Source: a virus. Taken from it: a DNA stretch of 30,066 bases. Under the pieces are notes generated by a model. The model was not told the DNA's origin. It made no database searches and was given only the letters and a program-made list of their open reading frames with translations. The DNA is taken from the IMG/VR virus record IMGVR_UViG_3300031726_000034, positions 1-30,066 of that record; one strand, given 5' to 3'. This document shows positions 1 through 30,066 of this stretch, piece after piece; within the stretch, counting starts at the first letter, position 1, and each line of letters starts with the position of its first letter. A program made the translations under genes and the position numbers.

Positions 1-1296
1 CCACCCGGCATACGCGTACTGGTAGGTCCCGGCGGGCAGGTGCCCCGCGTCGGTGTCGGAGGAGACCACGGCGGGTGCCTCGGTGGGGTCGGCGATCCCG
101 TCGGAGTCCACCGGTGGCACGGGTGCGGGCAGGTCGGCGCTGATCCGGCCCGTGAGCACCACCGGGGCGAGGATGTCGTGCGGCTCCCCGTCGTAGGCGG
201 TCAAGATCCCGGGCTGGGCGGACTCCGAGGTGGACCCAACGGTGATCGGCGCCTTGTTGAACAGGATGCCGTGGGAGCGTGACGAGGAGCCAACGGTGAT
301 CGGCGCCTTGTTGAACAGGATGCCGTGGGAGCGCGACGAGGAGCGGACGTTGATCGGTGAGGGGCCGAAGGTGGCCGGTGGGCCGGACGCAACCCCTGTG
401 AGACTCAGGGGTGTCCCGATAGCAGCGGCCTCGGTCCAGTCGATCCCGTCCGGGGAGGTCAGGGTCACCCCGGCGTCGCCGCCGACCACGAAAAGCCCGA
501 GGCCCGGCGACCACGTCACCGCGCTGAGGAGCCCGCCGGTGTTGTGGCGGACCGTCCAGTCTCCCGTGTCGCCGCTGGGATTGGACAGGATGTCACCGGC
601 GGCGCTGACGGCCACGAACAGGTCAAGGTCTGGTGACCACGTCACTGCCGAGAGCCAGCCCGCCTCCGTGATGACGCCCGCCGAGGACCACGTGGTGCCG
701 TCGGTGGAGTTCCACACGGCCCCATGGTTGTCCGGGTCGCTTCCAACGACCACGATGGCGTCGTCGGAGGCGGCGTACGCGAACGTGTAGTAGTTGGTGG
801 CAACCGTGTATGAGGTCCAGTTGCTCAGGTCGCCGGAGGTGGCGAACCCGCTGGAATCGCCCGTCGCGCAGATGAACAACTCAAAGGCCGGTAGCCACGC
901 GAGTTGGCTGCCGTTCAGCCAAGCCTCTGGGGCGACAGTGGTCCACGTGCTCGCGTCGGGAGATGTCCAGAACGTGCCGCCGAAGCCTGTGATGACGAAC
1001 TTCGACAGCGACGCCGCCCAGATGACCACCCGGACATTGGAACCGCCAGTGACCCATGAAATGGGCGACCACGTTGTCCCGTTGGTGGAGGTGGTGACCT
1101 CTCCGTTGCCGCTGGCCACGACGAACAGGCCACGGGCCGGTGACCAGTCCACCCCGCCGGAGTAGTAGGAGGAGTAGGCGAATACTCCGGCGCCCGTCTC
1201 CACCCAGTTGGCCCCGTCGACGGAGGTGTAGATCGTGGCTTCGTCGTAGGGGTAGGACGACGTGGCGACAGCAACCAGAACGGTGGGGCTACTCAT
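1..1296 (-). CDS. Beta-propeller-like minor tail protein (partial, runs off left edge)
   Basis: The minus frame from the ATG at 1296 stays open for 432 codons to base 1, so the C-terminus lies outside the window. Residues 1 to about 305 repeat a pattern of roughly 40 residues: a hydrophobic strand, WSP, LFV, a Gly turn, then TS-DG--W. Examples are AVTWSPDLDLFVAV and AVTWSPGLGLFVVGGDAG. This is the blade signature of BNR/sialidase-like or kelch-like propellers common in phage tail and fibre proteins. Residues about 318-354 hold two copies of an 18-residue unit (SRSHGILFNKAPITVG core), followed by a Pro-rich region. It is last in the minor tail series after the tape measure, which suggests a tail-tip or receptor-contact role. 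The start follows the 132-residue gene by 27 bases and has only a weak ribosome site (GGGCGGG). A 10-codon reading frame (1320-1288) ends over this ATG and could couple translation. I see no catalytic sialidase Asp-box set, so binding is likelier than cleavage. Confidence 0.8.
   Translation of the reverse strand, partial: MSSPTVLVAVATSSYPYDEATIYTSVDGANWVETGAGVFAYSSYYSGGVDWSPARGLFVVASGNGEVTTSTNGTTWSPISWVTGGSNVRVVIWAASLSKFVITGFGGTFWTSPDASTWTTVAPEAWLNGSQLAWLPAFELFICATGDSSGFATSGDLSNWTSYTVATNYYTFAYAASDDAIVVVGSDPDNHGAVWNSTDGTTWSSAGVITEAGWLSAVTWSPDLDLFVAVSAAGDILSNPSGDTGDWTVRHNTGGLLSAVTWSPGLGLFVVGGDAGVTLTSPDGIDWTEAAAIGTPLSLTGVASGPPATFGPSPINVRSSSRSHGILFNKAPITVGSSSRSHGILFNKAPITVGSTSESAQPGILTAYDGEPHDILAPVVLTGRISADLPAPVPPVDSDGIADPTEAPAVVSSDTDAGHLPAGTYQYAYAGW
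236..343. repeat. 54-bp tandem duplication inside the propeller gene
   Basis: Bases 236-289 and 290-343 are adjacent 54-base copies, apparently with a single difference (gagcgt versus gagcgc near the end of each copy). The period is a multiple of three and encodes an 18-residue unit with core SRSHGILFNKAPITVG twice. The near identity points to a recent in-frame duplication. Confidence 0.93.
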
Positions 1297-1323
1297 CGGG
1301 CGCCCGCCCGCCGATGAACATGG

Positions 1324-1722
1324 CTAGGCGCCCGCGACCTGACCCACACCGATGCTCACAGTGACCTGCGTCTGCCCGGAGGAGGTCTCAGGAAGATCGA
1401 GGGCGTTGCCGATCCGGTAGGTCCCTGAGGTCGACGCGGTCCACGTCCCCCAGTGGGTGTACGTCCCCGCTGGGGCGTCGAACACCACCTGACTGCTCCA
1501 CGCCACCCCGACCGTGGCCGGTTGCTTCACGGCGCCGAGGGTTCCTTGGGCGCCTGCGGAGGTGAACGTGATCGCCTTGCGCGCGTACGCGGGCGAGCCC
1601 CCGGTGGTCTCGGAGGCGCCGGTGGTGCCGGGGCTGGCCGTGTGCAGGCTCAGGTAGGAGATCCGCCCGGCTTGGTAGTCGGCCAGCGCGTTGCGCTCCG
1701 TATCGGTCATCAGTGTTGCCAT
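1324..1722 (-). CDS. Small minor tail / fibre-type protein, 132 aa
   Basis: The protein begins MATLMTDTERNALADY. The start is chosen because AAGGAG lies 7 bases upstream of this ATG. It carries a pattern familiar from small phage tail-fibre-like proteins: LSLHTASPG, then GGSPAYARKAI, then a beta-rich half with FDAPAGTYTHWGTW. The GGSP-Y-RKA core and the F-D-x-x-AGT motif also occur in the protein at 15085-15441, so the two are distant paralogues. It lies 11 bases after the stop of the 136-residue gene, in the minor tail cluster after the tape measure. A structural role at the tail tip or baseplate is likely; no enzymatic motif is visible. Confidence 0.75.
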   Translation of the reverse strand: MATLMTDTERNALADYQAGRISYLSLHTASPGTTGASETTGGSPAYARKAITFTSAGAQGTLGAVKQPATVGVAWSSQVVFDAPAGTYTHWGTWTASTSGTYRIGNALDLPETSSGQTQVTVSIGVGQVAGA

Positions 1723-1733
1723 GGCTTCTCCTT

Positions 1734-2144
1734 CTACTGGGCTGGGAGGGTGATGACGATGGTCCCGGCCAGCAGCCGGGCGACCATCCCGGCGGTGATG
1801 GTGTACGGGTTGAGGATGCCGAACCCGACGTAGTTGCTGGACGGGTCGTGCAGGGTGTACCCGAGGATCTGGCCCCAGTCCGTCACGGCGGTAGGGAACG
1901 CGAGGTCGACCGCTGACTCTATCGAGCGGGACCCCGCACCCATCGAGGTCCACGAGCCAGCGTTGGCGCCGATCTCCACCCGGGCGTACTCGCCCGCGTC
2001 AGGGATCTCGATGCCAGTGCCCGTGTTGTCGGTAGGCAACGCCAAGGTCAGCCCGACGAAGTAACTGGCTGGCAGGGCAGTGCCGGTCAGCCACGCCGCG
2101 AGCAACGAGTCAGCGAACGCGTCAGACAGGTAGCCGTTAGCCAT
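1734..2144 (-). CDS. Minor tail protein, 136 aa
   Basis: The protein starts MANGYLSDAFADSLL. The ATG shares one base with the stop of the preceding gene (TGATG), which fixes the start. It has the layout of a recurrent phage tail protein: a short N-terminal helix, YFVGLTLALPTDN, a GEYARVEI strand, then FPTAVTDWGQILGYTLHD and a hydrophobic C-terminal beta region ending in GTIVITLPAQ. The same general pattern (L-L--P, YARV, FP-A-xWG, A-G) occurs in many short tail-fibre-associated proteins of actinobacterial siphoviruses. It sits third after the tape measure. Exact position in the virion is unknown. Confidence 0.75.
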   Translation of the reverse strand: MANGYLSDAFADSLLAAWLTGTALPASYFVGLTLALPTDNTGTGIEIPDAGEYARVEIGANAGSWTSMGAGSRSIESAVDLAFPTAVTDWGQILGYTLHDPSSNYVGFGILNPYTITAGMVARLLAGTIVITLPAQ

Positions 2145-2584
2145 CACAGACCACTGACCCTCCGGTGCGGGACGGTGAAGTACACCGCTTGGTTGTTGAC
2201 CGCCAACCACTCCTCATCCAAGATCGCGGAGGTGCCCAACGTCCAGTCCGCGCACTCACACTGCCACGTGCCGGACAGCCCGTTCCACTGCCACGCCATG
2301 GTGAAACGGAACTGGGTCATCGCCGTGATGACCTCTTGGACCAACCCCTGCAACCCGACCTCAGTGGCCGAGATGACATGGACCGCCATCGTCGCGGTCC
2401 GCTGGCCCTCCACGATGGATGACGCGTACCGTCCGGCGACCATCGGGGACTCCGCGAACTCCCGCCGCTGGGCGGTCTCGCCGGGGCCGAACGTGCCGTC
2501 CGGCAGGATGTACTTCCCGCGCTGCCACAGTTGCAGGTTGCCGAGGCCGAGGCTGGCCCGGTTCACCAGAATCGAGCGGCTCAT
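2144..2584 (-). CDS. Minor tail protein directly after tape measure (distal-tail position), 146 aa
   Basis: The protein begins MSRSILVNRASLGLG and the ATG overlaps the tape measure stop by four bases (ATGA at 2581-2584). The sequence is mostly beta strands with one amphipathic helix (VGLQGLVQEVITAMTQF), followed by MAWQWNGLSGTWQCECADW and a C-terminal strand that ends VPHRRVSGL. The gene immediately downstream of a siphovirus tape measure usually encodes the distal tail protein or a minor tail protein that caps the tube, but 146 residues is short for a full Dit. It may be a single-domain tube-like adaptor. Assignment rests on position and fold pattern rather than on a strong motif. Confidence 0.7.
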   Translation of the reverse strand: MSRSILVNRASLGLGNLQLWQRGKYILPDGTFGPGETAQRREFAESPMVAGRYASSIVEGQRTATMAVHVISATEVGLQGLVQEVITAMTQFRFTMAWQWNGLSGTWQCECADWTLGTSAILDEEWLAVNNQAVYFTVPHRRVSGL

Positions 2585-5500
2585 ATCCCGATCCCCCTCA
2601 TCTGCATCGAGTCCCCGCCCTCAGCCAGCGACATCATCCGGTCGGTGGCCCGAGCCCGACGCAGCAACGTGTCGCCGTCCTCCACGGTGCCGATATGGAA
2701 CTGCACGGGCCGGGGTGCCGCCGCGCCGCCCGCAACCTCTGCGGCGGCAGGCTTGGGTGTGAACGGGGAGGTGACCGTGCCGCGCATCTGCGGGATGGTC
2801 GTGGCTGCCACCGACGCGGCCAACCCGGACGCGGCCTTGGTCACTCTCGGCCTGCCTTTGTCCAGACCCACGGCAAGTTTGTCGGCCAGACCTAGACCGG
2901 CTTTGCCGTTGTTGAACGACACGAGCGGGCCTGCCTCCACCGGGGAGCCACCGAACAGCATGGAGAGCCCGTTGGAGATCGCCGCCCCGGTCTCGATCAC
3001 GTGAGACAGACCCGCGTTCAGCCCGTCGGCGAGTTTCTGGGTCAGGCCCTTCCCGGCGACGAACCACGCGTTGGGGTCCAGCGGTGGCAGGCCCACCGCC
3101 GCACGGACCGAGGCTGGCAGCCCGGCGAGGGCGTTCTCCACCCCGGCGTTCAGTGAGGTCAACTGCGGCCTCATCGCGGGCGGGATCATCGCCAGCCCCA
3201 GCACAAGTTTCTGCTGCAAAGCGGCGTCGGCGGCAGTGCCCATCCCCGGGATTCGGGCCAGCGCCGCCTGAACGGTGGCGGCAGTCCTCGCGGCGGTGGC
3301 AACGAGGGTCTGATTAGGTGTCAGCGGCGTGGCCGTACCGGGCGGGGTGGGCGTAGTCGTCGGGATGCCCGTTTGTGGCCGGTTGGTCCCAGTGGGTATT
3401 CCCCGCAGCCTGTTCAACTCCTCCTGAGCAGCACGCAGTTTGGCCGCGTCTGCGTTGGCCTTATCTTGCAGCCGGGGATCGTAGCGGCGCCCGCCGGGAC
3501 CCTCGACACGCTTAGCGGCCTGCTGGGCGGAGTAATCCGCGATGTCTTTCAGCCACCCGACCGTCTTGATCTGAGCGGCGATCTTGCGCTGCCTCGCCTC
3601 CTCCGCCTCGGCCTTGGCGGCGTCGGCGATGAGTTTGCGCGCACGGGCGACCTCAGGCGGGGGGGCCTCCCGCTCGATGTTGATGCGGTTCTTGGGGTAG
3701 GTCGAGCGCCACCGCGCGGCCTTGTCCTTCTCGTACTTGGCCACGATGGCTTTGGCGTCGGTGACGTCCTTGTCGTAGCGGGCCTGCAACGTCTGCTCGG
3801 CGTTCTTGGGCTTGGCAGCCTCCTTGTTCTTGGCGGCATTTGCGGCATCCTGCTGCGCCTGCCATTTCTTGCCTGCCGGGGTCATCAGCCATGCGGCCCG
3901 CCGCGCGTCGGTCTCCAACTTGACCTGTGCCGTCTCCTTGTCGATCGCGGCAACGGCATCCTTCTGCGCCTGAGAAAGGTTCCGCTTGTTGGTGCCGCCA
4001 AAGAAATTGGCGACGCCAGTGCCGACGTTGCTGATCCCGTACAGGAGCGCCCCACCCAGACCATCACTGGACGACTTGATCTTGGCGGCGCCATCTTGCA
4101 GCGCCTTCGTGTACGTCGCGGCTGCCGCCGGACCCTTGTCGGACTTCTCCCACACTGTCTTGGCGTCGGTGACTTCCTTGGCTCCCGTTTCGCCTTGCTT
4201 TGCGGCGGGCGCGGCGGTCAGGTTCACGATCGTGTCTCCGATCATGTATCCGATCGCCGCCCAGATCGCGCCACGCAGCGCGACCTTGGCCGCACTAGAC
4301 AGGACCGCCATCTTGCCGCCGCCACCGACCACGGACGGGCCGATAGTCGCCGCCGTGCCCGCCGCGCTTGCGACCTTGCCACCCTTGCCGCCACCGACAG
4401 CCCCCAGTCGCAGGGTCTCGGCTGCGGTGGCCGCTGAGGCTTCCATCGCGGCGCCAGCCGCGACACCACCCGCGCGCAAGGTCCCACCTGCGGTCGTGGC
4501 CCCGCCCAGCAGTGTTGACACGATGCCACCCTTGCCGCCTGCCAGCCCCAGAAGCGGCACGAGCACCCCGCCGAGCAGTTTGCGTGCCGACAAGTACGCC
4601 AGCAGCAAGGACACGACAGTGCCCAGACCGGGGATGATGCTGATGAGGGTGCCGATGTTGGAGACCATCGTGCCGAACGCGTTGGCCACCGCAAGGATCA
4701 CGGTCGGGTCAAGGGACCCGGCGAAGTCCGCGACGCCCTTGAGGGTGGACAGCACGGCGGGTGCCATGGCCGACATTTTTTGGAGCATCTGGGTGACGAT
4801 GGGCAGGAAGTCGGTGCGGATCATTTGGAGCATCGAGGCGGTGGACTTGTCCCGGCCCAGACTAAACATGTCGACCAAGACCTGTTTGAGCAGCAGCATC
4901 GCCTCACTGACCACGGGCTTCATCTCTTGGAAGTACCCGGTGATGGCCTGAATCCCGCCGGGGCTCTTGGTCCAGTCGTTGAACTTTTTGGCGACGTCGG
5001 CGATGCCCCCGGACATCCCACCGGTGCCGAAGAACACGTTGGAGCCGATCTTGGCGAGGTTGATGAGCCCCGCACCGAAGTTGACGATGGCGCCGAACGT
5101 GTTTTCTGCGATCGGTTTCATCCGCTGGAAGTACCCGGTGATCTTGGCGACGCCCGCCCCGGACTTGACCCACGTGTTGAGCCTTGTGGTCGATTCAAGG
5201 ATGCCGCCCGCAAGACCCTTGGTGCCAAAGAACACCGATGACCCGATGCTGCCGATACGGATAATCACGCTGATGACGTTGCCGATGCTCTTGGCTAGAG
5301 CGACGGCCTGTACCGCTGCCCGGTTGAAAAACGCGGTCATCCCTCCGCGATCCTCAGTCTTCTTCTCGAAGAACACCGCGAACTGGCGTACGGCGCCAGC
5401 AAGGGCGAGGGTCATCGGGGCGGCGGCGACAGCGATGTTTGTGAAGGCCCCGGCGGCTGGCTTGAGGGCGCCGCCCAGTTGGCCAAAGACCTTTGCGTTG

Positions 5501-6621
5501 TTGGTGGCCAGTGTCGACAGATCCCGTAGGAACCCCTTGGAGCCGACGAACTGGCCCAGCGATCTGGCCAGCGGCGCGATCTCCTGCGCCAGTTGCTTGG
5601 CCCCGGTCTTAAAGACGCCAAGGGCGGGGGCTGCGGCCTTCATGCCCTCCACGAACGCGGGCACCGTGATGGAACGGGTGATGTCACCCATGTCCTTGAA
5701 GGCATCCTTGTAGACCTTGACCTCAGCGGCCATCGTGCTCGCGGTCGGCCCGAACTTGGCGACCGCCGTGTTTGCCGCAGTTGAGCGGGCCTTAGCCGCA
5801 TCGAGAGCAGCCTTGGCCGACGCCTTCTGCGCTGCCGTCGCCTTGGGGTTGGTGGCCACCTGCTGGTATCTGGCCTCTGCGGCGCTGAGGCTGGTCGTGG
5901 CCGCAGAGGCGCTCTTGACGGCAGCGTCATACCCTGCGCTGGTGCCGGTCATCCCCTTGAATGTTGCCTTGACCGCGCCGACACCAGTCAGCAGCGCCCC
6001 GGCGATCCCGGGCAGGGCGGCGGCCACCCCACTGACCTGTGCGAGGCTGCCGACGGCGGCTGCGCCGGTGGCAGCGAACGCCGAGGCCATCTGACCAAGC
6101 GACCCGGCGACGGCGATGGCCCCTGCGCCGAGGGAGTTGACCAACGTCAGCAGCGGGCTGACGAACGATGCGATGCCGACGATCATGCCGGGGGCCATGA
6201 CCTTGGCGAGGTTCTTGAACACCCCGCCGAGGACCTTAGAGTCGGTCTTGGCCTTTTTCATCTCGGCGGTGGACTTGCGTACCGAGTTGCCCAGCGCGTC
6301 ATGGTCACGGGCGTGGCGGCGGGTGGCCGCCCCCGAGGCGTTCGATGTGGCGGTGTGCTCACGGTTGGCGCTGATGTGCTCGCGGATCGCGCTGGTAGCC
6401 GGGCCGACCGAGCCGGGGGTCTCCCGGTGCGCCGCGTTGGAACGCTCGGTGGCCTTGGTGCCCGCCTCGGTGTCCTTGGCGAGTTTGGTCGTGGAGGAGT
6501 CGATGTCCTTGCTGGCCGCCTGCATCGTGGAGGCGAACGACTTGGCTTGTGCCTCCGCCTTGGACAGCCCCGAGGTGTCAACCCGGACCCTCTGCACAAG
6601 GGTGGGCAGGTCAATGGCCAT
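2581..6621 (-). CDS. Tail tape measure protein
   Basis: At 1346 residues this is the longest tail gene, preceded by GAGGAGG 7 bases before the ATG and by the tail assembly chaperone pair, the standard siphovirus order. Residues about 1-125 are polar and helical with Lys/Ala/Ser heptad-like spacing. Residues about 130-225 form a long hydrophobic stretch (VMAPGMIVGIASFVSPLLTL and Ala/Gly-rich continuation) typical of tape measures. Further hydrophobic segments lie near residues 640-700 and 775-800, and helical Lys/Ala/Glu-rich regions near 800-1080. A Pro/Thr linker at about 1075-1105 precedes the C-terminal part. Residues about 456-509 and 522-575 are a 66-residue tandem duplication (SxVFFGT, ITGYFQxMKP in both). 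At about 1.5 angstrom per residue, the general rule for these proteins, the tail would be near 200 nm. I see no lytic transglycosylase or peptidase motif. Confidence 0.95.
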   Translation of the reverse strand: MAIDLPTLVQRVRVDTSGLSKAEAQAKSFASTMQAASKDIDSSTTKLAKDTEAGTKATERSNAAHRETPGSVGPATSAIREHISANREHTATSNASGAATRRHARDHDALGNSVRKSTAEMKKAKTDSKVLGGVFKNLAKVMAPGMIVGIASFVSPLLTLVNSLGAGAIAVAGSLGQMASAFAATGAAAVGSLAQVSGVAAALPGIAGALLTGVGAVKATFKGMTGTSAGYDAAVKSASAATTSLSAAEARYQQVATNPKATAAQKASAKAALDAAKARSTAANTAVAKFGPTASTMAAEVKVYKDAFKDMGDITRSITVPAFVEGMKAAAPALGVFKTGAKQLAQEIAPLARSLGQFVGSKGFLRDLSTLATNNAKVFGQLGGALKPAAGAFTNIAVAAAPMTLALAGAVRQFAVFFEKKTEDRGGMTAFFNRAAVQAVALAKSIGNVISVIIRIGSIGSSVFFGTKGLAGGILESTTRLNTWVKSGAGVAKITGYFQRMKPIAENTFGAIVNFGAGLINLAKIGSNVFFGTGGMSGGIADVAKKFNDWTKSPGGIQAITGYFQEMKPVVSEAMLLLKQVLVDMFSLGRDKSTASMLQMIRTDFLPIVTQMLQKMSAMAPAVLSTLKGVADFAGSLDPTVILAVANAFGTMVSNIGTLISIIPGLGTVVSLLLAYLSARKLLGGVLVPLLGLAGGKGGIVSTLLGGATTAGGTLRAGGVAAGAAMEASAATAAETLRLGAVGGGKGGKVASAAGTAATIGPSVVGGGGKMAVLSSAAKVALRGAIWAAIGYMIGDTIVNLTAAPAAKQGETGAKEVTDAKTVWEKSDKGPAAAATYTKALQDGAAKIKSSSDGLGGALLYGISNVGTGVANFFGGTNKRNLSQAQKDAVAAIDKETAQVKLETDARRAAWLMTPAGKKWQAQQDAANAAKNKEAAKPKNAEQTLQARYDKDVTDAKAIVAKYEKDKAARWRSTYPKNRINIEREAPPPEVARARKLIADAAKAEAEEARQRKIAAQIKTVGWLKDIADYSAQQAAKRVEGPGGRRYDPRLQDKANADAAKLRAAQEELNRLRGIPTGTNRPQTGIPTTTPTPPGTATPLTPNQTLVATAARTAATVQAALARIPGMGTAADAALQQKLVLGLAMIPPAMRPQLTSLNAGVENALAGLPASVRAAVGLPPLDPNAWFVAGKGLTQKLADGLNAGLSHVIETGAAISNGLSMLFGGSPVEAGPLVSFNNGKAGLGLADKLAVGLDKGRPRVTKAASGLAASVAATTIPQMRGTVTSPFTPKPAAAEVAGGAAAPRPVQFHIGTVEDGDTLLRRARATDRMMSLAEGGDSMQMRGIGI

Positions 6622-6624
6622 GGC

Positions 6625-7391
6625 TCACCTCCTCGCTGACTTCGCCAGCCGCACGAGGTCGGCTGTTGAGCCCCGGGGCTTGTCCGGTTGTGAGTGGGCG
6701 TTCAGCACGGCGACCACCTGCCCCGGGCTCAGACGCCAGAACTCGTCAGGATCACGTCCGACGACGATCCATGCTCGGAACCAGTCATGCCATGGGTAGC
6801 GTCGGATGCGGGCGGCGAGTCGTCGGTCGGGATGGGCTCCGAAAGCGATGTCGGCGAGACGTCCTCCGTTGTCTCGTCCTTGGTCGTTGCCGCCTTCAAC
6901 GCCTCCGCCAGCCGGGCCTGTTTCGCCTTGTTCGACGTCACCATCTCGCCCTCCGACTGGCGGATTGCTTCCCCCACCAGAGCCGGGTCCATCCCGTTGG
7001 CCAGCATGTACGCGGCCCCGATCAGGGTCCCGACCTCCTCAGTGGCATCAGGGCAGATCGCCCCGACAACCCGCAGGTCGTCCTTGCTGGACGGGTCGAA
7101 CCCCCAGCAGATGGCCAAGGTCGCGCGGACCGTGCTGAACGGCGCGGCAACGAGGGCCTCCTCCCAGTTGTCGACACTGCCCCAGCCGATGACGGGGTCC
7201 TCGATGTCGGACAGGATGTTGTTGTCGAACCGCACGTACCGTTTGGCGGGGTCCATGATGAACTCGCCTGCGTCGTCGATCGCACGCTCATTTGTCGGCC
7301 TGCCGTCGGCGTCGCGGACTACGGTGTGCACCGTCATGGGCACACCACGGTTCTTGAGGACGGCAGGGCTTACGGACCCTGCGGTGCTCAT
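6625..7391 (-). CDS. Tail assembly chaperone, long form by predicted -1 frameshift (about 255 aa)
   Basis: The reading frame one base back from the chaperone gene is open through its 3' half and past its stop, ending TGA at 6625-6627, four bases before the tape measure ATG. Its last 80 residues read as real protein, with RRYPWHDWFRAWIVVGRDP and EFWRLSPGQVVAVLNAH. This matches the usual C-terminal extension of siphovirus chaperones (a W followed by Pe-FW-L---Q) and fills what would otherwise be a 107-base gap. The most plausible slip site is GGGGGAA at 6969-6975, where GTG-GGG-GAA is in frame. A slip there gives 141 residues in the first frame plus 114 in the second. The heptamer is not a perfect X-XXY-YYZ site, so the position is less certain than the extension itself. 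The product is expected to be a minor chaperone that loads the tape measure. Confidence 0.75.
6729..7391 (-). CDS. Tail assembly chaperone, short form, 220 aa
   Basis: The protein begins MSTAGSVSPAVLKNRGVPM. The ATG overlaps the tail tube stop in an ATGA at 7388-7391. The central part (EALVAAPFSTVRATLAICWG, VGTLIGAAYMLANGMDPALV) is helical and resembles the N-terminal domain of gpG-type chaperones. The C-terminal 60 residues are acidic and low in complexity, which is typical where a second frame is used. The position between the tail tube and the tape measure is diagnostic. The abundant short form and rarer frameshifted long form normally act together on the tape measure before the tube polymerises. 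Confidence 0.88.
   Translation of the reverse strand: MSTAGSVSPAVLKNRGVPMTVHTVVRDADGRPTNERAIDDAGEFIMDPAKRYVRFDNNILSDIEDPVIGWGSVDNWEEALVAAPFSTVRATLAICWGFDPSSKDDLRVVGAICPDATEEVGTLIGAAYMLANGMDPALVGEAIRQSEGEMVTSNKAKQARLAEALKAATTKDETTEDVSPTSLSEPIPTDDSPPASDATHGMTGSEHGSSSDVILTSSGV
6969..6975 (-). other. Candidate -1 ribosomal slip site
   Basis: On the minus strand this reads GGGGGAA, phased G GGG GAA in the chaperone frame (codons 139-141). The P-site tRNA can re-pair perfectly after a one-base backward slip; the A-site pairing is imperfect. Immediately after it the -1 frame is Gly-rich and free of stops until 6625. I found no better heptamer between here and the first-frame stop. Confidence 0.5.
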
Positions 7392-7942
7392 GCGGGCAGC
7401 GGAGTCTTGGCCGCGTAGAAGTCGACGTCGAACAGGGCGTCGTTGCTCTCGCACGCGATGCCCTCGATCTCCATGTCCGGCTGGCCGAACTCGTCGGTCT
7501 TGGAGGTGATGAGGGTGCCGCCGGAAATCTGCGCCTTCCAGACGGTCATCTGAAGGGACCCGAGGCCCATCTCCACATCGTCGATGGTGAACATCGCCTT
7601 GAAGTACGGCAGGCTGTTCGTGCCAAGGACCCGGAACTTCGCCGACACGGTGGTCTGGTCGGTCAGGTCGCCCTCCATGATGACGTCCAGCACGTCAAGG
7701 CTCAGTTTGCCGTAGGTGCACTTCATGGTGACCTTGTCGACGCGGCCCTTTTTGGCGATGATCTTCGCGTCGCCCTTCAGTTCGGCGGTCTGAAGGTTGG
7801 GGTCCATCGACACCTCGGCGATGCCGGGCACATCCACGGCTGGGCCGTACGTCGGCCCTGAGGCGCCGGTGGTGTCGGTGAGCATCGAGTAGACCTTGAA
7901 GTCGTGAACGTCGAAATACACACTGCGATGGGTGACGGGCAT
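7388..7942 (-). CDS. Major tail (tube) protein, 184 aa
   Basis: The protein starts MPVTHRSVYFDVHDFKVYSM with a strong AAGGAGG 6 bases upstream, fitting a highly expressed product. It is nearly all beta, with VPGIAEVSMDPNLQTAELKGD then LDVLDVIMEGD and a late LGSLQMTVWKAQISGG strand pair, the pattern of tail tube subunits (Ig-like tube fold without an added Ig domain). It is preceded by the tail terminator and followed by the chaperones, the canonical order. The 111-base leader before it is the longest gap in the tail cluster and may hold transcript-level control. Confidence 0.9.
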   Translation of the reverse strand: MPVTHRSVYFDVHDFKVYSMLTDTTGASGPTYGPAVDVPGIAEVSMDPNLQTAELKGDAKIIAKKGRVDKVTMKCTYGKLSLDVLDVIMEGDLTDQTTVSAKFRVLGTNSLPYFKAMFTIDDVEMGLGSLQMTVWKAQISGGTLITSKTDEFGQPDMEIEGIACESNDALFDVDFYAAKTPLPA

Positions 7943-8053
7943 AGCGGGCCTCCTTGACCCTCGATCGGATGGTGCCTGCCGTTCTGTGGTGCGTTCTGTG
8001 TGCCTGTGAATCTGTGCTGCCGGTCGGGGGTCCGTGGCTGGCCGCTGCCCGTC

Positions 8054-8485
8054 CTAGATGGCGCCTCGGTCATGCTTAATACTCAGCGTAAGGGCGTGGT
8101 GTGTCAGGTTCGTCCCATCCGGCTCCGCGACACGCTGAAGGTCTTGGACGTGGCACTGGTAGACCTTGCCGACCGCCGGGTCGAGGTCGAGGACCCCGCC
8201 GTCAAGGGCGAGGACCAGACGCCCGACGAGGGACGGGTCGACCCCCGAACCTGCCCCGCCGGGCAGCCGCCGGTCCTGCCACAGATTGACCTGAATGAGC
8301 CGCTCAGAGCCCATCGTCTCCCCGCCGTCCCCGCGCAGCCGTGCGACCGTCGACAACGGCCCCAGCAAGGTGATGTACGGGCGGGTCGCGCCCTCGGGGG
8401 CGTCCTCAGCCCAGACCCGCCCGCCGACCAGCCCGGCCTCGCGCAGCAGGTCGATGACCGACCCCTCGATCGTCGCGGCGAGCAT
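8054..8485 (-). CDS. Tail terminator-like protein, 143 aa
   Basis: The start is the ATG at 8485 (MLAATIEGSVIDLLREAG), one base overlapping the preceding stop as TGATG. The fold pattern is an N-terminal helix, then RVWAEDAPEGATRPYITLLG, a central RLIQVNLWQD strand, a helix, and a late VYQCHVQDLQRV strand, ending LTHHALTLSIKHD. This is the layout of DUF3168-like/gpU-type tail terminators, which cap the tube at the connector end. Its place between the gp10-like protein and the tube gene supports this. No direct catalytic role is expected. Confidence 0.8.
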   Translation of the reverse strand: MLAATIEGSVIDLLREAGLVGGRVWAEDAPEGATRPYITLLGPLSTVARLRGDGGETMGSERLIQVNLWQDRRLPGGAGSGVDPSLVGRLVLALDGGVLDLDPAVGKVYQCHVQDLQRVAEPDGTNLTHHALTLSIKHDRGAI

Positions 8486-8994
8486 CAGCCCCGCCCTCCG
8501 AGGCTGCGTGCCATGGCCCGTTCCCTGCCCTCGATGCCGTCCGCGACCTCGCTGCGGATCATGGCGTAGGAGGCGGCGATGGTGGGGCGCATCCATGGGC
8601 GGGGGGCGACCGTGGCCAGTCGCCGGATGCTGAACCGGGACCCGAACTCGGTGTAGACCGCATAGTCCAGACTTGAGCCCACCGACAGTTCGGCCCCGTC
8701 AGGGCGGCGGGTGACGTGGGCCGAGACGGACGCGGCGAGGACGCCGGTGTCGCGGGCGGGCGGGTCCCCGGGCGCGGACGCCCGGTGGGGGACCCGCTTG
8801 CCGTAGGCGATGACCCGGCCCCGGCGGTTGGTAAAGAACCTCTGGTCGTACACGCGTCCCTGCCCGGGAGTGCTCAGCGTCACCCGCAGCCGGGACACGA
8901 GTTGGACCCCCACCCGGTCAAGGTCACGGTTGATCCCGGCCCGGCCCGCGCGCAGCGTCTTGGCGATGGCACCGGTGTCGCCCTCGATCGGCAT
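8485..8994 (-). CDS. HK97 gp10-like head-tail connector / tail completion protein, 169 aa
   Basis: The start at 8994 (MPIEGDTGAIAKTLRAG) is chosen because TAGGAGGACCC lies directly before it, the TAG being the stop of the previous gene. The conserved features of the gp10-like family are present in order: a long N-terminal helix, HRASAPGDPPARDTGVLAAS, a SLDYAVYTEFGS strand (the Y-x-EFG element), and VAPRPWMRPTI followed by a C-terminal helix. These proteins act at the neck where head and tail join. Confidence 0.87.
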   Translation of the reverse strand: MPIEGDTGAIAKTLRAGRAGINRDLDRVGVQLVSRLRVTLSTPGQGRVYDQRFFTNRRGRVIAYGKRVPHRASAPGDPPARDTGVLAASVSAHVTRRPDGAELSVGSSLDYAVYTEFGSRFSIRRLATVAPRPWMRPTIAASYAMIRSEVADGIEGRERAMARSLGGRG

Positions 8995-9002
8995 GGGTCC
9001 TC

Positions 9003-9410
9003 CTAGTCGGGGTAGGGAGCGGGGTAGTCCGAGCGGGTCAGCATCAGGCGCACGTGGGACAGGTTCGGGTTGACGAGTTTGATGATGAACGTGTGCTGCA
9101 ACCACGGCGGGATACTCGCGTCGGTGGTGCAGTCCAGCCAGTCACTTGCCTGCATCGCGGTCGACAGGGGCGCCAGCGCCACCGCGTCAAGGACGATGCC
9201 CCGGGCGGCGGCCCGGTCGATCTCGGCAGGCTGGGCGTCGGCGACGTAGCCCACGAACGTGACCGACGCCGCGCTGGACGGCTCCCGGTGCCACTGGCCC
9301 TCGGCGTCCTCCACAACGGTCATGGATGCCCCGGTCATCCGCAGCCCGACCATGTTGTGGACCCACAAGAACTCCGGCTCGGGGATGGGGAAGACCTCGT
9401 TGCCGCTCAC
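9003..9410 (-). CDS. Head-tail stopper-like connector, 135 aa
   Basis: The gene starts with GTG at 9410, overlapping the adaptor stop by four bases (GTGA). The protein opens VSGNEVFPIPEPEFLWVHN and is largely beta, with MTGASMTVVEDAEGQWH, SVTFVGYVADAQ and a helix IDRAAARGIVLDAVAL, ending HVRLMLTRSDYPAPYPD. A small beta-barrel protein between the adaptor and the gp10-like gene is normally the head closure (stopper) protein. The assignment relies on order and size; motifs are weak. Confidence 0.7.
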   Translation of the reverse strand: MSGNEVFPIPEPEFLWVHNMVGLRMTGASMTVVEDAEGQWHREPSSAASVTFVGYVADAQPAEIDRAAARGIVLDAVALAPLSTAMQASDWLDCTTDASIPPWLQHTFIIKLVNPNLSHVRLMLTRSDYPAPYPD

Positions 9411-9982
9411 AGGACTACCGGGACTCGCAGCCGGGCGAGGGTGCCGAGATCCCCGACGGTCAGGCGGCCCTTGTTGCCGGGGGCGTCCGGGGTGGCGTAG
9501 GTGATCGAGGTGCCCTCCACCGAGTAGGACTTGAGCGCACCGGTGGCGACCTGACCGGGCAGGGCCAGTGTGCGGGCCACGACGTTGGCGATCAGGTCGG
9601 TGGCGGCCCCGGCCCACGCCACCTCGGGGTAGTCGTCGCCTGCGGTGTAGTCGACCCACACGGTGGTCCCCGCCGGGAAGGCTCCGGGCTCCTCCCAGAC
9701 CCCGTCCTCGTCGAACGCCACCGACGCGGCGGACGCCGAGCCGTAGTGCAGGGCGTCGATCCACGCGACGGGCTCGTGGTACAGCACGATCCGGCCCTGA
9801 GTCCCGGTCCGGTGCTTCTCGGCGTAGACCCGCCGCTGGAACAGCCACCGGTTCAGGTGCAGTTCCAGCGTGGCCACCACCGCATCGGACAGGGCGTCGA
9901 CACGGTCCAACTCTGCGGTGCTCAGGGGCCGTTTCAGAATCCCGATGACCGCACGCGGGTCGCTCAGCAAAGGGTTCGCCAC
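9407..9982 (-). CDS. Head-tail adaptor (gp6/gp15-like connector), 191 aa
   Basis: The GTG at 9982 gives MANPLLSDPRAVIGILKRPL, followed by an N-terminal helical bundle (AELDRVDALSDAVVATLELHLNRW split by a turn) and then RIVLYHEPVAWIDALHYG and a beta insertion. A late helix, YPEVAWAGAATDLIANVVA, closes it. This helix-strand-helix plan is typical of the adaptor that docks under the portal. It is the first of four consecutive neck genes. Remarkably it is separated from the capsid gene by about 11 kb of other genes. Confidence 0.82.
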   Translation of the reverse strand: MANPLLSDPRAVIGILKRPLSTAELDRVDALSDAVVATLELHLNRWLFQRRVYAEKHRTGTQGRIVLYHEPVAWIDALHYGSASAASVAFDEDGVWEEPGAFPAGTTVWVDYTAGDDYPEVAWAGAATDLIANVVARTLALPGQVATGALKSYSVEGTSITYATPDAPGNKGRLTVGDLGTLARLRVPVVL

Positions 9983-10032
9983 AGGCTCAGCGTAGGGGCG
10001 TGGCCGCTACCGGGACCGCAGGCACGCCGCGC

Positions 10033-10305
10033 CTAGTTGACGGTGAAGTACCCGCAGTCCACGACCGGTTCGATGTCACCAACGAGGCCGGTGACCTTGG
10101 CCCAGATCCGCCACACTCCCGGGCTCAGCCCGTCCACGAGCACACCCATGCTGCCGTCCTCAAGAATCAGCGGGTCATCCCAGACGGTGGGGCGGGTGTG
10201 GTAGTCGGTCATGGCGATCTTGACCCCGACGGTGACCGGGGTGGTGCCGTCAAGGACCACGACCTGCTGAGGCTCGTTGGTCTCGCGGGGGTAGTCGTTG
10301 ACCAT
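10033..10305 (-). CDS. Small beta-sandwich virion protein, 90 aa
   Basis: The protein begins MVNDYPRETNEPQQVVVLDG; the ATG overlaps the stop of the repeat protein by one base (TGATG). The sequence alternates hydrophobic strands (TPVTVGVKIAMTDYH, SMGVLVDGLSPGVWRIWAKV, VVDCGYFTVN) and looks like a single Ig-like or baseplate-upper-protein-like beta domain. It follows the long repeat protein and probably works with it on the virion. No specific function can be assigned. Confidence 0.6.
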   Translation of the reverse strand: MVNDYPRETNEPQQVVVLDGTTPVTVGVKIAMTDYHTRPTVWDDPLILEDGSMGVLVDGLSPGVWRIWAKVTGLVGDIEPVVDCGYFTVN

Positions 10306-13145
10306 CAGGTTCCCTTCCCGGTGCCGACCCGCTCCGGCGGCAACGCGCCGGTCCAGCCGCGCTGGCCGAGCGCACCAACAGTGCTGCGTGCTCTCAGGTT
10401 AGTCCCGGTCCAGCGCCGTACCGGTAGCGAACCGCTCATGTCGACATCCGGTGGTGGCCGGTGCCCGATCACGGCCAGCAGCCCGCCGCCGGACAGGTCG
10501 GCGCTGCCCCCGATGGACACGGCGGCGGCCTCTAGGGTCAGGGACCCGTCCCCGGACAGGACCAGCGGTTGGCTCGCGGCGATGATCGCGGTCAGGGTCA
10601 GGGACCCGTCCCCGGACAGTCCTGCCGCCGATCTGGTGCGGGGGGTGCCGCTGGCGCTCAGGGACCCGGCCCCGGTCAGGGTGGTGGTCCCGTAGGCGTC
10701 GATGTGCTCGACGGCGACGCCGGTGGCTCCCAGTGCGCCGGACCCGCCCAAAGTGGCGGTCCCACGGTGGCCGGGAGCGCCGCCGATCCCGAGGGTGCCC
10801 GCCCCGCTCAGCGACGCGGCACCGCTGGTGGTCAAGGACCGTGTGGTGCTCAGGGCGCCGGACCCGCCCAGTGTCGCCGCCGCAGCCACGGCAGGGACCC
10901 CGGAGGTGCTCAGGGTCCCCAAGCCGGTAAGGGTCGCGCCGGACCCGAGTCCCGCCGCGCCTGTTGCGCTCAGTGCACCGGAACCGTTCAGGGCCACGGC
11001 GACGGCGATGGTGGGGGCGCTGCCGGTCACGGTCAGGGTGCCCGCCCCGGACAAGGGCACGTTGGTGGACTGGCCCCCGACCACGATCAGGGCGCCGGAC
11101 CCGGACAGGGAGGCCGTCCCGGTGACGGTGAGGGCGCTACCAACCGGCCCGAGGGTGCCCGCCCCGGCCAGCGCCGCCGACGCAGCAGGTTTGGGGGTGC
11201 CGGTCGCCGACAGGGCGCCCGCCCCGGCCAGCGCGACCGAGCCCAGCAGCCCGGGTGCCCCTGCGCCACTGAGGGTGCCAGCACCGTTCAGGGCCGCCGC
11301 GCCGCCCTTGGGCCATGGCAGGCCCGTCAAGGTCAGCGCGCCAGACCCGCTCAAGGTGGCAGTGGTGTGGATCTCTGGTTCCTGCTCGCCGATGGCCAGC
11401 GTGCCGCCGCCGCTCAGGGTGGCCGCGCCGGAGTAGCCGAGGACCCCGGCGGCGGACAGGGTTCCGGTGCCGCTCAGCGTGGGAGCGCCGCTGATCGCGG
11501 GTCCACCCGCGAAGGCAAGGGTGCCCGCCCCGGACAAGGCGGCAGTCCTGAGGTAGCCCGGGACGCCGCTGACCCCCAGAGCACCAGCCCCGGACAGGGA
11601 CGCGACGGCGGTAATGGCGGGAGTTCCGCTGACCCCGAGGGCGCCGGAACCGGACAGGGCGAGCGTCCCGGTGTAGCCCGGCATCCCGGCCAGCCCGAGG
11701 GTCCCCGACCCGGTCAAGGCTGCCGTGCCCGTGTAGCCCGGCATCCCGGTCAGGCTCAGGGTCCCCGACCCGGTCAAGGGGGCCGTGCCGGGGATGGCCG
11801 GGGCTCCACTGACGCTCAGAGCACCGGCCCCGGACAGGGTGTCCGCGCCGCCGGGTGCTGGCACCCCGGTGGTGTTGAGCGCCCCCGCACCGCTCAGGCT
11901 CACCGTCGCGGTGATCGCCGGGTTGCCCACGGAGGCGCTCTGGGTGGACGTTGAGCCGTTGGCGGCTCCGGTCCATGCGTAGGTCAGGGCCGGGGCTGCG
12001 GCTGTTGAGCCGTCGAAGTAGGCACCCACTGTGCCCGACCATTCGACCAAAACCGAGTCGATCTCCACGTAGTCGCCGATGCTGCCGGATGCGGCCACGT
12101 CCACATCCACCCGCAGGGTGGTGTTGCCTGCCGGGACGGTCCCCGAGTAGGTGACCCGCTGGTAGGAGCCGGTGATCGCCGTGGAGCCGCCAAGGATCTC
12201 ACCGGACACGTCCCACAAGGCCCGCATGGCGACGCTACGTCCGGTGGTGCCTCGCACGTACGCCGAGATGGAGAACGGCTGGCCGACGCTGACCGCGAAG
12301 GTCTGGCCGGTCAGGATGAACCTTCCGGTCGTGGTCGCGGTCAGCCGTGCGCAGCGGTCACCGGCCCACCCGGCGCCACCGCTGGGGTTGGTCACGGTGG
12401 GACTGCCGCCGGAGCCCCACACGCTCCACCCGGCGGTGTCTGTCTCAAAACTTGGGTTGGTGCACTGGTTCGTGCGGGTCACCACGGCGTTGAACGACAG
12501 GGCGCCACCGCCGCTGAGCGTGCATGTCCCGGTGATCGCGGGGGCGCCGACCGCCATCCGGGGCGCCACCGAGTAGGTCCGCAGTTGGGAGAACTCGGGG
12601 TAACTGCCAGCGCCGAGGGTGAAGGTCCCGGCGGGGGCGATCGCCGGGTAGTACATGTCGACCCCGGCGCCGACGTCGTTGGGGATGCCCCGCCCGAAGA
12701 CGGCGAACACGTCCCCGGCGCTGACGGTGACTCCGGCAGGCCACGTCACCACGTTGCTGCCCCCTGCGCTGAGCAGCGGCGGAACGGTCAGCGTCCCGCT
12801 GTCCCACGCCACGGTGTACTGGTTCAGGGTGCCGGTGGGGTGCAGAACGTAGGCGTTGAACGTGTAGCCCGCCGAGCCGCTCTGGTTCCACGTCTGGAAG
12901 TCGGCCAACACCCCGGCAGGCAGCGGGGTGTTCAGCAGCGCCACAAGAACCAGCGGGGAGGTGTCGGTTGCTGAGGCGCGATCGGCGGACACCGAGTTGC
13001 CGTAGGTCGCCGGGCCGAGCAACAGCGTGCCGCTGCCACTGAACGCACCCGCCCCGACAAGTGGGGTGTCAAGGGTGTAGATCCCTGAGCCGTCCTCCAA
13101 CAGGAGGCGGTCGGTGCCAGATTCCAGCAGGTAGCCGTCACTCAT
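10305..13145 (-). CDS. Long tandem-repeat virion surface protein with carbohydrate-binding-like module, 946 aa
   Basis: Residues 1-45 form a short N-terminal region (LLESGTDRLLLEDGSGIYTL). Residues about 45-200 look like a beta jelly-roll (LVLVALLNTPLPAG, SAGDVFAVFGRGIP). Residues about 226-375 resemble a CBM4/9-type galactose-binding fold: TNPSFETDTAGWSVWG, then FSISAYVRG and YVEIDSVLVEW. Residues about 416-902 contain about 24 units of 18-24 residues with consensus LSGxGxLxxxGxP plus about 7 variable residues. Single degenerate units also lie before the CBM (about 28-45 and 206-225), so the module is nested in the array. The array is unusually rich in Gly, Ala, Ser and Thr and probably folds as a beta-solenoid or extended fibre. 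The C-terminal 45 residues are basic. The gene lies between the capsid and neck genes, so it could be a capsid fibre or a tail fibre. Its Ser/Thr-rich repeats are possible acceptors for the glycosyltransferases encoded upstream. Confidence 0.8.
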   Translation of the reverse strand: MSDGYLLESGTDRLLLEDGSGIYTLDTPLVGAGAFSGSGTLLLGPATYGNSVSADRASATDTSPLVLVALLNTPLPAGVLADFQTWNQSGSAGYTFNAYVLHPTGTLNQYTVAWDSGTLTVPPLLSAGGSNVVTWPAGVTVSAGDVFAVFGRGIPNDVGAGVDMYYPAIAPAGTFTLGAGSYPEFSQLRTYSVAPRMAVGAPAITGTCTLSGGGALSFNAVVTRTNQCTNPSFETDTAGWSVWGSGGSPTVTNPSGGAGWAGDRCARLTATTTGRFILTGQTFAVSVGQPFSISAYVRGTTGRSVAMRALWDVSGEILGGSTAITGSYQRVTYSGTVPAGNTTLRVDVDVAASGSIGDYVEIDSVLVEWSGTVGAYFDGSTAAAPALTYAWTGAANGSTSTQSASVGNPAITATVSLSGAGALNTTGVPAPGGADTLSGAGALSVSGAPAIPGTAPLTGSGTLSLTGMPGYTGTAALTGSGTLGLAGMPGYTGTLALSGSGALGVSGTPAITAVASLSGAGALGVSGVPGYLRTAALSGAGTLAFAGGPAISGAPTLSGTGTLSAAGVLGYSGAATLSGGGTLAIGEQEPEIHTTATLSGSGALTLTGLPWPKGGAAALNGAGTLSGAGAPGLLGSVALAGAGALSATGTPKPAASAALAGAGTLGPVGSALTVTGTASLSGSGALIVVGGQSTNVPLSGAGTLTVTGSAPTIAVAVALNGSGALSATGAAGLGSGATLTGLGTLSTSGVPAVAAAATLGGSGALSTTRSLTTSGAASLSGAGTLGIGGAPGHRGTATLGGSGALGATGVAVEHIDAYGTTTLTGAGSLSASGTPRTRSAAGLSGDGSLTLTAIIAASQPLVLSGDGSLTLEAAAVSIGGSADLSGGGLLAVIGHRPPPDVDMSGSLPVRRWTGTNLRARSTVGALGQRGWTGALPPERVGTGKGT
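10440..11900 (-). repeat. About 24 tandem in-frame repeats of roughly 60 bp
   Basis: The period is mostly 60 bases, with some units of 54-72, and encodes the LSGxGxL unit of the 946-residue protein. On the plus strand each unit shows a conserved core resembling gccccggacagg or gacccggtcaag, with divergent sequence between. Copies differ enough at the DNA level to be readable individually, apart from close pairs such as around 11680-11790. Confidence 0.93.
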
Positions 13146-13187
13146 CGGCAGTCACGCCCCTTCACGGCTACCCCCTCGGCGCTGGGA

Positions 13188-14699
13188 TCACTCCCATGAG
13201 TAGTCGTACCCCACGACGTGGGCGATGGTGCCCGAGGTGCCGACCGTGCCGACATGTTTGGCGACCAGCGCCACGTACTCGCCGGGGTTGACGTAGACCG
13301 GGGCCTCAAACTGGAACGTGCCACCGCCGGGCTGGGAGATCAGGGTGCTGACCGCCTGCGCTGCGGTGATGGCCTGCGTCAGCGGCGGCAGGGCAATTCG
13401 GCGGGGGGCCTTGGCGGTGCCGGTGGCGAACGAGCCTGTCTCGGTGGTGTTCAGGGGCAGGGCGGTGTGGCCGAACGCAAGGCTGTACTGGGTCACCGCA
13501 GGGCCACCGGCCAGCACGGTCTGGACGTAACTGGCCAGCGACACGCCACGGATTTTGAGCCTGCGCCCGGCCACGGTCGTTGAGCCTGCCGGGACAAGGT
13601 AGGAGCAGATGATGAGGTCGGTGTTGACCGCTGCGGTGAACGTCTCCCAGAACTGACCGCCCATGCCGGTGCCGAGGGCTGCGGTCGTGTTGGTCGGCAC
13701 GGCAGCGGACGGGTTGGCGCTGTTGGCGTAGGAAGCCAGCGAGGCGGGAGACGCCTGACCCGAGAGCGACTGGTAGGAACCGAAGACCCGGTTGCCGGTG
13801 GTGCCGAGGGTGTCGGCGTAGACCGGGCCTCGGATCATCACCCGGTAGTCGGAGATCAGCGCTTGAGTCGCTGCCCCGGCGGCGCCACCGACGATGGCGT
13901 GCCGGATCGACCACGGCAGGGCCACCGACTTGCACGAGAACCCCGCTGAGGGGTTCGGGATCTCCCCGTACAGGACGTCGTTGATCCAGAACGTGGTGGA
14001 CACGTTGGTCATCTGAAGGCGGTACTTGTTGACGTTGTTGTTGGTGTACGCCCACGTGCCGGTGCCGCCCGAGAGCGGGAACACGCTGGTCGTGGTCTCG
14101 GTGCCGGAGGAGTTGATGACTCCCTGCAAGCCCGCCGAACTCATCCGAAAGTAGGCCCCGTCCAGCCCGAGGAACGCGGTGGACGCGCCACGCTGGAACA
14201 GGCCGAAGTCGATGACCGTGTTGGCGTTGGGCTGGGCGGTGAACGCCACGCTCGTCTCGCACACGGTGGTCTGGGTCCCGCCGACCGGGAACATGGCGAA
14301 GGTGCCGAACGTCATCCCGGTGGCGGTGGTGGTGATCGCTGCCGAGTTGGTCAGCAGCCCCGCCGCGCTGACCGTCGCGGTCAACGTGGTGAAGGCGTGG
14401 GAGTGCTTGCCGGTGTTCTGGGCGGTGTAGTTGAAGTTCTCCTGATCCAGCAGGTTGTCGGTGGAGACCCGTGCCCGGTTGTCTTGGTCGACGTCAAGGC
14501 CGAGGGTGCGCCGCACCCCGGTCTTGGCCCCGTTGTCGACCTCGGCGAACAAGGTGACCGCCCCGGCGTTGACGTCGCCGCCGCCCCGGGCCACACCGTC
14601 CTTGTCATACCCCGGCAGGTTGGCCCGCAGGTTGTAGTCGGCGTCGACATTGGCCAGACCTGCCGAACTGTTACCGCCGTCGATGGCTGCCATGAGCAT
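13188..14699 (-). CDS. Large beta-rich virion structural protein, 503 aa
   Basis: Two starts are possible: ATG at 14699 (MLMAAIDGG) or ATG at 14693 (MAAIDGG). AGGA lies 9 bases before the second, which I favour. Residues 1-90 read as a virion-anchoring segment (SAGLANVDADYNLRANLPG, RARVSTDNLLDQENFNY). The central part, residues about 100-300, is lectin-like beta structure with alternating Thr/Ser strands (TGMTFGTFAMFPVGG, FWINDVLYGEIPNPSAGF). The C-terminal domain ends NPGEYVALVAKHVGTVG and HVVGYDYSWE, a type of ending shared by phage fibre and decoration proteins. No enzyme motif is visible. It belongs with neighbouring genes to the appendage group. Confidence 0.75.
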   Translation of the reverse strand: MLMAAIDGGNSSAGLANVDADYNLRANLPGYDKDGVARGGGDVNAGAVTLFAEVDNGAKTGVRRTLGLDVDQDNRARVSTDNLLDQENFNYTAQNTGKHSHAFTTLTATVSAAGLLTNSAAITTTATGMTFGTFAMFPVGGTQTTVCETSVAFTAQPNANTVIDFGLFQRGASTAFLGLDGAYFRMSSAGLQGVINSSGTETTTSVFPLSGGTGTWAYTNNNVNKYRLQMTNVSTTFWINDVLYGEIPNPSAGFSCKSVALPWSIRHAIVGGAAGAATQALISDYRVMIRGPVYADTLGTTGNRVFGSYQSLSGQASPASLASYANSANPSAAVPTNTTAALGTGMGGQFWETFTAAVNTDLIICSYLVPAGSTTVAGRRLKIRGVSLASYVQTVLAGGPAVTQYSLAFGHTALPLNTTETGSFATGTAKAPRRIALPPLTQAITAAQAVSTLISQPGGGTFQFEAPVYVNPGEYVALVAKHVGTVGTSGTIAHVVGYDYSWE

Positions 14700-14703
14700 C
14701 GTC

Positions 14704-15081
14704 CTATCCGATTTGGTACTGCACGTATCGTTTGCCGACCACCGGCCCGGGCACCGCCAACGCGGTCAGGGCAAACGAGCCGGTCCCGCTCTTGGCTGAC
14801 AGGATCAGCCCGTCCCACGCCCAGTCGTCCCCGACCCGCCCGGCGGCGACCTTGCCGGACGGGGCGACCGCTACCCGCGTGGTGGCGGTCACGGCGGCGT
14901 CGCTGATGGTGAACGTCTTGGACCATGCCGGGGTCGCGCCAAAGTCGATCTCCACCTGTGTCCAGACCAGCCCTGCGGTGGTGACCTTTTTGGAGACCCC
15001 GCCTTGGACGACAGGCAGGACCTCCGTGCCGTCCAGCGGCAAGGTCGCAGAGGTCAGTGCGCTGACCTTGGTGTCAGCCAC
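14704..15081 (-). CDS. Small virion protein with fibre-type N-terminus, 125 aa
   Basis: The GTG at 15081 follows the previous stop by three bases. The N-terminus MADTKVSALTSATLPLDGTE, then VLPVVQGGVSKKVT, is a recognisable phage attachment motif found at the start of tailspikes and fibres. The rest is a beta domain (VEIDFGATPAWSKTFTISD, TTRVAVAPSG, GTGSFALTALAVPG). It may be a separate adaptor that anchors a neighbouring appendage protein. The ribosome site is weak, so translation is probably coupled to the gene before it. Confidence 0.65.
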   Translation of the reverse strand: MADTKVSALTSATLPLDGTEVLPVVQGGVSKKVTTAGLVWTQVEIDFGATPAWSKTFTISDAAVTATTRVAVAPSGKVAAGRVGDDWAWDGLILSAKSGTGSFALTALAVPGPVVGKRYVQYQIG

Positions 15082-15084
15082 CGG

Positions 15085-15441
15085 CTAACTCTGGGTGTAG
15101 GTGTAGGTGACGGTGAACGTGCCTTGGCTGGCGAACGCCTGCGAGGTGATAGATGCGGAGTCGCGCACGTCAGCGGTGGTCTTGGTGCCGCCGACACAGA
15201 CCCCGGCGTAGGTGACCGTGGTGCCCGCACCGACGTCGAACACGGGGGCTCCGGTGATCGCCGAGGCCGACGCGGCGCCCCACGACATGGCCTTGCGCTG
15301 GTAGACCGGGGAGCCGCCCGCCACCTCGTTGGTGGCCGCGTCGGCGGTGCCGGGGTCGCCGGTGAACAGCGCACCGTAGGGGGCAGCCGCACCGTAGGCG
15401 GTCGCCATCGCATTTCTCTGGGTCAGGTTACGGATCGCCAC
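15085..15441 (-). CDS. Small virion protein, paralogue of a minor tail protein, 118 aa
   Basis: It starts with GTG at 15441, 10 bases after AAGGAG and three bases after the previous stop. The protein runs MAIRNLTQRNAMATAYGAAA, then GALFTGDPGTADAATNEVAG, GGSPVYQRKAMSW and FDVGAGTTVTYAGVCVGG. The GGSP-Y-RKA core and F-D-x-x-AGT element match the minor tail protein at 1324-1722. The family is common in actinobacterial phages as small fibre-associated domains. A structural role is likely; whether it sits on head or tail is unknown. Confidence 0.7.
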   Translation of the reverse strand: MAIRNLTQRNAMATAYGAAAPYGALFTGDPGTADAATNEVAGGSPVYQRKAMSWGAASASAITGAPVFDVGAGTTVTYAGVCVGGTKTTADVRDSASITSQAFASQGTFTVTYTYTQS

Positions 15442-15444
15442 GGG

Positions 15445-15678
15445 TTACTCCTTCAACAGGTGGGCCGGGATAGAGGTTTCGCCGTCCGGCCCGCCGGGAC
15501 CGTAATCCGGCTCTTGAGAGACGCTGACCTGCGGCCAGCGTGTCCGCGCGTCCGCGACGTAGGCATCCAGAATGGACTGGGGCACGTAGTCCACCGCCTC
15601 GTGTGTCGGGGCGGTCATGGTCACCTTGAACTTCACGTCATCGGCCACATTCGCAGGATACGGAGCAATCACAGCCAT
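15445..15678 (-). CDS. Small hypothetical protein, 77 aa
   Basis: The protein is MAVIAPYPANVADDVKFKVT followed by a helix (YVPQSILDAYVADARTRW) and an acidic, Gly/Pro-rich tail ending IPAHLLKE. No family is recognised. It lies 18 bases after the beta-helix gene and three bases before the next start, so it is within the operon. I see no clear ribosome site before the ATG, which leaves the start uncertain. Confidence 0.5.
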   Translation of the reverse strand: MAVIAPYPANVADDVKFKVTMTAPTHEAVDYVPQSILDAYVADARTRWPQVSVSQEPDYGPGGPDGETSIPAHLLKE

Positions 15679-15696
15679 CTGGTGGAGGCGCGCTTG

Positions 15697-17499
15697 TCAT
15701 GTCGCACGGGCCAAGACGACGGGGGCGTTGGCCACCACGCTGTTCGCCCCGGCGTTGGCGGGCAGCGCCCCCGGGCTCAGCCCGGTTTGGAGCACGCCGT
15801 TGTAGAGGTTCGCGCTGAACCCTGCACCCGCGTTCCACTGGACCGGGCGCAGCCGCCCGGAGTGGGCACGGACCGTCGGGTGTGAGGTGGGCGCACCCTC
15901 GGTCTTGAACGCCAGCCATGACGCGCCCGCCGGGAGCGTCGCGGTGATCGGCTGCTGGTAGAACCCGGCAGCCTGAGTGCCGTCGATGGGGGAGGTGGTC
16001 TCGGCGATCAGGGCGCCGGGTTGGCCGCCGTTGTCCGCGTAGACCCCGAGGCGGATCACCGACCCGGCTGATCCGGCAATCGTGATCTCCATGCCGAGTT
16101 GGTCGATGGCGGTGTCGGTGTCCACGATGATCGGCGAGTAGACAATTCTCCCATCCGTCTGAGCCACTACCTGCACCCCGGCAGAGCCGGGAGGCAGGTA
16201 GTAGGACCCGCCCCGGGTCCGTACCGGGGTGGTGTAGCCCACGTTGACGCGGGCCACCACGCTCAGGCCCGCCTTGAACGTGTTGCCCCGGTAGGTCCAC
16301 CCGGCGCTGTTGGCGGTGTGCGCGTTGGTGAACACGTTGTCCATGACGCGGGTGGTCCCTGAGGCCCACGTGCTGATGGTGTCGCAGGTCGACCCGAACC
16401 GGTTGCCGGACACGAACAGGTCTACTGCTGCGCTCTTGGCCGGGAAGTCGGTGTCGTACAGGTAGACCTTCGCGTCGAACGTGTTGTCGATGATGCGGAC
16501 GTCGTTGAACGTCGACGAGCCGGTGTTCTCGGTGCGGCTCTGGAAGACGAACCCTTTTTTGGAGGGGGAGATGGCGTCGATGGTGGTGTTGCCTTGGACA
16601 AGGATGTGGGACATGTCCGTGGCGTTGGTGTAGGGCTCACGGCGCAAGGTGATGGCCCCGTAGCCTTTGCTGGCTGAGGCGCACACCAGATGGTTGAACA
16701 GGACGTCGATGTAGGAGGCGCCCTCGGTGACGTTGACACCGGTCCCGTTGTAGTGAACCTCGTTCTTGTCGATGGTGATGTGCCGGGCGAAGTTGATGAC
16801 CTGCGGGCCGTCCTCACAGCCGGTGATGTAGTTGTTGCTGATCCACCCGCCGTTGACCTCCTGATACTCGATGGCCTTGTTCGCCGTGGTGGTGATGGTG
16901 CAGTGCTCCACCCGCCAGTTGGTGTGCTGGGCGGCGAGGCGGTCGGTGTTGGCGGCGGCGGTGCCGGTGTTCTTCACGGCCCCGACCGCGATGTTGGTGT
17001 CGTTGATGACGCAGCCTGTCACGGTGATGTTGTCGCTGTGCGCCAGCGGTGTGCCGTCCTGCCGGGACTGGATGCCTTGGACGTAGGCGCCGACCGGCAG
17101 GCCCACCACGGAGTGGTTGGCGTCGATGCGTAGGTCCTCGATCGTGACGTTGCTGACCCCGGTGTTCGCGTCTCCGAGGTCGATGACGTGCACGATCCGG
17201 CCTGCGTCCAGAACCAGTGACGGGTCGAGCACGAGGCGGGTGAAGTTCTTGACCCCGCGCAGCCGCACGTTGGAGGCGAGTTTGAGGCAATACCTGCTGG
17301 CGCCCGGGGAGACCTTGAACGTGTGGGGTGAGAGCAGCACGTCGACCCCGTTGCCGCCTGCTGCGCCGACTGCGGTGTCGATGACCCGCTGGATGGCTGC
17401 GGTGTCGTCGACGGTGCCGCCCCCGACCACCCCGCCGACGCCGGGGCTGATGGTGGTCACTGAGATCCCTGAGGCGCTCTGGCCGCTGATCCGGCTCAT
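15697..17499 (-). CDS. Right-handed beta-helix spike/fibre protein, 600 aa
   Basis: The ATG at 17499 (MSRISGQSASGISVTT) overlaps the previous stop in an ATGA. Residues about 28-60 carry the pectate-lyase-3/tailspike opening VGGGTVDDTAAIQRVID. Residues about 75-410 contain repeated beta-helix rungs, for example NVTIEDLRIDANHS, NITVTGCVINDTNI, HITIDKNEVHYNGTGVNV and VRIIDNTFDAK, each with the Asn-rich turns of PbH1 repeats. Residues about 430-600 form a separate beta-sandwich with IRLGVYADNGGQPGALIAE, a frequent C-terminal domain of phage appendages. The fold suits binding or cleaving polysaccharide, but I cannot identify a catalytic set. Its gene is translationally coupled to the glycosyltransferase cassette and lies in the head region, so it may decorate the capsid rather than the tail. 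Confidence 0.82.
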   Translation of the reverse strand: MSRISGQSASGISVTTISPGVGGVVGGGTVDDTAAIQRVIDTAVGAAGGNGVDVLLSPHTFKVSPGASRYCLKLASNVRLRGVKNFTRLVLDPSLVLDAGRIVHVIDLGDANTGVSNVTIEDLRIDANHSVVGLPVGAYVQGIQSRQDGTPLAHSDNITVTGCVINDTNIAVGAVKNTGTAAANTDRLAAQHTNWRVEHCTITTTANKAIEYQEVNGGWISNNYITGCEDGPQVINFARHITIDKNEVHYNGTGVNVTEGASYIDVLFNHLVCASASKGYGAITLRREPYTNATDMSHILVQGNTTIDAISPSKKGFVFQSRTENTGSSTFNDVRIIDNTFDAKVYLYDTDFPAKSAAVDLFVSGNRFGSTCDTISTWASGTTRVMDNVFTNAHTANSAGWTYRGNTFKAGLSVVARVNVGYTTPVRTRGGSYYLPPGSAGVQVVAQTDGRIVYSPIIVDTDTAIDQLGMEITIAGSAGSVIRLGVYADNGGQPGALIAETTSPIDGTQAAGFYQQPITATLPAGASWLAFKTEGAPTSHPTVRAHSGRLRPVQWNAGAGFSANLYNGVLQTGLSPGALPANAGANSVVANAPVVLARAT

Positions 17500-18200
17500 G
17501 GTGACTGCACCATTTCGATGGTGACCGTTCCGGCGCTGGCAGGGGTGACGGTGGCGGTCATCAGGGGAACGAACCCCAGCCGGGCGGCGAAGGTGACGGT
17601 GTACGGTCCGCCTTTGGGGCCGGTGACCTGCACGTCGTGGGTCCCTATCGGGCTCCCCATAAGACTCCACCGGTGCGACCCGGCCAGACTCCACCGGTGC
17701 GAGCCCCTGATGTCTCCGGGCTGCCAGTTTCCTGCCATGGTGCCGACGAGGGCCTGCTGAATGACGACGGGGTCGGGTCTCTTGTTGGACGCGGCGGCGA
17801 CCGTGATCGGCTCGGTGCTCCAATCACCGATGGACAGCGTGAACGTCGCCCCCCACGGGGTGTCGCTGAGGGTGATGGTCTGGATGACGGGAATGAGTTT
17901 GCTCAGCCCGGAGATCAGGACGTTGACGTCTTGGGTGTTCAGGGCGGTGACCGCATAGACGATGTCCTCAGTCTCCACCGGCAAGGGGGAGTCCCCGGTG
18001 TTCAGGTCGAGGAACAGGCTCTCCCCTGCGGCGACGGGCCAGCCGGTGGCCGTGGTGACATCAGGACCGCCGAGGTACACCGTCGCGCCTCCGGGCGGGA
18101 CTTTCACCGCCAAGGTGGCGCCCGGGATGGCGTCCGGTTCAGGCTCGTGGAGTATGGTCGCGCTGACCCCGACGGTGACCACGCTCGCTCGCAGGCTCAT
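17496..18200 (-). CDS. Beta-rich virion structural protein with 8-aa internal repeat, 234 aa
   Basis: The ATG overlaps the GT4 stop by four bases. Residues 1-90 form a small beta domain with VKVPPGGATVYLGGPDVTTA and TGWPVAAGESLFLDL, a pattern common in phage structural and decoration proteins. Residues about 100-170 form a second domain (IQTITLSDTPWGATFTLSIG, then a helix DPVVIQQALVGTM). Residues about 170-195 hold two copies of GSHRWSLA/M followed by GSPIG, an insertion before the last strands. It is co-translated with glycosyltransferases before it and the beta-helix protein after it. It may be the base or adaptor of that appendage. Confidence 0.65.
   Translation of the reverse strand: MSLRASVVTVGVSATILHEPEPDAIPGATLAVKVPPGGATVYLGGPDVTTATGWPVAAGESLFLDLNTGDSPLPVETEDIVYAVTALNTQDVNVLISGLSKLIPVIQTITLSDTPWGATFTLSIGDWSTEPITVAAASNKRPDPVVIQQALVGTMAGNWQPGDIRGSHRWSLAGSHRWSLMGSPIGTHDVQVTGPKGGPYTVTFAARLGFVPLMTATVTPASAGTVTIEMVQSP
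17662..17709. repeat. 24-bp direct repeat, two copies
   Basis: The 17-base core agactccaccggtgcga occurs at 17662-17678 and again at 17686-17702, a 24-base period. Each copy contains the palindrome CACCGGTG. It encodes the GSHRWSL repeat in the 234-residue protein. Confidence 0.9.
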
Positions 18201-19354
18201 GGCGTCAGCCTAGAATCCGGGCACATGTGATGCGAGGCGCCACGCGGCGTTGACAGTGCGCGGCGGCGCAGGGCACGGGTGACCTCATCGGTGTAGGTGT
18301 TCTCCCAGTCCCGCCAGCGGACCCTGATGTCTTGGGCGCGGACCCGCAGGTAGGCGCGTTCGGCAGCCTGCTCGCGCCGGGCCGGGTCGACCAGTGAACG
18401 CAGGCCATCCATCCACCCGGCGGGGGTGCGTGCCAGCGGCCCGCCGCCGAACCATCGCTGCTCGGGTAGGTCGGCGGCCACGAACGGGATGCCCGCAGCC
18501 GCGTACTCCATGGCCTTGATCGCAGACTTGGCCCGGTTGAACGGATGGTCGGCCAGCGGCACGATCCCGATGTCGAACCCGGTCACGATGCCCGGGTAGT
18601 CGATCACCGGGACCAGTGGCATCGACGGGCCGCGCCGGTGGGCGGGGATGTGCAGGGCGTCGTAGGCGGACGTGTCGCCGGGGTGCAGGGCGCCGTGGTG
18701 CACGAACGTCCCATCGACCTCCTCAAGGAACCCGGGCAGGACCCCGGCGAGGGTCTCAAGGTCTCCCGAGCGCCACGGTGTGGCCCCGCACCAGCCCACG
18801 ACCAGTCCGCTGCTGACCGGGCGCACCGGGTAGTGGGCAAACGCGGGCAGGTCGATCATGTTCCGCAGGGTCCGCACCCGGGTCCCTTTGGCCCGGTAGT
18901 GCCCGGCCAGATACGGCGTGGAGCAGGTGGCCATGGTCGAGGCGGCGATGGCAGCGGCGTAGTGCTCCCGGTTGACGTCGGGGTGACGGGCCGGGTCGGT
19001 CGACTCATACGCCCGGTTGGTGGGGTGCAGCCGGTCAAAGTGGTCGTCGACGTCGTTGATGACGACCTGCCCGAAGGTGCGCGCCTCGGCGATGTGCGCC
19101 GGGGCAAGGTGGTGCATCCATCGTTGCAGCACCACCACCTGCGTCGGCTCTAGGGTCAGCGGGCGGTTCTGATCGTCGATCGGGATGAGTGCCCCGTCGC
19201 GGCGCCCGGCGACCCCCACCCCGACGTAGACCTCGTGGCCGCCGTACTGGTCCAGTGCCCCGGCGGGCTGGTGGACCCGTGCCCACCCGGAGCCGCCGGG
19301 CGCTGGGCCACGGTCGGTCTGGTAGTGGTCGGCGCTGATGAACGCGATCCTCAC
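18197..19354 (-). CDS. GT4-type glycosyltransferase, 385 aa
   Basis: I chose GTG at 19354 as start: it overlaps the previous stop as GTGA and follows GGGAGG by 7 bases. An in-frame ATG lies 15 bases further upstream. The N-terminal Rossmann half begins VRIAFISADHYQ with the Gly-rich GPAPGGSGWARVHQPAGAL. It continues QVVVLQRWMHHL and VVINDVDDHFDRL, an Asp-rich element also seen in other phage glycosyltransferases. The C-terminal half has SGLVVGWCGATPWRSGDL and then FNRAKSAIKAMEYAAAGIPF, the GT4 donor-binding helix with the conserved Glu. It should transfer a sugar from a nucleotide donor onto an unknown acceptor in the host cytoplasm. The acceptor is probably a virion protein, since the next two genes are structural and coupled by 4-base overlaps. 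Confidence 0.85.
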   Translation of the reverse strand: MRIAFISADHYQTDRGPAPGGSGWARVHQPAGALDQYGGHEVYVGVGVAGRRDGALIPIDDQNRPLTLEPTQVVVLQRWMHHLAPAHIAEARTFGQVVINDVDDHFDRLHPTNRAYESTDPARHPDVNREHYAAAIAASTMATCSTPYLAGHYRAKGTRVRTLRNMIDLPAFAHYPVRPVSSGLVVGWCGATPWRSGDLETLAGVLPGFLEEVDGTFVHHGALHPGDTSAYDALHIPAHRRGPSMPLVPVIDYPGIVTGFDIGIVPLADHPFNRAKSAIKAMEYAAAGIPFVAADLPEQRWFGGGPLARTPAGWMDGLRSLVDPARREQAAERAYLRVRAQDIRVRWRDWENTYTDEVTRALRRRALSTPRGASHHMCPDSRLTP

Positions 19355-19956
19355 CCGAACGCCTCCCATCCGGGCCACCCGGGGGTCCAGTCGAACACCT
19401 TGGGCTCGCGGGGGCCGCGCCCGATCCACGCCTCCGCCTCGTGCCTGTTGTCGTGGCGCAGCGGCGGCAGGGTCCGCAGGTACTCGTTGGTCGCCCACCA
19501 GAAGTTGCCCCCGAAGTACGGGGTGTCGACCCGGAACTGGGCGCCGGGGGTCAGCCAGTGGCAGCCCACCGCGTCCATGCCGCCCTCCATCTCGGCCACG
19601 CACGCCCGCCAGTTCCGCATCAGGACCGACATGGACCGGCGCCACGCGTCGTTGAACGCGCTCGGCGCAGCGGCGCCCTTGGTGTGGGTGTAGAGCGTCG
19701 CCCCGTCGAACTGTTCCAGTTCGGCGGCCAGCACCTCCAATGTGACCTGCTCCCAGCCCTCCGATGCTTGGGCGCACACCGCGAACTTCACGCCCGTTCC
19801 GTGCAGGAAGTCGATGACCGGGTCAGGGTTAGGCCCGACGATCCCGACCCGCAGTTCGGCGCCGAACCCGCTCTCACGCATCGCAGCCAGATGCTCACTC
19901 AGCGGCACGTACCACGAGCCTGCCGCGTAGACGTGGTGGTAGTTGCGGACCTTCAT
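19351..19956 (-). CDS. Putative glycosyltransferase-like protein, 201 aa
   Basis: The ATG at 19956 overlaps the methyltransferase stop (ATGA). The sequence has a Rossmann-like start, KVRNYHHVYAAGSW, then ATLYTHTKGAAAPSAFNDAW and RRSMSVLMRNWRACV. A distinctive PYFGGNFWWATNEYLRTLPP segment follows, then RHEAEAWIGRG. The HTKG---N--WR block resembles rhamnan-synthesis F-like glycosyltransferases, and the GGNFWWA block recurs in phage and capsule glycosyltransferases. I assign the class from these patterns and from the neighbouring GT4 and methyltransferase genes. The exact reaction is unknown. Confidence 0.65.
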   Translation of the reverse strand: MKVRNYHHVYAAGSWYVPLSEHLAAMRESGFGAELRVGIVGPNPDPVIDFLHGTGVKFAVCAQASEGWEQVTLEVLAAELEQFDGATLYTHTKGAAAPSAFNDAWRRSMSVLMRNWRACVAEMEGGMDAVGCHWLTPGAQFRVDTPYFGGNFWWATNEYLRTLPPLRHDNRHEAEAWIGRGPREPKVFDWTPGWPGWEAFG

Positions 19957-20546
19957 GGCCCGGCTTTCCTGATGAAGCACAGGTTGTGCCGGAACTCGAT
20001 GACCTCGATGTCCTTCTCCAACTGGGTCAGGGGGCTGCCCCGGAACTCGGGCCAGTTCACCCCGTCGCACAGATCCTTGAGGTACTCCATGGTCGGGGTC
20101 GGGCTGCCCATCTGCCACTCGGGCCAGTAGGAGGTTTGCAGGTCCTCGATGACGTAGGTCCCGCCGGGGTTCAGGTGGGCGAACAGGGTTTCCAGCGAGC
20201 AGATGATGTGGGCGGGCACGTGGGAGCCGTCGTCGACGATCAGGTCGAACGGGCCGTGTGTTGTGGCGACGTGGCGCAGGAACTTCGCGTCCGCCTGCGA
20301 GCCGCGCAGGACGCTGATCCGGGGCTGGTCGGCTTCCAGCCGGGGGGCGATGTCGATGCCGAAGATGTCGGCGCGCGGGAAGTAGTCCCGCCACATCAGC
20401 AGCGAGGCGCCGTCAAGGACGCCGATCTCAAGGACCTTGCCGATGGAGTCCGCCGCCGCGCCGAGGTGCTCCTCGTAGGCGCCGGTGTACTCGTGCGGGA
20501 CGGCTTTGTCGGTGCCGTACTTGATCGCCAGATCACGCAGGGTCAT
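19953..20546 (-). CDS. Class I SAM-dependent methyltransferase, TylF/MycE-like, 197 aa
   Basis: The protein begins MTLRDLAIKYGTDKAVPHEY, where KYGTDK is the N-terminal hallmark of macrocin-type O-methyltransferases that act on sugars. The SAM-binding motif is VLEIGVLDGASLLMWRDYF with GIDIAPRL as the acidic second strand. Further motifs are DLIVDDGSHVP and a late GGTYVIEDLQTSYW. At 197 residues it is near the family size. Family members methylate hydroxyl groups on deoxysugars, so with two glycosyltransferases downstream it probably methylates the transferred sugar. There is no visible ribosome site; a 6-bp hairpin instead abuts the ATG. Confidence 0.83.
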   Translation of the reverse strand: MTLRDLAIKYGTDKAVPHEYTGAYEEHLGAAADSIGKVLEIGVLDGASLLMWRDYFPRADIFGIDIAPRLEADQPRISVLRGSQADAKFLRHVATTHGPFDLIVDDGSHVPAHIICSLETLFAHLNPGGTYVIEDLQTSYWPEWQMGSPTPTMEYLKDLCDGVNWPEFRGSPLTQLEKDIEVIEFRHNLCFIRKAGP

Positions 20547-20564
20547 GGCGCCACGATAGGCGCC
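20547..20564 (-). promoter_or_regulatory. GGCGCC hairpin abutting the methyltransferase start
   Basis: The minus strand reads GGCGCC-TATCGT-GGCGCC and then ATG. This forms a 6-bp GC stem with a 6-base loop that occupies the place where a ribosome site should be. It may restrain translation of the sugar-modification cassette, or the gene may rely on unusual initiation. Confidence 0.45.
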
Positions 20565-20591
20565 GGGCTGCGTACTTGGTTGGCGGCGCGC

Positions 20592-20747
20592 TCAGCGGTG
20601 CCAAGCCGGGCCGCGTGCGACCACGATCAGCACGACCCCGACCAGCGCCACGATGATCGCCGGGGTGGTGGCCAGCGAGATGACCGACAGGAGCCCGAGG
20701 ATGCCGACCACGATCAGGACGACACCGAGGACGAACAGGATGCTCAT
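20592..20747 (-). CDS. Small membrane protein with two spans, 51 aa
   Basis: Reading the minus strand from the ATG at 20747 gives MSILFVLGVVLIVVGILGLL, a Ser/Thr/Pro turn, then IIVALVGVVLIVVARG and WHR before TGA. The two hydrophobic stretches (about residues 3-25 and 30-44) should span the membrane as a hairpin. The start is one base after the stop of the 127-residue gene, so the two are co-translated. Size and topology would suit a holin-like or membrane-anchor role, but no lysis genes are near, and the function is unknown. Confidence 0.65.
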   Translation of the reverse strand: MSILFVLGVVLIVVGILGLLSVISLATTPAIIVALVGVVLIVVARGPAWHR

Positions 20748-20748
20748 G

Positions 20749-21132
20749 TCACTGCTCGTAGTAGTCGCGGCGCTCTTGCATCCACCCGGGGGCCACGATC
20801 AGCCCCACCGGGGCTACGAGCACGCTCGCGCGGGCGCCCCCGGGGGCTGGGACGTCAAAGGTGACCTCATGGGTGAACCTGATCCGCCCGTCCGGCAGGC
20901 TCTCGTAGGTGCCCGCAAACGGGTCAGCCTTGTCGTCGGTCACCGCAGGCTGGGCGGACTTGTCCTCGGTCCGCTGCCGTCGTGCGCTCATCTCATCCTC
21001 CGTGGGGGTGTGTGTGCAGTCTCCGGTGCCGCACACCGGGCAGACGGGCATTGACCGGCCCAACTCCTGCAACGCGACCCGGGCGTAGTGCTCCGGGTAC
21101 ATCGCCACAAGTTCGGCCCCGATGATGTCCAC
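20749..21132 (-). CDS. Hypothetical protein with Cys/His cluster, 127 aa
   Basis: It starts with GTG at 21132 after GTGGAGC. The N-terminal helix (GAELVAMYPEHYARVALQEL) is followed by CPVCGTGDCTH, a CxxC...C..H arrangement able to bind zinc. A charged region comes next, then a beta segment (GRIRFTHEVTFDVPAPGG, SVLVAPVGLIVAPG). I do not recognise the family. It is the first gene after the capsid hairpins and is coupled to the small membrane protein. Confidence 0.6.
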   Translation of the reverse strand: MDIIGAELVAMYPEHYARVALQELGRSMPVCPVCGTGDCTHTPTEDEMSARRQRTEDKSAQPAVTDDKADPFAGTYESLPDGRIRFTHEVTFDVPAPGGARASVLVAPVGLIVAPGWMQERRDYYEQ

Positions 21133-21154
21133 CGCTCCACGCTACCCCCGGGCA

Positions 21155-21194
21155 GGGAAACTCCCCCCGAGCCACACGCCCGAGGGGAGTTCCC
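21155..21194 (-). terminator. Hairpin downstream of major capsid gene (distal)
   Basis: Plus-strand gggaaactcccc at 21155-21166 pairs with ggggagttccc at 21184-21194, an 11-bp stem with one bulged A. It lies 42 bases after the capsid stop. There is no U-tract, so full intrinsic termination is doubtful. It may trim transcription or protect the 3' end of the capsid message. Confidence 0.55.
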
Positions 21195-21199
21195 GGTGT

Positions 21200-21225
21200 C
21201 CCTCGGCAGGAGAGGTGACCGAGGG
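21200..21225 (-). terminator. Hairpin downstream of major capsid gene (proximal)
   Basis: CCCTCGG at 21200-21206 pairs with CCGAGGG at 21219-21225, a 7-bp GC-rich stem with a 12-base loop, 11 bases after the capsid stop. With the hairpin at 21155-21194 it forms a tandem pair. No U-tract follows. Confidence 0.5.
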
Positions 21226-21235
21226 TTGCTGTTGA

Positions 21236-22582
21236 CTAACCGAGGTCAACCTTGACGAACGACTCAGGCCGCTTGACCGCGAGCGCGAGACGCTCCTCAG
21301 CGAGGATCACCACAGCGTTGCGGACAAAGAAGTCCTCGTGCTGTTCGGCGATCCTGATGTTGGCCTCCTGACGGTCGTACAACTGGGCGCCAAGCCCAAA
21401 GGCACCCACCAATGCGGTGCCCTCGGTCATCGCCGGGGAGTCGACCACCGGGACCGACCACAGACGCGACTCCGCACCGATGGTGACGTTCGCCGTCACG
21501 GTGTAGTGCCCGTCCTCGCCCTTGCCGGTCTCGATGTCCTCCCAGTCTGAGGGGTGGACCACGATGCCGGTGGCGTCGTAGTACGCGAGGATGACCTTGG
21601 TCAGGGCACGCCGGATGGTGTCCTGCTTCTGGTCGGTGACCGGCCCGGACGTGTGGCTGTACGTCTGGATGCCGGGGGTGTTCAGGACGCCGAGCAGGTC
21701 CTCGGAGGTCCCGGTGCCGTAGAGGATCTGGTGGTCCTCGGTCAGCCGCAGCCCGTAGAGCAGTTCGTTGTTGATCGTGCTCTGAAGTTGCGGCTCGTCG
21801 GCGAGCACGTTGCGGTGCGCGGCCTCCCAGTGCGCGATGGTCCGCACCGGCGCCTGAGCGGTCTCAAACTTCAGGCTGGAATGAGGCTTGAGCCCGAACG
21901 CACCGGCCTTGTAGTCCGGCACGACACTGGCGCTGGACGACAGGTCGAGACGGTTGGTGCCGAACCCGAGGACCCGGAAAAAGTCGATCAGGTTGCTTGA
22001 GGTGGCAGCCACCGGGAACAGGTCCCGCACCCGTGCGCGACGGAAGTTGCGGGGCACCATGGGGTCCAACTGCCGCCCGCCGAATCCCTCGGGGATAGTG
22101 CTGAACGTGGAGCCGGACATCCCGCCGTACACGTCCTTGGTGGACGTCTTGGTGATGTCCTGACCGTGGATCTCCCACGCCTTGGACATCGTGCCGCCGC
22201 CGGAGGCGCGCAGCGACTTGAACTCCTCGGACTCGGTGAACCGGGACCCGAGGTCCTTGCGGGCCTCGGCGAGGACGGCGGCGTCCTCGGCGCGCTGGGC
22301 GCCTGCGGCGGCGCGCACAGCGGCGGACTTGGCCTCAGGCTCGCCCATGAAGTCGACCATGGACGTGCCGAGACGCAAGTCGTCGAGGAGGGTTTTCTTC
22401 TCCCGGGCCGAGGCAAGGTTGGCCCGGAAGTCCTTGGCGGCGTCTTCGGGGACGTAGACGTTCTTGCCCTCGATCTTGAACTGGGACTGGGCGATGCGCT
22501 CGTTCTCGTCGAGCAGCGCCTTGATTTCTTCCTCAAGGGTTTTCGCGGCACCGCTGAGGGCGGTGTCTTCGGTGACAGACAT
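21236..22582 (-). CDS. Major capsid protein, HK97 fold, 448 aa
   Basis: The start is fixed by AAGGAAA 6 bases before the ATG (MSVTEDTALSGAAKTLEEEI). Residues 1 to about 130 are a helical, charged delta/scaffold domain (FRANLASAREKKTLLDDLRL) that the upstream protease should remove. The mature part has the HK97 layout: IPEGFGGRQLDPMVPRNFRR, VRTIAHWEAAHRNVLADEPQ, a long helix LQSTINNELLYGLRLTEDHQ, ILYGTGTSEDLLGVLNTPGI in the A-domain, and WEDIETG. It ends with RIAEQHEDFFVRNAVVILAE and the final strand ALAVKRPESFVKV. It lies immediately after the protease, separated by a 150-base leader with a strong hairpin, which is consistent with separate control for high output. I cannot tell whether chemical crosslinks form. 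Confidence 0.95.
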   Translation of the reverse strand: MSVTEDTALSGAAKTLEEEIKALLDENERIAQSQFKIEGKNVYVPEDAAKDFRANLASAREKKTLLDDLRLGTSMVDFMGEPEAKSAAVRAAAGAQRAEDAAVLAEARKDLGSRFTESEEFKSLRASGGGTMSKAWEIHGQDITKTSTKDVYGGMSGSTFSTIPEGFGGRQLDPMVPRNFRRARVRDLFPVAATSSNLIDFFRVLGFGTNRLDLSSSASVVPDYKAGAFGLKPHSSLKFETAQAPVRTIAHWEAAHRNVLADEPQLQSTINNELLYGLRLTEDHQILYGTGTSEDLLGVLNTPGIQTYSHTSGPVTDQKQDTIRRALTKVILAYYDATGIVVHPSDWEDIETGKGEDGHYTVTANVTIGAESRLWSVPVVDSPAMTEGTALVGAFGLGAQLYDRQEANIRIAEQHEDFFVRNAVVILAEERLALAVKRPESFVKVDLG

Positions 22583-22594
22583 CAGAGTTTCCTT

Positions 22595-22661
22595 CCGGTG
22601 ATGGCACTTCTGGGGTGGGGGGCATTTAGCACTGGCACCGTTGCCCCCCGGTCATCACCGG
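22595..22661 (-). promoter_or_regulatory. Long hairpin in the capsid gene leader
   Basis: CCGGTGATG (22595-22603) is a perfect inverse of CATCACCGG (22653-22661), and inside it GGGGGGC (22617-22623) inverts GCCCCCC (22643-22649). The minus-strand transcript can fold into a 9-bp outer and 7-bp inner stem with an asymmetric internal loop. The capsid ribosome site begins within a few bases of the outer stem. It could stabilise the capsid mRNA or separate it from the protease message. Confidence 0.65.
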
Positions 22662-22732
22662 GACGGGAATCTTGCCGCGCTAGGGAAAACGGTAGGTCAC
22701 CGTCGGCTGGCGCGGAAGTGGGACACGCCGGG

Positions 22733-23794
22733 TTATGCGGCGCCCGACTTCAAGGTCCCGTCGTCGTTCCACGTGTCGGGGATCTGGTCGGCCAGTTTGA
22801 GTTTGCGTGCTCGGTCGATGATGTGTTTGCGGACCGCCGCCCGCCCTGCCGCCCCGCCCTTGGCGCGGCCCACCGCGCGGATCGCGTTGGACAGGTCGGT
22901 TGGGTTGGCGATCGGATACCGGTTGCCGGGCATCGCCCCGACCACGTGGGCGTCGGCTTTGACCTGCATCGCGCCGATGGTGTGGCCCTTGCCCTCATCG
23001 GCGAGGTCGGCCCACAGGGCGTCGAGGATGGTCAACTCCGCCTCGGTGATGAGGGCCTTGCCCTCGGGGGACTTCTCCTCGGCGGCCTTCAGGGCGCACG
23101 CTTTCATGGCCATGCACTTGGCGCGGACCTCACCGGGCTGGTCGCCGTGCTGGGGGCAGACCTGAAACGGGATGCCTGCCCGCCCGGCGATGTCGGTCAG
23201 GTTCTCGACCTTGGGCGGGATGCCGCCTTGGCCGCCGACGATGTCCTTGACCGCCGACCATGCCTGCTGGGCGGACTTCACGCTCAGGGTCCCGGCCAGC
23301 GGCATCGCCCCGAACAGCACCGGGGAGAACTCAAACAGGTCCATGACCTTGATGTAGCGGACCCCGTTGGTGGTCTTGGACCCGCCGGTGGGCACGTTGT
23401 AGCCCACCGACCAGTTCTGCTCGTCGCCGTAGAACTGGACGTCCTCAAAGGCGTCGCGTCCGCGTTCGGTGTTGAGGTTGAACTGTGCCTTGATGACCAG
23501 AGCACCGGCCTCGGGCGGCCACGCCTTGCCCATCAGGGCCTTGGGCAGGTCGGGGTGGCCGGGCAGCAGTTCGCGCACGCTCAGGGTCTTGGCGATGGGC
23601 TTGTCCCAGTCGTGGGAGTACACACCTTTGGGGGTGCGGGCCTGCAACGTCTTCTCGTAGGCCCCGGGCATGATGACGTCGTTGACGTTGTCCTTGATGC
23701 CGGTGACCGAGACGATGCACTCCACGATGCCCTCGGACGGGCTGACGACGTGGAAGTCGTTGACCGGCAGCGCCTTGTGCTCCATGGTTTCCAT
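22733..23794 (-). CDS. Prohead (capsid maturation) protease, HK97/U35 type, 353 aa
   Basis: GAAGGAG lies just before the ATG at 23794, three bases after the stop of the large multi-domain gene. The N-terminal half has the family pattern: FHVVSPSEGIVECIVSVTG, DNVNDVIMPGAYEKTLQ and GVYSHDWDKPIAK with the catalytic-type His61. NWSVGYNVP (Ser129) and MDLFEFSPVLFGAMP (Ser157) follow. A Cys-containing segment follows (about residues 212-236). The C-terminal domain (YPIANPTDLSNAIRAVGRAK, HIIDRARKLKLADQIPDTW) is a small helical domain often found attached to actinophage head proteins. It should cleave the capsid delta domain and then itself. Confidence 0.92.
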   Translation of the reverse strand: METMEHKALPVNDFHVVSPSEGIVECIVSVTGIKDNVNDVIMPGAYEKTLQARTPKGVYSHDWDKPIAKTLSVRELLPGHPDLPKALMGKAWPPEAGALVIKAQFNLNTERGRDAFEDVQFYGDEQNWSVGYNVPTGGSKTTNGVRYIKVMDLFEFSPVLFGAMPLAGTLSVKSAQQAWSAVKDIVGGQGGIPPKVENLTDIAGRAGIPFQVCPQHGDQPGEVRAKCMAMKACALKAAEEKSPEGKALITEAELTILDALWADLADEGKGHTIGAMQVKADAHVVGAMPGNRYPIANPTDLSNAIRAVGRAKGGAAGRAAVRKHIIDRARKLKLADQIPDTWNDDGTLKSGAA

Positions 23795-23797
23795 TAC

Positions 23798-26700
23798 TCA
23801 CTCCTTCGCGGCGGGCGGCGCCGGTGGTGGTGTCGGTGCGGGTGGGGTCTGTTCCGGGGGAGTGGGTGGCTCGGCGCCGGGGACGGGACTACTCCCGTCG
23901 CCGTCAGGTGCGGGAGCCCCGTCAGTCTGTGGTGGCGGCTCGGGGGATGCCTCCACGAGGGGGAAGTCGAGCACCTCGTTGCCGATGGCAAGGGACAGGA
24001 AGTCGAACGACAGGTCCCGGTCGGCGACCTTGGGCAGGTCGCCACCCTCCTTGTCGTAGGCCAGCGTGATGTGCGGGGTGAACCCGTGAACCTGCGAGAC
24101 CGCGAACCCGTCACCGTTCAGGGCGTCGGCGACCTTCTGCCGGGCGGCGTTCAGGCCGGGAGCGTCGACGTTGGCGTAGACCGGGTCGCCCTCGGCGGGG
24201 TCGCCGTTGAACTTGCCGACCCCGTTGATGGTGCCGTCGATCGGGCCGATCCCGGCGGCGGTCGCCGACACGAGGTTGGACAGGTCGTCAAGGTCGGCTG
24301 GCTCGTAGTCGCTGATCTTGCCGAGGTAGGCGAGTGTGACGTGCAGGTCGGAGTCAGGTAGCCCGCCGGGGACCTTCAGGGCCTTGGCGCTGTCCTCGTC
24401 GGGGTACAGGGCGACCATGATGGAGTCGGAGAAGTCGGGGTCGTCAGGGCCGGGATCGTCAGGGCCATCCGGCTCGGCGCCGGGCTGGTCGGTGGTCTCG
24501 GTGGGCTGGGTGTCGGCCTTGTGCTTGCCCCGCCCCGGGCCTTCCATGCCGGGTGCGACCCCGAGGGCCTCCCGGTGGTAGACGTTGCACAGCCCCTCCG
24601 CGCGCACGCCCACGTACGGGCGCAGTTCGCGCACGCACCTGTCAAAGTCGTGGGGCACACCCCACTTGATCTTGGCGGCGCCCTCACCGTGGACCCAGTA
24701 TTCGCGCAGCCGGGTCGCGCCCGGGTTGGCCGATGGGCGGGACGGTCCGGGGGCCGCCCGGTCGGCTTTGCCCTCGGGCACCCCGGCGCCGGTCGAGGTG
24801 TCCGGCACCGGCATCGTGGTGTGGAAGATGCGGGACTGCTCCATCGGCGGGTTGTCCACCCAGATCGCGCCGTCCAGCAGCGGGGCCACCGCCTCAAAGT
24901 TCAGGCCGGAGCGGGACTGGTACTTGTGCCCGGTCATCGGGCTGATGGACTGTTCGGCTTGGCTGACACCTTGGGAGGTGGAGACCCGGCTCGGCACGTA
25001 CCGGCCCGCGAACGGCCCGCCGATGGTCTCCGGCGGTGCCATGTGGCGCCCCGCCGCGTTGATGATCGACTGCCTCAGGCTCCCGTCGACGAACAGGCCG
25101 CGCACCTGCTCGTAGCCTGCGTCACGCAGGTGGGTGACTTTCCTGCTCTCGTTCTGGACGTCCTTGTCGGCGAACGTCCCGTCAAGGATCACGTTGACGC
25201 CCTCGTCGTAGAGCCGGTCCCGCAGCAGGTTCTTGAGGTGACGCGACTCGCCGTGCAGCAGCGAGGCCGCTTCCAGCGGGCCGATGCCGTACTGGGAGGC
25301 GTACTCGCTGGGCTGCAACCCGGCGCGGATGATCTCCTCTTTCATGTCGTCGGGGTTCAACGTGGCGAAGTTCTTTCCGGCGCCGTCGATCCCGATGCTG
25401 CCGCCCTGCTGTTTCAGCACGGTGGTCTTGCCCGACCCGGAGGGGCCAGCCAAGATCAGCGCCCGCCGGTCCCGGGGGACGTCGGCGTAGCCCGCCATGA
25501 TGGAGTCGATGAGCCGTTTGTGCGTCTGGGCACGCTCGGTGGACCACAGTTCCGTCTGATCGCCGTCGGCGCTGGCTGGCAGCGGGTTCCTGTCATGGAT
25601 CGTGGTGGTGTCCCCGAGCCCGGCGGCGGCCTCTTTGAGGCGGGACTCCAACTGCTCGCAGTATTTGTCGTAGGCCGGGTCGGAGCGGGGGTGCCATGAG
25701 GGCCAGCGTGAGCCCCACGGCTGACCGTCTGGGCCGTTGCCCGGGACCGGAGCCCCGAAGTCGATCCCGCCGGGCTTGGCGACCTTGAGCATGGCCTTGC
25801 GGATCTTGGCCTCTTGGGCGTAGTCCCCGGACTTGGCTGCTGCCGCCCACACGTCCCGGGCCTTGGCGTAGTTCTCCGGCTGGGACAGGTCCACGGACGG
25901 GTCGAGGGGGTCAAAGTTGGTGGGGGTGGTGACCATCCGCCCGGCAAGGTTCTGCTGGTCGGAGAGCATCTCCTCGGTCGCGTCGGCTGCGGTGGCGATG
26001 TCGCCCTGTACGGTGCCCGGCTGTTTGGCCAGCGCCGCGTCCGGCGCCGCTGCGTCGTAGGCGTCAGAGTAGGTGCCCGGCCACGCCATCTGGCGGTCAC
26101 GCTTGGGCCTTCCCGCAAGGGCGTCCGTTCTGCCCGCAGCCTGCGCCTCGTCCATCGACCAGTTCATTTGCTCGTCGATGCGCGCCTTTTCGGCTTGGCG
26201 TGCGGGAGTCTGGGCGCGCTCATGGGCCGTCGGGGGCGCCTTAGGCTTGGGTGCTTCCGGCTTGGGGCCACCCTTGGGCGGGATCGGCTCCTGTGCGATG
26301 TCCGCGCCGGTGATCCCTACCGACTTGATCCCGACCGCAGTGGTGAACGCCTTGGTGTAGTCGAGGGCCTCACCGATGTCCATGTCGAGGACCCGGACCG
26401 GTATCGACAGGTCCCCGAGGTGCCCGTCGGCGGCGTCGATGTTCACGAGCATCGCCCACCGGTGGTGGCCGTCGACGATGTACCCGTCGCGGGTCACCGT
26501 GATGGTGCCCTCAGGGATGTTGCCTGCCTCCATCGCCCGGGTCATCCCGGCGACCTGCGAGCCCTTCAACTCGCCTTGGGAAGCGCGCAGGTGGGAGGCG
26601 AGCACGTCCTTGTTCTCCACGCCGATCCCGAGTTCCTCAAGGGCCTTGAGGAACTCGGGCATCATGTCGACCTCGCCCCGGGCGTCGGGGGTCTTCTGGG

Positions 26701-28480
26701 CGGCGATGGAGCCGGGCTCGGGCTCGCCGGTGACCTGCGGCATCTGCTGGCGGGGGATGCCGAGGGTCTCGGCGCAGAACAGGTTGGTCCCCGGGACCGA
26801 GACGTTGCACAGGTTGATGACCGGCGCCTTTTCGCCCTTGGCGACGGCGTCGTCGACCATCACGTTCAGGATGTCCAGCATCGAGGCCACCTCGTCGGGC
26901 TGGTGGAGCCGTACGTGCTTGTCCTCGGCGAGCAGTTTCAGCGCCAAGTTCAGGTCGCCCTTGACGTCGATCGGGTCGTCGACGGTGCCAGTGGCCGGGG
27001 GTGAGGGACGGCCCTCGGTGTGCGGGACGGTCGAGATCGCCGACTGTGCGACACCGGACACGCTGGCGGCGGGCGCGTTCGGCAGGGTGTGCGGCGGTTC
27101 CACCCGATGCGGCAACGGGGCGGTGCCGAACGACGTGTCGGTGCCGGGCTTGGGTGCCTGCCCGGTGCGCTGCGGCGGGTTCGGGTTCTTGGGTTTCTTG
27201 CCGGGCTCCGGCTTGGGGCCGGTCTCCCGGGCGCGTACCTGCTCGGGGGTCCTGCCTGCGGGGGCTTCCGGTTTGGCGGCGGTGTCCTCAGGCATCTTCA
27301 TGCCCGGCGGGAGCCACCCGGGCGCCATCCACGAGTCGCGGCTGTTCAGCCCGTCCCACGCCCGCTGGCGTTCCTGCAACTGGGCGTCGGTGAACGTGGC
27401 CCTGATCCGGTCCTCTTGGGCCTGTGCCTCGGCGGGGTCGCTGGGGGCGCTGCCCTGATCTGGGGTGCTCGCCCCGGCGCCGGGCTGGCGCGCTCGCAGC
27501 CGCGCCCGCTCGTCAGGAGTCAGGGACCCGGGCGGCTCGTAGCCTCTGGGGTTGGGCGGGGCGAGGACGTCTTGGGGGTTGATGAGTGCGGCGACGGCCA
27601 TCTCAGCCGAGCCCTGCGGATTGGTGTCGATCTGTTCCATGAGTATTTGGGCGGCTTGGACGCGGTCGACATCGTTGCCACCACGGACCGCCATGGAGTA
27701 CCGGTCGGTCTCACTCCGCAGCGGGCCACGGGGCAGGCTCTCTACGATCCTGTCGAGGTTGTACGCCTGCGCGACACGTTGACGCCGGTTCGCGCGGGCG
27801 ACCGCACGGCGCTCGTGCCCGGGCGCGCGTGCCTCGTCCGCGTTGATCGGGCCTTGGGCTGCGGCGGGCACCGTGGCGTGGGAGACCAGTTGGCTCACCC
27901 GGCCACGGAACGACGCGTCGCGGGCCGCCCCTGCGGCTTGGGCCTCTGGTGCCTTGGGTGCAGCAGGGGTGTGTGGGGCTTGGATCTCCCGGGCGCCGCC
28001 CGGCGCGGCGGGCGGCTCCGGGGCGGCGCCACGGTGCCCGGTCGCGCCAGCATCGGGGATGCCGCCGTAGCCGAGACGGTCCACGAACCGGCCCTCAGGG
28101 TCCCTGACTACGAGGGCCTCACTGAACCCCCGGGCGCCCCACCATCCGCCGATGTGGATGCCGCCGGTGACCTTGCCGAGCCCGCCGAGTTTCTTGACCT
28201 CCACGTCGTCCAGTTCGCCCTTGGCGGCCCGGGCGGCGTCGTCGGCCATGGCGCCCATCTGGGCGAGGTAGGTCACCGCCTCAAGTTTCAGGTCATCGGG
28301 TGCGGCCTTGCCTGACGGCAGCCGCAGCAGGTCCATGGCGACCTGCTGGATGTCGGTGGTCCCCAACGCGTGGGCGACCTCATCGAGGGTCCGGGCCAGT
28401 CTCCCGTCGGCGAGGCGGATGTCCCACGAGTTACCCCGCAGCCAGTCCTCGTTGGTGACGTCGTCGATGTAGGTACTCAC
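23798..28480 (-). CDS. Giant multi-domain protein: ParB-like, zeta-toxin-like kinase, 2H phosphoesterase (1560 aa)
   Basis: GTG at 28480 follows AGAGG by a few bases. Residues 1-145 are an unrecognised domain with GGIHIGGWWGARGFSEALVV. Residues about 500-720 form a ParB/sulfiredoxin-like domain: KLLAEDKHVRLHQPDEVASM, VSVPGTNLFCAE, then the YIVDGHHRWAM motif (671-675). Residues about 1000-1220 are a zeta-toxin-like kinase: Walker A GPSGSGKTT (1012-1020), LNPDD (1041-1045), HGES (1076-1079), VILDGTF and GRYVPSRV. Residues about 1258-1312 are a small domain, WVHGEGAAKIKWG with Cys1282 and Cys1298, which I recall from actinophage head-gene clusters. Residues about 1350-1510 are a 2H phosphoesterase with HVT (1380-1382) and HIT (1470-1472). 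Pro/Ala-rich linkers separate the parts and end the chain. All three enzyme signatures look intact. No antitoxin gene is adjacent. Position between the ART gene and the protease suggests a head-internal, co-injected protein. That role is inference. Confidence 0.85.
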   Translation of the reverse strand: MSTYIDDVTNEDWLRGNSWDIRLADGRLARTLDEVAHALGTTDIQQVAMDLLRLPSGKAAPDDLKLEAVTYLAQMGAMADDAARAAKGELDDVEVKKLGGLGKVTGGIHIGGWWGARGFSEALVVRDPEGRFVDRLGYGGIPDAGATGHRGAAPEPPAAPGGAREIQAPHTPAAPKAPEAQAAGAARDASFRGRVSQLVSHATVPAAAQGPINADEARAPGHERRAVARANRRQRVAQAYNLDRIVESLPRGPLRSETDRYSMAVRGGNDVDRVQAAQILMEQIDTNPQGSAEMAVAALINPQDVLAPPNPRGYEPPGSLTPDERARLRARQPGAGASTPDQGSAPSDPAEAQAQEDRIRATFTDAQLQERQRAWDGLNSRDSWMAPGWLPPGMKMPEDTAAKPEAPAGRTPEQVRARETGPKPEPGKKPKNPNPPQRTGQAPKPGTDTSFGTAPLPHRVEPPHTLPNAPAASVSGVAQSAISTVPHTEGRPSPPATGTVDDPIDVKGDLNLALKLLAEDKHVRLHQPDEVASMLDILNVMVDDAVAKGEKAPVINLCNVSVPGTNLFCAETLGIPRQQMPQVTGEPEPGSIAAQKTPDARGEVDMMPEFLKALEELGIGVENKDVLASHLRASQGELKGSQVAGMTRAMEAGNIPEGTITVTRDGYIVDGHHRWAMLVNIDAADGHLGDLSIPVRVLDMDIGEALDYTKAFTTAVGIKSVGITGADIAQEPIPPKGGPKPEAPKPKAPPTAHERAQTPARQAEKARIDEQMNWSMDEAQAAGRTDALAGRPKRDRQMAWPGTYSDAYDAAAPDAALAKQPGTVQGDIATAADATEEMLSDQQNLAGRMVTTPTNFDPLDPSVDLSQPENYAKARDVWAAAAKSGDYAQEAKIRKAMLKVAKPGGIDFGAPVPGNGPDGQPWGSRWPSWHPRSDPAYDKYCEQLESRLKEAAAGLGDTTTIHDRNPLPASADGDQTELWSTERAQTHKRLIDSIMAGYADVPRDRRALILAGPSGSGKTTVLKQQGGSIGIDGAGKNFATLNPDDMKEEIIRAGLQPSEYASQYGIGPLEAASLLHGESRHLKNLLRDRLYDEGVNVILDGTFADKDVQNESRKVTHLRDAGYEQVRGLFVDGSLRQSIINAAGRHMAPPETIGGPFAGRYVPSRVSTSQGVSQAEQSISPMTGHKYQSRSGLNFEAVAPLLDGAIWVDNPPMEQSRIFHTTMPVPDTSTGAGVPEGKADRAAPGPSRPSANPGATRLREYWVHGEGAAKIKWGVPHDFDRCVRELRPYVGVRAEGLCNVYHREALGVAPGMEGPGRGKHKADTQPTETTDQPGAEPDGPDDPGPDDPDFSDSIMVALYPDEDSAKALKVPGGLPDSDLHVTLAYLGKISDYEPADLDDLSNLVSATAAGIGPIDGTINGVGKFNGDPAEGDPVYANVDAPGLNAARQKVADALNGDGFAVSQVHGFTPHITLAYDKEGGDLPKVADRDLSFDFLSLAIGNEVLDFPLVEASPEPPPQTDGAPAPDGDGSSPVPGAEPPTPPEQTPPAPTPPPAPPAAKE

Positions 28481-28493
28481 GGTGACCTCTCAC

Positions 28494-30066
28494 TCATGGC
28501 TTGTGCCGCCAGTCGTCGGGCAGTTTGGCTCCGGGCAGGGAGTACATGCCGCTGTCGAGCATCGCGGCCAGTTCCATCCGGCGGGCTTGGTCCCCGGTGC
28601 TGATCCCGTACACCTCGCCGTACATCTCGGCGCTGACGGCGTCGTACAGGTCCCGGGCGGTGCCCGCCTTGATGTCGGCGATGGTCATGGCCGCCGCCCG
28701 GCGCATCCGCTCGGCCTTGCGCTCGGCGGAGTCCTCGTCCTTGGCCCCGTCGAACGTCAGCCCGTCCTCGGACAGGCCGGTGTTCTGCGGCCACCAGTCG
28801 GCGGGGATGAACCCGGCCCACCCGCCGCGATCACGGGAGCGTTCCATCAGGGCGTCGCGGCGCTCCTGCGTGGAGGCCATACGGATCGCGGTCTGGAAGT
28901 CATCTTCGCGGTCGATCGCGCCCGCCGGGGTCCGGTCCGCCTCGTCCTCGGTCATGGGCGGGATGACGCTGGTGCGGACGGCCACGTCCAGTTTCCCACC
29001 GAGGACCACGACCTCCCACTCGTTCAGGGCGCCGACACCGGTGCGGGGGGTGGCGATGATCCGTTCGACCGGGACGGTCGTGCCGACCACGACGTTGACC
29101 TGTTTGCTGGACCCCTGCCCGCTGTTGCGCCCGAACTGGTCGGCGGTGTCCCGGTCAAGGGTCCATGAGGACATCGGTCGCAGCGCGATGGTCGTGTCAC
29201 CGTCGACCTGCGCCCAGTCCGGGGCTATCTCGGGGGCTTGACCCGCCCAGCCCATGCCCCGGTACACGGTGACCTCTTTGATCCCGGCGTCGGCGTACCG
29301 GCGCTGGGTCAGGTCGTACTGGGCTTGCAGGAACGCGGTGATCGCCTCGCCCCGGTCGGCTTTGATCTGGTCGATCTCGGCCCGCACCGTCTCACCGCCG
29401 TAGGTGCCGTGGCCAACGTACTCAAGGTCCCAGTCGGCGTGGTCGGTGATCCCGAACAGTTCGGCGGCGATCTCTTGGATGGCCAGCGACTCAGGGGAGG
29501 AGTCGTTGGAGGACTGCGCCCACTGGGCGACCATCGAGTTGACGACCTGCCCGCGCCGGAACTCACGCACGCGCGGGTCATCCAGCGGGACCGTGTCGTA
29601 GTAGTCGGAGTCATACCCAAGACTGCTACCCACCTTGACAGGCTTGGGTGGCGGGCCTTGGACGCCGGGGATCTTGTAGACCGCCGCCTGAAGCGACAGG
29701 GGCTCCCCGTTGCTGTCCACGGTGGCGGTGAACCCGTCGTCGACGCCCCGGAACATGACCTCGTCAGGGACCTGCTCCATCTCGTGGCCGATGTCGGCCA
29801 CGACCTGCGCCTTGGCCTCGTGGCGCATGTCCTCAGAGACAAGGTGGTGGGTGGTCGAGGGCACAGGGGACAGTTGGTCAGGGTGGAAGTCCATCCCGAC
29901 CGTTGACGGCAGGTCCTTGAGGTTGAAGTCGGCCCACTGCTGCCACGCGAACGTGTGCTCACCCCAGACGGGGGTCTCCATGTCCGCCCGGCTCGGCATG
30001 TCGGCCACGGGCTTGCCCGGGGTGTTCCACGTCGGGGACGTGGGGGTCTCGTCGATCGGCCCGGCG
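28494..30066 (-). CDS. ADP-ribosyltransferase domain protein (partial, N-terminus beyond right edge)
   Basis: The frame is open to the right edge, so the GTG at 30008 need not be the start. I number from that GTG. Residues about 150-340 hold an R-S-E class ADP-ribosyltransferase: a helical lead-in (QYDLTQRRYADAG), EVTVYRGMGW with Arg250, ALRPMSSWTLDRDTADQF with Ser280-Ser281, and VGALNEWEVVVLGG with the Glu330-x-Glu332 catalytic pair. ExE is typical of arginine-modifying enzymes. The C-terminal 160 residues are charged and helical without a known motif. In related phages such domains lie at the end of MuF-like head morphogenesis proteins between portal and protease, so the missing part may be such a domain. 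It precedes the giant enzyme-array gene by 13 bases. A packaged, injected effector role is likely but unproven. Confidence 0.82.
   Translation of the reverse strand, partial: AGPIDETPTSPTWNTPGKPVADMPSRADMETPVWGEHTFAWQQWADFNLKDLPSTVGMDFHPDQLSPVPSTTHHLVSEDMRHEAKAQVVADIGHEMEQVPDEVMFRGVDDGFTATVDSNGEPLSLQAAVYKIPGVQGPPPKPVKVGSSLGYDSDYYDTVPLDDPRVREFRRGQVVNSMVAQWAQSSNDSSPESLAIQEIAAELFGITDHADWDLEYVGHGTYGGETVRAEIDQIKADRGEAITAFLQAQYDLTQRRYADAGIKEVTVYRGMGWAGQAPEIAPDWAQVDGDTTIALRPMSSWTLDRDTADQFGRNSGQGSSKQVNVVVGTTVPVERIIATPRTGVGALNEWEVVVLGGKLDVAVRTSVIPPMTEDEADRTPAGAIDREDDFQTAIRMASTQERRDALMERSRDRGGWAGFIPADWWPQNTGLSEDGLTFDGAKDEDSAERKAERMRRAAAMTIADIKAGTARDLYDAVSAEMYGEVYGISTGDQARRMELAAMLDSGMYSLPGAKLPDDWRHKP

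Follow-up and report, generated by a model that had tools for sequence, protein, structure and literature searches.

Organization of the locus

The window, that is, the whole 30,066-nt stretch of IMG/VR virus record IMGVR_UViG_3300031726_000034, carries on its minus strand the gene of a 946-aa repeat protein; the plus-strand frame over the same positions is interrupted by stops (Table 1). A structural block made up of capsid, adaptor and tail genes and a neighbour of the Gp80 family surrounds the gene, which lies between the capsid and head–tail adaptor genes and not after the tape measure. The phage appears siphovirus-like, and we infer that its host is probably an actinobacterium. Cultured phages yielded no Megablast match to the window, and no relative of the whole 946-aa protein came up when viral contigs were scanned at the protein level.

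The protein starts with a peptide that by eye resembles the N-terminus of gp59 of Methylophilales phage MEP401 (MADGFRILENGDSRITEASVFRITE). Two lone repeat units follow, each succeeded by a module (module A and CBM_4_9, respectively), and 24 tandem units come next. As in other arrays that end in a tryptophan-rich tail, a conserved partner of ~90 aa, W90, is encoded behind the array. Tail and partner co-occur (10/5 versus 3/45, Fisher P = 5e–6), a link that was spotted before counting, with W90 defined partly from these loci; a tblastn search of 50,697 phage records with the W90 proteins of two other loci came back empty. On the upstream side, the Gp80-family neighbour scores 29.9 bits with PF23140 against a gathering score of 27. 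It is this neighbour, and not the array protein, that resembles the fibre I protein gp80 of phage GP4 (PDB 8jou by profile, E = 0.004). The family adjoins 41/90 arrays, with neighbour genes called by a simple longest-ORF rule that yields some spurious calls.

Table 1. Features of the repeat-protein gene and its surroundings in the window
Feature	Coordinates	Strand	Remarks
90-aa partner gene (W90 family)	10033..10305	minus	directly downstream of array gene
946-aa repeat protein, complete ORF including stop codon	10305..13145	minus	ATG start
C-terminal tail, aa 904–946	10308..10436	minus	RRWTG / RGWTG motifs
Array of 24 units of ~20 residues, aa 413–903	10437..11909	minus	predicted right-handed beta-helix rod
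Nested CBM_4_9-type module, aa 226–412	11910..12470	minus	Pfam match aa ~226–350
Isolated repeat unit, aa 206–225	12471..12530	minus	sequence pattern
Module A, aa 51–205	12531..12995	minus	without recognised family
Degenerate isolated repeat unit, aa 31–50, GAGAFSGSGTLLLG	12996..13055	minus	sequence
N-terminal peptide, aa 1–30 (MSDGYLLESGTDRLLLEDGSGIYTLDTPLV)	13056..13145	minus	like MEP401 gp59 N-terminus by eye
503-aa protein	13188..14699	minus	upstream of array gene; weak family matches only
125-aa protein	14704..15081	minus	same gene block; no family match
118-aa Gp80-family fibre protein	15085..15441	minus	PF23140; phrog_240
77-aa protein	15445..15678	minus	upstream of Gp80-family gene; has relatives beside other arrays
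708-aa ORF with beta-helix	15697..17823	minus	tail-spike-like
Methyltransferase (19953–20546) and glycosyltransferase-type genes	18197..20546	minus	near capsid gene

The 20-residue repeat unit

The first-pass annotation had counted about 24 LSGxGxL-type repeats, and the count holds: the pattern L[STNAG]GxGxL has 25 strict matches in the protein (one at aa 206–225 and 24 from aa 413 to about 903), with one degenerate unit besides, while 2,000 residue shuffles gave a mean of 0.23 and a maximum of 3. Among the 23 intervals of the array, 16 are of 20 aa, five of 21, one of 18 and one of 24. The period is kept elsewhere, since for 959 units from many arrays 692/848 spacings are an exact multiple of 20 and 97% fall within ±2. 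Positions L5, G7, G9 and L11 are near-invariant across phages; proline at position 17, present in about half of the window's units and in 31% of 542 units drawn from many phages, is common but not fixed. Glycine (22%), serine plus threonine (25%), alanine (18%) and leucine (13%) dominate the array, and serine or threonine occupies 52% of even positions versus 6% of odd ones. A collagen-like Gly-X-Y reading was rejected, the period being 20 residues and not 3.

At the DNA level the window's units are mostly diverged, Tandem Repeats Finder reporting merely 2.3–2.5 copies of 60 bp. A three-unit DNA pattern has eight matches in the window and none in dinucleotide shuffles; this is its wobble version, as a strict GC-ending version missed the window. 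Array phages span 42–75% GC, and the DNA of units falls to about 55% identity with the 20-aa phase exact. Adjacent units are more alike than in random order (P < 0.05) in 9/59 arrays, the window's array being one of the nine and its units 4 and 5 being 88% identical. Neighbouring units are thus seldom recent copies of each other, which sets the array apart from a fast-slipping minisatellite; a minisatellite reading was rejected for the same divergence. Of the proposal that length varies by gain and loss of units, the variation in number stands (18 in a sister phage versus 24 here, and 3–42 overall), qualified by the rarity of recent copies among neighbours.

Modules nested among the units

A Pfam scan of the whole 946-aa protein returned nothing, and CBM_4_9 (PF02018) emerged on scanning the segment alone, at aa ~226–350, with 28.7–29.1 bits against a gathering cut-off of 25.9. 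Relatives of this segment are minor tail proteins of Arthrobacter and Microbacterium phages and phrog_14138. For module A we found neither a Pfam family nor, in the protein-based scan of viral contigs, a relative, and AlphaFold2 (AF2) run on aa 1–215 without an alignment gave a pLDDT of 32. Isolated units had been noticed ahead of the sugar-binding domain, as if it had been inserted into a longer array. One of the two in fact precedes the unrelated module A and the other directly precedes the CBM. The insertion itself gains from the above-cut-off CBM_4_9 match and from stretches of at least 100 residues between units in 19/90 arrays, the window's included; GDPD and phosphatases are among the large modules so placed.

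Arrays in other phages

At least 90 phage arrays of the same repeat, each of 3–42 units, were found. This predicted stalk is widespread, occurring in dozens of unrelated phages together with many different modules; before or between the units of other arrays we found Laminin_G_3, GDPD, PhoD, Metallophos, apiosidase, GDSL lipase and CBM96. In the sister phage, identity to the window is 99.5% downstream and drops to about 50% inside the array, and the module is replaced. The sister contig begins inside the array gene, leaving upstream genes uncovered, and neither the capsid nor the 503-aa protein matched it. Two annotated proteins carry the same array and have, by eye, a Gp80-like protein adjacent: gp72 of Mycobacterium prophage prophiFSQJ01-1, annotated as minor tail protein, and MEP401 gp59, annotated as tail protein. 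They share the 20-aa spacing with the window's protein, but have fewer units, no CBM_4_9 noted and other C-termini, and the prophage gene, unlike that of the window, stands at the tail end. Pfam-A has no model that matches the array of the window, and a limited literature search found no description of the 20-residue repeat.

Predicted fold of the array

Computation supports the expectation that the array forms a solenoid. A single-chain AF2 model of the array has a pLDDT of 84 and a pTM of 0.75. In VIA-align, which re-ranked the top chains of Foldseek only, it aligns with the DUF2807 structure 3jx8 (Z 13.6, rmsd 2.7, 170 residues aligned), with tailspike 6nw9 (Z 12.7, rmsd 2.9, 180 aligned) and with many other right-handed beta-helices; with 2% identity, the 3jx8 alignment leaves the register of the sequence-profile match unconfirmed. 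In PDB and BFVD, Foldseek found nothing below E = 0.001. A profile built from 72 natural segments of arrays matches the DUF2807 beta-helices 3jx8 (4e–5) and 3lyc (2e–4) in PDB. Pfam matches DUF2807 in 16/72 of these segments and Fil_haemagg (PF05594) in 5/72; the DUF2807 matches are weak and carry a composition caveat. The window's own array has no DUF2807 (PF10988) match at E = 0.1 and none to Fil_haemagg (0 families); elsewhere, the DUF2807 match of the sister array (3.7e–4) is below the cut-off and that of another array, L109, above it. AF2 is known to favour beta-solenoids for repeat sequences (PMC11795689); this bias may apply here, though the repeats in question are not perfect copies and their alignment is a natural one. 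Taken together, profiles and AF2 point to a right-handed beta-helix with one coil per unit.

DISCUSSION

The gene product is, on balance, probably a spike or short fibre on the virion surface, with a beta-helix scaffold, binding modules between its coils and a C-terminal anchor, and we think that the array is best read as its exchangeable receptor-binding shaft. Each 20-residue unit would make one coil of a right-handed parallel helix, with positions 3, 5, 7, 9, 11, 13 and 15 (A, L, G, G, L, A, G) predicted to point inwards and the Ser/Thr/Ala positions outwards, and at 4.8 Å per coil the 24 coils would give a rod of ~12 nm. The helix would act as a scaffold for modules placed between coils, here CBM_4_9 and module A, both of which presumably bind a glycan on the host surface. 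Anchoring this predicted spike would fall to the C-terminal tryptophan tail and the W90 protein next to it, and the Gp80-family neighbour may be part of the same appendage; with such C-terminal anchoring, the exchangeable modules would lie towards the N-terminus. Recurrence of the rod with varied modules suggests a common, undescribed way of building phage adhesins. A more ambitious version, which we put forward only tentatively, is an undescribed and widely exchanged display system with a 20-residue-per-coil beta-helix rod, swappable binding or glycopolymer-cutting modules among its coils or at its N-terminus, and a W90/Gp80 anchor at the C-terminus, whereas phage fibres are usually anchored by the N-terminus.

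Parts of this picture are familiar. Filamentous haemagglutinin and CdiA have FHA-1 repeats of ~20 residues per coil that build a surface rod with a receptor-binding region between repeat regions (PMC5371414). The array resembles that shaft (PF05594) in coil length, in its predicted extended rod and in the presumed binding region between repeats. It differs in being encoded by a phage gene within a structural block, in its shorter rods and in the want of a PF05594 match in the window; nor did the whole-protein Pfam scan find a two-partner secretion domain. The DUF2807/GIN-domain beta-helix, with its GSG-motif coils, is the best match by sequence profile and by structural alignment of the AF2 model, but the array has a strict 20-residue phase, an L-x-G-x-G-x-L core, nested modules and a phage context. 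Parallel beta-helix tailspikes (6nw9; Sf6, 4urr) share the predicted fold class and the presumed surface recognition, whereas here the tandem coils are short and near-regular, and domains for binding or catalysis are nested or lie at the N-terminus.

Trimers are common among phage fibres and tailspikes, relatives of the array are annotated as tail or minor tail proteins, and the AF2 model is of a single chain; the array might then be a homotrimeric shaft (an intertwined beta-prism or triple beta-helix) with the same receptor-binding function. We consider this unlikely, as the profiles point to families of single-chain beta-helices (DUF2807, Fil_haemagg) and the monomer, modelled with confidence, can be aligned with right-handed beta-helices of solved structure. 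Still less probable is a flexible, largely disordered linker of low complexity that keeps the modules apart. The Gly/Ala/Ser/Thr-dominated composition and the solenoid bias of AF2 would suit it, but a linker needs neither the near-invariant L5, G7, G9 and L11 and exact phase despite diverged DNA nor the strong in/out alternation of residues.

A capsid (head) fibre or decoration that aids surface adhesion would be compatible with the spike; it is possible, if somewhat doubtful. Besides the gene's position between the major capsid protein and the head–tail adaptor, it draws on the name given to phrog_240, the family of the Gp80 neighbour, namely head protein, and on Gordonia phage Chidiebere, where a gene annotated as tail fiber occupies the same slot. 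Against it, the stretches retrieved around the capsid gene of 80 capsid relatives contain no array, Gp80 or W90, so the block does not go with the capsid lineage, and the array of prophiFSQJ01-1 comes after minor tail proteins. The first-pass annotation had also seen in the repeats a candidate substrate for the nearby glycosyltransferases, for which we found no evidence. Outward positions are Ser/Thr-rich, glycosyltransferase and methyltransferase genes lie 5–7 kb upstream, and for one mycobacteriophage with glycosyltransferase genes of its own, glycosylation of the capsid has been suggested (PMC11256854). However, outward serine and threonine are expected of any solvent-facing beta-solenoid, a capsid and tail relative (L158) has apparent epimerase, glycosyltransferase and methyltransferase genes after its capsid gene, in the slot that the array gene has here, and no array, and the commonest neighbours of arrays include no glycosyltransferase family; a mucin-like, O-glycosylated virion protein is thus highly improbable.

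For the predicted exchangeable spike, the C-terminal tail and its W90 partner offer a directly testable anchoring hypothesis. If the reading is true, the array would be a naturally occurring rod, variable in length, that evolution has fitted with enzymes and lectins (GDPD, phosphatases, apiosidase, LamG, CBM). One simple repeat would then explain many unnamed or vaguely named phage proteins, and receptor-binding spikes could be found by sequence alone. Finally, the module content of such spikes would help to predict the surface polymers that uncultured phages attack.

RESULTS

The array protein of the window carries 25 strict L[STNAG]GxGxL motifs, whereas 2,000 residue shuffles average 0.23 and never exceed 3. 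A tandem run of 24 units starts at residue 413, with intervals of 20 residues in 16 of 23 cases and 21 in 5, which bears out the first-pass annotation's count of about 24 repeats. Units 4 and 5 are 88% identical, one recent-looking duplication. An isolated unit (residues 206–225) and a degenerate one (31–50) each precede a non-repeat module. The first module (residues 51–205) belongs to no recognised family, and a search of viral contigs found no relative; the second is CBM_4_9, scoring above the Pfam cut-off, so the proposed nesting of a sugar-binding module holds, and at least 100 residues separate successive units in 19 of 90 arrays among the matches listed. Some of these long stretches are recognisable domains; among the domains located ahead of units or between them are Laminin_G_3, GDPD, PhoD, calcineurin-like phosphoesterase, apiosidase, GDSL lipase, CBM96 and CBM_4_9. 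The N-terminal regions sort into 36 sets between which similarity was not detected. GDPD, phosphoesterase and apiosidase-like enzyme modules lie between units in four loci (L063, L087, L010, L084), a hint of spikes that cut wall polymers.

A three-unit DNA pattern, with 8 matches in the window and 0 in its shuffles, matched at least 119 stretches in viral contigs and just 14 in ∼85,000 genomes of bacteria and archaea, and several of those 14 are other repeats. At least 90 arrays, window included, are left once duplicates and false patterns are removed, with 3–42 units and GC of 42–75%. Arrays of 29 and 16 units in Actinomycetospora and Phycicoccus genomes (L128 and L131/L133) probably lie in prophages. 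Among 848 unit spacings of up to 90 residues, 692 equal a multiple of 20 exactly and 97% deviate from one by no more than 2. Derived from 542 units, the consensus reads G-[TA]-A-[AT]-L-[ST]-G-[SA]-G-[TA]-L-[TS]-A-[TA]-[GA]-x-P-x-h-x, with Ser/Thr at 52% in even positions and 6% in odd ones, the alternation of a strand that has an inward and an outward face. Since unit DNA within an array is only ∼55% identical and the closest unit is seldom the neighbour, the pattern seems to be maintained by selection on the protein more than by recent copying.

Unit number does vary between relatives, as had been suggested. The sister phage (L031/L137), whose contig begins inside the array gene so that the comparison covers the gene's downstream part, shares 99.5% identity with the window on the downstream side of position ∼10350, and at the array gene this value drops in steps to 91, 87, 80, 75, 67 and then ∼50%. 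The equivalent interval holds 18 units versus 24 in the window and its upstream module differs; the final ∼130 residues and the adjoining 90-residue protein, in contrast, remain close.

We modelled nine window units as a single chain with AF2, aligned with 71 natural array segments of other loci (pLDDT 84, pTM 0.75), and obtained a single strand of 10–15 residues per unit. Foldseek E-values were weak; VIA-align of Foldseek's chains fits the model to right-handed parallel beta-helices, namely 3jx8 (Z 13.6, rmsd 2.7, 170 aligned), 3lyc (13.3, 2.8, 171) and tailspike 6nw9 (12.7, 2.9, 180). It should be noted that AF2 is biased towards beta-solenoids for repeats (PMC11795689). The array sequence profile, independently of AF2, matches the same two proteins, 3jx8 (4e–5) and 3lyc (2e–4), and together with the model supports the predicted solenoid. 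Weak profile matches, to which a composition caveat applies, link 16 of 72 array segments to Pfam DUF2807 and 5 to Fil_haemagg; the sister array matches DUF2807 at 3.7e–4, the window's own array does not.

The proteins most often encoded next to arrays are those of the Gp80 family (PF23140; phrog_240), which account for 24 of the 145 ORFs upstream and 7 of the 144 downstream; a dedicated profile places them at 41 of 90 loci among the matches listed. At 13 loci the gene for a second companion of ∼90 residues, W90, begins 1–2 nt past the array gene. Its presence goes together with two or more Trp among the final 50 residues of the array protein (10/5 versus 3/45, Fisher P-value = 5e–6); the three exceptions have one RRW each. 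Both features are present in the window, where the protein ends with RRWTG...RGWTG. Relatives with the array are annotated as minor tail protein in a Mycobacterium prophage and as tail protein in a marine phage, each adjoined by a Gp80-like protein. In phage MEP401 the neighbouring genes gp58 and gp59 have C-terminal YVKxxGxWK-type repeats in common, another Trp-bearing tail and possibly an analogous anchor.

Coordinates of features in the window and in L158, its relative in capsid and tail genes
Sequence	Feature	Position	Strand
Window	Array protein, 946 aa	10305-13145	minus
Window	Gp80-family (PF23140) protein	1324-1953	minus
Window	Gp80-family (PF23140) protein	1734-2210	minus
Window	Gp80-family (PF23140) protein	15085-15441	minus
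Window	1,560-aa ORF with P-loop (GPSGSGKTT) region, upstream of protease	23798-28480	minus
Window	ORF with candidate ADP-ribosyltransferase-like segment; very weak minor head protein match (E 0.089)	28494-30065	minus
L158	Genes of sugar epimerase, glycosyltransferase and methyltransferase type (assigned by eye from ORF starts), flanked by capsid and neck genes, without array	11632-17598	

The window is a virus record of 30,066 bases. Its minus strand starts with a minor head protein-like ORF, the 1,560-aa ORF, protease and major capsid protein, continues with methyltransferase and glycosyltransferase genes, a 234-aa ORF, a tail-spike-like 708-aa beta-helix ORF and ORFs of 77, 118 (Gp80-family), 125 and 503 aa, and after the array gene come the 90-aa protein, head-tail adaptor, neck, major tail protein and tape measure. 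The 1,560-aa ORF, whose C-terminal part resembles 2'-5' RNA ligase, is possibly a multi-domain internal head protein. Two of the phage's three separate Gp80-family proteins are encoded past the tape measure gene and one inside the array block.

DISCUSSION

The array appears to be part of an inserted block rather than of the capsid lineage. The window capsid protein shares 51–59% identity with its counterparts in Gordonia and Brevibacterium phages, and the reading follows from the absence of array, Gp80 and W90 from the fetched stretches around the capsid gene of 80 capsid relatives, and from the short capsid-to-adaptor distance in L213 (∼0.7 kb versus 11 kb in the window), a locus with related adaptor and major tail protein. 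Modification of the Ser/Thr-rich repeats by the nearby glycosyltransferases, as had been proposed, is unsupported, because in L158 an apparent sugar-gene cassette occupies the same slot without an array.

Modular adhesins and beta-helix shafts are already known. No Pfam-A model matches the window array and a limited literature search found no description of a strict 20-residue phage shaft with nested enzymes and W90/Gp80 companions, so it is this form that may be new, not the kind. The array protein is most likely a receptor-binding spike, in which a short beta-helix rod would display the carbohydrate-binding module and the conserved C-terminal end would provide the anchor.

Follow-up and report, generated by a model that had tools for sequence, protein, structure and literature searches.

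A candidate virion-glycosylation cassette behind the major capsid gene of a phage with actinobacteriophage-like structural genes

Why would a phage carry a methyltransferase and two glycosyltransferases inside its late structural operon, and on which surface would these enzymes act? The question is raised by IMG/VR virus record IMGVR_UViG_3300031726_000034, of which positions 1 to 30,066 were analysed (a stretch of 30,066 nucleotides, hereafter the window); a megablast search of phage records with the window gave no match. Few phages have been shown to glycosylate their virions, and which of them do so, and on which protein, is hard to guess from sequence. Here the family of the methyltransferase, the folds of the two glycosyltransferases and a position behind the capsid gene that recurs in other phages together suggest modification of the virion.

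The gene chain and its surroundings

The features discussed below, all on the minus strand, are as follows.

21236..22582, minus: HK97-type major capsid protein, MCP (PF05065, E 3e-38; phrog_10)
20749..21132, minus: g17, small protein between the MCP and the cassette (no significant family)
20592..20747, minus: strongly hydrophobic ORF of 51 aa just upstream of MT (from sequence; KD19 3.08)
19953..20546, minus: MT, 197 aa, related to class I SAM-dependent sugar O-methyltransferases and consisting of the catalytic domain alone (PF13578, phrog_21658, 3SSM, 8IA9)
19351..19956, minus: GT1, GT-A-fold nucleotide-sugar transferase-like protein, 201 aa (AlphaFold, Foldseek, VIA-align)
18197..19354, minus: GT2, GT-B-fold glycosyltransferase, 385 aa (phrog_7162, AlphaFold, Foldseek)
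17496..18200, minus: S1, beta-rich, S/T-rich (19.7%) orphan, probably virion structural, 234 aa (phrog_30212, E 9e-4)
15697..17499, minus: S2, right-handed beta-helix spike-like protein with a C-terminal tail/esterase-associated domain, 600 aa (PF13229, E 5.5e-6)
15085..15441, minus: g15, head- or fiber-like, lying downstream of S2 and a candidate for a surface protein co-located with the cassette (phrog_240 head protein, E 1.1e-11; PF23140 GP4 fiber I gp80)
10305..13145, minus: g12, strain-variable S/T/G/A-rich LSGSGxL repeat protein, candidate acceptor (phrog_14138 minor tail protein)
9407..9982, minus: head-tail adaptor, bordering the MCP-to-neck interval on its downstream side (phrog_2377 head-tail adaptor Ad1)
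7388..7942, minus: major tail (tube) protein, lineage marker (phrog_4971 major tail protein)

The five genes MT-GT1-GT2-S1-S2 (20546-15697) are all intact and, as the first-pass annotation had described, are chained by four 4-base overlaps, each of which we read directly from the sequence: ATGA between MT and GT1 (19956-19953), GTGA between GT1 and GT2 (19354-19351), and ATGA both between GT2 and S1 (18200-18197) and between S1 and S2 (17499-17496). Among the ~20 junctions of the window's late operon, 4-base overlaps are found only at these four and at g8/g9b. Three related Gordonia phages have them at 16 of 74 annotated junctions (22%), a rate at which a run of at least four in 20 junctions has a probability of ~0.03; in prophage prophiFSIL01-1, which is denser, a count by eye gives ~42%, and the same run is then not unusual (P 0.29). 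Because such overlaps are common in relatives, the chain is weak evidence of function: it marks a compact block and says little about what the block does. It was therefore set aside as functional evidence on the base rate of 22%, and the earlier idea that the overlaps identify the substrate is not supported.

The surroundings resemble those of an actinobacterial phage, in that phage-encoded glycosyltransferases stand among actinobacterial-phage-like structural genes. The MCP is 51-59% identical to Gordonia phage MCPs, its nearest relatives being in Gordonia and Brevibacterium phages, and the tube protein is 53% identical to that of contig L116 and 100% identical to that of L268. GT2 starts 1.9 kb downstream of the MCP gene, and no nucleotide-sugar synthesis gene was found within the window. 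The protein g12 (S+T 23.5%) is 49% identical to its copy in a strain that is otherwise 98.6% identical.

S1 and S2 had been called appendage proteins, a description that suits S2 better than S1. S2 has PHROG matches to a tail spike (phrog_7458) and a tail protein (phrog_21562), and its C-terminus matches tail, esterase and hydrolase proteins of Gordonia and Arthrobacter phages; S1 is an orphan that weakly matches 'Tail tip cage, gp23' (9d93, E 2.8e-4), and no homologue of it was found among phages or viral contigs.

The three predicted sugar enzymes

The methyltransferase call of the first-pass annotation can be sharpened to a sugar O-methyltransferase relative. MT matches PF13578 (E 8.6e-7) and phrog_21658 (E 1.2e-32), and its nearest relatives are two deoxysugar O-methyltransferases, MycE (3SSM, E 5.1e-36) and TylE (8IA9, E 6.5e-34), with the 3SSM match spanning residues 3-194 of 197 and thus the whole protein as a catalytic-domain homologue. 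In MycE, Asp275 and Asp304 bind the metal and His278 lies in the active site (PMC9275233). MT residues D106, H109 and D135 align with MycE D275, H278 and D304, and are kept in nine diverse sequences. In contrast to MycE and TylE, MT has no N-terminal auxiliary domain and a 7-residue loop carrying the MycE active-site Tyr208 (Y228 of the chain) is deleted, so MT is filed as a relative of MycE and not as a member. It would probably transfer a methyl group to the hydroxyl of a deoxysugar. A padloc match of MT to mad2 (E 1e-6) was put down to the common SAM-methyltransferase fold.

The folds of GT1 and GT2 were taken from AlphaFold models, since PDB sequence profiles gave nothing useful for either. 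GT1 has no Pfam, PHROG or NCBIfam match, but its model (pLDDT 82.8) matches GtrB, dolichyl-phosphate mannose synthase, WrtF and mannosylglycerate synthase in Foldseek and VIA-align, and superposes as a GT-A fold on mannosylglycerate synthase 2y4l (VIA-align Z 13.0, rmsd 3.3, 175 residues). There is no canonical DXD motif after the strand at 86-91, where Y-x-H-T/S-K-G is conserved in its place; GT1 may nevertheless be active, because some active GT-A enzymes lack DXD. GT2 matches the profile of phrog_7162 (E 4.5e-23), and its model (pLDDT 90.3) has a GT-B fold with MshA, GlgM, PglA and PimA as the best Foldseek matches (E 3e-14 to 2e-11 for MshA, PimA and PglA; TM ~0.6 for most). In the E-X7-E motif E283 is present and position 275 is Ala; the Pfam glycosyltransferase match is under the cut-off, and we do not claim membership of the GT4 retaining glycosyltransferases. 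Two glycosyltransferases, as originally read, are thus borne out at the level of fold (GT-A and GT-B), while GT1 has no curated family. Activity of the three enzymes is not certain, because the MycE Tyr208 loop, DXD and the first Glu of EX7E are missing from MT, GT1 and GT2 respectively. No transmembrane segment was found in any of them.

Scanning genome contigs gave no match with GT1 and four distant partial matches with GT2, and tblastn of both proteins, at E 1e-3 and 1e-5, had no hit in a Mycobacterium phage. The phrog_7162 glycosyltransferases, such as gp165 of Arthrobacter phage Atuin (30% identical), belong to the same GT-B family as GT2, but the gene for Atuin gp165 is placed away from the structural genes, close to tRNAs and to genes of DNA metabolism.

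Recurrence behind the capsid gene

What recurs is the capsid-adjacent position and not the link to a beta-helix gene. In 27 of 38 viral contigs a GT2 relative lies on the same strand as an HK97 MCP gene and at most 5 kb downstream of it, against a null mean of 4.2 and a maximum of 13 over 5000 trials. This is so in 9 of the 17 clusters formed at 60% identity. The counts are not independent, because the contigs are related to each other. They cover records with PF05065, leaving out other capsid families and capsid-less fragments; L250, where the distance is 38 kb upstream and the contig probably wraps around, was not scored as adjacent. Adjacency is not universal, since GT2 relatives lie 28-33 kb off on the opposite strand in five related MCP contigs, and 20-22 kb downstream of the MCP gene in two freshwater contigs.

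The content of the interval varies. Among MCP relatives, L187 has the order MCP-GT2-neck-tube, whereas L116 (MCP 52%, tube 53%) holds an epimerase, a MUCI70-like glycosyltransferase, a methyltransferase, two GT-A proteins and a GT2 relative between MCP and neck. MT24::GT-B fusions stand directly behind the MCP gene in six contigs (L232-L234, L236-L238), with an MT relative (41%) in between in L233, and GT1 and GT2 relatives occur together in L235 and L242. In 51 of 83 loci, mainly of one freshwater phage clade, a methyltransferase is the neighbour of GT1. A strain 98.6% identical to the window over 11 kb has a third glycosyltransferase (PF04488) between its minor-tail and endolysin genes. No homologue of S1 or S2 was found among the viral loci fetched or at any related cassette, so that the pairing of sugar enzymes with a beta-helix gene is not conserved; that it identifies the substrate, as had been supposed, is not supported, and GT2 relatives stand behind the capsid gene where S1 and S2 are undetectable.

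What the cassette may modify

We consider it probable that the cassette dresses the virion, making an O-methylated glycan. Late in infection, GT1 and GT2 would transfer nucleotide sugars supplied by the host (deoxyhexoses, for example rhamnose, being the most plausible) either to a protein of the particle or to a growing glycan, and MT would then cap the sugar by methylating a ring hydroxyl in a MycE-like, metal-dependent reaction. The likeliest acceptors would be the MCP and other late surface proteins of the operon (S1, S2, g12, g15), and the benefit may be a shielded or altered particle surface. The activities, sugar, order of reactions, acceptor and benefit are all predicted here, as is a covalent bond between the sugar and a capsid or tail protein. 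The residues missing from the enzymes, the exceptions to capsid adjacency, the relatedness of the contigs counted and the failure to find a nucleotide-sugar synthesis gene in the window weigh against this reading. The first-pass proposal of an O-methylated sugar on the virion is upheld in so far as sugar enzymes sit inside the late virion operon, but not in its use of overlaps and beta-helix pairing as guides to the substrate; the capsid or other late proteins are a more likely target than the beta-helix protein alone.

Several other readings have to be weighed against this one. Lipid-linked glycosyltransferases of surface glycans have transmembrane segments, and prophage changes to wall glycans usually come from genes expressed in lysogeny. 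Both points count against the cassette altering, late in infection, a polysaccharide of the host surface or a polymer of the teichoic type and so limiting re-adsorption of progeny or superinfection, as do the lack of such segments in MT, GT1 and GT2, the absence of a flippase or lipid-carrier glycosyltransferase adjoining the cassette, and its place beside the MCP in the late structural operon of diverse phages. This explanation, which we regard as unlikely, draws on a weak NCBIfam match of GT2 to the teichuronic acid protein TuaH, on the likeness of the GT1 fold to the surface-glycan enzymes GtrB and WrtF, and on phage serotype conversion, which PMC12619734 cites as well known. That the enzymes act specifically on the translationally coupled S1 and beta-helix proteins would suit a four-junction chain leading straight into two genes whose products are rich in S/T (19.7% in S1, 17.5% in S2); we hold it to be quite improbable, as no S1 or S2 homologue was found at any related cassette, the conserved neighbour is the MCP and 22% of relatives' junctions overlap in the same way. 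S2 was rejected as a proven substrate.

Patchy presence and varying gene content among relatives might suggest passenger metabolic genes that do nothing for the virion and are kept where insertions behind the MCP gene are permitted, but 9 of 17 sequence clusters show the same site with the same classes of activity, and selection is indicated both by MT::GT fusions and by the conservation of catalytic residues, which makes this very improbable. Phage glycosyltransferases can also hypermodify DNA (Pyle 2024, as cited in PMC12619734). That GT1 and GT2 glycosylate modified bases of the phage genome is nevertheless hardly credible, and was rejected as a likely reading, as MT is related to sugar and not base methyltransferases and no thymidylate-synthase-type base hydroxymethylase was found in the window, itself a genome fragment, or in 14 related records. 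A Tet/JBP search gave no match, but its control was equally silent and it is not evidence of absence.

Virion glycosylation itself is already known. Mycobacterium phages such as Che8 have glycosylated virions (Freeman 2023, as cited in PMC11256854 and PMC12619734), with glycans on the C-termini of capsid and tail-tube proteins (Freeman 2023, as cited in PMC12619734). The window resembles these phages as a dsDNA phage with a probable actinobacterial host, its own glycosyltransferases, and capsid and tail proteins as proposed acceptors. In Maravista, an F1 phage related to Che8, the glycosyltransferases are found towards the genome's 3' end (PMC11256854), whereas those of the window are directly behind the MCP gene with a sugar O-methyltransferase. 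In its logic the cassette resembles A064R of chlorovirus PBCV-1, which joins a GT-A rhamnosyltransferase, a second rhamnosyltransferase and a 2-O-methyltransferase (PMC9614988): in both, two glycosyltransferases and an O-methyltransferase are physically joined and make, by prediction in the window, the methylated terminus of a capsid glycan that the virus itself produces. A064R, however, is a single protein with three domains from a eukaryotic virus, where the window has three separate overlapping genes and relatives have a two-domain MT::GT-B fusion, and the likeness is one of logic only. In the Mycobacteroides prophage prophiFSIL01-1, gp45-47 lie upstream of the terminase, not behind the MCP, with no GT1 or GT2 homologue detected there, but include a glycosyltransferase and an MT relative (34%) that overlap within one operon.

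If the virion is indeed dressed in this way, a capsid-adjacent methyltransferase with two glycosyltransferases would be a sequence marker for glycosylated virions, with the capsid as a concrete first target. More tentatively, the slot behind the HK97 capsid gene could be an exchangeable capsid-dressing site common to diverse phages, holding either decoration proteins or swappable sugar cassettes (a GT-B core to which GT-A, epimerase and methyltransferase genes are added). The cassettes would cover the capsid in O-methylated glycans, as a counterpart among bacterial viruses to the capsid glycans of chloroviruses. Such dressing might hide the capsid from capsid-sensing defences or set the surface properties of the particle. 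A methylated glycan on this virion would also be matched by giant algal viruses, whose methylated capsid glycans would have evolved independently, and the practical use would lie in understanding phage clearance and particle stability. One MCP relative (L171) is without the cassette, and Gordonia relatives have a phrog_2647 head decoration gene at its site.

Position and content of the sugar-enzyme cassette

The window (a viral record of 30,066 bases) spans a late structural operon on the minus strand. It opens with an ADP-ribosyltransferase-like protein, a 1560-aa multidomain protein, the prohead protease, the major capsid protein (MCP) and a cassette of sugar enzymes, and continues through several surface-type proteins, the head-tail adaptor, neck proteins, tail tube, tape measure and minor tail proteins. 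The genes concerned are:

21236–22582, minus: MCP, HK97-type
19953–20546, minus: MT, methyltransferase, 197 aa
19351–19956, minus: GT1, glycosyltransferase, 201 aa
18197–19354, minus: GT2, glycosyltransferase, 385 aa
17496–18200, minus: S1, orphan protein, 234 aa
15697–17499, minus: S2, beta-helix protein, 600 aa
15085–15441, minus: g15, head/fiber-like protein
10305–13145, minus: g12, repeat protein

The MCPs of Gordonia and Brevibacterium phages share 51–59% identity with that of the window. A tail sheath is present in these phages; in the window, the stretch from neck to tube showed no sheath gene.

The recurrent feature of the cassette is its position behind the MCP gene. A profile search gave 80 viral loci with GT2 relatives, and placement was counted in the 38 records also holding a PF05065 MCP. 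The two genes share a strand in 33 of the 38, and in 27 the GT2 relative lies 0.2–5 kb downstream on that strand; random placement would give 4.2, and no more than 13 in any of 5000 trials. After clustering at 60% identity, 9 of 17 clusters have it in this interval. Three further records fall just beyond the 5-kb limit on the same strand (L116, 5.2 kb; L262, 7.2 kb; L186, 11 kb). There are exceptions: five related contigs carry the GT2 relative 28–33 kb off on the opposite strand, and in two freshwater phages it is 20–22 kb downstream. A PF13578 methyltransferase occurs in 13 of 50 records, all 13 with an MCP.

Cassette content varies among relatives. Six contigs (L232–L234, L236–L238) carry, directly behind MCP, a single reading frame that joins a Methyltransf_24 domain to a GT-B; in one of these, L233, the window MT has a relative (41%) between MCP and the fusion. 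In L186, a TROVE (Ro60-like) and VWA domain protein lies between MCP and the sugar cassette (at L350 3784–5481, plus).

Cassette content in related phage records and contigs (L-numbers)
L187: MCP, GT2, neck, tube
L116: epimerase, MUCI70-like GT, methyltransferase, two GT-As, GT2
L102, L103, L246: Methyltransf_24, FAD oxidoreductase, GT-A, GT2
L250, L255, L257, L258: Methyltransf_24, epimerase, GT-A, GT2
L235, L242: GT1 and GT2 relatives both present

The related L171 (MCP 50%, tube 46%) has an MCP-adaptor gap of only about 690 bases and no cassette, and the Gordonia relative Chidiebere carries a head-decoration protein behind MCP (phrog_2647, E = 7.5e-108); the interval therefore looks like a site for capsid-dressing items, whether proteins or sugar enzymes. 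Chidiebere gp38 and gp39 (L002 15928–17292, plus), annotated as hypothetical, both match head-decoration families, gp39 being the phrog_2647 match.

The three enzymes

The nearest solved relatives of MT, aligned over residues 3–194, are the deoxysugar O-methyltransferase MycE (E = 5.1e-36) and the demethylmacrocin O-methyltransferase TylE (E = 6.5e-34). In the MycE family, Asp275, His278 and Asp304 contribute to the metal and active site (PMC9275233); they correspond to D106, H109 and D135 of MT, and the equivalents are kept in nine diverse phage sequences. MT lacks the N-terminal domain and Tyr208 loop of MycE, and is therefore classed as a relative rather than a member.

GT1 matches no family in Pfam, PHROGs or NCBIfam, and lacks a DXD motif. 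Its AlphaFold model (pLDDT 82.8) has a predicted GT-A fold, with mannosylglycerate synthase as the best structural match (Z 13.0) and WrtF, GtrB and dolichyl-phosphate mannose synthase nearby. GT2 is a phrog_7162 glycosyltransferase (E = 4.5e-23), modelled (pLDDT 90.3) as a GT-B fold resembling MshA, PglA and PimA. No membrane segment was found in MT, GT1 or GT2; a strongly hydrophobic 51-aa ORF (20592–20747, minus) lies directly upstream of MT. GT1 is also common across one clade of freshwater phages (L009–L088), where it directly follows a terminase-like gene and a methyltransferase often begins within the next few bases.

Overlaps, candidate acceptors and proposed function

The first-pass annotation had described five genes chained by 4-base overlaps, and all four junctions from 20546 to 15697 are indeed exact ATGA/GTGA overlaps. 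Three related Gordonia phages have such overlaps at 16 of 74 same-strand junctions, a rate at which a four-overlap run in 20 junctions has P of about 0.03; at the 42% rate of a denser prophage, counted by eye, P is about 0.3. They also occur, by ORF coordinates, inside cassettes of relatives (L102 7904–7907 and 8917–8920; L116 13339–13342; L244 6009–6012). The chain is the mark of a compact block, and translational coupling of the five genes is plausible; coupling does not identify a substrate.

The C-terminal domain of S2 recurs in tail, esterase and hydrolase proteins from phages of Gordonia and Arthrobacter, and in Gordonia phage Wojtek a protein with this domain sits between portal and MCP. 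The orphan S1 gives a weak match to a tail-tip protein. Related cassettes yielded no homologue of S1 or S2, so the earlier suggestion of a conserved enzyme/beta-helix unit fails. The accompanying proposal, that virion proteins are modified with an O-methylated sugar, finds partial support: it loses that unit and the overlaps as arguments, and keeps the sugar enzymes, MT family included, behind MCP. A cassette that dresses the virion with sugar is the best explanation, and we hold it with moderate confidence. Late in infection, GT1 and GT2 would use host nucleotide sugars to glycosylate a particle protein and would add to each other's product, after which MT would methylate the deoxyhexose as a cap; we infer donor, acceptor and step order. 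An O-methylated sugar is the best-supported product class, judging from the MT family. As the common neighbour of the cassettes, MCP is the preferred candidate acceptor, with S1, S2, g15 and the S/T-rich g12 as further candidates.

In Mycobacterium phages, the capsid and the tail tube bear glycans at their C-termini (Freeman 2023, as cited in PMC12619734). The closest worked-out case of the cassette logic is chlorovirus A064R, which uses two glycosyltransferase domains and a single 2-O-methyltransferase domain to assemble the methylated tip of that virus's capsid glycan (PMC9614988), a likeness in logic with no relationship demonstrated. The cassette would be a variant of known phage virion glycosylation, its notable points being the sugar O-methyltransferase and the recurrent position after the capsid gene.

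A near-identical strain and other operon genes

A contig from a near-identical strain (98.6% over window 1–10956) ends short of the cassette. Past the window's left end it encodes a DXD-containing PF04488 glycosyltransferase, located between a minor-tail gene and an endolysin gene; assuming that both strains share it, the tail genes of the window phage probably include one or more additional sugar enzymes. The strain's version of g12, a long LSGSGxLxxxG repeat protein, shares only 49% identity with the window's, and the nucleotide match breaks off within the gene; g12 is a candidate hypervariable surface protein.

A PF23140 GP4 fiber I (gp80) domain is common to g15, behind S2, and two proteins after the tape measure gene (1324–1953 and 1734–2210, both minus). 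Upstream of the head genes, 28494–30008 (minus) encodes a protein weakly similar to DRAT-type ADP-ribosyltransferases (PF07357, below cut-off). Between it and the prohead protease, the 1560-aa protein (23798–28480, minus) combines a zeta-toxin/kinase-like domain (PF06414) with a C-terminal 2H phosphoesterase weakly similar to anti-CBASS Acb1, and resembles a polyvalent protein that is packaged or ejected together with the DNA.

Follow-up and report, generated by a model that had tools for sequence, protein, structure and literature searches.

Results

A 1560-codon gene adjoins the prohead protease gene

The window, by which we mean the entire 30,066-nt stretch analysed (IMG/VR record IMGVR_UViG_3300031726_000034), is a 30-kb metagenomic contig from which portal and terminase genes are absent. 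Its minus strand carries, in this order, an ART-like gene, a gene of 1560 codons, a prohead protease gene and the gene of the major capsid protein (MCP). The prohead protease (S78; 22733..23794, minus strand) and the HK97-type MCP (21236..22582, minus strand) were identified by Pfam and PHROG matches. The 1560-codon gene (23798..28480, minus strand) begins with GTG, and a Shine-Dalgarno-like GAGAGG is located 5 nt upstream of this codon. The ART-like gene ends 13 nt before the GTG and the stop codon is followed after 3 nt by the ATG of the protease gene, spacings that indicate that the three genes are tightly coupled.

The ART-like gene (28494..30008, minus strand) encodes 504 aa in a frame that continues without a stop as far as the contig edge; the position of its start is therefore uncertain, and its 5' end may be cut. 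The product yielded a sub-threshold match to the DRAT model (21.4 bits; cut-off 25), contained R/S/ExE motifs by reading, and was 34-38% identical to ART-like ORFs at loci L187 and L189. Of the two flanking genes named in the earlier note, the prohead protease was thus substantiated, and the ART rests on the sub-threshold DRAT match and the reading of motifs.

Two other regions of the window were of interest. Between the capsid and tail genes, positions 18197-20546 encode glycosyltransferase-like (phrog_7162) and methyltransferase-like (phrog_21658) proteins, which possibly modify the virion. Further along, positions 10305-13145 encode a 946-residue protein with degenerate 'LSGSGTLsvsG.P.i' repeats, and the DNA at 11650-11819 has a period of 60 bp.

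To characterize the long frame, we examined its codon-position GC content. A coding-type pattern extended over nearly the entire 1560 codons: GC3 was 0.79-0.94, dropping to 0.66 in the final 50 residues, and GC2 was 0.40-0.78. The long antisense frames had the mirror pattern, with a GC1 of 0.84-0.91, indicating that the 1560-codon frame is not a GC artefact. The frame proposed from the letters of the sequence was therefore confirmed, as were the motifs noticed within it: DGHHRW at residues 670-675, GPSGSGKTT at 1012-1020, NPDD at 1042-1045, HGES at 1076-1079, and the paired HVT and HIT at 1380-1382 and 1470-1472, respectively. The long linkers described between the domains are indeed rich in Pro and Ala (P+A of 26-56%, versus 14-19% within the named domains).

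The earlier note had assigned these motifs to three domains, ParB-like, zeta kinase and 2H phosphoesterase. Pfam matches and predicted folds bore out the latter two, and the ParB assignment proved weaker than claimed. A fourth module, phrog_6439, lies between the kinase and the 2H domain and had been missed. For the N-terminal segment (residues 1-145; 28046..28480, minus strand), no relative was found; more broadly, residues 1-540 had zero matches in 50,697 phage records, among which the first ~480 residues have no relatives. A scan of IMG/VR with the full 1560-aa protein returned no whole-protein relatives.

The zeta/PezT-type kinase

Residues 985-1225 (24806..25528, minus strand) matched the zeta toxin model PF06414 with an E-value of 3.7e-13 (49.8 bits; cut-off 22.3). 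In a profile search of the PDB, this segment matched PezT (1.7e-13), zeta (2.1e-12) and, at 3.2e-9, Pnkp1. A predicted model of moderate confidence (mean pLDDT of 68.7) was closest in fold to the zeta toxin (1gvn; Z=16.4), PezT (14.9) and AvrRxo1 (14.3), with Z-scores of at most 11.6 to polynucleotide kinases. The functional residues assigned to the domain are K1018, D1044, H1076, E1078, D1100, R1145 and R1160. All of these except E1078 were scored as conserved in the window and in 13 of 14 relatives; in the exception, L063, the Walker A lysine was not aligned. D1044, the aspartate of the NPD motif, aligns with Asp66 of PezT, the catalytic base, without which toxicity is lost (PMC3062530). With the Walker A lysine, the catalytic Asp and the two Arg residues in place, the domain belongs to the zeta/PezT kinase fold family.

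Expression of zeta kinases leads to lysis (PMC3062530), and AvrRxo1 phosphorylates NAD as an NAD 3'-kinase (PMC5491322). By analogy, the substrate of the window kinase could be UDP-N-acetylglucosamine (UNAG) or, as for AvrRxo1, NAD. No epsilon antitoxin gene adjoins the kinase gene, whose neighbours across the 13- and 3-nt gaps are the ART-like and protease genes. We therefore did not class it as an epsilon-zeta toxin-antitoxin system.

One zeta relative emerged from a scan of genome contigs; it is carried by a short contig belonging to a Streptosporangiaceae MAG. Separately, the zeta-like ORF of L063 (1-2874), which lacks an alignable Walker A lysine and is perhaps a degenerate kinase, is located near a protein with two copies of phrog_6439.

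The 2H phosphoesterase

Residues 1353-1510 (23951..24424, minus strand) matched PF13563 with an E-value of 2.1e-13 (51 bits; cut-off 27), and a PDB profile match was also obtained. In the predicted model, the 2H part had a pLDDT of ~95 and superimposed on a bacterial CPDase (5h7e) with Z=18.1, on E. coli LigT with Z of ~16 and on Acb1 with Z=11. The two HxT/S motifs, H1380/T1382 and H1470/T1472, within a 2H fold place the domain in the 2H phosphoesterase superfamily. The structure prediction proposed in the earlier note as a check was thus run on both enzymes, and it gave the P-loop kinase and 2H folds that had been read from the motifs. Membership of the Acb1 anti-CBASS family was rejected, as the domain scored 18.6 bits against a model cut-off of 27. 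The domain may nevertheless have an Acb1-like role.

The ParB-like domain

Residues 487-735 (26276..27022, minus strand) were assigned to phrog_2859 (E=3.9e-17). This domain is ~44% identical to domains in three other settings: the C-terminus of a phage portal protein, an XkdF-protease fusion, and part of a 2212-aa protein that also has inorganic pyrophosphatase, ART-PolyVal and polyA-polymerase domains. The relatives fused to phage portals argue that the domain is real as a family. Its DGHHRW sequence (670-675) agrees with the GHHR active-site motif of the ParB/Srx superfamily, and many relatives have Gln in place of the Arg. Matches to PHROG ParB profiles were weak, at E=0.0067 for the window domain (phrog_1033) and 1.6e-4 for the best family relative. 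By contrast, the Pfam ParB models gave no match to the domain at E<=1, and a PDB profile search returned chance matches only. Judged from the motif and the weak profile matches, the relationship to ParB is therefore only remote. The DdrB-like reading first suggested by the motif was rejected: PF18763, PF02195 and PF08857 had no match in the window, PF18763 had none in the window or the relatives at E<=10, and hhalign against P1 DdrB gave no match.

The phrog_6439 domain

The fourth module (residues 1247-1318; 24527..24742, minus strand) is a helical domain with a profile match to phrog_6439 at residues 1255-1313 (E=1.3e-22). The family, of ~65 residues, has no Pfam model and occurs in at least 214 phage records and 550 IMG/VR stretches. 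It is common in actinophage head proteins, is frequent in capsid maturation protease/MuF proteins, and is at times present twice per chain. Solo phrog_6439 genes of 68-96 aa also occur outside the structural region, near genome ends (Kamaru gp97, Farewell gp94), and these weaken the reading of the domain as a pure capsid tag. Further sites were recorded at L009 2983-3189, L011 2974-3225 and 80 IMG/VR loci (L020-L099). In addition, the C-terminal ~80 aa of the prohead protease of the window (22733-23794; 'NRYPIANPTDLSNAIRA...IPDTW') recur as a module in many phrog_6439 proteins. Widespread yet unrecognized by Pfam, phrog_6439 is an open target.

The modules are distributed differently among the head genes of relatives

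The closest capsid proteins among phages, with 51-59% identity, belong to Gordonia bendigoviruses and to Brevibacterium phage Cantare. In Gordonia phages GMA6, Hanem, UBSmoodge and DalanDe and in Cantare, the interval from portal to MCP holds modules as separate genes. A 2H 'RNA ligase' gene was present in this interval in all five genomes; a VIP2-like ART was present in GMA6, Hanem and UBSmoodge but not in DalanDe or Cantare; and phrog_6439 was found in GMA6 ORF15, Hanem, UBSmoodge and Cantare gp12, with none seen in DalanDe. The interval in these capsid kin also contains large proteins bearing HNH and/or HExxH motifs.

In metagenomic relatives whose capsid proteins are 43-48% identical to that of the window, the zeta kinase resides in the protein directly preceding the capsid gene. 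In IMG/VR 3300028711_000013, the order is portal, MuF-like, 2H + phrog_6439, a 2115-aa protein comprising protease, ParB-like and zeta domains, then an MCP of 43% identity. In 3300044835_000092, ParB-like and zeta domains share a 2657-aa frame directly before an MCP of 48% identity, and in 3300005341_000018 a zeta ORF directly precedes an MCP of 47% identity. Other phages contain fusions to structural proteins, namely portal + ParB-like (777 aa) and ParB-like + XkdF protease and, in more distant phages, minor-capsid-2 + zeta and MuF + phrog_6439 + 2H. A search for phages with the same or a shuffled domain order thus recovered shuffled orders, and the single-chain order of the window did not recur in the ~270 loci examined. 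The window alone among these loci has ParB-like, zeta, phrog_6439 and 2H domains in one chain, in keeping with the original remark that the combination was unfamiliar.

During this comparison, we observed a ~22-residue segment ('VRt.eGa.+YG.PIGs.It' or 'VRDAeYWG.PVGTPIt') that recurs in 12 distinct instances in the capsid-kin phages, within otherwise unrelated head-region proteins (ART, HNH/HExxH, protease, 6439-LysM and protease-zeta). It was located at L017 8796-9974 and 9941-13000, L016 11124-14042, L018 9649-12600 and 19558-21786, and L185 1346-7690, as well as in L013/L015 and L007; none was present in the window proteins examined. The segment is a candidate virion-address or processing tag. 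A different pairing was encountered in Mycobacterium phage Phrappuccino gp57 (L002 5397-8663) and in a 1753-aa ORF of the IMG/VR relative L272 (3477-8735), where a segment that is ART-like by motif reading is combined with a C-terminal zeta kinase. These proteins appear to represent a second route to the pairing of ART and kinase.

Discussion

The 1560-aa protein carries a zeta kinase and a 2H phosphoesterase, both above Pfam cut-offs, so that at least two conflict-type enzymatic domains occur in one chain of a mobile element. Its gene lies among late virion genes, adjoining those of the prohead protease and MCP. On balance, we favour the interpretation that it is a head-region polyvalent protein of an actinobacteriophage that is packaged and delivered with the DNA. 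Association with the head is very likely: the same modules occur elsewhere in portal, MuF, minor capsid and prohead protease chains, the catalytic residues are intact, and the position just upstream of the capsid gene is found in the lineage. Injection with the DNA is probable.

We infer packaging, processing, ejection, substrates and a benefit along the following lines. The protein would be expressed late as one chain in which ParB-like, zeta-type kinase, phrog_6439 and LigT-like 2H domains are joined by flexible Pro/Ala linkers. It would assemble into the procapsid together with the neighbouring ART protein, perhaps be trimmed by the adjacent prohead protease, and leave the particle along with the DNA. 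In the host, wall synthesis would slow as the kinase phosphorylates UDP-N-acetylglucosamine or a related nucleotide metabolite; 2',3'-cyclic or 2'-5' phosphodiesters, in either RNA ends or defence signals, would be the targets hydrolysed by the 2H domain; and the ParB-like domain would bind or cut NTPs or DNA. A more ambitious version, which we regard as doubtful, is that the one packaged chain strikes several host nucleotide pools together with a co-packaged ART, these pools being UDP-sugars/NAD (kinase), 2',3'/2'-5' or cyclic signals (2H) and NTP/DNA (ParB-like), with phrog_6439 acting as a widespread head-association module of actinophages through which such cargo is recruited.

The protein might instead be made late and act, unpackaged, in the producing cell, where, for instance, the kinase might aid lysis by draining wall precursors and the 2H domain might process RNA ends or signals. 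The position in a late operon is compatible with either use, and the lysis that follows expression of zeta kinases (PMC3062530) would suit this role. However, other phages have these modules in covalent fusion with portal, MuF, minor capsid and prohead protease proteins, which makes their presence in those particles likely, and we consider action solely in the producing cell unlikely for the window protein. Another function to be weighed is the healing of RNA ends, in which a 5'-polynucleotide kinase and a 2H 2',3'-cyclic phosphodiesterase would repair RNAs cut by host anticodon nucleases. The fungal tRNA ligase Trl1 has the order kinase-CPDase. The window protein likewise has a kinase followed by a 2H domain, the former with a profile match to Pnkp1 and the latter closest to LigT/CPDases. 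The kinase fold, however, is nearer to zeta/PezT and AvrRxo1 (Z of 14-16) than to polynucleotide kinases, no ligase domain was found, and in relatives zeta and 2H domains occur in separate proteins with other partners. A Trl1-like repair enzyme, with a kinase of the polynucleotide-kinase type and a ligase, was accordingly disfavoured, and RNA end healing in general is improbable.

It is also distinctly improbable that this is a structural head protein whose vestigial enzyme domains serve as filler or scaffold. Such an origin would accommodate the long low-complexity linkers and the unaligned catalytic lysine of L063, but, low as the sequence identity is, the window protein and nearly all relatives retain intact catalytic residues in the zeta and 2H domains. 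Finally, the many long antisense frames raised the question of an assembly chimera or a chance frame in high-GC DNA. This explanation is very improbable and is largely refuted by the continuous codon-position pattern, by its mirror image in the antisense frames and by the capsid-kin contigs, in which ParB-like and zeta domains likewise share a single chain.

Comparison with known systems

The enzymes of the window protein have known counterparts. The kinase has its fold and catalytic residues in common with zeta/PezT toxins and AvrRxo1; unlike these, it lies inside a phage head-region protein and without an epsilon antitoxin gene. The 2H domain shares its fold with the Acb1 anti-CBASS nuclease and with LigT/CPDases, but is closer to LigT (Z of 16-18) than to Acb1 (Z of 11) and falls below the cut-off of the Acb1 model. 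Fusions of MuF to a VIP2 ART have been described in Microbacterium phages (PMC7302621).

Among phage proteins, Streptomyces phage Abt2graduatex2 gp11 and phiSAJS1 gp17 and Gordonia phage RiverRaider gp18, which are MuF/capsid-protease fusions with a 2H 'RNA ligase', share with the window protein the placing of phrog_6439 immediately ahead of 2H. Unlike the window protein, they have no zeta or ParB-like domain; moreover, Abt2graduatex2 gp11 has a MuF domain and the window protein does not. Like the window protein, Phrappuccino gp57 and the L272 ORF are large and contain a zeta kinase (34-36% identical), in their case C-terminal, and gp57 is encoded in the late region. They differ in that the ART-like segment precedes the kinase and in lacking 2H, phrog_6439 and phrog_2859 domains. 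The 2115-aa ORF of 3300028711_000013 is from capsid kin, with modules of the same kinds in the equivalent interval; by contrast, its modules are carried on the prohead protease, its 2H-6439 unit is a separate gene and its ParB-like domain is of a different subfamily.

Within one capsid lineage, zeta kinase, 2H, ART and ParB-like modules have thus been re-dealt among head genes. The window protein illustrates concretely how a single head-associated chain might serve actinophages to deliver several enzymes, and the cultured relatives with split versions (GMA6, Hanem and Cantare) make the question of packaging accessible to ordinary virion proteomics.

The class to which the protein is closest is that of the polyvalent proteins (Iyer et al. 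2017, PMC5512222), in which, as in the window, several conflict-type enzymatic domains occur per chain and are encoded among virion genes. In the part of that article drawn on here, MuF is described as a fusion partner of zeta kinases, and MuF or portal as partners of 2H domains; the roles suggested are weakening of the wall by the kinases and, for the 2H domains, RNase activity or signal degradation. The exact ParB-zeta-6439-2H combination is not described in that part, and the ParB-like domain of the window does not belong, by Pfam model, to the DdrB-ParB family of these proteins. The same modules being fused or dealt differently in the head genes of relatives, we view the window protein as a polyvalent protein with a new combination of domains, and probably as a new arrangement of an already known kind of enzyme cargo. 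The idea of packaged multi-enzyme proteins was itself already in print in 2017 (PMC5512222); what is new here is the combination of domains and its evolutionary setting.

Follow-up and report, generated by a model that had tools for sequence, protein, structure and literature searches.

The 2H domain and its gene neighbourhood

The window analysed here, a virus record of 30,066 bases from an actinobacterial phage, contains an open reading frame for a protein of 1560 residues with a GTG start, near whose C-terminus lies a 2H phosphoesterase domain followed by a Pro-rich tail. Every gene of the window that can be named by family sits on the minus strand, as does this reading frame. The features on which the following account draws are:

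21236..22582, minus strand: major capsid protein (PF05065, E 3e-38)
22733..23794, minus strand: prohead protease, Peptidase_S78 (PF04586, E 3.8e-10; phrog_80)
23798..28480, minus strand: 1560-residue multi-domain late protein carrying the 2H domain (open reading frame and family searches)
23945..24436, minus strand: 2H phosphoesterase domain, residues 1349-1512 (PF13563, AlphaFold2 model, LigT/CPDase fold)
24056..24058, minus strand: Tyr1475, aligned with LigT Arg130 and Acb1 Tyr118 (hhalign, row counts)
24065..24073, minus strand: catalytic motif 2, H1470-I-T1472
24335..24343, minus strand: catalytic motif 1, H1380-V-T1382
24542..24718, minus strand: YWVHGEGA module of about 55 residues, upstream of the 2H domain, residues 1255-1313 (phrog_6439, E 1.3e-22)
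24983..25465, minus strand: zeta-toxin-like kinase domain with the P-loop GPSGSGKT, residues 1006-1166 (PF06414, E 3.7e-13)
26336..26821, minus strand: ParB-like region, residues 554-715 (phrog_2859, E 2.7e-15; weakly phrog_1033, E 0.056)
28494..30065, minus strand: upstream gene, truncated at the end of the window, that may encode an ADP-ribosyltransferase (PF07357 (DRAT), 21.3 bits with a cut-off of 25)

The two genes directly downstream of the 2H reading frame, co-directional with it and tightly spaced, encode the prohead protease, whose start lies 3 bases past the end of the 2H reading frame, and then the major capsid protein. A Gp80/phrog_240 head protein (PF23140) is located at 1324-1953 on the minus strand, near the left end and past the tail genes. 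With its ParB-like region, zeta-like kinase and 2H domain, the long protein shows a feature of head-packaged polyvalent effectors, namely several effector-type domains combined in one late protein beside virion genes. The kinase domain scores 49.8 bits with the zeta toxin model as against 28.8 bits with AAA_33, and the accessible text of the 2017 paper on polyvalent proteins describes zeta-like kinases joined to MuF in phages (PMC5512222). A search of the window for defence proteins (padloc) returned a weak P-loop match only, and megablast of its bases 1-25000 (of 30066) against named phages found no relative.

The preliminary description had placed a C-terminal 2H domain at 23951-24433 on account of two HxT motifs 90 residues apart, and both points are borne out: H1380 and H1470 are separated by exactly 90 residues, and PF13563, the AlphaFold2 model and the matches to solved structures place the domain at 23945-24436. 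The bare spacing of HxT/S motifs was dropped as proof of a 2H domain, as a loose pair (two HxT/S motifs, 70-110 residues apart) arose by chance in 407 of 2000 shuffles of the 1560-residue protein; a stricter pair of H-hydrophobic-T/S-L motifs arose in 1 of 2000. The identity is settled because family models score above their cut-offs, PF13563 with 51 bits (cut-off 27; E 2.1e-13, residues 1370-1485), PF02834 with 33.9 bits (cut-off 23.3; E 3.7e-8) and PF10469 with 27.5 bits (cut-off 24.4; E 3.4e-6). Among PHROG families, the domain matches 14859 and 2659, both named 'RNA ligase'.

Fold and active site of the 2H domain

AlphaFold2, employed with an alignment of 89 rows (the window and 88 relatives), modelled the domain with a pLDDT of 95.8 and a pTM of 0.90 and placed the two HxT motifs on paired strands. 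Foldseek matches to this model were aligned in a second look, from which the Z scores given here were taken, and the top matches among solved structures were 2H enzymes: CPDase from D. radiodurans (5h7e; Z 18.3, 156 residues, 2.8 A), 1iuh from T. thermophilus (Z 17.8) and E. coli LigT (Z 16.3 over 149 residues). Lower scores were obtained for Usb1 (14.9), AKAP18 (14.5), CPDase from Arabidopsis (14.1 and 12.1), rotavirus VP3 (13.9), Acb1 (12.2 and 11.4) and the cGAMP PDE of penguinpox virus (9.3). Profile comparison gave 1e-9 for E. coli ThpR, 7.5e-8 for an alignment of Acb1 and 4.8e-6 for T4 Acb1 alone, and profile matches to ThpR chains reached about 1e-11. The comparison of the predicted structure with Acb1 and LigT/CPDase, which had been proposed as a check, came out clearly nearer to LigT/CPDase, and by modelled fold and by profile these are the closest enzymes. 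The domain is a complete 2H phosphoesterase with the full catalytic tetrad and, from its model and its conserved residues, looks catalytically active.

The nearest folds, with drCPDase, LigT and Usb1 among them, and the ThpR chain matches favor an RNA-end enzyme, which would open the 2',3'-cyclic phosphates produced by host ribonuclease defences or, as a Usb1-like RNase, make them. We consider this possible, if on the doubtful side. It is at odds with the score of the ThpR equivalog model TIGR02258, which at 32.1 bits stays far below its cut-off of 65.7, and with the active site described below, in which Arg130 of LigT is missing; also, the LigT and ThpR proteins differ from the window domain in that the latter is fused to a phage protein.

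Kinship with Acb1, which the preliminary description had named as a known phage 2H enzyme, was not supported, and the window domain is not a member of the Acb1 family. Its score with the Acb1 model PF23474 (18.6 bits) does not reach the cut-off of 27, its structural similarity to Acb1 is lower than that to LigT/CPDase, and in a tree of 62 rows the 13 Acb1 rows, all of the T4 type, form one clade (100/99) with the window outside of it. In the same tree 5 LigT-type rows form one clade (98/89) and the window groups with head-associated rows, for which a single clade is not established; with its midpoint root, long branches and unsettled bootstrap the tree backs only the standing apart of Acb1. 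Acb1 (T4 57B, FBB1) is moreover a small protein on its own, whereas the window 2H forms one part of a large late protein. The T4 gene for Acb1 (57B) adjoins ipI, the gene for an internal head protein (L196:3592-4411).

According to hhalign, domain positions 7, 37 and 127 correspond to Phe8, Phe48 and Arg130 of LigT and to Tyr12, Tyr49 and Tyr118 of Acb1. Arg130 of LigT binds the phosphate and the nucleophilic water, as stated in the part of the source that is accessible (PMC5283653). At position 127, which lay outside the patterns used in the scans, the window has Tyr1475, and Tyr is found in 86 of the 89 aligned rows and in 13 of 15 in the set A2, where Mutzi and Jambalaya have Ser. LigT-type sequences with Arg at this position are 5h7e, 1vdx, E. 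coli ThpR and the genome loci L235 and L237, and the matched pieces of L236 and L238 stop short of it. The active site is one of LigT-like fold with one Acb1-like accessory residue, the Tyr, as read from aligned sequences and with a contrast that rests on few LigT-type members.

The other residues that characterise Acb1 are Y12, W74, F107 and W147, with stacking roles taken from the accessible part of PMC9117128, and as a set they are absent from the window family. The Y12 column contains Met in 82 of 89 rows; position 77, which aligns with W74, is aromatic in 4/89; position 111, which aligns with F107, is aromatic in 25/89 and Phe in the window; and W147 falls past the alignable part, with a Trp within the last 20 residues in 25/89 rows as against 13/13 for Acb1. 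Trp74 and Trp147 are in this way left with no conserved counterpart. F76 neighbours the W74 column at a distance of one residue; 88 of the 89 rows have Phe there, and this Phe might substitute for W74.

An Acb1-like signal nuclease, linearising a cyclic di- or trinucleotide of CBASS, the ring of type III CRISPR or another nucleotide signal before phage expression, is a reading that we entertain tentatively but seriously. It draws on the HxT/HxT tetrad, on the Tyr at the position of Acb1 Tyr118, and on the second motif, FTPHITLAY, which is close to YTPHITLSY of T4 Acb1. Cleavage of cGAMP by LigT-like enzymes of phages and poxviruses, considered anti-immunity devices, is reported in the accessible text of PMC11410667, and an activity of this kind has already been predicted for head-fused 2H domains in the available portions of PMC5512222 and PMC9503650. 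The position outside the Acb1 clade, the missed PF23474 cut-off and the poorly kept stacking columns count against it.

Relatives in named phages and in viral contigs

By tblastn, relatives of the 2H domain were detected in 339 named phage records, all at less than 60% identity and mostly from hosts of the genera Mycobacterium, Gordonia, Streptomyces and Arthrobacter. Gene context was sampled in 14 records, 13 phages and one plasmid-prophage. In 12 of these a portal gene is annotated upstream of the 2H gene, in 9 a major capsid gene is annotated downstream of it, and each of the 14 stretches contains one or more of portal, MuF and major capsid protein (MuF of phiSAJS1 gp17 being recognised by Pfam). 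Six phages possess a small stand-alone 2H gene (Cantare 9, Phrappuccino 50, Mutzi 19, Jambalaya 17, HyRo 87, CherryTomatoes 92), Shrooms 18 is a fusion of 2H to an XkdF protease, and in the Streptomyces prophage-plasmid 2H is fused to an S78 protease. Of the 14 named relatives, which had been chosen independently of any motif pattern, 13 retain both HxT motifs. Gp17 of Streptomyces phage phiSAJS1 (L066:5254-9021) combines MuF, the phrog_6439 module and a 2H domain; its second motif reads HIC in place of HxT, and this 2H domain may be impaired.

Public labels on phage 2H genes (e.g., L067:5830-6948 and L075:4902-5453) include 'RNA ligase', 'aldolase class I' and 'capsid maturation protease'. 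The 'aldolase' label looks wrong, and 'RNA ligase', usual for these relatives, found support in no test of this analysis. The 'RNA ligase' genes Laroye 18, Mutzi 19 and HyRo 87 share with the window a homologous 2H domain and a similar place between portal and capsid genes, but some of the actinophage genes so labelled stand alone and others are joined to different head proteins. In BFVD, the best named structure matches are likewise actinophage proteins, labelled 'RNA ligase' or structural.

Scanning viral contigs with a single sequence brought up no 2H relative, and alignments were needed; two alignment-based scans yielded 116 loci, of which 88 remained after removal of near-copies. Of the 116 loci, 115 carry both HxT motifs, a count biased by the fact that the scans sought one motif or the other. 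By phmmer, 41 of the 88 dereplicated loci are fused. Fusions to proteases comprise S78-2H (11), S78-2H-module (5), 2H-XkdF (9) and module-2H-XkdF (1), and the others are portal-2H (10), 2H-MuF (2), 2H-portal-MuF (1) and module-2H (2). For the remaining 47 loci, Pfam revealed XkdF protease (8), portal (7 and 2), capsid (5 and 1), Mu-like protease (4), gpT (4) and MuF (2), in classes that may overlap. A head gene is fused or in the flank by phmmer in 61 of 88 loci and none was seen by phmmer in 27. Because domain order and partner differ, we infer from these sequences that several separate fusions of 2H to head proteins arose. Portal, protease, MuF and capsid proteins face the interior of the head, and with such partners the head lumen would be the location that the 2H domains share.

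Fusion to several unrelated kinds of structural head proteins could also mean that 2H acts, or serves as a spacer, in head building and has no function after injection. We find this assembly role unlikely, as the catalytic tetrad is kept in nearly all of the named relatives and as the separate small 2H gene of six named phages implies that no fixed structural partner is needed.

In proteins of the CNPase and Trl1 type, which repair RNA, a 5'-end kinase is joined to a cyclic-phosphate 2H-type domain. An RNA-end enzyme could in the same manner have its 5'-end kinase in the zeta/P-loop kinase of the window protein. However, a zeta-type kinase beside 2H was encountered in 0 of 116 loci (phmmer) and in 0 of 47 reading frames (Pfam, E 0.001), and the kinase itself is far better described as a zeta toxin than as AAA_33. 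The idea of a CNPase/Trl1-style repair pair was dropped on these counts, and from the sequences the pairing of kinase and 2H looks local to this phage. In addition, the accessible text of the 2017 paper states that 2H domains of this sort were never met together with RNA ligases (PMC5512222).

The upstream gene suggests another substrate, ADP-ribose 1'',2''-cyclic phosphate or some other NAD-derived product, on which 2H would act together with an ADP-ribosyltransferase. Besides its weak match to DRAT, this gene contains YRG, SSWT and EWE motifs that, read by eye, resemble the R, S and ExE motifs; Gordonia phage ScarletRaider has a VIP2-like ART gene beside its 2H gene, and the Arabidopsis CPDase is among the structural matches. 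As the upstream ART region was detected by phmmer near just 2 of 116 loci, we judge this reading quite improbable. ADP-ribosyltransferase-like regions resembling the upstream gene occur near the 2H genes of loci L093 and L174.

The YWVHGEGA module (phrog_6439; L002-L065) is strongly conserved over about 55 residues with the pattern EYWVHGEGA.KI.WG..DF.RC ... C...H..A.G. It recurs at the start of prohead-protease reading frames, with Peptidase_S78 in 38 of the 52 members scanned, it adjoins 2H domains, and it forms reading frames of just 63-71 residues (L003, L005). It was found in 227 phage records, in some of them distant from head genes. AlphaFold2 models it as all-helical, with a best pLDDT of 82.8 and a span of 65.2-82.8 over five models, and its profile matches in the PDB are designed helical repeats and fusions of these. 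From its distribution, the module could serve as a tag, either for targeting to the head or linked to the protease; a literature search without most subscription papers or bioRxiv found no paper tying phrog_6439 to the capsid maturation protease.

Proposed action and its meaning for the phages

Taken as a whole, we regard it as somewhat probable, from sequence and model, that the window encodes an active, head-packaged 2H enzyme that acts early on a nucleotide or cyclic-phosphate product. The 2H domain would be made with the head and most likely packaged within it, since its fusion partners face the head interior, and it would, at least in part, reach the host with the DNA. There it would cleave a nucleotide whose phosphodiester is strained or cyclic, by metal-independent acid-base catalysis through the two histidines, and candidate targets are a second messenger of defence or an RNA end bearing a 2',3'-cyclic phosphate. 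As the putative substrate, a defence nucleotide signal ranks slightly ahead of RNA ends, because the phosphate-binding Arg of LigT gives way to Tyr, the residue that Acb1 has, and because no partner for RNA repair was seen to recur with the 2H domain. Several points count against this best reading: in portal fusions 2H could get into the cell only once freed by proteolysis, the LigT-like fold of the model equally allows an RNA-end enzyme, and in 27 of 88 representatives phmmer saw no head gene fused or in the flank. The counter-defence role proposed in the preliminary description retains the intact 2H tetrad, as well as a gene context and fused relatives that point to the inside of the head, and loses the kinship with Acb1.

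That a head-packaged 2H enzyme blunts nucleotide signalling is itself a published hypothesis. As far as their accessible texts go, Iyer et al. (2017; PMC5512222) described fusions of 2H domains with MuF or portal and suggested that these domains are RNases or degraders of nucleotide-activated defence signals, and a 2022 paper (PMC9503650) made the same proposal, with packaging and injection. The polyvalent head-packaged proteins of these two papers, within those texts, resemble the window protein in superfamily, in being multi-domain late proteins and in virion-gene context, and injection and counter-signalling were proposed for them. The fusions named there are to MuF and portal, whereas the relatives found here are also joined to capsid and to proteases of the S78, XkdF and Mu-like kinds, and the window protein differs from the published examples by its zeta-like kinase and YWVHGEGA module. 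The present analysis contributes the fusions to proteases and capsid proteins, the consistent position of the gene in cultured actinophages, the replacement of Arg by Tyr and the evidence against membership in Acb1, all of which may already exist in the literature; a search without most subscription papers or bioRxiv found no paper from 2022 on that joins 2H phosphodiesterase, phage and defense.

For the large and mostly actinophage family as a whole, with unrelated fusion partners that include portal, MuF, capsid and proteases of two or three families, it is a speculative but conceivable proposal that 2H is a virion-borne, first-wave counter-defence enzyme that is delivered from the head before expression and that cuts a nucleotide signal, combining the fold of LigT with the active-site Tyr seen in Acb1. 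If delivery with the DNA and cleavage of a defence signal were both true, the particle would carry a ready-made immune antagonist that needs no expression, and many 'RNA ligase' labels would be replaced by a testable name. The family is common in cultured phages of Mycobacterium, Gordonia and Arthrobacter, so that a hypothesis standing since 2017 is open to testing.
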